DNA of 50,990 bases, from contig RSEH01000308.1 in the NCBI GenBank assembly GCA_006503475.1, positions 1-50,990 on the forward strand, written 5' to 3'. The first letter of the stretch is position 1; every line of letters starts with the position of its first letter. This DNA is from Stentor roeselii (Eukaryota; Ciliophora; Heterotrichea; Heterotrichida; Stentoridae). Positions 1 through 50,990 of this stretch are shown piece by piece. A model generated the notes under the pieces. It had not been told where the DNA came from. It was given only the letters and a program-made list of their open reading frames with translations, and searched no databases. The position numbers and the translations under genes are program-made.

Positions 1-2
1 TT

Positions 3-53
3 GCTATGAAGAACTTGGTGGAAGGTTTTATTGATGGTACAGGGTGGAACTAG
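3..53 (+). CDS. possible 3' end of a gene cut by the left edge
   Basis: A frame enters from the left edge and stays open for 16 codons to a TAG at 51-53, with a plausible mix of residues (it ends ...DGTGWN). It is too short to identify and an open run of this length is common by chance. It would converge on the WD40 gene that follows on the opposite strand. Confidence 0.2.
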   Translation, partial: AMKNLVEGFIDGTGWN

Positions 54-120
54 TTAATAGATTAGGTTTTATTGATTTCTAACCTGGAAAGATTACTTAG
101 ATTAAACCTAATAAAGTTAG

Positions 121-300
121 CTAATTAATGAAGCCTGTGAAAACGAGTGACGATAAAATCAAAGCATCCTTCGAAATAATAAAATTTGTTTCATTTCTAA
201 ATTCTTTCAATCTACTTACATTCAGACCTTCTTCATCAGTTGTTATATCTTTCAGAATAAAATTAGAAGATTCCTCTTTCATGATAATTTTATCACAAGA
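121..300 (-). other. open extension after the WD40 gene (possible last exon)
   Basis: Immediately downstream of the WD40 stop, another minus-strand frame is open for 59 codons to a TAG at 121-123. Its composition is charged and protein-like (for example KEESSNFILKDITTDEEG). Removing the 14 bases at 301-314, which run GT...AG, joins the two frames and would give a 664-residue protein. Intron 14 nt, frameshift or chance are all possible; the other introns in this window are 15 nt. Confidence 0.35.
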
Positions 301-302
301 CT

Positions 303-2129
303 TTAACCAAAAACACAGATACGATTGAAAAAAACCAATCTTAGTAACAATTCATAATTTTCAATAATATAAACAGTAAATTTGCAATCAACAAACACGA
401 AATAGTTTGACTTAAATTGACCTGCCTCAACCAATTGATTATGAGTTGTAATTTGTTTCATATTTCTGATATCTTGCAGAATTAATTTATTCTCAGTAGA
501 ATAAGCTAAAACTTTCCAATCATTAGTCATTCTAATAAAATATATCTGAGCCCACCCAAAATTAAATAGTTTCTTAATTGTTAATCTTTTAGAATCAAGT
601 ATATAAATATTTCCAACTTCTGTTCCGCATAAAATATTTATGCCTTTAAAAGCCAAACTTAATATTTCATAACCAAATGACCGATTACAGACATCTTTCA
701 TTAATTTCAAAGAAAAAATGTTTACTCTGGATGAACCATAGGCTATAATTTCAAGTTTGACTGAAATTGCCAAGCTATTAATATAAAATCTTTTAGATGG
801 ATTTGTAAATACTTCGTTTTCATGATTATCATATACTTCTATTTGAGAACTTGAACCACAAGAAATAATTTTTTTATTTGAAAATAATAAACGACTAATT
901 GGAAATACTGGATTGATCACTCTCAAAAGTTTATGGGGAAGCGCTTTCCATAGTTTTATAGTACCATCATTAGATGCAGAAGCGAATATTTGATCTATTC
1001 TGCAAAAGGCTATAGAATGTATCCTTTCGGAATGTATTTTAAAACTATTCAGAAGTATCATTGTTTGCATACTCACAACTTGAGCATGGCCGTCATTATT
1101 ACCTGTTACCAGTAATTGGATATCTTCTGCTATACAACAACATTTCAAATTTGTTTTAAATTTATTCATTCTGTTAGAGCTATTCGAATTTAAATCAATT
1201 TTATAAATTTCACCCTCTTCACATACGACAAACAGACATAACATAAACTGTTGAAATGATAGGAACTTCACAGATGACAATAAATTTATTGATAATATAA
1301 TTGTATTCTGAAAAATATCCCAAACCCTGATCTTTTTATCATGGTATCCACTTATTATAATGCTATCATCTTTACAAAACTTAATTGAATAGACACTCCC
1401 TCCATTACACTTAAAAACAGTTTTAATCTTTAGAAATTTAAGATTCCACAAGCAAATATTTGAATCATGAGATCCTGAAATTCCGTATCTTGAAGATCTG
1501 TTAACATCAAGACTAATAACTGAGGAATGATGAAAAAATAGACAGGCTTTTTGTTTTAATGTCTCAAAGTCCCAAAGTCGAACTCTTCCATCAATTCCCC
1601 CTGTCATAATAAATGAATTATCAACTGAGAGGAATAGAGATGTTAGAGTTGTTGTGCAATCATCTAGAAAAGTTTTGAAATTTGACTTAAAGTGTTTTTT
1701 TAGGAATTTAAAAGCTGTTATTTCTTTAATTTTTGGTGAATGTAAGAGTTTATTAATTTTTTTTTCAAACTGTGATTGATTGATTCCATAAAATCTCATA
1801 TTTTGAAGGAAGGTGTTTATTGGACCATAATAATAGGATTTATATGAATTTTCAAGTATTTTAAAGCTTTTGTTTACATTTTCTGTTGATTCTAAGCTGT
1901 TTGACACAAGTGCAAGTGAATCAGATAATGAGTCTTTTTTTAATGACTTTATTTGATTTCTTCTTTCGAATATTTTTTCCTTATTATTAAACTCTTCCCT
2001 AGGTATAGAAACTTTTCTTATTTGATGGATTGAAGGACTGATAATGTGGTTTTGTAATTCAGAAGGTGAAATGAGATTATCCAGACAAATGCACTTATAT
2101 TTTTTAGTTTCTGACGTCAGATGTTCCAT
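303..2129 (-). CDS. WD40-repeat protein
   Basis: The 608-residue product has a polar N-terminal part of about 155 residues, then at least six WD40-type repeats: GGIDGRVRLWDFET, SGSHDSNICLWNLK, SGYHDKKIRVWDI, GNNDGHAQVV and SASNDGTIKLWK are the clear blade ends. WD40 propellers are binding platforms, and nothing here points to one pathway. The start is the ATG at 2129, with AT-rich DNA upstream. The frame closes at a TAA at 303-305, but an unusually long open stretch in another frame follows directly (121-300), so the true C-terminus may be longer. The later repeats are degenerate. The family call is firm and the specific role is unknown. Confidence 0.88.
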   Translation of the reverse strand: MEHLTSETKKYKCICLDNLISPSELQNHIISPSIHQIRKVSIPREEFNNKEKIFERRNQIKSLKKDSLSDSLALVSNSLESTENVNKSFKILENSYKSYYYGPINTFLQNMRFYGINQSQFEKKINKLLHSPKIKEITAFKFLKKHFKSNFKTFLDDCTTTLTSLFLSVDNSFIMTGGIDGRVRLWDFETLKQKACLFFHHSSVISLDVNRSSRYGISGSHDSNICLWNLKFLKIKTVFKCNGGSVYSIKFCKDDSIIISGYHDKKIRVWDIFQNTIILSINLLSSVKFLSFQQFMLCLFVVCEEGEIYKIDLNSNSSNRMNKFKTNLKCCCIAEDIQLLVTGNNDGHAQVVSMQTMILLNSFKIHSERIHSIAFCRIDQIFASASNDGTIKLWKALPHKLLRVINPVFPISRLLFSNKKIISCGSSSQIEVYDNHENEVFTNPSKRFYINSLAISVKLEIIAYGSSRVNIFSLKLMKDVCNRSFGYEILSLAFKGINILCGTEVGNIYILDSKRLTIKKLFNFGWAQIYFIRMTNDWKVLAYSTENKLILQDIRNMKQITTHNQLVEAGQFKSNYFVFVDCKFTVYIIENYELLLRLVFFNRICVFG

Positions 2130-3967
2130 TTATTATTATAAGATTGAGTAAATATAAAAATTAACTTAGCAAAACTGTAGTTTCTGTTATATTAAACATT
2201 TATGAGATGACTTAACTGAACTATTCACAATAATTAGAAGAACCGAATCATAGATAAAGATTTCTCAATATCATTTAAACTTGAAGTCGGAAGTTATACT
2301 AGCATCTTTTATTGAAGCCAATCAGCTTGTTCAGCCACGTTCTTGTAAAATCATCTTGAAAATAATCAGATGGCCAGACTTTAAGACTTAATCAGAACTA
2401 AACTTCAAACCCACCCCAAAAAGCTTAGAAGTTTGATAGCTTACCCTTTCTGAAAAGTGAATTCATTAATTAATGATTTCTCTCAAGATATAGCTAAGTC
2501 TTTCGATATAAAATAATCAAATTCAAAAATTGTGTCTTAATATTTACTTTCTGATAATTATGAAATTCAGATTTCTACCATCTGAATCATCAGTCATGGA
2601 TATAAACTGATTTATAATTCTAGAAATTTTGTTTTAAATCTTTCAACATTGATTTTCATATAATGCCTTGAATTCAGCCATCTCATGTTTAACTTGGAAA
2701 TTTTCGGATTTTGATTACTATGGTTCATATTCTTAGGTACCTAGTGACGGCTTGTTAAAACGATTATTCGATTGAAGTCACAACCTGCTTGCTCTTAAAG
2801 ATGAAAATGAACTTTTCTTAGGACCTTAAACACTGTAAATATTTCTGAAGTGAAACTTAGGAACTGTGAAATTATGATTGTTCTTGTTGAATATGTCCTT
2901 ATAAATTGAGAGAAGTAGTCCCAAGCCTCTCAAGAGTAAACTCTGATTTATAATGTCTTTAAAGACTAATTTGATCAGGATGTATTTACGATGACTAAAA
3001 AACTTGCATTCAATAAAACTCTCCAATGTTCAGGAGATTTGACTCTTCTTCTTTTTTCAACACATTCTGTGGTATAACCTTATATTGTCTCAATTTTTGT
3101 GAAAATCCTTTAACTTTAAGGCACTAAGAGCCAGTTTTAAGCAACTTGTTTAAAGTTTCGATTTATCAAGTCCAGGATAATTAGAAATCATATTGAAAGG
3201 CCGAGCTGAAATTTAGAAGCTTCATCACTGTCATGAAAGATGCAAAATCTTTAAAGAAAATTGATCTTGATGTCTTTTTGAGCTATCATAAGCAATCTTC
3301 GCCTTGGAAACATTTTTTAGAACTTAATGACGAAATTTTATAAAAAATTTGAAAATGTCGTACGACATGTGGATTTAAATGAATGTTTAAACAACTCTTG
3401 AATATTTAAGAAGGATAAGAATTCTGGAGATTTTGTTTTAGCTGAATCTTGGATTTGAAAAGTTTCGAGGGTTTGAGAATAATTAATAAATTTTTGGGTT
3501 ATATTCGAGGAATTTTTACGAATAATTTATGAAATAAGTTTATATATTGATTGAATATTTAATATTCTTTGATTAAAATGTTGTTAAAACTATTAGTCTT
3601 TGGGATAATTGATACTTAATACTCATAAGAGTTCATATTTAAATAAAGAGGTGTATAAATACTTTGATATTTAGATAATTGCTGAATTTTTAAATGAATT
3701 CATACTCTACTGAAATTAGAATTTAAAATTGTACAATTAATTTATCAAATTATCATTATATTTTTATGGAGTATTTGAGATTGATTTATTTGTAATAAGG
3801 TTAGATATATAGTTTAGAATAATTAAAGTCTAATCTTCAATCCAAATTTATATTCCATATCATTTCATGTAATTTATATTAAAGCTTATCAATATTACTA
3901 TCTAAAAATCCATCTAGAAATCATCATAAAATCCAAAAAACTTCAAATTAACCTCATTTTTAATAAA
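2130..3967. other. gene-poor stretch, 1.8 kb
   Basis: AT-rich DNA dense in stops in all frames. I see no complete gene. The part from about 2990 to 3345 on the plus strand looks like eroded coding sequence, with short protein-like runs broken by stops; the best run is listed separately. The last tens of bases must hold the promoter of the first glutathione S-transferase gene. Confidence 0.6.
3197..3343 (+). other. coding-like open patch, possible gene relic
   Basis: A 48-codon open run with balanced charged and hydrophobic residues (LDVFLSYHKQSSPWKHFLE), ending at a TAA. An ATG lies at 3233. Upstream, the same region shows other short protein-like runs in shifting frames, as expected of a decayed gene. 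I do not recognise the family. Confidence 0.25.
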
Positions 3968-4633
3968 ATGTCAGAACTAAAAGTATACGGCTACCTCCCA
4001 TCACAGCCAATGCGATCAGTCCTCGCATACTTAAAACTTTCCAGCATCGAGTACACACAAGTGACGATAGTTCCAATAAAAGGCGAGCACCTTTCAGAAG
4101 ACTATAAAAAAATCAACCCATTTCAAGCAATTCCATCAATAGTGCACGGAGACTACAACTTATGGGAAAGTGTAGCAATCGTGACATACCTATCAGAAGT
4201 GTATGATGTTGAAAACTCTTGGTACCCAAAAGACTTAAAAATCAGAGGCAGAATCAACGCTTATTTACATTGGCACCATCAAGGTATTAGAGAACCTTGC
4301 ATGGATTATCTGAATGCAAAGATTATTGGCCCTAAATACCTCGGACTCCCTGAAATCACTGAAGAACAAGAAGAAAAATTAAGGATTAGACTTAATCAAA
4401 TGTTGGATGATCTCAAGTGGACTCTTTCAGAAACTCGATATGCAGCAAGAACTTTTAATCCGACTATGGCTGATATTTTTACTTTTAATGAATTGACTTT
4501 AGTGGTTGCAAGAAAGTTCTTTAGGTTGGAGGATCATCCTGAGGTAAAATCATGGTATTTGGAAATTGGAGCGATACCTGTTGTTAAAGAACTGACAGAT
4601 CAATGTTTTGAATACTTATTATCAAGAGCTTAA
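3968..4633 (+). CDS. glutathione S-transferase, theta-like (copy 1)
   Basis: A 221-residue two-domain GST. The N-terminal thioredoxin-like half carries the theta-class SQPxRSVL motif with the likely catalytic Ser12. Pro56 (INPFQAIPS) fits the cis-proline loop, and Glu67-Ser68 (LWESVAI) fits the glutathione-binding pair. The helical C-terminal half starts near residue 90. The length is normal for the family. Such enzymes conjugate or otherwise use glutathione in the cytosol; substrate cannot be read from sequence. The start ATG follows an AT-rich leader (TTTTTAATAAA), and the ATG context is nearly repeated in copy 2. A very similar gene follows after 196 bases in the same direction, a tandem duplication. 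Confidence 0.93.
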   Translation: MSELKVYGYLPSQPMRSVLAYLKLSSIEYTQVTIVPIKGEHLSEDYKKINPFQAIPSIVHGDYNLWESVAIVTYLSEVYDVENSWYPKDLKIRGRINAYLHWHHQGIREPCMDYLNAKIIGPKYLGLPEITEEQEEKLRIRLNQMLDDLKWTLSETRYAARTFNPTMADIFTFNELTLVVARKFFRLEDHPEVKSWYLEIGAIPVVKELTDQCFEYLLSRA

Positions 4634-4829
4634 CGGGATAGATTCATAGATTAGTTTTGAGTGTTTTTGGATTTGGAATAAAGGTGGGATTAAGAATGAA
4701 TGTGAGTTAAAAGAAAATAAAATTTAAATTATGAATTGGAAGTTTTCATGTGGGAGACTTTTTATGAAATTTAAAGAAAAGTTGTTATTTTAGAGTTATC
4801 GTGCTGGTTTAATTAATAAAATCTAATAA

Positions 4830-5495
4830 ATGTCTGATCTAAAAGTCTATGGCTACATTTTATCACAACCTACAAGATCCGTGCTCTCATACTTAAAACT
4901 TTCAAATATCGACTACACCCTAATAACAACTCTAACATTTATGCGAGGCGATATCTACACCGAAGAATTTACTAAAATAAACCCATTTCAGACAGTTCCA
5001 GCAATAGTCCATGGAGATTACAACCTTTGGGAAAGTGTTGCTATTGTGACTTACCTCTCCGAAACATACGACATTGACAACTCTTTATATCCAAAAGATT
5101 TAAAAATTCGAGGCAGAATAAATTCTTTCTTGCATTGGCATCATCAAGGAATCAGAGAACCTTGCATTGATTATCTTGTTGGAAAAATTGTTGGTCCTAA
5201 GTATTTGGGTCGACAAGAAATGACTGAAGAGCAGGAGGCTAAGGTTAAAGAAAGATTTAATCAAATGCTTGATGATCTTAAATGGGTCTTGTCGGAAACT
5301 CGATATGTGGCGAGAACTAATCATTATACGATAGCTGATTTCTTTGTGTATAATGAATTGAGTGTTGTTGTACTTTTGAAGATGCTTTGTTTAGATGATC
5401 ATCCTGAAATTAAGGCTTGGTATGAGGAGATTGGAGAGAATCCTTGTATTAAAGAACTTACTGATGAATGTATCAAATTCATTGTGAATATTTAG
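4830..5495 (+). CDS. glutathione S-transferase, theta-like (copy 2)
   Basis: A 221-residue paralogue of the preceding gene, aligned end to end apart from a small length shift near residues 36-40. It keeps Ser12 in LSQPTRSVL, the cis-proline region (INPFQTVPA, Pro57) and Glu68-Ser69 in LWESVAI. The block from about residue 62 to 125 is almost unchanged between copies, while the hydrophobic-substrate region near the C-terminus (residues about 165-215) differs most. This suggests shared glutathione chemistry and diverging substrate preference (inference). It ends at TAG and converges on a minus-strand coiled-coil gene 65 bases away. Confidence 0.93.
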   Translation: MSDLKVYGYILSQPTRSVLSYLKLSNIDYTLITTLTFMRGDIYTEEFTKINPFQTVPAIVHGDYNLWESVAIVTYLSETYDIDNSLYPKDLKIRGRINSFLHWHHQGIREPCIDYLVGKIVGPKYLGRQEMTEEQEAKVKERFNQMLDDLKWVLSETRYVARTNHYTIADFFVYNELSVVVLLKMLCLDDHPEIKAWYEEIGENPCIKELTDECIKFIVNI

Positions 5496-5560
5496 AGAGT
5501 ATTTAGTAATTTAGTTAGAATTCATCTAAACTTCACCCAAATACTGATAATTTAATATTA

Positions 5561-6268
5561 CTAAATAATTTGTTTTATTTTTCGGCTTGTAGAATATGCT
5601 AGAATCGTAGGAAAATCTTGATTTTTTTCCTGATTTTTCTTAACCTTCAACTCATCATGCTTCAACTTTGAAAGTCTTTGTTGTCTTTCTTCCATTTCCT
5701 TAAATTTCTTCTCATTTTTTATCTGAACTTTAAGTTCTTTTTGCTGCAACTTTTTAATATCCGCTAAAGCTTTAACCCTTTTTCTTTCCTGAATTTGTTT
5801 ATTCTTCTCAATATTCCATTTCAAGAAATTTTCCTTAGCCTCTTCTTCCAAAGCATTTTTATCATGAGCTTCTTTTTCTTTAATCCTTTCAGCCTTTTGT
5901 TTTTTTTTCATTTCAAAGATTTTCTTTTTTTTTTGAAGTTGTTTTTTCATAAGTTTAAGTTCTTCCAAAGAATATTTTGGAGAGTCTTCAATTTCGAAAT
6001 CATTTGAATACTCATTTTCACTTTCTAGAATTTTAATCTTTTGAAGTGATTTGGATCTTGGATTATTATGAATTTTTAGTGCTTTGAGGTATTCTTCATC
6101 ACTGATCTTGAATTTTTTCCCAGGTATCAATTTCGACTGATCCTAAATATTTTTTACAATTTCACAGATAGTGAAGTGAAATTTAACAACTGAAAGCGAT
6201 CGAGGCTTTGGAGGGTTAAAATAAACTTCATGAGCTTCGTATTTTTCCTTAAAGTAAACAAGTGCCAT
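5561..6268 (-). CDS. coiled-coil protein with one 15-nt intron
   Basis: Two exons, 6268-6158 and 6142-5561, separated by a 15-nt intron, give a 230-residue protein. The evidence for splicing: exon 2 alone has no ATG start and is preceded by an in-frame TAG, whereas removing GTAAAAAATATTTAG joins it in frame to a 37-codon exon starting MALVYFKEKYEAHEVYF. Residues about 90-200 are a highly charged Lys/Glu coiled coil, with a FLKWNIEKNKQ stretch that loosely recalls CCDC34-type proteins. A cytoskeletal or ciliary role is possible but not shown. Its start lies 41 bases from the end of the next gene on the same strand. Confidence 0.75.
6143..6157 (-). other. 15-nt intron
   Basis: Sense sequence GTAAAAAATATTTAG, phase 0. 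If retained it would place TAG in frame. It matches the three other 15-nt introns in the window in length and in its GTAA...AG form. Confidence 0.85.
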
Positions 6269-6309
6269 GTAATTATTAATATGACGAGGTAGTTATTCAA
6301 GGCTTTAGA

Positions 6310-8052
6310 CTACCCAAAGCTGAAAATTTTTTTGCGAGAAGTGAGAGCTGAATTGATTCTAGTCCTTTGAGTTGAATGAGAGTCAGGTTTCTTTTGGATT
6401 TCTAAAGAAACATTTGCTTTCACAGACGATGCTTTGATGATAGTTCCTAAAACTTCGATAAGTTCACTTCTTTCAAAAGTCACATCTTTATGCTTCACTA
6501 CTCTTGTCCTAAGCTTTTTCCCTGAAAAGCCTTTTTTGATCCAATGACTTTTATCAGTTTCAGTTGCTGCATGATTCGGTTTGTTTTCTTCGTTTTTTTC
6601 AATGATTTTGTTCCAGTTCATCCCTTTGGACTCTTCTTCATCGTTTACAAGAAGGCTGAAAACAATGTAAATGCCTTCAAGGAGCTCTTTCGTGACAGTC
6701 CTTTGAGTAGAAGTCTCGCTTTGAAGTTTCTTGTAAGCCCTTTCAAACCTTTCAGATTGTGCTGAGAAGTTAATGAGTTCCTTATCAAATATTTCCCTGT
6801 CATTTTTCATGCGACTTTTCACGTCTTCAAGTCCATTTCTAAGGATTTCTAAAAATACTTCAGTTTGACGTTCATTTGACCTGATTTCTTCTTTGAACCT
6901 ATGAAGATCTTCATGAAAAGTGCTTTGAAATGCTTTGTTTTGAAGAGAAATGTCAGGAAGAAGGTAGTCGGTTTGACTGACAGTTTTATGTAAAGTGACT
7001 TGTTGAGGTTCTTCACTTTCTTCATCGAATTTGAAACTGTTTTTAGAATTAATTCTTTCTAGTTTTTTTAAGTCTCCTGTATATCGGAAGTCGTTTGACC
7101 TTTTAATCATTCTTTGATTTGACCCAATGGCTCTTTTGAAAATTTCTTCTATTGTGCTTGACTCGCCGATTGAAGAACTCGCCATCGACTCTTTAATCAG
7201 CAACTCTTCGAAAAAGTTAAATTTTCTTAAAAAGTTCTTATCAGGGATACTGTAAAAATTGTCACTTATACTCGCTTGGATCTCTTTAGGAAGATAAACA
7301 TCCAGGTACCTAAAAATTTCATGGATTTTATCTTCATTTTTTTTAGTTTTTTCTATCAAGTTAACGATTTTCGTGTTAATTTTTGAAGTTTCAGCGAAAA
7401 GATGCTCATTTTCGATTTTTTCATGAGAGAGTTTTTGTAGTTTCATCATGATTTCACTTATTTGCACTCGTGTTTTTTCGATGAAATTTTGAGAAGAACT
7501 GAGTTTTTGAGTGACTTCCACGATTTGTCCTGAAACTGAATCGAATTTCGCTTGTGACTGAAAATTTTCAGTTAAAACTTTACTGAGCTTAGTTGAAAAG
7601 TCTTCTTTATTTGACTCGAGATACTTTGTTAAAAAGTCAGCCTGTGAGTTAAGAGAATTCGACAAGATAGAGACTTGTTGATCGAATTCTTCATTTCTTT
7701 TAACGATTCCTTCAAGTCTTTTATCTAAAGAACTCAACTCACATGAAGTCTTTTCAAATGCGAGGCCCGCTTTAGTAAGACGAGACTCTTGAGTAGCTTC
7801 TGCTTCAGCGATTTTAACATTTAAAGTCCTGATATGATTTTCCATGTCTTCCATCCAACCCGACTTTTCCTTACCAAAGCCAAGTAAAGTTTCAATATTG
7901 TTAAGTTTTTCTTCAAATATTTTACTTTGTTTTTTCAAGTGAATCACTTTTTCTCTTTCTTTTGAAAGTCGTTGAATGGTTGGTTCAATAAGCTCTAAAA
8001 TTGTTTTTCTCATGCGAGTTTCAAACTCGTACCATTTGAATTCTTCTGACAT
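6310..8052 (-). CDS. long coiled-coil protein
   Basis: 580 residues, starting at the ATG at 8052 (MSEEFKWYEF). The frame is open 33 codons further upstream, but that stretch would run into the divergent neighbour and has no better start. Residues about 30-290 are predicted by eye to form long coiled coils with heptad-like hydrophobics. A serine-rich linker follows (near 290-360), then a further coiled coil and a basic C-terminus (HSTQRTRINSALTSRKKIF). No catalytic motif is visible. It could be a structural cytoskeletal or basal-body protein, but this is not proven. It shares a 43-base divergent promoter with the next gene. Confidence 0.8.
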   Translation of the reverse strand: MSEEFKWYEFETRMRKTILELIEPTIQRLSKEREKVIHLKKQSKIFEEKLNNIETLLGFGKEKSGWMEDMENHIRTLNVKIAEAEATQESRLTKAGLAFEKTSCELSSLDKRLEGIVKRNEEFDQQVSILSNSLNSQADFLTKYLESNKEDFSTKLSKVLTENFQSQAKFDSVSGQIVEVTQKLSSSQNFIEKTRVQISEIMMKLQKLSHEKIENEHLFAETSKINTKIVNLIEKTKKNEDKIHEIFRYLDVYLPKEIQASISDNFYSIPDKNFLRKFNFFEELLIKESMASSSIGESSTIEEIFKRAIGSNQRMIKRSNDFRYTGDLKKLERINSKNSFKFDEESEEPQQVTLHKTVSQTDYLLPDISLQNKAFQSTFHEDLHRFKEEIRSNERQTEVFLEILRNGLEDVKSRMKNDREIFDKELINFSAQSERFERAYKKLQSETSTQRTVTKELLEGIYIVFSLLVNDEEESKGMNWNKIIEKNEENKPNHAATETDKSHWIKKGFSGKKLRTRVVKHKDVTFERSELIEVLGTIIKASSVKANVSLEIQKKPDSHSTQRTRINSALTSRKKIFSFG

Positions 8053-8095
8053 AATAATAACGATTTTAAATTTAAGGTTATAACTTCTTATTAAA
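8053..8095. promoter_or_regulatory. 43-base bidirectional promoter region
   Basis: The only DNA between two divergent ATGs. It is almost pure A/T and must include both 5' leaders and both promoters unless promoter signals lie inside the genes. No recognisable TATA-type motif can be singled out in such AT-rich sequence. Confidence 0.6.
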
Positions 8096-9091
8096 ATGAA
8101 TGAACAGCTTGAGAAACTTTTCGGGCCGAATTTCAAATTAAAAGAAATCAACTCTTCTCAGACAACATCTCTGATGGGTATCTTGGCGGGGAACATCTTA
8201 GAGTCAAATCGAGTTTTCACTTATTTAAAGTCAGAGCTGGAACTTTACTACAAAGAAAAAAATCGACCATTGAAATTTCAAAGTCTTTTTCCACACAAGT
8301 CATTGATATGGAAAGACACTTTTTACTCAACTCTTCATAGTCTGTTGAATGAAATCGTTTATACTTTAGACGCGGCTATCAAGGACTCCCTGATAAACAA
8401 AGTGTATAAATGGTATGTCGAGAAATCCCAACGGCAACTCACAGTAGTCCAGCCGTTATCCCCTCAGAAGATCCGAGACACTACAAAGTACCCTTTGATC
8501 CTTCAACAGATTGAAAGCACATCAGCGCCAGAACTTCCAATTTATCTTCCAAAACTTCCAAACACATCAAAAATGTTAAAACCTTCAGAGTCCTTAAAGT
8601 CCACAGACTCCTTATCAGACATCTTCAGCAAGCCTCAAACTGCTGGAAGCATTTCTTGTTCTCCAGTTCGAAAGAGAAGGTCAAAATATTTACTGAAACT
8701 TGTTCAGAAGTCTAAAGATCGTCCTGTTTTTCTTGACTTTCGAGCTTCTTCTGTCGGAAATGAAACTATGAGGACTACAAACTTCACTGATAGAGATTTT
8801 GCTCAGAAGTCGTTAATTGGACGTGATGTTGAAGGAAGGGCTTGTAGTCAACCGAAAGTCGCTTTTCAGACTCGAGATCAAATGGCTGAAGTCATGATGG
8901 TTAAGAGAAGACTTGCAAGTCAACAGATGACCCTTCCTGTCAGGGTTCTGGAGAGTGGACTTGTTTTTGCTGATTTTTCTAGTGATTTGGTACCTCCGCA
9001 TCAACTTCCGAGGGGAGGGGAACTACTGCTTCATGACCCTTCTGCGAAGAAGGATGGGAAGAAAAAGAGGAAAAAAGGGAAAAAAGGATGA
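8096..9091 (+). CDS. unidentified protein with a polybasic tail
   Basis: 331 residues, no signal peptide or membrane segment. The first 115 residues look folded and helical (FTYLKSELELYYKEKNRP), followed by a Ser/Pro/Lys-rich region. A conserved-looking C-terminal block (LPVRVLESGLVFADFSSDL, then LPRGGELLLHDP) ends in a run of lysines and glycines. I do not recognise the family. It stops at TGA, confirmed by a second in-frame TAA three codons later, and the NEK-like kinase starts only 15 bases downstream on the same strand. It diverges from a coiled-coil gene, which hints at shared control, but no function follows from that. Confidence 0.75.
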   Translation: MNEQLEKLFGPNFKLKEINSSQTTSLMGILAGNILESNRVFTYLKSELELYYKEKNRPLKFQSLFPHKSLIWKDTFYSTLHSLLNEIVYTLDAAIKDSLINKVYKWYVEKSQRQLTVVQPLSPQKIRDTTKYPLILQQIESTSAPELPIYLPKLPNTSKMLKPSESLKSTDSLSDIFSKPQTAGSISCSPVRKRRSKYLLKLVQKSKDRPVFLDFRASSVGNETMRTTNFTDRDFAQKSLIGRDVEGRACSQPKVAFQTRDQMAEVMMVKRRLASQQMTLPVRVLESGLVFADFSSDLVPPHQLPRGGELLLHDPSAKKDGKKKRKKGKKG

Positions 9092-9106
9092 AGTGTTTAA
9101 ATAATT

Positions 9107-10327
9107 ATGCAAAATCTTAATGTGACTATCTTGGAAGAACTTGGTAGAGGGACTTCAGGAGTTGTTTATAAAGTTAGACATCTGGTTGAAGGCAGGGATT
9201 ACGTCGTAAAAGTAGTAGATTTCGGAAAACTATCTCAAAAAAAACAGAGTCAGTCAATGCGAGAAGTAGAAATTTTAAAAAGACTAAACCACCCTCACAT
9301 CATCCGGTACCTAAACAGTGCAATCCACGAGAAGTGTTTATACATAATGACAGAATACGCTTCAGGAGGCGACCTGCAAAAGAAAATCGACCGTCACAAG
9401 CTAAACAAAAGGCCGATGGAAGAAGGTCAGATCTGGTGCTGGACCTACGAAATCAGTCTAGCTTTAAAATACCTTCACAAGCACAAAATTCTTCATCGGG
9501 ACTTAAAGTGCATGAACATCTTTCTCGACAAAAACAACAGAATCAAACTCGGTGACTTTGGACTTGCAAAAGTCCTTCAAACAAAAGAAATCAAAAGTTC
9601 AACAGTCGGAACTCCTCTTTACCTGTCACCCGAGCAGATAAGACATCAGCCTTATGGTCTTAAAGTTGATATCTGGGGACTTGGATGTGTTTTGTATAAG
9701 TTATGCGCTTTAGAACCTCCCTTCGCAGGGGACTCAATTCCAACCCTTGGCCAAAATATTGTCTTGAAGACTTTCAAGTCACTTCCTCCAAAATTCACTC
9801 CTAAACTGGTTTCTTTCATTCATCAGTTACTCGAAAAAAACGCTAAAACTCGTCCAAATATCTTGGAAGTCATTGACCAAATCCCGATTTTCACTAAAAA
9901 ATTCTACAAACCTCCAGTTTTTCTTGAAAGAGTCGTTGAAAAGAAAAATCTTGAAAAAAGTGAAAAAAATCATCAAAGATCAGAAAAACTTGAAAAAATC
10001 GAAAAACTTGAAAAAATCGAAAAAATAGAAAAACTTGAAAAAATCGAAAAACTTGAAAAACTTGAAAAAACTGAAAGAAAAATCGAAGAAATTCCAAGCA
10101 GCGAAACGATTCTTCCCAGGTTTTCAACTTTAGCGATTGATAAGTCTGTTCAGGGGCCTTTAAAGCGACTGATATTTAACGACCAGCGGCCTATAAGCCA
10201 AGGAACAAAGCGAATGATCACTGCAAGTACAGACGCTGTAAGAGTTTCAACTGCTTTTGTAAGACAACGGCTGTTAAAAGACGAGAAACCAAAGACAACC
10301 ATCAGTGACTTAGCTAGGATTGTTTAA
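9107..10327 (+). CDS. NEK-like serine/threonine protein kinase
   Basis: 406 residues with a complete kinase domain at about 8-265: glycine loop GRGTSG (13-18), VVK with Lys35, Glu53 of helix C, HRDLKCMN with catalytic Asp132 and Asn137, DFG at 150-152, and GTPLYLSPE ending the activation segment. The helix and HRDLK...NIFL pattern is closest to NIMA-related kinases, which in ciliates control cilia and microtubules (family knowledge). The tail holds a Lys/Glu/Leu repeat (about residues 293-325) likely to be a coiled coil, then a basic, Ser/Thr-rich end. All catalytic residues are present, so it should be active. Gaps to the neighbours are 15 and 10 bases. Confidence 0.92.
   Translation: MQNLNVTILEELGRGTSGVVYKVRHLVEGRDYVVKVVDFGKLSQKKQSQSMREVEILKRLNHPHIIRYLNSAIHEKCLYIMTEYASGGDLQKKIDRHKLNKRPMEEGQIWCWTYEISLALKYLHKHKILHRDLKCMNIFLDKNNRIKLGDFGLAKVLQTKEIKSSTVGTPLYLSPEQIRHQPYGLKVDIWGLGCVLYKLCALEPPFAGDSIPTLGQNIVLKTFKSLPPKFTPKLVSFIHQLLEKNAKTRPNILEVIDQIPIFTKKFYKPPVFLERVVEKKNLEKSEKNHQRSEKLEKIEKLEKIEKIEKLEKIEKLEKLEKTERKIEEIPSSETILPRFSTLAIDKSVQGPLKRLIFNDQRPISQGTKRMITASTDAVRVSTAFVRQRLLKDEKPKTTISDLARIV
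9983..10077 (+). repeat. in-frame tandem repeat encoding LEKIEK units
   Basis: About ten 9-base units, variants of GAAAAACTT and GAAAAAATC, alternate within the kinase gene and encode repeats of EKL and EKI. The near-identical units suggest slippage. All keep the frame. The product is a short charged coiled-coil segment. Confidence 0.85.
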
Positions 10328-10337
10328 TTTTTCCATA

Positions 10338-11543
10338 ATGAAATCTTTGGAGTGGTCCATCCGATCTCGAAGCGTTTTCTTCACCGAGTACAGCAGAAGA
10401 GGCAACAGAAGCAACACCCGACTTTTCGAGTCAGAGCCTAAAGACCTCGACAAGGAAGAAAAGGAAAAATTCACTGAAATGAAAGCTTTTCTTACTTTAC
10501 CTTCATTTAAAAGAAATTCAGAGGTACTAAGAAGAATGAGTGAGTTTTTACTGAAATCTTCGTATTTTCAAGAAATTTATCAAAAAGTTGGTGAAGAAGC
10601 TGTTTTGGAATGCGCGAAATTCATGCAATATTTATGCTTACCTCTGAAAACTTTTAATTATCATTGTGAAACTGAACCTGATAAGTTTTACTTGATTCTC
10701 AGTGGAAATGTAAGACTTTATAAAAGTGGACAACTGGGAACTGAGGACTTGCATAAAGGAATGTCTTTTGGGGAGTCTTTCTTTAAAACTCAGAATGAAA
10801 TTTCGCAGGTTGCTTGCTTGGGATATGCTCATTTCGCGGTTCTTGATTCGATTGACTTTAAAAAGATTCATGATCATTTGCTTGAGAGTAAGTTTAATAT
10901 TGTGCTTAGTTTTTTAAGCACTATTCCTGTTTTAAACGGACTTTCGAAGAGATATATTCGGAAGATTTTAGGATGTTTTAAAGTCAAGGTTTTTAAGAGG
11001 AAAGAAAGGGTTTTTAGTGAAAAGGATCCTTGTGATTTTGTTTATTTTATTGATGAAGGAGAGTTTTTATTGAGTAAAAAAAAACAGGTTTTGACTACTT
11101 CACCTTTGAGAAATTGTCATAGCCCTACCAGGCATTTGGCTAGTACGGATCTTGTGGCAAATCATAAACTTGCAATTCTTAGTAAAGGTGCCATGATGGG
11201 TGATGAAGATTTAATCCTCAAGAACAATTCAAGAACCTTTAGCTGCGAATGTTATTCCGTGACAGGAAAAGTCCTAATGATATCCTCCTCTGATTTTATG
11301 GAAAATCTAGGAAGAACCCATGATGTGTTCGAATTACTTAAATCTCGAGTATTAACAAGAGAAGAAAACCGAGAAATCATCGAAAAAAAAAACACTGACC
11401 TTTTAAAACTAAGGATTCCCACGCCAAGACCTCCAATTCCTCCACTAGTTTCCCCGAGATCTCAACTAAAAAGCATTCTTACCCGGTCAGGACATGGAAC
11501 TCCAGTTCAAGGAAACTCAAGATCCTCTTCCCCTGCCATCTAA
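10338..11543 (+). CDS. protein with two cyclic-nucleotide-binding-like domains
   Basis: 401 residues from the ATG at 10338 (MKSLEWSIRS). The frame is open slightly further upstream but contains no earlier ATG. There are two CAP_ED/cNMP-type beta-rolls: residues about 85-185 (FYLILSGNVRLYKSG ... MSFGESFF) and about 190-325 (FVYFIDEGEFLL ... GAMMGDEDLIL). The second has GDE and a following Arg in NNSRTFSCE, close to a phosphate-binding cassette. The first has GES but no clear arginine, so it may not bind nucleotide. There is no kinase or channel domain, so it resembles a stand-alone regulatory protein. It starts 10 bases after the kinase stop and its end lies 13 bases from the end of the BEACH gene. 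Confidence 0.85.
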   Translation: MKSLEWSIRSRSVFFTEYSRRGNRSNTRLFESEPKDLDKEEKEKFTEMKAFLTLPSFKRNSEVLRRMSEFLLKSSYFQEIYQKVGEEAVLECAKFMQYLCLPLKTFNYHCETEPDKFYLILSGNVRLYKSGQLGTEDLHKGMSFGESFFKTQNEISQVACLGYAHFAVLDSIDFKKIHDHLLESKFNIVLSFLSTIPVLNGLSKRYIRKILGCFKVKVFKRKERVFSEKDPCDFVYFIDEGEFLLSKKKQVLTTSPLRNCHSPTRHLASTDLVANHKLAILSKGAMMGDEDLILKNNSRTFSCECYSVTGKVLMISSSDFMENLGRTHDVFELLKSRVLTREENREIIEKKNTDLLKLRIPTPRPPIPPLVSPRSQLKSILTRSGHGTPVQGNSRSSSPAI

Positions 11544-11556
11544 TCCTTTAACTAAA

Positions 11557-14500
11557 TTATAAATTAGATATTTTCATTTTCTTCACAGAATCACTTTCAA
11601 CGAAATAAATTCCAACTTCAGATGAAGAAGATATGCTGACTGCAATGAAAGAATGAAAAGGACTTAAATAAATTTCACTTGCTGATTCGTTTTTAGGTAT
11701 TTCGAACAACTTTATTTCATTTGAGAAGATTTTTAATAATTTTAAGTACTCAGGATATTTCAAGACAAGCACATCATTGAAAAAAGAAAGAAGCATGCAT
11801 GGATTGGTATTGAAAGTCGTTACAAGGTCACCATTTATATGGAAAATCTTTATACAATCCTCACCTGCTGCACAGAGAAGTCCAAAAGAGTTGCTGAAGA
11901 TTTTTGTGTAGTTTCCTTCGATTTTTTTTATAAGTTTTCCTGAAATGTTATGAAGAAGAAGATAATCAGAACAACTTGCAAGTATTTCAAGATCAGTCAT
12001 TAAAGTTACTGAAGAAATACGAGACATGTGGCCTTTGTAGTCAGTGATTTCGCCATCAACCCATCTGATAAGACTAGAGTCGCAAGATGCACTAATTATT
12101 GAGTCTCCTCCGATGATGTCACTTATTAGGGAAGTGTGAAAAGTTAACTTTTTTTCTAATTCTCCTTCTAAATTATGGACTAATGTTGAATAGTCAGAGT
12201 ACCCAGCAGTGAAGATAAAACTATTTTTATATAAAACTGCTCTGATGTTGGCAAAACCTTGAACATTTGATAGTGTCACTAAATCATTTTCTTTTAAACA
12301 GACTTGACTTGATGATATCTTCCATTTGTATAAATTAATTTTTTCAGAAATAGCAAGAATAAGTAAAAAGGTTTCATTTGTTAAAAGAATTAAATGATTC
12401 GGAGATCTGATCTTTTTGGTTAAAGAATAATTCTTAGAAAAGATAATATCTGAAATATTTTCATCTTTTTCTGGTAATTTTCTTTTTGGATGTGGATATT
12501 TAAAGATTCTGGCTGGAGTCTGTCCAAATAAAACAGCTTGTCTGTAGTATAAACTTCTAAAGTCTTCTGGAGATTCATGAAGAATTTTGCAAAATGATCT
12601 TGCATAAGTCAATGGATGGAAAATGTTGAACTTCTCAAGAGCACTTTCTCCTCCTTGCCTAAAACCAAATATCAAATCAATCCAAAAATTCAAATTTTTA
12701 CTGACATATTCACTTTCTAAAGCCTTTCGATGAATAAACAGAAACTTATAAACATTATTTTCTGCCCAATTAGGAAGTTCCACATGATTCACTTTTTCAC
12801 CATTTTGCTTATTCCCAAAGTTTTCCTGGTTTTTATTGAAAAAAACTTCAGGCATATAAAAAAATTCAGGAATTAATTCTTTTGGGTCAATCAAAATTTT
12901 TTGTCCTGAATCCCAGGAAGACTTGACCGAAGAGAAAATTCTATCAGGAAGGTCGAAACATTTATTATTAAGTTGCTTGTTTTGGTCAGTGAAAGGCTCG
13001 ATTCTGACTAAATAATTCAAAATAAGTGCCCCTGCAGAGTAATGCGACCCGAAATGATACTTTCCGAGAGGGTCTTGTGCTGGGTGATTAAATCTTTTTT
13101 TTAGTTCTTTTTGGGAATTTTGGGTTTGAGCTGAAATCGGTAAAGACAAGTCTCGGAATACTTTTTCATCATTTAAGTCTAAAGTTTCAGATGAGTAGTC
13201 TTTTAACACCCAAGGAAAAATTGGATATTGGTTTAAATTTTGGAAAGATCTTGATGCATAGTTGTTTATTATTAATAAGTACTCGAAATTCGATATTTTT
13301 CTTTGGATCCAAGCGTTTTGAGAGTCTTTGAACTCTTTCCATGGGTCGATTGTTGGGATTTTCAGTTGGTTTAGACGAAATTTCAGAAGTGAATAGGCAT
13401 CTAGAAGAAGATAAACATGGAAAAAGTTGAGCAGAAATGATTTTCCTGTTTTTAGATAAATCTCTAGAGAAGATCTTGAGTAATTGAAAGTTTTTATTTG
13501 GATCTTTTTTATGTCATTGTAAAACCATTTTTTTTCAAGGTTTGGGAAAATCTGATACTCTGAAAGTGATGAAGAACATAAAATGTTTTTGGATTTGTCG
13601 GGTGAGACAAGAATTGGAGCTATTTCTGGTTTACGGCTCATTGAACTTAGAAAAATCATGTGATCTTTAGTTAAATTTAATGATCCAAAAATAGTTCCTT
13701 CAATTTTAATAAGTTCACATTTAAATTTCTTTACATTTATTGGAGCGGATTCTGAATATTTATTTAAAGACTTGTCGATTATTTTTTGTATTGATACTTT
13801 GTGAATAATTTCGCTAATGTCTTGCTTAAAATAATTCTCAAGAAATTGAGTATTTTTTGATATAGTATTTTCAGTATGGCATACTTTGTTTTCACTTTTT
13901 TTAAATAGTACTGGTTTTCCTTGTCTGTCTAAATAATTTCTCAATACAAACTTTCCATTATTATTTATATTTTCATTACTTATCCCAATAAAGGAATAAA
14001 TAATTTTTCGAGTTTTTTCAAAGTTTTCAAGGGGCTTTTGACACTTTTTTAAAAACTTTTCTGTGAAGATATGCACTTGGGTTGAACTTCTTCTATAAAC
14101 GGATTTTTTTTTAAAATTATATTTTTCTTGATTAAAATAAAATTCAGATATTTTTCTGACCTTTAAAGTAGTAAGACCTTTCAACAACACATGAATTTGT
14201 ATTTCATGATTTTCAGTACTTTCAATCACTTCACTTATTGTTAATTTTTCTAGTTTTTTAAAGTGCTGTTCGATGAAGAACTTTATTTCTGCCAATTTCG
14301 GCTCTTCTCCATTTTGTAAGGTCTCTAAAACCGAGTTCATCATTTTACAATCTTTAAATTTATCAATAGTTTCATCGAATTGATAGGGAAAGGTAAAAAG
14401 TTTTGAGTCTTCCAAAATTTTCTGATTGATAAATTTTACATCTTTAAAGGTCAAATTTTCTAAAATATAAGTTTTCATCCGTAAAAAAATCTTATTCGAA

Positions 14501-17500
14501 TCTATAAATTCTTTAAAGTTTTTCATTGAATCCTGAATATTAGAAAAAGGAATATTTTTTGAACTATAACTTCTAATAATGTTAAACCATTCAATGTAAA
14601 TAAAAAAACATGCAACAACATCGGTATATGTATTTAAAATATCTTCCAAGTCTACAATATGAGAACGAAGGGTTCTATTAAAACATGGGATATCCTTGCA
14701 TTTGAATTCAAGAAAAAAGTCTTCTATAAAGTTATCTGGACCTAAAGAAAGAGCAATCAAGCAAAGCAACAACAATTGCCTAATCTGACCCCCTTCCCGA
14801 AATTCTTGTTGAATTGTGAAATTTTTCAAATGTTCCAAATCATTAAAAGTTATTTCCTTTAGTTCCTTGTTAACAGTGCAAAGTGATTTTTTCGCTAATA
14901 AAATCAAGTATCTAACTAAGCCAAAAAACTCTTGACTAGGGATTAAATCATAAGGCACAAGGATAGTCAAATCTTCACAAATGTTAAATATCTCCACAAT
15001 ATATTTTTCTATTTTGGTTACATCAGGAGTGCTTAAATAATTACTGGATATTTCTGAAGTTATTGTCATTACCATGGAAAATTCTTTGAATTTACATAAA
15101 ATTCCTAAAATATTCTTCAGTGCATCTAAATTTGCCAGTCTAAAAGGATAAGAAAATATTCGAACTACTGTCTCTTTCAATACTCCCTTTATGCTTACTG
15201 GAGTCATTAAATTTATTATCCAGGCAGGGAAGTCTTCCTGACTGCAAAGTGCTTTGCGGAAATTATCATGTGTTGTATAAAATTCGTTTATCATTTGAAA
15301 ATTTTGTTCTGTTGATTCTAATGATAAAGAATTTTCGAAGCATAAATTTGATGTATAACAATTCATTAGAGTTATTAGGTCACTTTCTGCAACAACATCA
15401 GTACTCATAAACTCTAAAAATGCCTTGATAAGTAAAGTGTTTTCATTATTTTCTAGTAATGATGATAACTTTGATTTGAAGTCTTGAGAAACTTTTAATT
15501 TTTTTTTGCTTAGTCTTGAAAAAATTTTAATTAATGTAAGAATGAAGTCGAATATAAAATAACTGTTTATTTGGAGAATTTTTTTTGTAGTTTTAGTCAA
15601 ATAATCAATTAATAGTCCAATTTGATCAATATCTATTATTTCAAACTTCATTTTTTTTATCGAACTAAAGAATTTATTTAGTTCTTGATTTTCAATATTT
15701 GAATTTTTCAAAATTTCAGGGAATAATTTCAAGAAAATAGAAAATTTTGACTTCAGATCTGATTTCTTTAAGATTATGAAAATTATTTGGAAAATAAATG
15801 ACTCAGTGTTCTTCATTGATTTTTTGGAAATATTTGCAAAGAAATCGATAAAAATTTCAAGAAAACTTTCAAATATATTAGGTTTTATGTCTGAAACACT
15901 TATCCTGATTATTTCTAAGTAAATAAGAAAATTGTTTTCATCTAAATTTTTCCAAAATTCGATATTTAATAATAAATTTTCAAAAAACATAAAATAACAA
16001 GGAGAATATCGAGAGTCATTGATAAGTTGCCCAATTAAATCAAGTAATGTTTGTGAGGCTAGATGATTTTTTTCTGATAAAACGTTTCTAGTCCACTTGA
16101 TTAATTTAGGAGTAATTTTTAAATTAACACTCGAATTTTTTATAATTTCCTTCAATATTTTGAAAAAGCTTTCAAATACAACAAAATCATTACATTTTTC
16201 AAGAATAGGCAAAAAATTGTATAATGACCCAATCGCTGTTTCCAAGTCAAAACGAGTGATTCCTTTCCAAAAGCTAGTTAAATTAATTGAACAATTTTTA
16301 ATAATATTTTTATTATATTCATAATTGTTGCAGGATAGACTAAAGACTTGAGAAAATTCCGAAGTTTCAAAAAAACTATTATTATTGCATTTTAAGGTTG
16401 AAGTACTTGAAAAAATCTTATAAAATTCCAACCCACCTTCAAATTGAACTTTGATCTTTTTAATCATTCGAATTTTTCCAGATCCAGGTAAATTTATTTC
16501 AACTTTTAAAGAATCGATATGAAGATGTAATTTTATTTCATTATGAGATGCATAGTTTTGATGAAGACATAAACGTATATAGCACCATCTACTTGATTCA
16601 ACGTAATAATTACCTTTATATGAATAATTCCAGGTATTTATTGATAGGCATTTATTTTTTAATTGGAGAGAAATCTTTCTGGTTTTTGAAAAAATTATTT
16701 CAACCAAGTCAGCTGAAGATTTTAATGGAAAAATTCTGAAAGAAAATAAAAATGTTTCTGGTTGAGTCACTTTTTTTATGAACTTTATCATTATTGGGAA
16801 ATTCTCTTCGACGTTAATGAAACTCACTAAATCTCTGAGAAAATCAAAAGAATTCGAGACAGCTTTCAATAAAACTCCAGCGCTTTCTGGAACTTTAAGA
16901 CAAATCTTTAAAATATACTTGAATTCCAGCATATTAAACCCTTTACTCAACCATTTTTCAGGAATTTCTAAAGTAAAAAGACGATCCTTCAAAGTTTCAG
17001 AACTTTCTAAAATTTTCAGAACATTTTCTTTATTTTCAGTTGAATTTTCAATGTTTTCCCAAAATTTTTGACTGATTTTACGAAATTCATTTAATAAAAT
17101 ATTTGAATCTAATGAAGGGTGCAGAAAAAGTGATAATAATTTAATTTTTTCTGAAGTTGAATAAATAGATGGATGAGAGTTTTCGATTTTCTCTGAAATA
17201 TTTTGAAAATATTTTTGTATTATAGAAGGATCATCATTTTTTTCAATAATTTTTAGAAAAATTTTGTTTGAATTTAACTTGTTGGGATTTCCTAGGTATT
17301 TAGAAACTAAGAAAAGAAAGAAATTTAAAAATCCTTTTTGGTTACTTTTGGATAAGGTAAGGAAGTGATTTGAAATAAATTCACAAAGATTCATAATTTT
17401 TGATAAAAGCATATCATTGAAAATTAGACAAGAAAATATTTTTATGTTGTTTTTTTCAACTCTACTAATTAAAAGTTCCATGAAACTTATACAGTATTCA

Positions 17501-17976
17501 GAAGACCCTTTCAATACAATTATTTCAATAAAATTGCACAAAAGATTTTCAATACCTTGTAAAAAACTTCCTGAATCCTTGACATTATGTGAAAATTCCA
17601 CTAAAATAATGAGCAACTCAATAGATTTTAAAGTAACTAGTTTCTTGTCTAGAATTTCTTCTTTTTGGATTGTCTTCTTTAAATAATCTTCTGAAAATTT
17701 TAACATTTTCACTTCAAGGTTATTAGAAACTGATTGCAGTTCTAAATTTTCTACACAGAGACTGAAAAACATAAATATTCGTTCATCATCCTCATCAGAA
17801 CCATTCGAAAATGATTGAAAAACATTTTCTAAAGTATGACAGCAGAAACAAGGAAAAATTAATTGATTTTCTGAATATTTTCTGATTTTCTCTTTCAAAC
17901 AGAACTTTGAGTAGTTCTTAGTCTTCAGGATTTCTGCCATGTGGCCGCTTCCGAGGTCTTCATCTTTTCCTTGCAT
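11557..17976 (-). CDS. BEACH-WD40 protein (neurobeachin/LYST superfamily)
   Basis: A 2139-residue frame without introns. Residues 1 to about 1400 are a helical, repeat-like region without sharp motifs. A PH-like domain lies around 1410-1530 (KCELIKIEGTIFGSLNLT). The BEACH domain at about 1560-1850 is clear: NNYASRSFQNLNQYPIFPW, then GKYHFGSHYSAGALILNYL, ELPNWA, and FIHRKALES..., FWIDLIFGFRQ. Degenerate WD40 repeats fill about 1850-2139. Proteins of this class act in membrane traffic and vesicle or lysosome-related organelle size (family knowledge); exact subfamily is not clear. The start is the ATG at 17976. Its 3' end nearly touches the convergent neighbour. Confidence 0.93.
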   Translation of the reverse strand: MQGKDEDLGSGHMAEILKTKNYSKFCLKEKIRKYSENQLIFPCFCCHTLENVFQSFSNGSDEDDERIFMFFSLCVENLELQSVSNNLEVKMLKFSEDYLKKTIQKEEILDKKLVTLKSIELLIILVEFSHNVKDSGSFLQGIENLLCNFIEIIVLKGSSEYCISFMELLISRVEKNNIKIFSCLIFNDMLLSKIMNLCEFISNHFLTLSKSNQKGFLNFFLFLVSKYLGNPNKLNSNKIFLKIIEKNDDPSIIQKYFQNISEKIENSHPSIYSTSEKIKLLSLFLHPSLDSNILLNEFRKISQKFWENIENSTENKENVLKILESSETLKDRLFTLEIPEKWLSKGFNMLEFKYILKICLKVPESAGVLLKAVSNSFDFLRDLVSFINVEENFPIMIKFIKKVTQPETFLFSFRIFPLKSSADLVEIIFSKTRKISLQLKNKCLSINTWNYSYKGNYYVESSRWCYIRLCLHQNYASHNEIKLHLHIDSLKVEINLPGSGKIRMIKKIKVQFEGGLEFYKIFSSTSTLKCNNNSFFETSEFSQVFSLSCNNYEYNKNIIKNCSINLTSFWKGITRFDLETAIGSLYNFLPILEKCNDFVVFESFFKILKEIIKNSSVNLKITPKLIKWTRNVLSEKNHLASQTLLDLIGQLINDSRYSPCYFMFFENLLLNIEFWKNLDENNFLIYLEIIRISVSDIKPNIFESFLEIFIDFFANISKKSMKNTESFIFQIIFIILKKSDLKSKFSIFLKLFPEILKNSNIENQELNKFFSSIKKMKFEIIDIDQIGLLIDYLTKTTKKILQINSYFIFDFILTLIKIFSRLSKKKLKVSQDFKSKLSSLLENNENTLLIKAFLEFMSTDVVAESDLITLMNCYTSNLCFENSLSLESTEQNFQMINEFYTTHDNFRKALCSQEDFPAWIINLMTPVSIKGVLKETVVRIFSYPFRLANLDALKNILGILCKFKEFSMVMTITSEISSNYLSTPDVTKIEKYIVEIFNICEDLTILVPYDLIPSQEFFGLVRYLILLAKKSLCTVNKELKEITFNDLEHLKNFTIQQEFREGGQIRQLLLLCLIALSLGPDNFIEDFFLEFKCKDIPCFNRTLRSHIVDLEDILNTYTDVVACFFIYIEWFNIIRSYSSKNIPFSNIQDSMKNFKEFIDSNKIFLRMKTYILENLTFKDVKFINQKILEDSKLFTFPYQFDETIDKFKDCKMMNSVLETLQNGEEPKLAEIKFFIEQHFKKLEKLTISEVIESTENHEIQIHVLLKGLTTLKVRKISEFYFNQEKYNFKKKSVYRRSSTQVHIFTEKFLKKCQKPLENFEKTRKIIYSFIGISNENINNNGKFVLRNYLDRQGKPVLFKKSENKVCHTENTISKNTQFLENYFKQDISEIIHKVSIQKIIDKSLNKYSESAPINVKKFKCELIKIEGTIFGSLNLTKDHMIFLSSMSRKPEIAPILVSPDKSKNILCSSSLSEYQIFPNLEKKWFYNDIKKIQIKTFNYSRSSLEIYLKTGKSFLLNFFHVYLLLDAYSLLKFRLNQLKIPTIDPWKEFKDSQNAWIQRKISNFEYLLIINNYASRSFQNLNQYPIFPWVLKDYSSETLDLNDEKVFRDLSLPISAQTQNSQKELKKRFNHPAQDPLGKYHFGSHYSAGALILNYLVRIEPFTDQNKQLNNKCFDLPDRIFSSVKSSWDSGQKILIDPKELIPEFFYMPEVFFNKNQENFGNKQNGEKVNHVELPNWAENNVYKFLFIHRKALESEYVSKNLNFWIDLIFGFRQGGESALEKFNIFHPLTYARSFCKILHESPEDFRSLYYRQAVLFGQTPARIFKYPHPKRKLPEKDENISDIIFSKNYSLTKKIRSPNHLILLTNETFLLILAISEKINLYKWKISSSQVCLKENDLVTLSNVQGFANIRAVLYKNSFIFTAGYSDYSTLVHNLEGELEKKLTFHTSLISDIIGGDSIISASCDSSLIRWVDGEITDYKGHMSRISSVTLMTDLEILASCSDYLLLHNISGKLIKKIEGNYTKIFSNSFGLLCAAGEDCIKIFHINGDLVTTFNTNPCMLLSFFNDVLVLKYPEYLKLLKIFSNEIKLFEIPKNESASEIYLSPFHSFIAVSISSSSEVGIYFVESDSVKKMKISNL

Positions 17977-18091
17977 TTAATAATCAATATGAAAAAGACT
18001 TAAAGATTTTATCAAAAGAATTCAGAAAACAACAGCAACAGTTCTTACTAAAAACAAGTCAAATCGATATCGACTAAATAATTTACAGAAA

Positions 18092-18325
18092 ATGACAAAA
18101 ATTTCTATTCGAAATCAACTCAATTATAATTCCCGAAAAAGAACACACAAATCGAGTTCCATCGAAAATGTAAGCGAAAGTCAAGATTGGCCTAAAGTCG
18201 CCTCCAAGCCTTTGGCAGAAAATTCAATTTCATCAAAAATAACAAAACACTATTTAAGATTCCAAAAAGCACGAAAATTAGAATCAAGAAGGATGAAAAC
18301 CTTCCAAAGTCTCTTCTTTTCTTAG
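18092..18325 (+). CDS. small basic protein, hypothetical
   Basis: A 77-residue frame starting at an ATG and rich in Lys, Arg and Ser (RKRTHKSSSIENVSESQDW). It lies 115 bases from the divergent BEACH start and outside any other gene. No domain is visible. It may be a genuine small protein or the first exon of something lost; the composition is better than that of random AT-rich DNA. Confidence 0.45.
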   Translation: MTKISIRNQLNYNSRKRTHKSSSIENVSESQDWPKVASKPLAENSISSKITKHYLRFQKARKLESRRMKTFQSLFFS

Positions 18326-18471
18326 AATAAAGAAAGAATGAAAGTTAAACTTTCAAAAAGGAGAAGCTTTATTAATTAGCAAGTACTTGAATTTTATCTC
18401 AAATATTTAAAAACACAGCTGGGATTGAACAATGCAAATGATAAAAAGAAATGATTAAAATCTTCATATCG

Positions 18472-18476
18472 AAAAA
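18472..18476 (-). terminator. RNA polymerase III terminator of the tRNA
   Basis: Five T residues in the sense strand, starting two bases after the tRNA 3' end, as expected for Pol III termination. Confidence 0.7.
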
Positions 18477-18477
18477 G

Positions 18478-18551
18478 TGGTCCCACTGAGGATCGAACTC
18501 AGGACCTCTGCGTTATTAGCACAGCGCTCTAACCGGCTGAGCTATGGGACC
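18478..18551 (-). tRNA. tRNA-Ile (anticodon AAU)
   Basis: A complete 74-base cloverleaf. The acceptor arms GGTCCCA/TGGGACC pair over 7 bp. The D arm is GCTC...GAGC. The anticodon stem CTGTG/CGCAG (one G-T pair) holds the loop CTAATAA with anticodon AAT, and the T arm is CTGAG TTCGATC CTCAG. The discriminator base is A; CCA is not encoded and there is no intron. It decodes AUU-type isoleucine codons after wobble A-to-I editing (family knowledge). Confidence 0.96.
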
Positions 18552-20609
18552 TCTATAATATTTTGTAATGTTGATTTGGTTTAATACCTGATAATTTAGT
18601 TTGAAAGTTCAAAATTCACTCAGAATGAAGAAAAATTATTTTAATATTGGGAATTAATTAATAGAGTGTCTTAATTAAAGATTTAATTTTTTCATTATTT
18701 ATCTACAGAACTTCTTAAAAGTATATAATTGAATTGTTTTCCTATAATCAAATATGGTTTTATTCATATTCATGAATCTCATGGATAATTTTTTGATAAA
18801 TTTTTCAGAGTCATTCATTATATTACAAAACTGTGAGCTTGTGGAGAGGAAACTGATTAATTATAAATACTTAAGTTACTTCAAATCTATCTTTCTATTA
18901 CGTTTAGTGCCTTAATAAGCTCTGACTACAAATATCCAAAATTTTTCAAATACATATGCATTTCAGTTGATTATCATCAATATGACTAAATCCTTAAATT
19001 TTAATAATCACTTTGCTTGGCCAGGCTCAATTAACATTCAAAATTATTTGTATTTAGATAAGTTATTGAATACTAAATTTTCAGAATGATTAATTGTATG
19101 ATCTTTAAAGACTAGATATTCGAAATATTTTTATGTTTTCTTCAAAAAACGAATAATATGTTATTCTTGGATTACTCTTCTTCCAATAACTTCTAACAAC
19201 TTTTGAACATTTTTTTTTCATCATGTTTTTTTAATTCTCTTCTGTTTGATTGTAGTATCATCTGAAAATTCAAAACTTAAGCATATAGTCTATTTCGAAT
19301 TTAGTTTTGACCTTTGACTCTCATCAATTTCAATAATTATGATTAAACTTGCTATTATTGACTATCCCCAATAAATAAATTCCACCTTATATCTTCTGTA
19401 TTTGTTACCAATGTAATATTCAATCTGTATCACTTGATTAAATTAAAGAATGATGCATCTTGACTGCATTATTTTCTAATAAAAAAGCATAAGGTTTCTA
19501 CGGAAAATATAAGGCAACTACAAGGTGTAGTATTCTTGCATCTTAAAACCTCTAGACTTAAAAGATCTTAGTGTTGTCTATTTCGTCAAATGAACAGGCA
19601 ACTAGCTTATAAATTTATGAAATTCAAGCTATTTTATATATAAATGATCCCGTAAGTAATTTCTTTAATCATTTCCTGATTTGCTGTGAATTTTCAAAGC
19701 CCATCCTAGTTTAATAGAAAAGATTATCTGATCTTAAAGACAGTAATATAATTCTTATAGGATATAGTAAAGGTCTGAACATATCATATTTAAAGTCTTC
19801 TTTGTAAGTTTCCTAACCATTATGAAATCTGAAGGGTTTTTGGAACTCTTTTAGCTGTATATCTAGAAGGTTTTCATCACTGTTTATCATACCAATAGTG
19901 CACTTAAGGTAAAATCTAATTGATTATCTTAAAGACATTTACCCCCAGAAGACGATAAAATTGCCAAAGTCTAATTGAAAGGTAAAAGATGAGTATATAA
20001 GGTTGAAAAGATATTTTTCATCATTTCAGTGGAAAGTAAGTCTAAAAATTTGTATTTTCTTGCAATTTAGGAATGTGTTTGTTACTGAATAGGTAAAAAT
20101 TTAGGTAATTTGATTGAATTAGACTCATTCAATCGATCAACCTCGACATTCGCTGCAGAATTCAACATTAGCTACTTTTTGATACTAAGAAATCCTATGA
20201 TATAAGCTTAATATAGTGATGTTTAAGAAACACTGAACTAATGTAATGAGATTTAATCTTATTTAGATTTACCTAATAACACATTGAACCTAGCTAATCA
20301 GAATTTAAATTTAGGTACTCACTTGATTAAGATATGAGTTAATAAGCGAAAATAACCTACCAAGTCTTTGTTAATACCAAGAAAAAAAGTAAAATCTTAT
20401 TCTTGAATGAAATATTTTTGGTTGCTGAGAAAATTATCATAAAGACTTAAAAACCTTCATTTTTAGAACTATTTGAATTTCAAGTAGCTTCAAATATTTA
20501 GACTGACTAAATTCAAATCTAGTTAAAATTCTTTGATTTGGTTTAATAAAAATTCTAAATCTCAGCACCTAATAAAAATTGATAAACTAAAAATATAGCT
20601 CTTATAAAT
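18552..20609. other. gene-free stretch, 2.1 kb
   Basis: AT-rich, stops in every frame, no run I would call coding, no repeat array and no recognisable RNA gene. It separates the tRNA from the 12-kb gene and must contain that gene's promoter. Confidence 0.65.
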
Positions 20610-23600
20610 ATGGTGGAAATGAAAACTTCGATCACTCTTAGGCCTTCAGTCTTGTTTATCTTGTTACTATCTCTATCATCTTCTGAAAAAACTTGTTTCA
20701 GGCACAATGGCCACTGTCTCGATTCCTGTCCAAGCGGCTTTGAAGAGCAAGATGCAGATTGTAAAATGATTGAAACCAATCTGATAAATCTCGAATTTCA
20801 GTCTCTAGAATTGAATTCTAATTCAATTTTTAATAATTCTCTCGAAGAGTTCTCGACATCAAGTACTTTAAAATCTTTAGATCGAGGATTATTTTTTGGA
20901 AAAAGTTCACAGGTTGAAATAAAGAAAAACTTTTTCCTTCCTGCCATTTTTGGTATCCAGGTCTGGGTATATATAGTAGCACCTGGCGAAATCCTTACTG
21001 ATTCAAATGAAAACATTCAAATTACGGCAGAAAACTCAAAATTTACTGCGAGATACAAATCAAATGAATTGAAACATTTCTGGGAAAACACCTGGACCAG
21101 CTTGATTTTAAATTTTCATTTTTTTTCAAATGATGAACTGATTTTGATACTTGATTCTAACTCTCGATTGGAAAAAGGAGTTTTTAAAGAAAAATATTCA
21201 AGAAGTGATTGTACTTTTATACTTGGCAGTTTGAAAAACAAAGGATTTACTGGATTTTTCTATTTATTTAGAATTTTTAACTTTTTTGCTACTTTTAATG
21301 AAAGGATTTATTTAGCTGATTGTGAGTTTAAGCTGGAAGAAAAATGCGAAAAGCTTTTAAATCAAGGCAAGATCGAAACGCAAGCAGATGAAATTGAAGA
21401 CTGTTGCATTTCTGCTACGAAAAAATTGAGAAAGACTCCTTTTTGCATTTACTTTTCCGTTGGAATTTGTTATCATAGTATTGATAACTCACCTCTTCTA
21501 GTAGGATACAGCAATACTATCTTATCAACTGGAGAGGTCCTAAGTAGCGGTACTTATTTAAAAAGTGTTGGATTCCCATTATGGAGCACTACCAGTTATT
21601 ATATTAACGATTTTGATAATTGGATGATGCTTATAAAAAATGAAGAAAAAAACGGAGTACCGTTAAGAGGAACCTACTTTGGAAGTAACCAATATATATA
21701 TTGGAGGTATTTCAACCCCTATAGTAAGTTTTATATTGTTTGTTGGGGCTGGTTCTCATCAGAAATTACAACCTTTATCCTTTTCGATAAGCCTACTCTT
21801 TTCCAATTCAAAATTTATTTTGGCACTCCTTGGTTTACTTTTAAACAAGGAACCGCTACTTTCGAACCAATAACCTTCAACAAGTGGATAAACATAATGA
21901 TAAACTTTGAATACACGAATGAAGGAAATCAACTCGCCACAATACAAGGCGTGATAAATGGTTTTTCTCGTATCAACTCCGTCAGCGGTCATTCACTGAA
22001 TTACTCAACAGGTCCCGATTTTTACATTGGAGGAAATTCCACTGAAAAGATGAGAGGATGGTTAAGTTATTTTGAATACGGAATTCTTCCAGGGTCAAGA
22101 TTTAATGTATTGGAATACTTTATTAACAATTGCAATAATGAGAGTAATCTTTGTATTCCAGATTGCACAATAGGTAAATTTTTAAATTCGAATAATGTTT
22201 GTGAGAACTGCCCTGCTGAGTGTGAAATTTGCATTGATTCTGTTACATGCAGTTCATTTTTCAAGTTGTATGATCCTGTCTGTACCTATGGCAGTGATTA
22301 TTATAGATGTAAGGCGTGCACTTATAATTTCAAAGGTCAATGCTTTCCTGAATGTCCACTAGGATCTTATTATTACAGTCCAAAATGCATTGCACGAACA
22401 GATTCTTTGGTTTTTTTTTATCAAGTAGAAAACTTGAAAGCCAATTATTACTTAAATATCAGCTTTATTAAGGAAAAAGGGCCGAAGTCAGTTTATCTTC
22501 CAGGTAGAGGCCATTATTTCAGCAACTCTTCAGTTTATCAAAGTGATTCAGATTTTTACTTTGCAATTGATCATAATTTTGTGATTATAATTTATGTGAA
22601 TGGTCCAAGTAATGTGTTTGTTGGAGTCCCTGGTTATTTTTCCTTTAATCGATCTTATAATGCTGCAAGTCCTTGGCAAGCATTGATTGTGAACTATAAC
22701 CATTGGGAAGGTCTTACCAATTATAACTCATCAGCAGGTTATGCAACAGCCGGGTATCCAGTTAACATGTATTATACCAGATCAATATATAACAGTGTTA
22801 TATCTCCTACAACCACTGTTATAAGGAATGATACTAAAATGTCAGATAGGTCTAAAATGAAATTTCAAATAAAAACAGCTCAAGATTCTTCAGCGATCAT
22901 TTTTGTTCTCTCATACAGTCTTTTTTTCACTAGTTATTACTTGTATCCTCCTTTTGGTATTTCTGAATTTTCAGGATATTTATTACCGAAAAATTGTGGT
23001 CCTGATAAATATTATAACAGTATTAATGATTATTCTTTTTATAATTGTCTTCCGTATTGCTCATCTTGTACTAATGGAACAACTTGCACGTCTTACAATA
23101 CAATGAAATTATTTAATCTATCGTTTCCACTATGCCCTACTTTCTTTTTATTTAGTGAAGAATACTGTGTTCCTGATACTAACATGAATTTTTGTTTTAA
23201 ACTTGAATCACTTAAAGGGAAGATTGATGATGGAAGAGTCTCGAGTTTTATGACTCTTGATACTGCATCGAAGATTGATTGGCCCGGATTCACTGCAAGT
23301 GATCCTATTCCGGGAAAGGGAAGGGGCATGTACTTCGGGTACTTTGATACGGTTACTATGAAAACTTCAAATACTTTTTTCTTGTCACCTGAAATGTTTT
23401 TTGGAATTTGGATTAATCCTGAGTTTGGATTTTTTTTATATAAAGGGATGGTTGAACTTGGTGTTGTCAATCAGATTTTTTCAATCAAGTTTAGGAACTC
23501 AACTTCAAATTTATCGTTTAATGCTAGTCAAATAGTTGTTTTAAACTCGTGGAGTTTTTTAGCTATTTCGATTTATTTTACTCCGAATGATACATTTTTA

Positions 23601-26600
23601 GATATTTATGTTAATGCTGTAAAGGAAAATATATATGTGGGGCCTTATGCTTTGGTTGATCAGGTAAGTGAACTATTTATTGGTTCAGGTTTTAATCCAA
23701 CCGAGAGTTTCAAAGGCTGGATCTATGAGATCCGATACTCAGCATTCTTCGAGTCTCAAAATTCGATTCTCCAATTACAAGGCACATGCTCGGGATGTAA
23801 CTGTCCTTCATCCTCTGCTAATTGTCTTGAAACCTGCCCTCCTTTAACTTATTTCGCATTCAACGAGTGCAAATTATGTCCTTTATCAAAAGCTTGCAAC
23901 GGCCCATCATCGATGTGTTTCAATTACAAATGTTCAAAATGCAATGATTATTCAACTTGTGAGACATGTTCAGTCAGTTCCTGCTCTTTTACATGTCACG
24001 CCAGTTGTAGTGCTTGTCAAGCTGACAGTTCATTTTCATGTATTTCCTGCCTATCAGGAAAAGTTCGTTTTGGAGACTTGTGTCTTTCTGAATGTCCTTC
24101 ATTGCATTTATTATCAAATGACTTTTGCACTTCTGATCCATTCAAACTCATTTACAACTTTCATACTTTCAGTGAAAGTATAAAAGATACGTTTGGCGCT
24201 TTAACCTTTCTTAAGAGTGATGCTCTTACAGGTTATAAACGAGGGTGGTATATTCAGACAATCACTGAAAACCAAGACTTTCAATTTCCTCCTTTTTTCG
24301 GACTTAGTTTTTGGATTCGGCCTTACGACTTTTCTACGATTTTTCAAAAAACGATAACTGGCAATACTCAATTAAAACTCTGCCTCACAGCAGGAAACTT
24401 GAATATTTTATTTAAAGGTACAACGGATTTATACTCAAAACAACTGAACTTCACGTATTCCATGACCTGGCTCTTCCTAGGACTATCATTTGAACTTTCA
24501 GCAGGTTCAACTGAAATCAAGTTTTATTTAAATTCAGTTTTTTTAACTTCAACAAGCATTCTCGACTATCTTGAAAATTCTAAAGAAACTCATTTAATTC
24601 TTGGAGATTCTTCAAATAAGATGTGGATTTATTCTTTTATTATTCATTCAAAACTGTCAGCTGATGATGTTTCTAATGAAAATTTACCAGGGTCTTGTTT
24701 AAATCCAACAACTTTAGGTTCTTGTCTTTGGGATTCCACAGTGAATCAATATAATGATGGAAGTTCTTATTTAAGTTGTGATGTGAGCTGTGTGGCTTGT
24801 AGAGTTTTTTTAAGCTGCTCGATGTGTCGAGATCCTTTTTGCGAAACTTGCAGTGATATGGAGGATTCTGGGTGTATTCAATGCTTCGGTACTTTTGAAC
24901 ATAATGGAACTGCTTGTGTCTGTCCGGCAGGAACAATGAGAAAGAAGGTCGCTTGTGTTGCTTGCTACAATCAATGCGATTATTGCACTGAGACAGATTC
25001 TTATTCATGCATTCAGTGCAAGTCTTCTACTTTTGCCTTCATTGGACTTTGTCTTCCTGTCTGTCCTGTGTTGACTCTTTTGGCTTCTGGAACTTGTACT
25101 CAATCAAGCGAAACTTCAATTGTTTTCAAATTTTACAATTTTCATAGTAAGGTCACTGACTTGACTGGAAACTTTCATTTGGATAATGGTGAAAGTCCTG
25201 GGTACTTTTCTTATAGGAGAGGGAAATACTTCGGGGTATTGTTTTCAGATGAAATTTTAGCTTTTAGTCCTTTTTTTACCTTGGAAATGTTTTGTAGAGT
25301 TTCTAGTAATGGGGATATTTTTAGAACTAAGGAGACTGATGGGCTTTATGTTTTGGTTGATGGCTCGAATGTACTTGGTTTAAGGTTTTTTAATACTTCA
25401 CTTGGAACTGCTTCGATGAATTTAGATAGTAGTTTTAATTTTGGGCAGTGGACTTATTTGGCAATCATTTTAGAGATGAATAATAATTCTACTGTCGTGA
25501 AGTTTTACAAGGATTCATATCAAAGCTCGGTAACAATGAGTTTCAGTAAAACTTATTTTCATGTGACTTCCAATAGTCACTTTATCCTCGGAGATGCAGC
25601 CACAAATATATGGTTTTATAAATTCTCTTATTACTCCTATTCAAGGACCCAGTCATCCCTCCAATCAGAACTTGGAACCTGTTCAGGTTGTATATGCCCA
25701 TCTTCATTCAACGACTGTTTAGATCTTTGTTCCAACAATCAATACACTTCATCCTGTTTGCCCTGCTTATCAAACTGCACATCCTGCCGATACAACGACT
25801 CCTGCAATTACTGCGTTGATAGACTATGCAAGAGTTGTTCAGACACATTAATTTCAACATGCCTGACATGCACTGACAACGCAGAACTGACTTCATCAAA
25901 CACTTGCACATGCATGGAAGGCTTCTATCAAAACAACTCTCACTGCATAAATTGTTACAAGTTCTGCTCAGTCTGCGATAATACTGATCCCTGGGCATGT
26001 TCAGTATGCAGGTCAAACAGATATCGATATTTAGGACTTTGTTTCGATATTTGCCCAGTTTTGACTACTCCAGGTTCAGGCATCTGCACTGCTCAGGCTT
26101 CAGACAATATAAACTTTTTTTTCCATGTTTTCGAAGACCAAGTTTTTGATGATTCAAATCAGTTTTCTTTTAAACATACTTTAAATAGACCGATCTTCGG
26201 GTTTAATAGAGGAAAGTTGATTAATCAGCAAGAAAGTTTTAGTGAAATTAATTTTGGACCGTTTTTTAGCTTGGTTTTATGGGTGAAACCTTTGAATAGT
26301 GGAATGATTTTTCAGAAATTTGGTGATTTTTTGATTTGGTTACAAACTGGCCAGGAACTGAAAATTGAAATTAATACAACTAGTGGAAAAGGTGAGAGTT
26401 TTACTTTGAATGCAGGATTCATCGCTAATGGTTGGAAGTTTATGGTCTTCACGTTTGATAAGACGAATAAAGCAAGTCCTTTGAAGTATTATGAAAACTC
26501 TAAAAATGTTCAATCAAGTTTTACAATATTAAATGACTATTTGTCGTCTTCTCTTACTAAAATCAGGATTGGAGATAATGGTTCTCTTTTGTGGTTATAT

Positions 26601-29600
26601 CAAATGAAGTATTATAGAAGTATACTTGGATCGAGTCAAATTGCGGATTTGATTGGCACTTGCTCTGGATGTGTTTGTCCTGCTGCATTGAATCAATGTC
26701 TTTGGGAGTGTGATAGTTTTAGTTTTTACAAAACATCATGCGAGTCTTGTTTACAGTCCTGCGAATCTTGCAGATTTAATGACACCTGCTCTCAGTGCAC
26801 GAATTCTTTATGTAAAACTTGTCAAACTCCTAACTTTTTGAGCTGCTTGACTTGTACTGAAAATGCTCACATATCAGTGAATGATTGTCTTTGTGATAGC
26901 CACTATTTTAGAAGAAACAGCCTGTGTATTGAATGCAATAGTTATTGTAAAGAATGCACAGGAGAATACTATTTGAATTGCAGTTCTTGTATTATTTCTG
27001 TAAATGGGTTTTGTTATGACGTGTGTCCAGTTCTATTTAGCTTATCAGTTGATAAGTGCATTAAATCTGAATCAAATGCTGTTGTTTTCGTTTTTAATTC
27101 ATTAAAAGGCGTTCAAACTAGTCTAGATCAAACATTTCAGTTCAGTAGTGTAAGTGGAAATGATTATCCTAATAATCAAAATGGAGATCCAGTCAGTGGC
27201 TATAAACGTGGCCTTTTCTTTGATCAAAGTCCTTTAGCAACTCTCACAAATTTCAAGTTCAATATGAATTTCACAATTATAATATGGGTAAATGTGCATA
27301 ATTTTGGATGCTTGATCAATAAAACAAGATTTAGTCTTTCATTAACCCAAGAAGGACTAAATGCATCAATAAACTACCAAGACAATTTCATTTCAACTTT
27401 CCAATATTCAAGACAAATTGATTTAAAGAAATGGACATTTGTGGCATTTGCAATAATTACTAATGAAAAAGTAGAAGTTTCATTCTACTTAAACTCATTT
27501 TCCTCAAATGACTTGGAATACAATAGGAATTTCATTGATTCAAACGAAAAACTAATTTTAGTCAATGAATTTTCTTTATTTAAAGGTTGGATCTACAATT
27601 TTGTGTACTCATCTTCAAAATTTCAACCTGGATTGATTTATTTGAATGATTGGTACAAGCCTGAGCTCTGGCCTTGCGAGATTAACTTTTATTTCGATGG
27701 AGTTTGTAAACCTTGTAATAATTGCAACTGTCGCAGACGAAATGATTGCACACTCTGTAATGATCCATTGTGTGAAGTTTGTTTGGATTATGTTTCAGGA
27801 TGTATTAAATGTTTTTCATTTGCGGGATTCAAACCTGGAACTAATATTTGCACTCTTTGCTCACCAAGATGCACGACCTGTGTTTATTCAGTTAACAGCT
27901 GTCCAATCTGCAAACCACAATTCCTGATGAATTATGATAATACATGTATTAAATATTGTTCAGAAGGAGATAATCAAGTAGAATCTCGGTGTGAAAAATC
28001 TCAAAAAAATTTATTATCATTTAAATTTGTTAAACCTACAAATGAGTTTAAAAGTAACAATTATACTTTATACATGGGCAAAGAAGATCAATATTGGCCT
28101 TCATATGATGATCTTGATCCTTGGATTTTACCAATGAGAGGACTTTACTTTAAGCGATCTATGTGCTTCTTAGGTTCTTATTCAAATAATTCTCAGATAC
28201 TTTTAGCTAATGCTCAGTCTTTTGATATCTTTTTAATGGTTTTAGAAGGAAGTGGAATTATTCTCACTTTGAATAATCAAACACATCCTTTTGTGATACT
28301 TTCAGTGCAGCAAGCTGGTTCTTCGTTTTACCTTATTTTGAATTATAAGATGACTGATTTTTTGATAACTAGCTTTTGTAATATTACTGCTACGATGAAT
28401 TATAATTCTTGGATACATTTAACTTGGACATTAGATTTCGCTTCGAATATGACCACCTTAAATCTTTTTGCGAATCAAGCTGCTTCATTATCAAAAACAC
28501 TTATCTACCAAGTCTTCGATCAGCCAAACTATTCTACTCTATCACTAGGAGGATTCGACAAAAAGGACTTTTTTAAGGGATACATCTACAGTTTTTCAAT
28601 ATTCAACTACAAGCTGAGCTCATGGACATCATCACCAACATCCTGCAAATGCAGTCTTTGCAGTGCAGAAGGTGACTGTTTGATAACCTGCAGTCCAGAT
28701 TCATATTTTGAGACCACCTGCAAAAAATGTTTATCCAATTGTGAACTAGGCTGTTCAAACGGTGATAACTGTTTACTTCACAAGGACAAATACTGCCAAG
28801 ACTTCGAGTCATTAACAGAAGATTGCACAAAATGCATCAACAATACTCTTCAATCTAAAAGACCTTGCGAATGCATAAAAAACGGTTTCTACGATTTCAA
28901 ACAAAACTCTTGTATATGCCCCGAAGGCCAGTTGATTTATCAAGAAGCTTGTGACAACTGCTTTCGTTGGCTTCAACCTGGAGAAGTTGAAGCTGAATTT
29001 ACTGCGAATTTCTTAGAAGTTATTTTTAAGTTCAATGTGAGTTTGGAACTGGTCTCTTGCCAAGATCTTTTCTTACAAAGGGACTTGAAAAAATTTGGGC
29101 AAGAGTTTGTTTGTGAGTTTTCAGATGAGGTCGATGTTTTAAAGATTCAGTTTGGAAAAGGTTATTCTTTAAAAAATGAAACTATTGAACTCAATTCGCA
29201 GAAGATTAAAGGAAAATTTCAGGAATGTGGGTTTAAATTTAATGATTTAAGGACTAGGGTTAGGTATACTGCTGATTTACCTGCTCCTCAAGCTGTCATT
29301 CAAGCACCTGAACAGGTTTTTTTGAAGTGTCAGGATTTAGAAGTTGATGGGATTTTGTCTACTGGGCAGCTACTTGATGGACTTTTGTATAAATGGAGTT
29401 TTAATGGAGCACTTTCGAAGTTTAGTAGAGAATTTTCAGAGATTTCTTTGATCAAGATAGAGAAAAAATTACTTGTTAAAGGAAATTACACAGTCACTTT
29501 AACTGTGAAAAACAAATTCGACCAACTCAGTACATCCACCTCAAATATTGAAATTCTAGATACTGATACCTTGAGAGCTATTTTCGACCCATTGATCGAC

Positions 29601-32600
29601 TACTCATGCCCAGTAAGTCAATCATGTACCTTCGCAATCCAAGAAATCCAATCTTGCATCCCAAACGCAATAATAGAATTAAACTGGGATTTCACCCAAG
29701 GTTCCCAACAACTATCCAAAGAAGGTCTCTCATCATTCTGGTTAAGCCAAACAATTCCAAGTGCCCTTCAGATCCCAGCAAAACTATTCAGGCCATCATG
29801 GCTGACATTCACATTAACCCTGTTCGAAACAACTAAAAAAATAACCATTTCAAAAATCTTAAAAATTAAAATCAAGGCAGAAGCTCCTGAACTTGTTATT
29901 GATAGAACTCCTGGAAGTGTTTCTTCACTTGAAGATCTTGTCATTAACGCGACACTTCCAGTGAGTCAATCGACGAGTATTGCTTATAACTGGACTTGTA
30001 TTTATCAAGAAGGTCCTTGCACCTTTGATTTCAATGATACGAATCCAGTGCTTTATATACCACTTAGCATTACTAGTCAGAAGATCATTGATAGAATCGT
30101 TCTTGATGTTACCACCACTCAGGTTATTTCGAGAAGGCTTCAGGAAACTGAAACTTTAAGTAGTAGTCTGAAGTTTCCATGCAAATTTGTTGATTGGGTT
30201 GTGCCGACTGTTAAGATTTTAGAAATTGGAACTGGAAAGCAGCCGAAAGTCTTTCCTTTTACTCGAGTCACTAAGTTAAAAGCGAATATTGCAGGTGATG
30301 GGACTTTCTTAGTAAATTGGAGTATCGGAAATTTTTCAGTTTTCGCATCTGGAAACACAGACATTGAAGTCGGGATTCAGTCATGGCTACTATCAAAAGG
30401 TTCTTCATATGTCTTGAAACTTCAAGTAATAGATGAGAAAAAACATATAAATGACTTTGAATACGAATTCACAGTAAACTCGCCTCCAAAACTTGGAATT
30501 TTCTCAGTGAGTCCCGAAGAAGGAATCGAATTAGAAACGGATTTCAGTCTCTCAATGAGTGACTGGGTCGATGCAGAAGAAAACTACCCACTTTTGTATA
30601 CTTTCGGAGCTTATAATCAAGGAAAACAAGCAAAATTTATTACAAAAACCCAAACTTCTTATTATAAAAAAGTAAGATTCCCTTATATATCTCCTATGAT
30701 TGTTCTTTTTGCTCAGATATATGATTCTTTAGATGATTATTCAGAAGTCACTGCTAATATATCATTGCAAATCAATCAGAATCTTGATGTTGAAAATTTT
30801 ACTTCAAATGTTGATTCAAGTTTATCAGCGGTTTTGATCCCTGCCTTGCCTGCTGAGCTCGGAACTCAAATTTCTACGATTTTTAATAGAGATATGAGTG
30901 TTTTAGGAAGTTTTCAGAAACCTTCTAATAGCACTTTAGAGAATATGCTTGTGGCATATGAGGTTATTAGTTCTTACCTTGAGCTTTATATCAACTCGAC
31001 TGGATCTGCATCGATTGAGATTTCTGCTCAGATTCTGAATATGTTGAATCAAAATCCTTTCATCACTTCTGATGTAAGTTTTAACTTGACATTAAAAATG
31101 AGTGAAGCTATCTTTTCAGCAATGGATATCACTCAAGGTCTTTCTGAAAGTGCCTGCGAAAATCTACTAGGATCAATAACCAACACTTTCTACTTCGAAT
31201 CAGCTGAAGGTTCTCCAAATCAGTTAAGTAAGTTTGAAGATTTTCAAAAACAAATTTCTCTCGGTCTAAGCAAAACTCTTCTTCCAGGTGAAACTAAATC
31301 ATTTTCATTTCCAAAAGTAACTCTAAACGTCCAAAAGACCTATCGTCCAGATTCAGATTTAAAAAACTCATTACTGAACAATTCTGACGTTGTCTCAATA
31401 ATTCCAAAAGAGTTTTTAAATTCATTAGAGTCATCAACCTTATCAATATCATTAAGTTTGACTAAAACATCTCCGTCATCAAACATATCAATAGTATCAC
31501 TTTCAATATATGACGATACTTCTGAACTCAAAGGACTTGTTCAAAATTCTTATTTTGAAATAATCATTCCTTATAAAAACGCAACAAGCGTCAACAGCCC
31601 AGTCTGTGTTTTTTTGAATGAAAGTCAACTCTGGAATAATTCAGGATGCAAAGTAAAAGAAGTGAAATTGAACAGCATCACTTGTAATTGTCTTCACTTG
31701 ACATCTTTTTCTGCAGGAGAGTTAGAAGGAGGATTCTTTCCAAGCAACAACATCGAGCAAACTGTGGACTTCAATTCATTAAAAAACATTTCATCCACTT
31801 CGGCGATTGGATTTTATTTTGCTTTAGGAATTTTGATTGTTTACTTGATAATCGGTGCTCAGTCTTTGAAAAAAGATAAACTTGACTTAATAGAGCTTCG
31901 TGAAGAATTCGAAAAAAAAAATAGCAAACCTTTGGTAGTTGATTTTAATAATATTGAACCTGAAGTATCTGAAGAAATTGCTGTCAATGCTGATATCATC
32001 GATCCTCCTCCTGATGATAGAATACCGCAAAGTACCCAGCAATTCGCTCGAGATGCTTTCAAAGAAGTAGTTCAAAAACACAAACTTTTGACAGTTTTTA
32101 ATCTTTACGATCCATTTCAAAGTCGTTTTAATAGAGCTAGTTTGCTGTTTTTGAATGTGATTGGGAAAATGTACTTTATTGGACTTTTTTATGAAGGTGA
32201 AAAAACTGCAGCAAGTAATGTGAAGGGAATTGCTGCAAGTTATTCATTGAGGGATGCCCTGGTTATTCTCTGGTCGAGCCTTATTATGTTGGTAGCAAAT
32301 GCTTTTTTTATTTATTTCATGAAGAATCGACCTGTTTCACCTAATATGCCGAGAGAGGTTTTTGATAAGACAATCAAGTTTAATTCAAGGAAAAAATTGG
32401 GAATTTTTATTATTTTCATTTCTGTTTTTGCTTGGCTTTTGTGGAGTATAGCTATGTTTGCTTTACATCTTGACAAGTTTACAAGTTATAAGTGGATTAT
32501 CAATACAAGTATAAGTATTTTCATTGATATGATTGTAACTCCTCTTGTTAAAGGAATTGTAATTACTATGATTGGAGGATGGATACTGAAAAAAATTAAG

Positions 32601-32699
32601 GAAAAGATTGAAAAAAGTAAAATTGAATCAGCAACTGTTATGCCTGTTGAAGGGGAGTTAAATATTTACACTGATGATAAGAAAAACAAGGTTTTTTAA
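20610..32699 (+). CDS. giant LamG / PKD-REJ / GPS membrane protein (polycystin-1-like)
   Basis: One frame of 4029 codons with no intron. A signal peptide (VLFILLLSLSSS, near 14-25) is followed by about nine LamG/concanavalin-like modules separated by cysteine-rich linkers (furin/EGF-like CxxC spacing) up to about residue 2790. A PKD/REJ-like region comes next (about 2890-3650), with a PKD fold at 2889-2987. A GPS motif at about 3665-3705 (SPVCVFLNESQLWNNSGC ... CNCLHLTSFS) predicts a GAIN domain and self-cleavage. TM1 is at about 3731-3751. After a cytoplasmic linker of roughly 85 residues come four or five more membrane segments (3845-3998), the first preceded by a polycystin-1-like FNLYDPFQSRFNRAS block. 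No PLAT and no channel-forming polycystin domain is seen. It is probably a cell-surface adhesion or sensing receptor (inference). Confidence 0.88.
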   Translation: MVEMKTSITLRPSVLFILLLSLSSSEKTCFRHNGHCLDSCPSGFEEQDADCKMIETNLINLEFQSLELNSNSIFNNSLEEFSTSSTLKSLDRGLFFGKSSQVEIKKNFFLPAIFGIQVWVYIVAPGEILTDSNENIQITAENSKFTARYKSNELKHFWENTWTSLILNFHFFSNDELILILDSNSRLEKGVFKEKYSRSDCTFILGSLKNKGFTGFFYLFRIFNFFATFNERIYLADCEFKLEEKCEKLLNQGKIETQADEIEDCCISATKKLRKTPFCIYFSVGICYHSIDNSPLLVGYSNTILSTGEVLSSGTYLKSVGFPLWSTTSYYINDFDNWMMLIKNEEKNGVPLRGTYFGSNQYIYWRYFNPYSKFYIVCWGWFSSEITTFILFDKPTLFQFKIYFGTPWFTFKQGTATFEPITFNKWINIMINFEYTNEGNQLATIQGVINGFSRINSVSGHSLNYSTGPDFYIGGNSTEKMRGWLSYFEYGILPGSRFNVLEYFINNCNNESNLCIPDCTIGKFLNSNNVCENCPAECEICIDSVTCSSFFKLYDPVCTYGSDYYRCKACTYNFKGQCFPECPLGSYYYSPKCIARTDSLVFFYQVENLKANYYLNISFIKEKGPKSVYLPGRGHYFSNSSVYQSDSDFYFAIDHNFVIIIYVNGPSNVFVGVPGYFSFNRSYNAASPWQALIVNYNHWEGLTNYNSSAGYATAGYPVNMYYTRSIYNSVISPTTTVIRNDTKMSDRSKMKFQIKTAQDSSAIIFVLSYSLFFTSYYLYPPFGISEFSGYLLPKNCGPDKYYNSINDYSFYNCLPYCSSCTNGTTCTSYNTMKLFNLSFPLCPTFFLFSEEYCVPDTNMNFCFKLESLKGKIDDGRVSSFMTLDTASKIDWPGFTASDPIPGKGRGMYFGYFDTVTMKTSNTFFLSPEMFFGIWINPEFGFFLYKGMVELGVVNQIFSIKFRNSTSNLSFNASQIVVLNSWSFLAISIYFTPNDTFLDIYVNAVKENIYVGPYALVDQVSELFIGSGFNPTESFKGWIYEIRYSAFFESQNSILQLQGTCSGCNCPSSSANCLETCPPLTYFAFNECKLCPLSKACNGPSSMCFNYKCSKCNDYSTCETCSVSSCSFTCHASCSACQADSSFSCISCLSGKVRFGDLCLSECPSLHLLSNDFCTSDPFKLIYNFHTFSESIKDTFGALTFLKSDALTGYKRGWYIQTITENQDFQFPPFFGLSFWIRPYDFSTIFQKTITGNTQLKLCLTAGNLNILFKGTTDLYSKQLNFTYSMTWLFLGLSFELSAGSTEIKFYLNSVFLTSTSILDYLENSKETHLILGDSSNKMWIYSFIIHSKLSADDVSNENLPGSCLNPTTLGSCLWDSTVNQYNDGSSYLSCDVSCVACRVFLSCSMCRDPFCETCSDMEDSGCIQCFGTFEHNGTACVCPAGTMRKKVACVACYNQCDYCTETDSYSCIQCKSSTFAFIGLCLPVCPVLTLLASGTCTQSSETSIVFKFYNFHSKVTDLTGNFHLDNGESPGYFSYRRGKYFGVLFSDEILAFSPFFTLEMFCRVSSNGDIFRTKETDGLYVLVDGSNVLGLRFFNTSLGTASMNLDSSFNFGQWTYLAIILEMNNNSTVVKFYKDSYQSSVTMSFSKTYFHVTSNSHFILGDAATNIWFYKFSYYSYSRTQSSLQSELGTCSGCICPSSFNDCLDLCSNNQYTSSCLPCLSNCTSCRYNDSCNYCVDRLCKSCSDTLISTCLTCTDNAELTSSNTCTCMEGFYQNNSHCINCYKFCSVCDNTDPWACSVCRSNRYRYLGLCFDICPVLTTPGSGICTAQASDNINFFFHVFEDQVFDDSNQFSFKHTLNRPIFGFNRGKLINQQESFSEINFGPFFSLVLWVKPLNSGMIFQKFGDFLIWLQTGQELKIEINTTSGKGESFTLNAGFIANGWKFMVFTFDKTNKASPLKYYENSKNVQSSFTILNDYLSSSLTKIRIGDNGSLLWLYQMKYYRSILGSSQIADLIGTCSGCVCPAALNQCLWECDSFSFYKTSCESCLQSCESCRFNDTCSQCTNSLCKTCQTPNFLSCLTCTENAHISVNDCLCDSHYFRRNSLCIECNSYCKECTGEYYLNCSSCIISVNGFCYDVCPVLFSLSVDKCIKSESNAVVFVFNSLKGVQTSLDQTFQFSSVSGNDYPNNQNGDPVSGYKRGLFFDQSPLATLTNFKFNMNFTIIIWVNVHNFGCLINKTRFSLSLTQEGLNASINYQDNFISTFQYSRQIDLKKWTFVAFAIITNEKVEVSFYLNSFSSNDLEYNRNFIDSNEKLILVNEFSLFKGWIYNFVYSSSKFQPGLIYLNDWYKPELWPCEINFYFDGVCKPCNNCNCRRRNDCTLCNDPLCEVCLDYVSGCIKCFSFAGFKPGTNICTLCSPRCTTCVYSVNSCPICKPQFLMNYDNTCIKYCSEGDNQVESRCEKSQKNLLSFKFVKPTNEFKSNNYTLYMGKEDQYWPSYDDLDPWILPMRGLYFKRSMCFLGSYSNNSQILLANAQSFDIFLMVLEGSGIILTLNNQTHPFVILSVQQAGSSFYLILNYKMTDFLITSFCNITATMNYNSWIHLTWTLDFASNMTTLNLFANQAASLSKTLIYQVFDQPNYSTLSLGGFDKKDFFKGYIYSFSIFNYKLSSWTSSPTSCKCSLCSAEGDCLITCSPDSYFETTCKKCLSNCELGCSNGDNCLLHKDKYCQDFESLTEDCTKCINNTLQSKRPCECIKNGFYDFKQNSCICPEGQLIYQEACDNCFRWLQPGEVEAEFTANFLEVIFKFNVSLELVSCQDLFLQRDLKKFGQEFVCEFSDEVDVLKIQFGKGYSLKNETIELNSQKIKGKFQECGFKFNDLRTRVRYTADLPAPQAVIQAPEQVFLKCQDLEVDGILSTGQLLDGLLYKWSFNGALSKFSREFSEISLIKIEKKLLVKGNYTVTLTVKNKFDQLSTSTSNIEILDTDTLRAIFDPLIDYSCPVSQSCTFAIQEIQSCIPNAIIELNWDFTQGSQQLSKEGLSSFWLSQTIPSALQIPAKLFRPSWLTFTLTLFETTKKITISKILKIKIKAEAPELVIDRTPGSVSSLEDLVINATLPVSQSTSIAYNWTCIYQEGPCTFDFNDTNPVLYIPLSITSQKIIDRIVLDVTTTQVISRRLQETETLSSSLKFPCKFVDWVVPTVKILEIGTGKQPKVFPFTRVTKLKANIAGDGTFLVNWSIGNFSVFASGNTDIEVGIQSWLLSKGSSYVLKLQVIDEKKHINDFEYEFTVNSPPKLGIFSVSPEEGIELETDFSLSMSDWVDAEENYPLLYTFGAYNQGKQAKFITKTQTSYYKKVRFPYISPMIVLFAQIYDSLDDYSEVTANISLQINQNLDVENFTSNVDSSLSAVLIPALPAELGTQISTIFNRDMSVLGSFQKPSNSTLENMLVAYEVISSYLELYINSTGSASIEISAQILNMLNQNPFITSDVSFNLTLKMSEAIFSAMDITQGLSESACENLLGSITNTFYFESAEGSPNQLSKFEDFQKQISLGLSKTLLPGETKSFSFPKVTLNVQKTYRPDSDLKNSLLNNSDVVSIIPKEFLNSLESSTLSISLSLTKTSPSSNISIVSLSIYDDTSELKGLVQNSYFEIIIPYKNATSVNSPVCVFLNESQLWNNSGCKVKEVKLNSITCNCLHLTSFSAGELEGGFFPSNNIEQTVDFNSLKNISSTSAIGFYFALGILIVYLIIGAQSLKKDKLDLIELREEFEKKNSKPLVVDFNNIEPEVSEEIAVNADIIDPPPDDRIPQSTQQFARDAFKEVVQKHKLLTVFNLYDPFQSRFNRASLLFLNVIGKMYFIGLFYEGEKTAASNVKGIAASYSLRDALVILWSSLIMLVANAFFIYFMKNRPVSPNMPREVFDKTIKFNSRKKLGIFIIFISVFAWLLWSIAMFALHLDKFTSYKWIINTSISIFIDMIVTPLVKGIVITMIGGWILKKIKEKIEKSKIESATVMPVEGELNIYTDDKKNKVF
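24136..28960 (+). repeat. tandem LamG plus cysteine-rich modules, about 980 bp each
   Basis: Five successive modules begin near residues 1175, 1503, 1832, 2156 and 2466 of the giant protein, a period of about 310-329 residues. Each starts with a strand such as LIYNFHTF, VFKFYNFH or NFFFHVF, has a YKRG or FNRG turn, an ILGD/RIGD segment, and ends with CSGCxCP-type cysteines. At DNA level the copies have diverged widely, so the duplications are old. Confidence 0.8.
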
Positions 32700-33544
32700 G
32701 ATATTAGTTGATTAGTTTTAATAGTTAAGGTGATTTTTTAATTTCATGGAATAGTGTGTTGCTTTTATAGGTCAGTGAATTATACAGTTCTGTTTACTAG
32801 ATAGTTGTAGATTATCAGTTTCAAGGGTATTGATTTCAATCTTAAGTATTCGTTTATTCTGGCGAAATTTATGATAATAATTTTTATAAATTTCTCAACT
32901 TTATTAATGCACAAATATGCCAATTCTAATGTTTAATAAAGAAAATAAGATCAAAATTTATAAAATTCATAATATTTCAATAATCTCACTGAGTTTACAT
33001 AATAGTAATTTCAACAAAAAACTATGAAAATATGCAAAAACTGATCAAAGTAGTTTAAATTGTGATAAAATTCAGAAGCTTTTATTGATGTGCTAATAAA
33101 TGATGTTTTTTTGAGGAATTCAACCAGATATTTCCTTCTCGAATTTAAAACTAATAAAAGTAGCAAGGAGCTTGTTATATTTGGTGAAGAAAATTTATGA
33201 CGAAATGAACAATATATACTTCCATTTTTTCTTAAATATGGCTATTTCACAAAATTTTTTAGTAAGGATTCAAAAAATTACAGGGTTACATTATTTGTCT
33301 TTCATTTATTAGAGAAAAATTTCTTGAATATATCTTCTATATTAAGATAATTGATTTTTTAAACCCAAATTTGTGAATTTCATAATAAATTAAACCTGAT
33401 TACCGTAACACAATTTTAGATCTGAATATCCAAAGAAATAAAATTTGTTGATTAGGTTATTTGATCCTAGCTTTAAAAATCATTTTTGAATGAAAATGTA
33501 ACTAAAATTTTAAAACTAAGATATTTAAATTTAGGTAACAATAA
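32700..33544. other. gene-free stretch, 0.85 kb
   Basis: AT-rich spacer between the giant gene and the transporter. One plus-strand run, 33115-33312, is open for 65 codons with a protein-like look (NLKLIKVARSLLYLVKKIYD) but has no early ATG and no family I know. It could be chance or a relic. Confidence 0.55.
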
Positions 33545-34933
33545 ATGTCCATTTCAGACGAATCTTCTCAATTTTTGAAGTGCTCTTACAAACTATCAGT
33601 TCTTTTAGCTGTTTTATCAGAAAATACAGCCTTATTCCTCGCACCTACTGTAATGCCCTACTTCCTCGAGTTTATTTCAGAAGACAAATCCTTTTCATCA
33701 ATTTCTTTTTATGTAGGGTTTCAAGAAGGTTTATTTCGAATGATGGGGCTTTTTGGTTCAGTCATTTGGTCGATAGTCTCAGACAAGCTAGGACGAAAGA
33801 TGTGTCTAACAATCACAATGTCAGGGATAGCAATATCATCAATAGGTCATGGTCTATCAACAACAGTGAACACGCTTCTGTTTTGGCGAGTAATTTCCGG
33901 TTTATTTTCAGGGACAACTCCAATAATCAAGGCTTTAATCAGTGATTTATCAACAAATTCAAATATCTCCCACTTATATGCCTACTATTCAAGTGGTTTA
34001 GGATTCGCTTCAATATTCGGTCCTTTGATAGGAGGGTCATTTTCTAGTCCTTACAGATTATTCCCGTCAATATTCGACTTTAAGTTTTTCCATACATTTC
34101 CATTCTTTTTGCCATTTCTAATCCAGTAATTTTTACACAGCTCACTTTTAACTTTATCCGCTCTAGTCTGCATCATGATCTTCATTCCCAACAAGGTAAA
34201 AGGAAATGCCAGTCAACTTGACTTGAAATACTTTTTGAAAAACTTGAAGTATAAATATATTACTTTCATATTCTTTTTGCATGCTTTTGTGCAGTTTTCT
34301 TATAGGACGTTTGTTTCGCTGTGGATTAGGGTTGATTCTGAATTCGGAGGGCTTGGGTGGCTGAATGAGCTGAAGCCTGGACTGATGTACTGCTTGAGTG
34401 GTGTCTTAGTAGCCACTCTTCCTCTTGTGATAACTAAAAGACTTCCAGCACGTTTCGGAATTGGAAAATCGATCATTTTAATGGAGTTGTTTTTGATTCC
34501 TATACTGATTTTCATGCCGTTCACTAACAATTTGGATGGAGCTGCTTTGTGGATTTCGCTGATACTCTGTCATGGATTGATACTTTCATGCTTCACTATG
34601 ATAACATCTTTCATTTCTATTGGAATTTCGAATTCAGTTAAGGATGGATATGCTGGGACTGCTTTTGGATTAGCACAAGGAATTACATCTATTTCAAGAT
34701 CGGCTTCTGCTCATTCAGCTGCAGAAGTATTTAGAAAAAGTATTTATTATCCGTTTCCGTTTGATTCTCACCTGCCGTTTTTTATTGACTGTGGTTTGAT
34801 ACTTGCTACAGTATTTTTTTTCAAGTTTATTATTGGAACGTCTCTTGATTCAAAAGGATTAATTTCTGAAGTTAATTCATATGATAACCTTTCAAATATT
34901 GATTCTAAAGATAATAAGAATAATATAATTTAG
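33545..34933 (+). CDS. major facilitator superfamily transporter with one 15-nt intron
   Basis: Exons 33545-34125 and 34141-34933 give 457 residues, the usual MFS size with about 12 membrane helices. The loop after helix 2 carries motif A (GSVIWSIVSDKLGRK). Helix 4-5 contains RVISGLFSGTTPIIKALISDL, as in the drug:H+ antiporter/ZIFL-type branch. Splicing is needed: the first half runs into TAA at 34127, and removing GTAATTTTTACACAG restores a single frame (Leu-Ile-His-Ser-Leu-Leu). Likely an export carrier for small organic molecules or metals; the substrate is unknown. The start follows an AATTTAGGTAACAATAA leader. Confidence 0.9.
34126..34140 (+). other. 15-nt intron
   Basis: GTAATTTTTACACAG, phase 2, splitting a His codon. 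It contains an in-frame TAA if retained. It ends CAG, unlike the TAG of the other three introns. Confidence 0.9.
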
Positions 34934-35389
34934 ATGATGATAAGAATGTTTTATTTATAAATTCAATTATATTATTCCTTACACTTCTCATTGATGTCAA
35001 TTCAATAATTCAAAATTTTGATATAATTTCAATTTCTTCTCTTTTTATTAAATTTCTACCCAATTACTATTTATTTTTCAAGTTTTTTTAGGTATGTAAC
35101 TAGATCTTTAAACAAATTCTTAATCCTTCGTTAAAATTATAATCAAACTTTACCCAAGCCAAAATGAGCAGTGACAATCTTAATAGAACCAATTATAATT
35201 ATTAATTTCAAAAATCTTTCATTTCAGTGATGATCTTATATTCCATGAGACTCAAGAATCAACCAAAGCCTAGTCATAAAGAATGAAATTGATTAGGGTG
35301 AAATAGATTGAAGTCATATTCAGAAATATAGAGTTTTACCTTAAGTCTTACGCCTTCTTACAAGTAATCTGATGTGTATTTATATATGG

Positions 35390-36235
35390 ATGTTTTTTAA
35401 GCAAACATCCAAGAAACAAAAGGTGCCTTAATCATAATGGAATCCAAAGTCTCATCATTTGAGTCAAAGTTTATTTCCTTTAATTTTCTCTCTATTCTTT
35501 TTGTAGTGAATATGTAAAAAATTCAAAATGTGCATCATCAATCGAGATATACTAAATCAAAATAAACTGCTCTCACAAAAAACATCCTGCAGTTTAAACT
35601 GTGAAAACACCATAACCATTAAAGTGGCTTGAAAAATGAAGAGATCAAAAAAGGTCCCCATCTCAACTTTAAGATCACTGAATGTCTCAGGCAGTCTTCA
35701 GGGATTAGCTAAGATTATTAACTAGTCCGTCATTTCCAAATGAAGACAGCTCAGTGGCTTTATTACTTTCACTAAGAAAAGGCTCTCTCTTCATCAGATC
35801 TTTTTAAAGCAAAATTAACCTCTAGAATCTCCATCCTTTTTTAAGTCTAATTTAAAAAATCAAAAAGCCACATGACAAGTTATCAAATTTCTGAGAAAAC
35901 AGTGTTGTCCATGGAGCCAGTATTCAACTAAACTTTATTTCTATCTAAATTTTATATTATATTTTTTTATTGATATCAACTCGAGTGTTCTTGTCACTCA
36001 AAGATTTTTGAAGTAGGATATTATTTGCAGGCCTTTTGCTTGGGACAGTTTCAGGTTTATTTGAGATTATTGGGTTTAATATAGTTTTTTTGGAAAACAT
36101 AAGAAAAAGGTTTTGAAAAAATCGAAAAAAGGAAATTTTTGAAATAAACTTGAAGAATTTGATAAAATTAAAGAAGGTCCTGTAATGAAAATTGAAGATA
36201 TCTCAAATGAATATGGTGCTGATGGTAATTCTTAA
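35390..36235 (+). pseudogene. 5'-truncated relic of the neighbouring Kelch/GCC2 membrane protein
   Basis: This stretch is a collinear decayed copy of the 3' quarter of the gene at 37782-41162. Around 35420-35465 it matches 40293-40340 (both read TAATGGAATC..AAGTCTC.TCATTTGAGTC). Around 35982-36115 it matches 40858-40990 (GATATCAAC...AGTG.TCTTGTCACT). The distance between the two matching blocks is nearly the same in relic and gene (about 552 and 558 bases). The relic has TAG where the gene has a CAG (Gln) codon just before the last membrane segment, plus indels. The Kelch and GCC2 parts are absent. It is a dead tandem duplicate. Confidence 0.85.
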
Positions 36236-36317
36236 CTAATGAATCTTACTTTTTAAATAAGCTGGGTTTCTGATTATTTATATATTTTTATAAGTCTTTT
36301 AGGATAATTTTTTATGA

Positions 36318-36479
36318 AAAATCTTGAAGATAATTAATAAGATTTCTGAAAACATCTTCATCACAAGCTGTGAAATTGAGACACTCTTAACAGTACCTAA
36401 TATTAATGATTCTATAATTTTTAAAAAAATAATTTATTTCGATGATGCTGAATCTTTAGTAAGATGGTTAATAAAATAA
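36318..36479 (+). other. coding-like open patch, possible relic
   Basis: A 53-codon open run ending in TAA with a protein-like composition (SIIFKKIIYFDDAESLVRW). The KKIIYFDD part faintly resembles the region before the ATP-binding core of acyl-CoA synthetases, but I cannot support that name. No ATG precedes it in frame. Confidence 0.25.
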
Positions 36480-36619
36480 GTTAAGTCTTGTTTAAAACAA
36501 CACTAGACTAAATTTCTCTTAAATTTGAAAGGAAGATGCAATGTATGTTTTTGCCAGCTAACTTGAAAGAAAGCAGCGAATATAAACAATATTGATTTTG
36601 TGAATTCGCTCTAATGTTT

Positions 36620-37140
36620 TATCAACTTAAACTCGTTATTAAAACATTATCAAGTCGTTGCTAAAAATTATCTTAACCACCAGCTAAAATACAGTTATCC
36701 ACCTCAGCACTAACAATAAAAAGCCTTTCAGAACTAGCAGTAAGTACAAAGATTTCCTAATAATCAGAAAATAAATCCAATCCCAAGCTAAATCTTTTTA
36801 TCATTTGATCCGCAGATAAATATGCCTGAAGAACAACAAACAAATGACCTTTTCCTGCATTTAAAGTCTGACCAAGTTCCCTGATAGTCCCAGACTTTCG
36901 CGCATTAATCGTCTGCGCATACCAGAAAATACTTCAAGTCTTCAGCAAAGCAACACAAGTGACTTTTCAATTAAAGTAAAAACCTCTACTCTGAGTTTCA
37001 AGGTCCCAGAATTTCGCCTTACCGTCCTTGGATCTGCTCGAAGGTATTGCATCAGGATATAGTAACAAGATGGCGATTCCTCCAAATGGCCATCACGGCC
37101 CATGCGATAATCTTGAGAATCGTGTCCCGAACCAGGAATT
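36620..37140 (-). pseudogene. decayed WD40-repeat gene
   Basis: Reading the minus strand, one frame gives SKDGKAKFWDLETQS, a standard WD40 blade end, then KVTCVALL, AGKGHLFVVLQAYLSAD, EIFVLTASSERLFIVSAE and ILAGG, all typical of beta-propeller strands. The frame carries several stops (TGA, TGA, TAG, TAA, TAG), and a frameshift is visible upstream near 37085. No start is left. A shifted frame over the same DNA stays open longer but encodes nothing recognisable. Confidence 0.5.
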
Positions 37141-37781
37141 TGCATTGTCTGAACAGGATATGATGAAATTAGAGTCTTTTCTATTTTTAAGGTTGTCTTA
37201 ATATTTCATGATTTTTTATTTTATGATGAGGTTCGTGATTTGCAGGTTTAAATCTCTTAGGGGTTTAAGGATAATTTCTTGACCGCTTTGATTGGGAAAA
37301 GAAGACTCCTTTGGAAATAAAACTAGTCTTAATTATTTGGACCTATAGTTAAAACTTCTTGAATAAAGCTATACATTTAGTATGAATGATTAGATATTAA
37401 ATCTAAGATATAGATTGATGTTGCATTTGAAGGATAAAACAAATGAAAATTACAGTTTTGCAAATATTTTAAGGTTCTTAATCGGATAATTTTAGATAGA
37501 CCTTGAATTTCATTTCAGGATTCGAATTAGATATTATGCTAAAGCCTTTATTTGTATATTGATATATGAAGTTCGTATTCTTCAGGATAATTGGTAAACT
37601 ATTGACATATTCCTATTAGGTTGAGTGGTTTGGTATTTAATATTTAAGTATATAATTATTCAAATTTTTGTCTTAATTGAAATAAGATGAGCTTTTTGAG
37701 AATAAATTTAGAACTAGCTTAGATCTAGGCTTATAATTATATACTTTTTAAAATATAACTTTGTAAAATTATATAAATATA

Positions 37782-40700
37782 ATGTTGGCAATCTTATTAA
37801 CCATCTATCTCTGCTACTCAGATAAGATCGAATTCATCCCTAAAGCAAGATCGCCTCCTTCATTTCGCGGCATGCCATTTATAGACTACTTAAAAGCCAG
37901 AGATTCGATAATAATCTTCGGTGGTCGTACTTTCGATGGCCAGCTAAATGATATCTGGGAATTTTCATTACAGTCACTCTTCTGGGAAAGAGTTTTAATT
38001 ACTTCTCTGGAAGGGCCTTGTAAATTTTAAATAGCAGGAAGAACTTCACCAGGAGGTTTCACAAGTCAGAACGAGTCAAAGTTTTATATATTCGGAGGGT
38101 ACTCAGATAACGGTCCTCGAAATGAATTCTGGGAATTCGACTTCGAAACTCGCATGTGGCAGAAAATAAAAACTGACTATTCACCTCCTCGATTCATTGA
38201 ATATTCTTTTACAACTTACGAAGTTTATGACGTAAAATATTTTGTCATTTTTTTATCGACATTTGAAGATTATACAGTAGGTGGTTTGTACAGGTAACGA
38301 GCATTTAGGTTAAATTGCAGTTCTTTTCAATGGGAAGAACTTCCAGTTAATGGGGATTTCAGACCTGGCTTTGGGTTCTTTATGCTTGAATATTATGATG
38401 GAGAACTGATAATGGCTGACATTATTTTTGATTTCTTTAGGCTGCATAGATATTCTTTGTCAACTTCTACTTGGTCAGTTGATTATCCAGATTTAAATGA
38501 TTGCAGTTATATCACTAACAGCTTAGTATATAAACACGAATTATATGTCGTCTGCAATGAAAAATATACAATCGATAATAAAGAATATGACAGTAAAAAG
38601 ATAAGTTTGCTTGAAGGCGAAAATAAATTAATTTCTATTAAAATCTTTCCAGATTTATCAGAAAATTCTTGCATGAAGATGGTTAAAATTAAAGACTCTT
38701 TATATATTTTTGGGAATTACAATGATTGTGATAATTTTTCTAATAAATTTGGAAGAATAGATCTTGATGATTTAAAATATGAAATTATTAATGATTATTT
38801 TGTGCAACCTCCACCTAGATCTTATCATTCGATGATTATTATCAACTCTAAACTGTATGTGTTTGGAGGTATTGATTCTAGTAATATTTTTAATGATATG
38901 TGGACTTTTGATTTGGTTTCTGAAGTTTGGGAGCCAGTGATAGCTAAAGGAAAAGTTCCAAGTCCGAGGTATGTTCATTCGGCTGGGTCAGATGGGGATA
39001 ATTTAATTATATGGGGAGGAATCAGTTCCACCGGATTAAAGGATGACCTGTTTATTTTCAACTCAATCACTGAGGAATGGACTGAGCTAAATCCTGTAAC
39101 ATCAAAAAATCCGAGCCCAGCAAAAGGTGCTTGTTTGGTAGTCAAAGGGTTCAAATTATATCTTTATGGTGGCCAAAGAAATTCAGATAAATCTAATGAA
39201 CTTTGGGAATATGATATAGGGACTAATAAATTCGAACTTTTATCATCCAATGGTTTGCAAAGGGTAAGTTCTGCCTACTGCTGGCTTGACTCCAACATAT
39301 TCTATGTTTCTTTAGGAACTAATGATAAAGGCGAAGGAACGAATCGTGTTGATTATTTTAATCTTTCCTCAATGTCATGGAAAACTCTCTTCGATTATTC
39401 ACTGTCAGACATTAGCCTTTCCAGCCAGTCCATCATAGGAGATTACTTAATCATAATAGGTGGTCAAAGCGATTATTTCTTCCCAGTGTATGATATTATT
39501 TCACTCGGACTGAAAGATGAAAGCTCTGAAAACATCGGAAAAATTGAATACTCGAGTTACGCAGCTGGTTTCGTTTACTTTAACAAGTCTCTCTTTATAT
39601 ACGGAGGAGGAAGTCAAGCTGGTGAAATCGTTGCTCCACTTGTAGGAAGTCCAATATTTGCCAAGTTTAATTTAGAAGAACTATGCAAAGACAATAACTG
39701 CAAAGCTCTCTGCTCAGCTGGGACCTTTATGTCGAATAAACTCTGCAAGCCTTGCAGTAAAGGCACGTTTAATGACCAGCGAGGCAGTTCAAAGTGCCAA
39801 GAGTGTAAACCAGGGACCTACAACACAAAAATTGCAGCAACGAGTAGTCTTCAATGCATTCCTTGTTTAGAAGGCACTTTCAGTAACGAAACCGCTTCTG
39901 AGGAATGCAATCCTTGCCCTTTAAACTTTTCTTGTCCGACAGGAAGCATAAGTCCATCAGTTCTTCGCCAGAGACGAAACATGACTTCTTCTCAGCCTTC
40001 TTCATATAAAGATCCTGACATTCCAGAAGACTTGCTTCTTTTTCGACTTTTAGTCCTTATTCCTAGTTTTATTGTAGTTTTGCTGTGCTTGGTGATAAAG
40101 AAACTCCGAAATCACTTGGAAAAACTGGACCTTTATGACCTCCAGCATGATAACGAGCTCAGTGACTATGTAATTAAGAAACAAACTAAAATCGGAGGAA
40201 TTTTTACAGTCCTTTTCATCATCGCATCACTCATGTTGACCTGCACAGCAATTCTGACTTACTCCAAGGCGAACATTCAAGAGTCCAAAGGCCAGGTGCC
40301 TTTAATTATAATGGAATCTGAAGTCTCTTCATTTGAGTCCAAGTCAATCTCTGTTGAAATCTCTTTAGATTTCTTTGGAGGTATCTGTGAAATGAACTCT
40401 GAGTGTTCTTCATCAATCAACGCATCTATTTCAAGAATCGACTATATCAATAAAAAATTATCATGCAAATCTTACAAGAACAAAACTTGTGTAATTGAAA
40501 TGACTTGCGATGAAGTAGAATTCAAGACAGGAGCCCAGGTAAGTTTCGAGATCAGTGAAAATCTGAGCTACTCTTCAGGGATTCGACTGACTCTAGCAGC
40601 GAGTTCTTCGATTCCAGAAGAAGTCAGTTCAGTGAGTTCATTTTTATTACCGAGTAGTCAATTTGTATTCGTTGGGCCTGTTGCAAGTGAATTTTACTTC

Positions 40701-41162
40701 TTAGCCACTCCTTCTTTGTTTCAGTCAGAGTCGAGTCGATGGGAAAGTGAGGCGACTGGGTATCATATCTCTGAGAGAAACAGTCCTTCAGGTGGAAGCC
40801 AGTCTACTCCAGATGAACTTTCTTTTGTTTCTCATTTGTATGTCAAGTTATTTGTCGATATCAACAACAGTGCTCTTGTCACTAAGAGACTCTTGAAACA
40901 GGATTTTTTCTTTTTTGCTGGGTCTTTGCTTGGAACGGTTTCTGGACTCTTTGGAATCACCGGGTTTGTTATGAGCTTGTTTGAACAGCAGGTTGAGAAA
41001 ATTAGGAAAAAGATTAAGAATAGGAATACTGTGAGAGATTCGAATCCTCCAAATGATTTAAGAGTCAGTGGAACTCGACTTTCGGAAAGAGATTCTATTC
41101 CTATGAAATCTAGACCTAGCTTGAATGATGAGGTATCGAAACAACAGGATGAAGAAGAGTGA
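37782..41162 (+). CDS. Kelch-repeat / GCC2 cysteine-rich membrane protein, two 15-nt introns
   Basis: Exons 37782-38019, 38035-38293 and 38309-41162 give 1116 residues. The gene looks broken unless both 15-nt introns are removed; then a signal peptide (MLAILLTIYLCYS), Kelch repeats at about 25-610 (IIFGGRTFDGQLNDIWEF, YVFGGIDSSNIFNDMWTF, LYLYGGQRNSDKSNELWEY) and the rest share one frame. A GCC2/GCC3 ephrin-receptor-like region follows at about 627-714 (CSAGTFMSNKLCKPCSKGTF type). Membrane segments lie at about 742-764, 795-816 and 1033-1058, with an extracytoplasmic domain between the last two and a polar tail. It is likely a surface or endomembrane protein of unknown ligand. A dead partial copy lies just upstream. 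Confidence 0.88.
38020..38034 (+). other. 15-nt intron 1 of the Kelch gene
   Basis: GTAAATTTTAAATAG, phase 1, completing a Ser codon. In-frame TAA if retained. After removal the next residues are a Kelch repeat (YIFGGYSDNGP). Confidence 0.93.
38294..38308 (+). other. 15-nt intron 2 of the Kelch gene
   Basis: GTAACGAGCATTTAG, phase 2, completing an Arg codon. Retention would read TAA as the next codon. Removal joins exon 2 to the long third exon upstream of its first ATG. Confidence 0.9.
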
Positions 41163-43236
41163 GTTTTATTCAAGTTTTTTTAGGAATAGTTTTTTATCGA
41201 TTTTATTGTAGGAAAGGTTTTGATTTAATGGAAATTATGTTTAAGTTCCACTAATATGGTAGATTTTTAAATTAATACATTTTTATAGGAAAGAATATGG
41301 GTTTAATAGTTTATCAGTAAAATTATCAAGAATATTTAGAGAATTATATTTTCTAGTTTTGATCATTAGGGTTGAATTCGTTATTATTTTATATAGATAC
41401 TTGAAATGAAGTTATAAAATTTTGTTATATGATAAGATAACAGATATTGAATAAGTATTTAATTATTTCATATTACAACTAGAAATAATATCTTCAAAGT
41501 TTTTATGCAAGTCTTACTATTATCGTTATTTCTAAGGTAAATCCTGAGAGAATTCTTTGAAATTAATAGTATCTATCATTTAGTTATTTTCTTGAACTGA
41601 ATAATATTATTTTTTTATTATCAGTTTCAAATAGATAAATATTGTTTAGCATCTTAAATTTCTTGCTTCACGGAAGAAACTGACTATCATCTTTTTTCTA
41701 CTTGTAATAGAACTTTACTAATATAAGAGTCTTCATAATTTTAACTTAAATAAATTTTTTTCCAAATTGAAACCAATGAACGAATTATTATCAGTAATTC
41801 AATCACATCTCTCTTTCAACTACTATTCCTTTACAAATCACTACCTTAAAAAAGCTTGATTAAATTCAAAATACAATTAAAATGCTATATATCAATAAAA
41901 ATTTACGATTAATGATAAAAAGTCCCACTCCAAGCAATTATAATGAATGACCTAGTTCATCGGCTAGTTGTAATTTCATCAATTCAGGAAAACTATTCAA
42001 ATGATTCTATAGATAAATAGGCTCTTATAGCCAAGTAAGCCTCAATTAACCCAAAAAATAATAACTTCATTCACCTAAAACAACTACTCAGCATCAAGAA
42101 ATCACAAAGACCAAAATTCTTAATTTCTCTAAAATTATTCAGATCTTGCATCGACAGAGATCATGTAAAGACTTTCAGGTTTTTTCAGAGTTTTAAATCA
42201 TTTTCTAACCTGCTTAAAATTATGAGATAACCAGTCCTACCTAAAGCATCTAGCAGTGAATGCTGTCATCTTGTCAGTTTGAGTACTCTATTAAATTAGT
42301 CCAATTGGAGTTTATCTCCCATGTTCTTAGAGTTCATGTTACCCGAACAAACCTGGGTTAAGCCATTCAGTTCATTTGAAGACTTCTGACAGGATTTATG
42401 ATGCATTGAATTATTTAAGAATTTTTTATTAGGTTATCGATGGGAAGAGTTTTTTAAACTTGCCTGTTATCAAATAATCATGTCATCTTGAAGAATTTCG
42501 AGTTGCAAGGTTGCAGAAGACTTAAGATGAGTGTTGAGAAAGAAAATAAATTTTTTTTTGGTTTTAAAAAGATTTCTCTGTTCTTTGATGCACAATCTGT
42601 TTATTTCTAGGGTTTGAAATGGTGCCTGAAATTAAGAAGAGATGGTTAAGGGCGCGGATTATTTGACTTTGGTAATTGAGAACTTAGTTTTAGGTGAAAA
42701 TTCTGGAAGTTAAGGCTAAAGAAAATTTTATTTAGGATTTCTGGAAATCAACAAAAGTTAATTTTGTAAAAATCTCTTACACTTCTTCACTTGGTAAGTA
42801 TAATCAATGAGAAATATTCAACTCTCTCTAAATATTAGCACTTATTTTAAGTTATCTTTGTTGTTTTATCAACTCTAATTCAATATATTTAAACTCATTA
42901 CTGAATTATTATTTAGAACTACTGACTGAAAGCAAGTCTGCTCTATATTCAATATTAATTAACTAATCTTTAAGACTAGGCTTTATACAACTTTTGGCTT
43001 TAGAAGCTATAAAGGCAAATCTTATGATTCTGATATTTCATCAGATAGCGAATTTCTTACACAATTCAAAATAATCACCCTTGAATAAACTAAGCTATCC
43101 TTAAGTAAATAAGTAAAACTCGAGTCTCTGAAAGGAATCATTGTTTAATTTTTAGCCAAATAATGAACAGTATTAAAAATTTTGCCTGTTGAGATGAATA
43201 TTTTTTGTTAGATTTAAATAATAAATCAGAACTTTC
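41163..43236. other. gene-free stretch, 2.1 kb
   Basis: AT-rich spacer. On the minus strand between about 41940 and 42360 there are protein-like fragments (GRTGYLIILSRLENDLKL) among many stops. They could be another eroded repeat protein, but the stop density is close to that expected by chance, so I make no call. Nothing else is visible. Confidence 0.6.
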
Positions 43237-43872
43237 CTAATAATAGGGTTTCATATTAACAAACCTAATCCTCGAAACCTTCTTCTTCCATTCAAATCAA
43301 CCCTTTTTTTCAATGTCAAGATCATAAACAACACTAAAGCACCTTTCCAAGTTCCAACGATCCACTTTCGAACATAATCTATTCTCAGCAACCTCAATCA
43401 AATCAAAAACCTGAGAATCCTGAAAAACTTCAATTTTTGAAAGTCCTTCAATAAAAATTCCTCCATTCGGCCTTCTTCTTATTCTTAATAGTTCATCTGA
43501 CTGAAGGTCAAAAATTTGTTCTTTAAAAATCAAGAGGATGCTTAAGTGAACTGAAAAGTCTTCACCTAAAAGTCGAAAAATCTGAGAAATTGAACGAGTT
43601 AGAATTCCTCGACTTTCTGATGAAACTCGAAGAATTCGGGTTTTAAATGACTTTGAAAGGCCTTTATTATTATTGTTGAACTGATTCCGGATGGAGAGTC
43701 TTGGAAAGAAGGTGAAGATTTGGTCGATTGTTGAAGATTCTGGAAATACTTTAGACAAATTTTAGGGATTTTCTGGGTTGAGTGTATCGCTTTTAATATC
43801 TGGTAGTGAATCTTCTTGGTCTTTTTGATATTTTGGGTGGATTAGAAGGTATAAAATAAAGGGAGTTTCCAT
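43237..43872 (-). pseudogene. dead kinesin motor domain
   Basis: Reading from an ATG at 43872 to a TAG at 43237, one frame follows the kinesin motor order: SKVFPESSTIDQIF (beta-strand and helix before the P-loop), SRGILTRSISQIFRLL (kinesin GIIPRAxxxIF), a FKEQIFDLQ block (EIYNExIYDLL), LRIRRRPNGGIFIEGL (LxIRED..GGxYVxGL), then FSVVYDLDIE and KKVSRIRFVNM (where motors have SKLNLVDLAGSER). Two stops interrupt it, TAA at 43762-43764 and TGA at 43297-43299. The ATP-binding GQTGSGKT loop is reduced to GLSKSFKT, and the switch II DLAGSE is lost. No stalk or tail is present. No 15-nt intron can remove either stop. Confidence 0.75.
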
Positions 43873-44317
43873 TATTTAGGTATTTATGAAAGGGTTTTTA
43901 AAGATTTCAGGTATTATTTCTTGAAAAAATTTATAATTTTTAGCTTCAATGATTTACTTAAGTTAAATTATTAAATATCCTCATTGAGCCTGGTGAATTT
44001 TTTTTTATTTAACTGATTTAAATTAGGGTACACAATAAATTTAACAAATAATACTTAGCACCTGAGTGAATCTAATAGAAATTTTGTGAATAGTTATTAA
44101 TATCAGAGCACTTATGTTTTTAATTTATCTTAAATAGATATGAGACAAAATATCATAAATTTGTATTCTGATTAAATGAGTATCGGTAAGGTGTGATTAT
44201 CGATATAAACTAACTAATCTTTTCTCATGATATTCTAACTCAGATTATTAAAGGAATATCAAGAAAAATTGAATTCTATGTTTAATTATCTAACTATTTC
44301 TTGATAAATAAGTATCC
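43873..44317. other. gene-free spacer
   Basis: AT-rich, no open frame of note. It lies beyond the 3' end of the zinc-module gene and upstream of the kinesin relic. Confidence 0.6.
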
Positions 44318-47098
44318 TTATTTCAATTTCAGCCTAATACCGCAACACTCTTTAGTAAAATAGTTTTGATCGTATGAGATTCTAATCTTATTGAAGCAGT
44401 TCATACAAACTTCGTTTCGATTAATTATCTTTGCACAACATAAACATTTATAGTTTGTACATAGCAAATTCATTTTTAAACACCTTACACAAACTAAATG
44501 GTCACATAGCAATGAATAGTAAGCTTTTGAAGTATCGTTACAAAAACTGCATCTTCTTTCAAATCTTTGTTCAATTAATTTAATTGAGTCCTGATTAAAT
44601 GTGCATTTGAGACATTCTTTGTTTTCTTTTTTTGTACAGTTTTTGCACTCAATGTGATTACATATAAAATTCAACTGTTTACTGAAACCTTTTGCATAAC
44701 AAGAAAAACAAGGTGAATAAACCAGCATACAATAATTGCAGTTACCTTTTTTTAGTAAATAACAAGGTTCACAAAATAAATGACCACAACTTAAGATCTG
44801 ATATTGCTTCTCGCATTGATTATCACAATTTATACATCTTTTATTTTTATCTAATCGATTATCACAATCGAAACATATGAATTCTTTTCTTTTTGAGCTT
44901 GAAAAACATAATCGTATCTCTTTACAAAAATTACATGTTGTTAAAATGCATCCTAAAGGGCAGTAAACTTTTGTTTCTTTATTTGAAAAGCAATTATCAC
45001 ACACTTTATGTTCGCAGTTTAAGGTTTTAAGATTATTTACTGAATTCATACATTTAGAGCATTTTTCATCTAAAACTTCAAATTCAGCACCTATTTTTAT
45101 CTCTTCATTTATATAAATATGATCTATATTTTTTTTCTCTTCTTTTAGATTTGGATCAACTCTATTTGGAATATCAGAATTTTCAATGATTGGCTTCTTT
45201 TCTTCTTTAATTTTTTTTTCATTCTCAATTTTTCTACATTCTAAGCATGGATTTAATTTTTCTAAACAGTTATAACATGCATCATGATCACATAGTTTAT
45301 CATTGCCCTCAATTATAATCTTATTAAGATTGCATCTTGAGCAAACTCTCTTATTTATTTCTTCAGAGCATAAGATGCAAGAATTACCCAAACAAAACTT
45401 ACATGGAATATGACCACAGATAAATTTATATTCTGATTGTCTGGGAATATAACAATTTGAGCAAAGCTTTTTATCTTCACAGCAAGCTCTACATATTTTT
45501 TCTTCATTACAATAAATGCATCCCAGATGACCGCATTCAAGGTAAAAATCAACTCCAGTTTTACCACAATTAGTGCAAATTTTTTCTATATCAATTTGAG
45601 GATTAACTTTTGGTTCATCAATTTTAGGCATAACTTGTTTTAGATCAATTATTTTGTTTATTCCAAAATCATTAACTTGCTCAATAACTTTATTTTCAAT
45701 TATCATTTGAACTGGATCAATGGTTTTTAAAGGTTTGCAACTTGAACATTTTTCTGGGGATGAAATGCAATCATAACAGCAGAGATGTAAACATGATTGA
45801 CTGTTTGTTGATTCATTTATTGCTTTACACAAGTACTTTTTTTGCAGGCATCTTGGGCATTTTTCCATTTTTGTATCTTGTTCGCAAATCTCACAAAACT
45901 TAATGATACAATCATAGCATGATGGATGAGAGCATTTAAATGTTGCATTTTCGATTGAAGTTTGTTTGCAATTTATGCAATTATTTTTTGAATTCATACA
46001 ATATCTACAAATCTTTTCATTACTACACAGGCTGCACCCTTGATGGTCGCATTCTAGTATAGCTGAAAATTCAAATTCAAAGCAATTAGGACAGATTTGT
46101 TTATTTTCATCAGTTTTGGCTTGAGGGACATTTTCTATGAATGTGCAGTGTTTGCAGTAATCATTAGAGCAGCAAAATATGCAGCCAATATGAGAACATT
46201 TAAGCTCTTTAAGGTAATTGAAACTCTCGCAATTTGGGCAAGCTTGCATTTGTGGCATAGACTCAAACTTGACTATATTATTGTTTATATCACAAATTAT
46301 ACAAAAATTTTCATTATAACAATGATTACATCCATTGTGACTGCATTTCAGTTTATAATAAATTCCATCCCTCTCACAATTTCCACATTTATATTCAAAT
46401 TTTTGCACAGGTAAGTAATTTTTTTGAGCTGATTCATCATGATAGATTGATAAACTACTTCTTTGAGAGCAACTATTGCAGAATATAGTATCGTCAAAAG
46501 TTAATAAATCATTAGTACCACTGCAAACAGAGCATTTGTTATTAACAGAAACATTATCACATATACTAGGATCGTGATCTTTCATGCAATTAATACAGCC
46601 ATTATGACCGCAACTAAGACTGCAATCGATGCCAACAAAGTTGCATTTTCCACATTGGAACATTTCTTTAAAGTTTTGTTTTATTTTTTCAATTAATCCC
46701 TGTTGATCATCAATATTTTCTTTAATATTCATTGATCTGATAATTTTAATTTTATTAAGGTAGTTATCTGTATATAAATTTCTTCTAATTAAAGTTTTAT
46801 AATAATACTCCATGCTTTTCAATTTATTTAAATAATCCGTGCAAATAGAGGTGATTGCTTCTACTATTTTCGAAGTCTCTATAATTATTCTATTTTCAGT
46901 ATTTTTTAAATGAAGCAGAATATTTTTGATATGATTTAGGAAAGAATCAAATTCCTGGTCCGGTAGACTTTTTTCAAGAAAGGACCTTTTATGATTTAGG
47001 CCTGATGAGAAATATTCATTGAAATGCAAGGTGCAGACAAAGATATCATGAGAATCGCAGTAGAAATCAGGGATTCTTTTGCAAGTAATACATTCCAT
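44318..47098 (-). CDS. tandem mini-RING-like zinc-module protein with B-box-like N-terminus
   Basis: 926 residues from the ATG at 47098 (MECITCKR); the frame extends upstream but without an ATG. Residues 3-40 form a B-box-like site (C-x2-C-x7-C-x2-H-x4-C-x2-H-x9-H). Residues about 45-145 are helical, possibly coiled coil. From about 146 to 900 there are roughly thirteen short cysteine-histidine modules. Four share exact spacing: C-x2-C-x10-C-x-H-x2-C-x2-C-x5-C-x2-C, for example CPNC...CSHIGCIFC...CKHC. That is RING C3HC4 order with minimal loops. RING domains often recruit E2 ubiquitin-conjugating enzymes, but these lack the usual hydrophobic contact residues as far as I can judge, so a structural zinc-binding rod is equally possible. 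Family unknown. Confidence 0.85.
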   Translation of the reverse strand: MECITCKRIPDFYCDSHDIFVCTLHFNEYFSSGLNHKRSFLEKSLPDQEFDSFLNHIKNILLHLKNTENRIIIETSKIVEAITSICTDYLNKLKSMEYYYKTLIRRNLYTDNYLNKIKIIRSMNIKENIDDQQGLIEKIKQNFKEMFQCGKCNFVGIDCSLSCGHNGCINCMKDHDPSICDNVSVNNKCSVCSGTNDLLTFDDTIFCNSCSQRSSLSIYHDESAQKNYLPVQKFEYKCGNCERDGIYYKLKCSHNGCNHCYNENFCIICDINNNIVKFESMPQMQACPNCESFNYLKELKCSHIGCIFCCSNDYCKHCTFIENVPQAKTDENKQICPNCFEFEFSAILECDHQGCSLCSNEKICRYCMNSKNNCINCKQTSIENATFKCSHPSCYDCIIKFCEICEQDTKMEKCPRCLQKKYLCKAINESTNSQSCLHLCCYDCISSPEKCSSCKPLKTIDPVQMIIENKVIEQVNDFGINKIIDLKQVMPKIDEPKVNPQIDIEKICTNCGKTGVDFYLECGHLGCIYCNEEKICRACCEDKKLCSNCYIPRQSEYKFICGHIPCKFCLGNSCILCSEEINKRVCSRCNLNKIIIEGNDKLCDHDACYNCLEKLNPCLECRKIENEKKIKEEKKPIIENSDIPNRVDPNLKEEKKNIDHIYINEEIKIGAEFEVLDEKCSKCMNSVNNLKTLNCEHKVCDNCFSNKETKVYCPLGCILTTCNFCKEIRLCFSSSKRKEFICFDCDNRLDKNKRCINCDNQCEKQYQILSCGHLFCEPCYLLKKGNCNYCMLVYSPCFSCYAKGFSKQLNFICNHIECKNCTKKENKECLKCTFNQDSIKLIEQRFERRCSFCNDTSKAYYSLLCDHLVCVRCLKMNLLCTNYKCLCCAKIINRNEVCMNCFNKIRISYDQNYFTKECCGIRLKLK

Positions 47099-48162
47099 AT
47101 TTATAAGCTTGATATGATGAAAATATAGACACTTAAAATGGTGATTTGGATTATTTTTGCCTTTGGCCTTTTTCAAGTTTATTTTGAGGGTTTTGATGGA
47201 AATTCAATTTTTAACAGATATTTTTCTTGATATTATTTTTTATGTTGTTTTTCATAGTTTCAAAGAAAATTAATCCTTTTGTTGAGATAAAGTTTTCAGT
47301 AGTTTAGTTAGCACCCAATTCAAGAATTAATTGATATACTTTAATTATGTGTACATAGAATAGATAATTGCAAGATTTTGCAGGTTTTAGGAATCTGCTT
47401 ATAGTTTATTTGAAATACAGAATTTAATAATTCTTAAAGTTATTCAAAACTTTTCTTGTATTCTGGGAATATATCTTAACTAAAAATTATTAAAGATAGT
47501 TGAAACCTGTCTCAATTTATTTGATCGATTCAGCTCTTGTAAGTAAATGCCTGATTATTTAATATGCATTCTTATTGAATTCGATTTATTCAAATAAGAT
47601 TATTGTTAGAGAGTTTTCATCAAGAAAATTCATGTGATAGTGAATAAAATACAGATAATAAGTCTAACTAAAATTATCTTTCTAAAATTTACGAATATGA
47701 TTATCTTTTTATAAATATCTTTATATATATTTGTGCTAAGGGCTATAAAAAATGCAGAAAATATCATAATGTCTTTGGTTTATTGAATTATCACTATGTT
47801 TGAATTTATTCATTCATTCAAGTACTTTTATTTAAGACGAAATTTCATTACTTAAAATTATAAATCTCTTAATTATGTAAGTTTTCCTATTTCATTTAAT
47901 CAGATAGTTATTTTTCTTTGAAAACTAATAAATCAGTTTCCCAAATCAAAATTCCATAACAAATTACAATCAAAGCAAAAATAAAACATTTTAATATTAA
48001 TCAAATACATAAATGTCTATATTTAAAAACTCTATATCTTGAATTTCTACAACTTTAAAATAAGATACTTGAGTTTTATCTCAAAACCGTTCAAACTCTT
48101 CTCAATTCTTCCTTCTATAATTTTTCCCTCACAAACCCCCATTCCATGCTCCACTTATAAAT
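47099..48162. other. gene-free stretch, 1.1 kb
   Basis: AT-rich DNA between divergent genes; it holds both promoters. No coding-like run, RNA gene or repeat is apparent. Confidence 0.6.
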
Positions 48163-48435
48163 ATGAGTGGCTATGTTCAACGAATATCAGTCCTATCCAT
48201 TGGAAAATCTTCAATTCTTACGTCATTCGGAGTTGCAAGAGCTCAGAGCGGTCTGTTTAATAATTTCAATACTGAGAGAAAAAAAAAATATCTTGTTGCT
48301 CCAATGATGATGGAAGGAAATGAGTTGCAACCTATTTTAACTATTCTTTACTTTGATACTAGAGAAGAACTCAAAAATATGCCAAAGTTGGCAGTAGTGG
48401 GTGGTGGAACTACCAGAATCTTCGTAATTTGTTGA
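48163..48435 (+). CDS. small gene of doubtful integrity, hypothetical
   Basis: A 90-codon frame from an ATG (MSGYVQRISVLSIGKSS) to TGA. Composition is protein-like up to about residue 87. Directly after, a shifted frame continues with NSRKFVFLTSNHAFKEIAL and closes at TGA 48510-48512. Removing the 14 bases GTAATTTGTTGAAG at 48424-48437 joins the two in frame (111 residues). The second part slightly recalls a HAD-type VFLxTN motif, but I do not assign a family. It could be a spliced small gene, a frameshifted relic, or a truncated gene near the chromosome end. Confidence 0.4.
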   Translation: MSGYVQRISVLSIGKSSILTSFGVARAQSGLFNNFNTERKKKYLVAPMMMEGNELQPILTILYFDTREELKNMPKLAVVGGGTTRIFVIC

Positions 48436-48512
48436 AGAATTCGAGAAAATTTGTGTTTTTGACATCAAATCATGCTTTCAAAGAGATAGCTTTGAAGTTT
48501 GGTTATTTTTGA

Positions 48513-50699
48513 AGGGAGTTCAAGAATTTTACATTTGAAAAAGGTACAAAAAGTTAAAGCGACAGAAAAATTAAAATTTTTTTTCATAACTAGTCATTAT
48601 AACTACACGAAAGATACAAAATTTTCAATTGATTGATTCAACTCATTACAAAGAATTAGCTGGAAAATTGAATTTTTTTTTAATTTGGGTATAATTAGTG
48701 TATTTTAGGTTGAAATGATGAGAATATGTAAGATTGGTTGAAGAGGTAAAATAAGCTGATCAAAGGCTAAATTTGAAATATTATTTTATTTAAGTATTAA
48801 AAATTTAAAGTAATTTAACATAGATAATACTTCTAAATGCCTTAGCTTTAAGTAAAGATTAAATAGTTACCTTATTCTTATTAATTGAAAGCATTCACAA
48901 AAGAATCATGAAATTAGTAAGATAATAAGGAAAATGATGAAAATTTTGAAAACCCTAATCAATCAGATACTATTTGTAAACCTGATTACATATGAAGTTT
49001 ATTAATTCAACTGTTAAATATTCCTCAAGTAAAATAATTGAGTAGATGCAAATTATTAGGAAGTTTTCTAATAATCAATTTGATAATTAATTCAAGTAGA
49101 AGAAATTAATATGATAGGGTTTATTATAAAAGCAGTGATTCCTTGGAAATTATGAGATTTGATTCGATATTAAAAATTTTACTCAACCTTTCAGTACTTT
49201 AGTCATACTTGCATTACTCAAATCTATAAAATAATATTCTGAAAGAAAATATTTTAACAATAAAAATATCAAACCCTAACAAATAAAATTTAATCTCAAA
49301 TATCTTCTTAGTTTCAATAATTTATCAAACTTATAATAAACAAAAACATCACGATTCCAATCTATAAATATAAAGTAATTCGATGAAACTTCCCTAAAAT
49401 CTTATATTTTAAGTCTAAAGGTATTTATATGATTTCAATTTAATCACTTGTGATTTATTAAAAGTAGAAAAACACAGAATTTTCTGATATTTTGATAAAC
49501 CCACAAATAAAAATTAGATGTTCAAAAAAATATCTGGTTTTATATTATGATCACTACAATCAACAATAAAGATATCGCCTCTTGATCTTCTTGATCGTAA
49601 ATCGAATATCTAAGATATAAACTTGCAGTCTAACAACAAAATCAATAAATTTTATATCATTCAATGATTTCAAACAAAATTACTAATTTTTTTCCAAACC
49701 TTAAAGTATAAGATTCAGTTTTATCACCATGCAGAGATACTGTTAATAAATTTGGTTGATTTTATTGTTTTGGAAAATAAGTATTAAGGAGTTCAATCTA
49801 ACAATTATTCTCTCTAAGTAAATTTTTTTTAAATTTCAACATAAAAATCTCTATATTTAATTGATCAAATAATTTCCACATGAAAAAAATTTTAACACCA
49901 AAGTTTTATTGAGAAGTCAAAAGATGTTACAAATTTTCGAGGTTCGCAAATTGATTGAGTTTAATTGAGCAAAATATAGTTTTGAACTGCTCAAAAAACA
50001 GAGAGCTTTTGAATTGATAAATTGAAATCACCCATCTAGATATCTATTTATAAGGATCTTATGTTCTTCATAAAAATAATTAATACTTGCACTGCCTTCA
50101 AACAAGTTTTTTTATAGGTTAATTTTCAGAGTCAAAGTTTTCAAAGTCAATAAAAAACACAAGTAATAGTGAGTATTAATAGGAATCTCAGAATTCAACT
50201 GATGAGACTGCTTCAATAAAACATATCAGATGGCTTTGAACTATTCGAAATTTTAATTGTTTTATTGGATTTTTTAAAATGTTGTTGAATTTTATAATCT
50301 TCAAAGTTTTCACTGAATTTTGTGACCCTGAGAGACTGTTTTTGTCTTAATAATTTATAAAAAATTGAGTAGTGATTGCCACTGATGATGCATAATGTGA
50401 TAATCGGTAAATATCAAGAGTTAAAATTCATAAACTGTGATGTAATTTTTAAAGAATTACAATAATTCCTTGATAAAGGCTTAATTTAAGGTATTAAATA
50501 ATATCATTTATTAAAATTTTATTATTTATCTACAACTGACTACATTATAAATATCATTCAAATTAACACTTTTTAATAAAATACTCACCTGTTTACTTAA
50601 TGTTGACTTGTATAAAGAAGCTTTTGATAAAAGATTAATATGATAGTCAAAAGTTATTTCTAAGGAACATAACAAAAATCTCTATTTATATTACTTATA
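48513..50699. other. subtelomeric gene-free stretch, 2.2 kb
   Basis: Very AT-rich with homopolymer A and T runs. No open frame of note, no tandem array other than the terminal telomere, and no recognisable mobile element or RNA gene. Confidence 0.65.
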
Positions 50700-50914
50700 T
50701 CAAAAGACTATACTTTTTAAAAAATTTCCTGTTGCCAGATTCCAAATTTTTACTGTTTTATCTGCAGATAAGCTGAAGAAAATTTTAAAATCACGTGTAA
50801 CTTCCAAGTGATTTACTGCGTTTCTATAGCCTCTCAAGGTTAAACATTCCTTCATAGTCAAAATACTTCAGAGTCTTATCGTAATATCTGAGCTTCAATT
50901 GATAACAAATGAGT
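50700..50914 (-). pseudogene. WD40 gene fragment ending at the telomere
   Basis: On the minus strand, an open run at 50855-50700 gives a textbook WD40 repeat (RNAVNHLEVTRDFKIFF, then SLSADKTVKIWNLATG) and stops at TGA 50702-50700. Just upstream, another frame (50914-50846) gives the end of the preceding blade (YYDKTLKYFDYE). The two are separated by a frameshift near 50850, and the rest of the gene would lie where the telomere begins. It is therefore a 5'-truncated, shifted remnant. Confidence 0.7.
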
Positions 50915-50916
50915 CA

Positions 50917-50990
50917 GGTGTTAGGGTGTTAGGGTGTTAGGGTGTTAGGGTGTTAGGGTGTTAGGGTGTTAGGGTGTTAGGGTGTTAGGG
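50917..50990 (+). repeat. telomere, octamer TGTTAGGG
   Basis: From 50919 to the end are exactly nine perfect copies of TGTTAGGG (C-strand CCCTAACA), preceded by GG in register. The G-rich strand runs 5' to 3' towards the window end, so this is a true chromosome terminus. The octamer is the type described for heterotrich ciliates, unlike TTGGGG or TTTTGGGG of other ciliates. Confidence 0.97.

Follow-up and report, generated by a model that had tools for sequence, protein, structure and literature searches.

RING fingers (C3HC4; Pfam zf-C3HC4 and zf-RING) usually occur singly or in small numbers. RBR ligases (RING1-BRcat-Rcat) combine three modules of different kinds with a catalytic Cys, and in LIM-domain scaffolds tandem two-zinc beads, with a ligand spacing unlike that of the modules described here, act as protein-interaction rods. 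Known E2/ubiquitin contacts of RINGs include a loop-1 I/L/V, a loop-2 Pro and a basic linchpin (PMC3940038, PMC11992055), and loss of E2/ubiquitin contacts is described for the RING domains of TRIM6 and TRIM22 in work on TRIM proteins and pseudoligases (PMC11992055). Giardia VSPs, as described in PMC2996952, are a large family of C-x2-C-rich, zinc-binding proteins with a signal peptide and a cell-surface location, in which weak RING matches occur (36 of 218). The RING-spaced array protein presented here was read from a 50,990-nt stretch of ciliate DNA (the window). It shares with RING fingers the eight-ligand spacing, the C-x-H-x2-C-x2-C core and a hydrophobic residue two positions before C3. 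In contrast, its cores stand in tandem, 13 in this protein and up to 37 per frame among its relatives, and the E2-contact and linchpin residues are mostly absent. The row of RING-like zinc modules and weak matches to IBR_1 recall the RBR ligases, whereas the whole-protein scan reveals no RBR order. Among the papers listed from the open-licence literature, none gives an account of such RING-spaced arrays, which is a weak statement of absence.

Organization of the array protein

The array protein is encoded by a single frame of 926 residues with a stop only at its end, and the position and length given in the preliminary description are correct. Its features are as follows.

44318-47098, minus strand: whole open frame of the RING-spaced array protein, 926 aa and stop; the start Met aligns with related proteins
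46964-47098, minus strand: B-box-like head, residues 1-45 (alignment of 11 heads; no PF00643 match)
46655-46963, minus strand: probably helical segment, residues 46-148 (from composition, one Pro and one Gly in residues 45-148)
46559-46654, minus strand: first module, residues 149-180, weak A type, degenerate last ligand pair
46292-46387, minus strand: A-type module, residues 238-269 (motif and type profile)
46145-46240, minus strand: A-type module, residues 287-318 (motif and type profile)
45998-46093, minus strand: A-type module, residues 336-367, ABC unit 1 (motif and type profile)
45884-45979, minus strand: B-type module, residues 374-405, ABC unit 1 (motif, type profile and linker length)
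45737-45859, minus strand: C-type module, residues 414-454, ABC unit 1, long first loop (type profile)
45482-45577, minus strand: A-type module, residues 508-539, ABC unit 2 (motif and type profile)
45368-45463, minus strand: B-type module, residues 546-577, ABC unit 2 (motif, type profile and linker length)
45236-45343, minus strand: C-type module, residues 586-621, ABC unit 2 (motif and type profile)
44324-45109, minus strand: C-terminal cassette, residues 664-925, four D-type modules with cores at 695, 771, 813 and 865 (in-register alignment, five genes)

The 926 residues include 116 Cys and 23 His, and motif counts give 13 C-x-H-x2-C-x2-C cores and 43 C-x2-C knuckles. Ten complete modules fit C-x2-C-x6-16-C-x-H-x2-C-x2-C-x3-12-C-x2-C and so have their eight Cys/His ligands ordered and spaced as in RINGs. 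Complete modules appeared in none of 2000 composition shuffles, which held on average 0.05 cores and 14.5 C-x2-C pairs, and the tandem array of RING-spaced modules proposed earlier is borne out. The number of about thirteen first suggested holds for the cores, ten of which lie in complete RING-spaced modules; similarly, the consensus with loops of exactly ten and five residues fits only four modules, while the looser RING spacing fits all ten. The complete modules measure 32 to 39 residues each and together cover well under half of the protein, and helical or charged stretches intervene at about residues 46-148, 456-507 and 625-679, so that the picture of modules tiling most of the chain was too strong.

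RING resemblance and metal-site pairing

Among the whole-protein matches listed for the array protein there is no curated RING family at E ≤ 10, and no IBR domain, RBR order or LIM domain either. NF-X1 zinc-finger repeats (Pfam PF01422) are likewise absent at E ≤ 10 from the matches of this protein and nine related array proteins. Single family modules score better: at E ≤ 1, zf-RING_5 matches 27 of 47 and zf-C3HC4 24 of 47, IBR_1 weakly matches 20 of 47, and in the genome search one paralogue module (C196:49090-49203) passes the Pfam RING cut-off (27.2 versus 27 bits), with the whole of P0005 reaching 21. The module set (A5) comprised 47 of the 73 cores of P0001-P0010, the scrambled set (A7) 38 of 47 scrambled rows and the RING set (A6) 19 of 20 RINGs. 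Scrambled controls, which keep only the places of Cys and His, reduce the weight of such matches. Against RING structures the A/B/C modules reach a best E of 6.3e-4 (157 matches), compared with 7.4e-3 (75 matches) for the scrambled set; for the D cassette the control does better (2.7e-6) than the real sequence (1.1e-4). In a local test on 48 modules the real score was reached by 3 of 60 scrambles. RING homology was not accepted from profile matches alone, since the scrambled controls come close to the real modules against RING structures or surpass them, and descent of the modules from RING beyond ligand spacing is conjectural. One position beyond the ligands is shared with RINGs: a hydrophobic residue stands two before C3 in 11 of 13 cores of the array protein, in 136 of 219 cores of the arrays and in 19 of the 20 top-scoring RINGs, against a background of 27.5%.

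In a cross-brace, site 1 would be formed by C1, C2, C5 and C6 and site 2 by C3, H4, C7 and C8. Loss affects the ligands of site 2 about three times as often as those of site 1. Double losses combine C3/H4 with C7/C8 in 37 of 75 modules, against an expected 36% (p = 0.011, uncorrected for kinship). The surplus is dominated by ligand 4 with 8 and ligand 4 with 7, the joint loss of ligands 4 and 8 occurring 24 times against 8.3 expected and across 7 contigs; pairs 3-7 and 3-8 have no surplus among the double losses, and site-1 pairs display no co-loss signal (phi -0.014). Mean phi is 0.053 for cross-brace pairs, 0.006 for sequential pairs and 0.032 for pairs belonging to neither. With every Cys kept in place and the other residues shuffled, the null share of C3/H4 with C7/C8 is 45% against 49% in the real modules, so that the raw enrichment is in large part an effect of how labile site 2 is. 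Raw co-loss was rejected as strong evidence because the nulls cut its weight, leaving modest support for a predicted cross-brace pairing.

These data bear directly on modules that would hold zinc in another way, through ribbon-like or BRcat/IBR-like sites with neighbouring Cys pairs taken in sequence order. The Rcat module of RBRs ('RING2') was long thought to be a RING and proved to have another fold, according to PMC3940038, and both the weak IBR_1 matches and the failure of RING profiles to beat spacing-only controls clearly would suit such sites. Against them, C-x-H-x2-C-x2-C is the core spacing of RINGs, ligand loss rates divide according to the cross-brace sites, and the excess of 4+8 losses and the higher phi of cross-brace pairs point the same way. 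Sequential sites are thus a rather unlikely reading.

E2 and ubiquitin contact positions

Contact positions were scored in 11 of the 13 cores of the array protein and in 67 of 73 cores of ten family proteins, a subset of the 33 frames. The comparison was a spread set of RINGs from the same genome (17 of 20 parsed), added since the 20 top-scoring RINGs are a biased set. I/L/V at C1+2 is found in 0/11 modules of the array protein, 4/67 of the family proteins and 9/17 same-genome RINGs (Fisher p 3e-5). Pro after C7 follows the same pattern (0/11, 1/67 and 13/17; p 5e-11), as does the R/K linchpin after C8 (2/11, 9/67 and 10/17; p 3e-4), and none of the 67 modules has both the loop-1 I/L/V and the loop-2 Pro. 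The core at 695 of the array protein, outside the scorable set, ends C-P-L-G-C and does have the Pro. The last loop measures 4-7 residues in 60 of 75 modules and is probably too short for the usual RING helix; as an argument against a ligase this is weak, because the loop is equally short in 7 of 17 and 3 of 20 RINGs used for comparison.

The preliminary description had offered a multivalent ubiquitin-ligase scaffold, in which some or all modules would recruit E2 and the array would produce high local activity. The ligand spacing, the zf-RING_5 and zf-C3HC4 matches and the one paralogue module above the Pfam cut-off would agree with it. In contrast, two of the three contacts are absent from all 11 scorable modules, each of the three is rare in the 67 family modules, and the combination of a loop-1 I/V, a loop-2 Pro and a basic linchpin characteristic of a RING E3 ligase is not found in the scored modules of the array protein. 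The contact positions being mostly missing argues against a ligase rod, which appears improbable, and for a pseudo-RING zinc scaffold.

Module types, conservation and family

Paralogue modules sorted by hand served to train profiles of types A, B and C, which read cores 252-603 of the array protein as A A A B C A B C, with a margin of 17 bits or more for each core. The types recur in a fixed order, and the A-B linker has exactly 6 residues in 10 of 11 cases. Compared with the closest paralogue, P0002, residues 285-926 keep 89 of 93 Cys and 12 of 13 His, while the other residues are kept at 83 of 298 positions in 285-663 and 147 of 219 in 664-926. The dN/dS values against P0002 are 0.27 (residues 285-663) and 0.32 (residues 664-925), and the array protein is under purifying selection. 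A chance or artefactual origin of the modules is ruled out by the shuffles, the ligand conservation and dN/dS. Non-ligand identity between same-position modules of the two proteins averages 44% (22-71%, highest in the D cassette), compared with 15% at other positions (highest 36%) and 13% among modules within the array protein. The D cassette stands in register in 5 genes, with 32 of 35 invariant columns being Cys or His; against P0005 the D modules carry little same-position signal (21% versus 18%).

Paralogues were sought and many were found: the regions read of the same genome hold at least 33 frames of the array kind with 219 cores, the largest having 2478 residues and 37 cores. C13, C20 and C26, judged by eye to encode RING- or RBR-like proteins, were left out of the array members. 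WD40 matches follow two array frames, one of them above the Pfam cut-off. No whole-protein family in Pfam or NCBIfam fits the array protein, and in particular none of a different fold, an outcome that would have told against the first interpretation. Queries with the single protein gave no relative in viral contigs, prokaryote genomes or phages, the searches of viral contigs and prokaryote genomes reaching close relatives only, and a viral or prokaryotic origin was rejected on this ground. The family is partly clustered and the copy under study lies near a telomere; the repeat at the right end of the window is a permutation of CCCTAACA, given as the Blepharisma telomere repeat in PMC9942806. 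Three other long frames use TGG and have no in-frame TGA, unlike the Blepharisma code. The sequence agrees with a genome of heterotrich type.

A metal buffer or store, in which the many Cys would take up zinc or copper for homeostasis and fold would matter little, would fit the Cys and His content and the large, partly clustered family. It is disfavoured, to the point of seeming very improbable, because it would need no module types, fixed order, linker length or WD40, all of which are found, and the modules differ from one another. A Cys-rich protein of the cell surface or cyst, resembling the Giardia VSPs and with weak RING matches arising from C-x2-C repeats, is barely plausible despite the clustering and the near-telomeric position, as the array protein has no signal peptide by eye (MECITCKRIP) and no likely membrane helix (highest 19-residue hydropathy 1.34), C-x-H cores recur throughout the array, and the WD40 matches of two relatives accord with a cytosolic protein.

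The B-box-like head

The head of the array protein retains C3, C6, C14, C22, H25 and H36 in the alignment of 11 heads and has lost its relatives' fourth Cys and the second His of H-x3-H; the B-box-like site first noticed is present, with an incomplete ligand set. The same head is common to the array protein and a WD40 family of the same genome. PF00643 matches none of the 11 related heads, and the array protein is absent from its 49 genome matches. ANCHR-like_BBOX matches 2 of the 11 heads (best E 0.0045), the array protein's own head matching nothing, and against structures the head profile finds PH0300 best (3.7e-4) and PML weakly (0.47). With neither a model match nor the full ligand set, the head is only B-box-like, not a B-box proper. 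A B-box-like site, a probably helical region and RING-like modules in one chain recall TRIM proteins. In contrast to the TRIM order of RING, B-box and coiled coil, the array protein runs head, helix, array, with many modules in place of one RING. The TRIM-like parts list proposed before is a loose comparison, right about the different order and weakened by the unmatched PF00643 and by the head being common to the WD40 family.

A putative pseudo-RING scaffold

We consider it somewhat probable that the array protein is a pseudo-RING zinc scaffold. At about 32-40 residues, each module would most likely be a small RING-like bead with two metal ions, probably zinc, and the beads would run from a weak first module through A, A, A, B, C, A, B, C to D1-D4. 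The A-B linker of conserved length may produce a semi-rigid chain of beads with different surfaces, and the B-box-like head and helical segment probably join copies or anchor the rod. As the E2-contact residues are mostly gone, such a scaffold would hold several partners at set distances and not pass ubiquitin. The structural zinc rod raised as the other option in the preliminary description fits better than the ligase scaffold; it is a prediction from sequence, from which we infer metal identity, cross-brace fold, rod shape and scaffold role alike.

More tentatively, and with some doubt, the ciliate genome may use the RING-type bead as a building block: at least 33 frames would each arrange as many as 37 distinct pseudo-RING beads in a set order, in some cases ahead of a WD40 propeller, to form long zinc-stiffened scaffolds with a bead-type address code. 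Single frames of 13, 14 and 37 RING-spaced cores would establish the bead as a usable structural repeat, and in such genomes there may be fewer ubiquitin ligases than motif-based RING counts suggest. If true, the arrays would form a class of repeat proteins akin to LIM or ankyrin rods, made from a ligase domain without the ligase job, and the family would offer a natural system for how a ligase domain becomes a scaffold.

The array gene and its modules

The modules are carried by a gene on the minus strand of the window:
44318-47098, minus strand: array gene, 926 residues, stop-free translation

The 926-residue protein of the preliminary description is borne out by the uninterrupted minus-strand translation, which holds 116 Cys, 23 His, 43 C-x2-C pairs and 13 C-x-H-x2-C-x2-C cores. 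The thirteen RING-like modules proposed there stand as cores, but complete RING-spaced modules, with eight ligands (C1, C2, C3, H4, C5-C8), are present at just 10 of the 13 (0 in 2000 shuffles), and the exact consensus with x10 and x5, as stated there, fits 4 modules. Family-wide, 54/75 cores have a first gap of 10 or 11, and 60/75 a last gap of 4 to 7. The MECITC with which the window protein begins has aligned counterparts in three related proteins of the same genome: P0003 and P0011 open with MECFAC and MNCKYC respectively, and P0004 has MECLRC at residue 9.

Profiles of three module types (A, B and C) were trained on hand-sorted paralogue modules with the window left out. Window cores 252, 301, 350, 389, 436, 522, 561 and 603 scored as A, A, A, B, C, A, B and C, each with a margin of at least 17 bits, while core 163 scored as a weak A and cores 695, 771, 813 and 865 as none of the three. 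These last four form a C-terminal cassette (type D) that aligns in register across five genes, with 35 invariant columns of which 32 are Cys or His. The A-B linker measures 6 residues in 10/11 cases. Non-ligand identity between the window protein and P0002, its closest paralogue, averages 44% (22–71%) for modules at the same position and 15% (maximum 36%) at other positions; for the D modules compared with P0005 the positional signal is small (21% versus 18%). The fixed module types, order, linker and same-position identity indicate that the window array is an ordered series of distinct beads rather than a freshly copied repeat.

Relationship to RING domains

A hydrophobic residue two positions before C3 occurs in 11/13 window modules, 136/219 array modules and 19/20 top-scoring RINGs, against a background of 27.5%, and 27/47 modules matched zf-RING_5 at E ≤ 1. 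Searched against structures, the module profile gave 157 matches, the best 60 of which we take, from their names, to be RING proteins. When all residues except Cys and His were scrambled, RING structure matches persisted, more weakly, for the A/B/C profile (38/47 rows used) and became stronger than those of the real profile for the D cassette. In a local scramble test the real profile lay 1.8 standard deviations above the scrambles, 3/60 of which were equally good. Alignment of the modules to same-genome RINGs with hhalign reached a probability of 81, a value without a control, over 27 columns covering the first six ligands only. The modules have the RING layout; because Cys/His-only scrambles still match RING structures, RING descent is likely rather than established.

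Ligand losses were counted in 379 decoded modules with at least 5/8 ligands, from 33 frames. Ligands 3, 4, 7 and 8, which form site 2 of a cross-brace, are lost at rates of 12–25%, and ligands 1, 2, 5 and 6 (site 1) at 3–11%. Double losses joining C3/H4 with C7/C8 make up 37/75 versus 36% expected under independence (p = 0.011, a value that is too kind since many cases are homologous); B-box-like heads are among the counted cases, and excluding the first 45 residues gives 32/65. Ligands 4 and 8 are co-lost 24 times versus 8.3 expected, across 7 contigs, and ligands 4 and 7 in 13 double losses versus 7.5, with no surplus among double losses for 3 and 7 (8 versus 10.1) or 3 and 8 (0 versus 5.3), and no co-loss signal for site-1 pairs. 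In one form H4 is replaced and C7-x2-C8 becomes C-C; in a second, C-x-H becomes C-x3-H and one Cys of the last pair is gone. These patterns lend modest support to cross-brace pairing of the ligands.

Ligase-associated residues

Excerpts of PMC3940038 describe RINGs as using I or V in loop 1 and Pro in loop 2, and excerpts of PMC11992055 add a basic linchpin. Among window modules these residues occur in 0/11, 0/11 and 2/11, which tells against the multivalent ubiquitin-ligase scaffold suggested earlier; core 695, one of the two unscored, ends in C-P-L-G-C. Counts for the 67 modules scored in ten family proteins, one of them the window protein, are 4, 1 and 9. A spread sample of same-genome RINGs has 9/17, 13/17 and 10/17 (Fisher p = 3e-5, 5e-11 and 3e-4 against the family), and the 20 top-scoring RINGs, a biased sample, have 18, 12 and 20. 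With the three residues so scarce in window and family modules, the array is unlikely to consist of active ligases, although single active ligase modules may exist elsewhere in the family.

The array family in the genome

In regions read after protein searches, a plain count that required 2 or more cores and no fewer than 10 C-x2-C pairs per frame gave 33 distinct candidate array frames with 219 cores in total; 21 frames have 4 cores or more. The 33 are a lower bound for the genome because only fetched loci around protein-search matches were counted. The core DNA pattern occurs 784 times in the genome, ordinary RINGs included, versus 30 for a reversed control. Array frames are grouped, two or more together, on contigs C24, C59, C102, C178, C196, C228, C237 and C499. 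The largest, C237:174869-182305 (L083:869-8305, plus strand), is a single frame of 2478 residues with 37 cores, 169 C-x2-C pairs and 418 Cys. At C237:165793-170100 (L082:793-5100, plus strand; 1435 residues) the array is followed in the C-terminal part by a WD40 match that passes the Pfam cut-off (30 versus 27 bits), and at C24:9124-13860 (L077:124-4860, plus strand; 1578 residues) by a C-terminal WD40 match of 19 bits, below the cut-off.

Family heads are of two kinds. One, the B-box-like type present in the window protein, also occurs in proteins of ~690 residues, among which P0011 carries eight WD40 stretches. The other, a Cys/His head with the conserved stretch N-x-S-G-Y-H-K-V-C-x2-H, opens many array genes and was found at L010:1246-1440 and 23 further genome places at E ≤ 0.1; no clear Pfam family emerged from ten such heads scanned, one of which matched Zn_ribbon_12 (E 0.019). 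Among the matches listed from open-licence literature, no description of this family or of tandem RING arrays of such size was found, and the phrase 'tandem RING domains' appeared there in two papers, once for Bre1 and once for TRIM5alpha.

Duplication history and genome setting

Over window residues 285-926, P0002 retains 89/93 Cys and 12/13 His; other residues are retained at 83/298 positions in 285-663 and 147/219 in 664-926. Compared with P0002, dN/dS is 0.27 (285-663) and 0.32 (664-925), and dS falls from 1.9 to 0.46 between these parts, suggesting that the cassettes of the two genes diverged, or were exchanged, more recently. Between window 44324-45109 and L010:3388-4173 the cassette is 71% identical and the upstream modules ~41%; together with the dS values, this difference suggests that the window gene and the L010 paralogue underwent exchange or gene conversion. 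At C499:164635-164793, a stretch with three counted stops is 60% identical to window residues 874-926 and is apparently the remnant of another array copy.

Two further features of the window bear on its setting:
38382-41162: Kelch plus ephrin-receptor-like gene, neighbour of the array gene
50917-50990: run of the telomere-type repeat TTAGGGTG, right end of the window

The Kelch plus ephrin-receptor-like protein is, by eye, probably membrane-bound. Beside the C499 arrays lies a relative with 44% identity to it, gene order and orientation matching those of the window, and this arrangement suggests an old segmental duplication. The window also contains a 4029-residue open frame (20610-32699) matching Laminin_G_3 and the REJ domain, a 2139-residue BEACH protein with PH_BEACH (11557-17976), and two adjacent, similar 221-residue frames (3968-4633 and 4830-5495), a tandem duplicate that by eye looks like glutathione transferases.

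The assembly spans 44.4 Mb in 522 contigs, and the array gene starts ~4 kb from the telomere-type end. A 24-base run of TTAGGGTG has 545 overlapping genome places, and among 100 listed, those on contigs of known extent sit at ends. The repeat is a permutation of CCCTAACA, given as the Blepharisma telomere repeat in an excerpt of PMC9942806. The code is not that of Blepharisma, since TGG is used, and in-frame TGA is absent, in three further long frames of the window; repeat and code together would suit a standard-code heterotrich, Stentor for instance.

Proposed working of the protein

The window protein is probably best read as a pseudo-RING bead scaffold with predicted metal, fold and partners. 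Ordered beads, stiffened by the putative metal, would form a chain, the head and helix would join copies, and the differing bead surfaces would bind different presumed partners. WD40 matches behind two arrays, and a head common to WD40 proteins, point to arrays and WD40 proteins belonging to one interaction toolbox.
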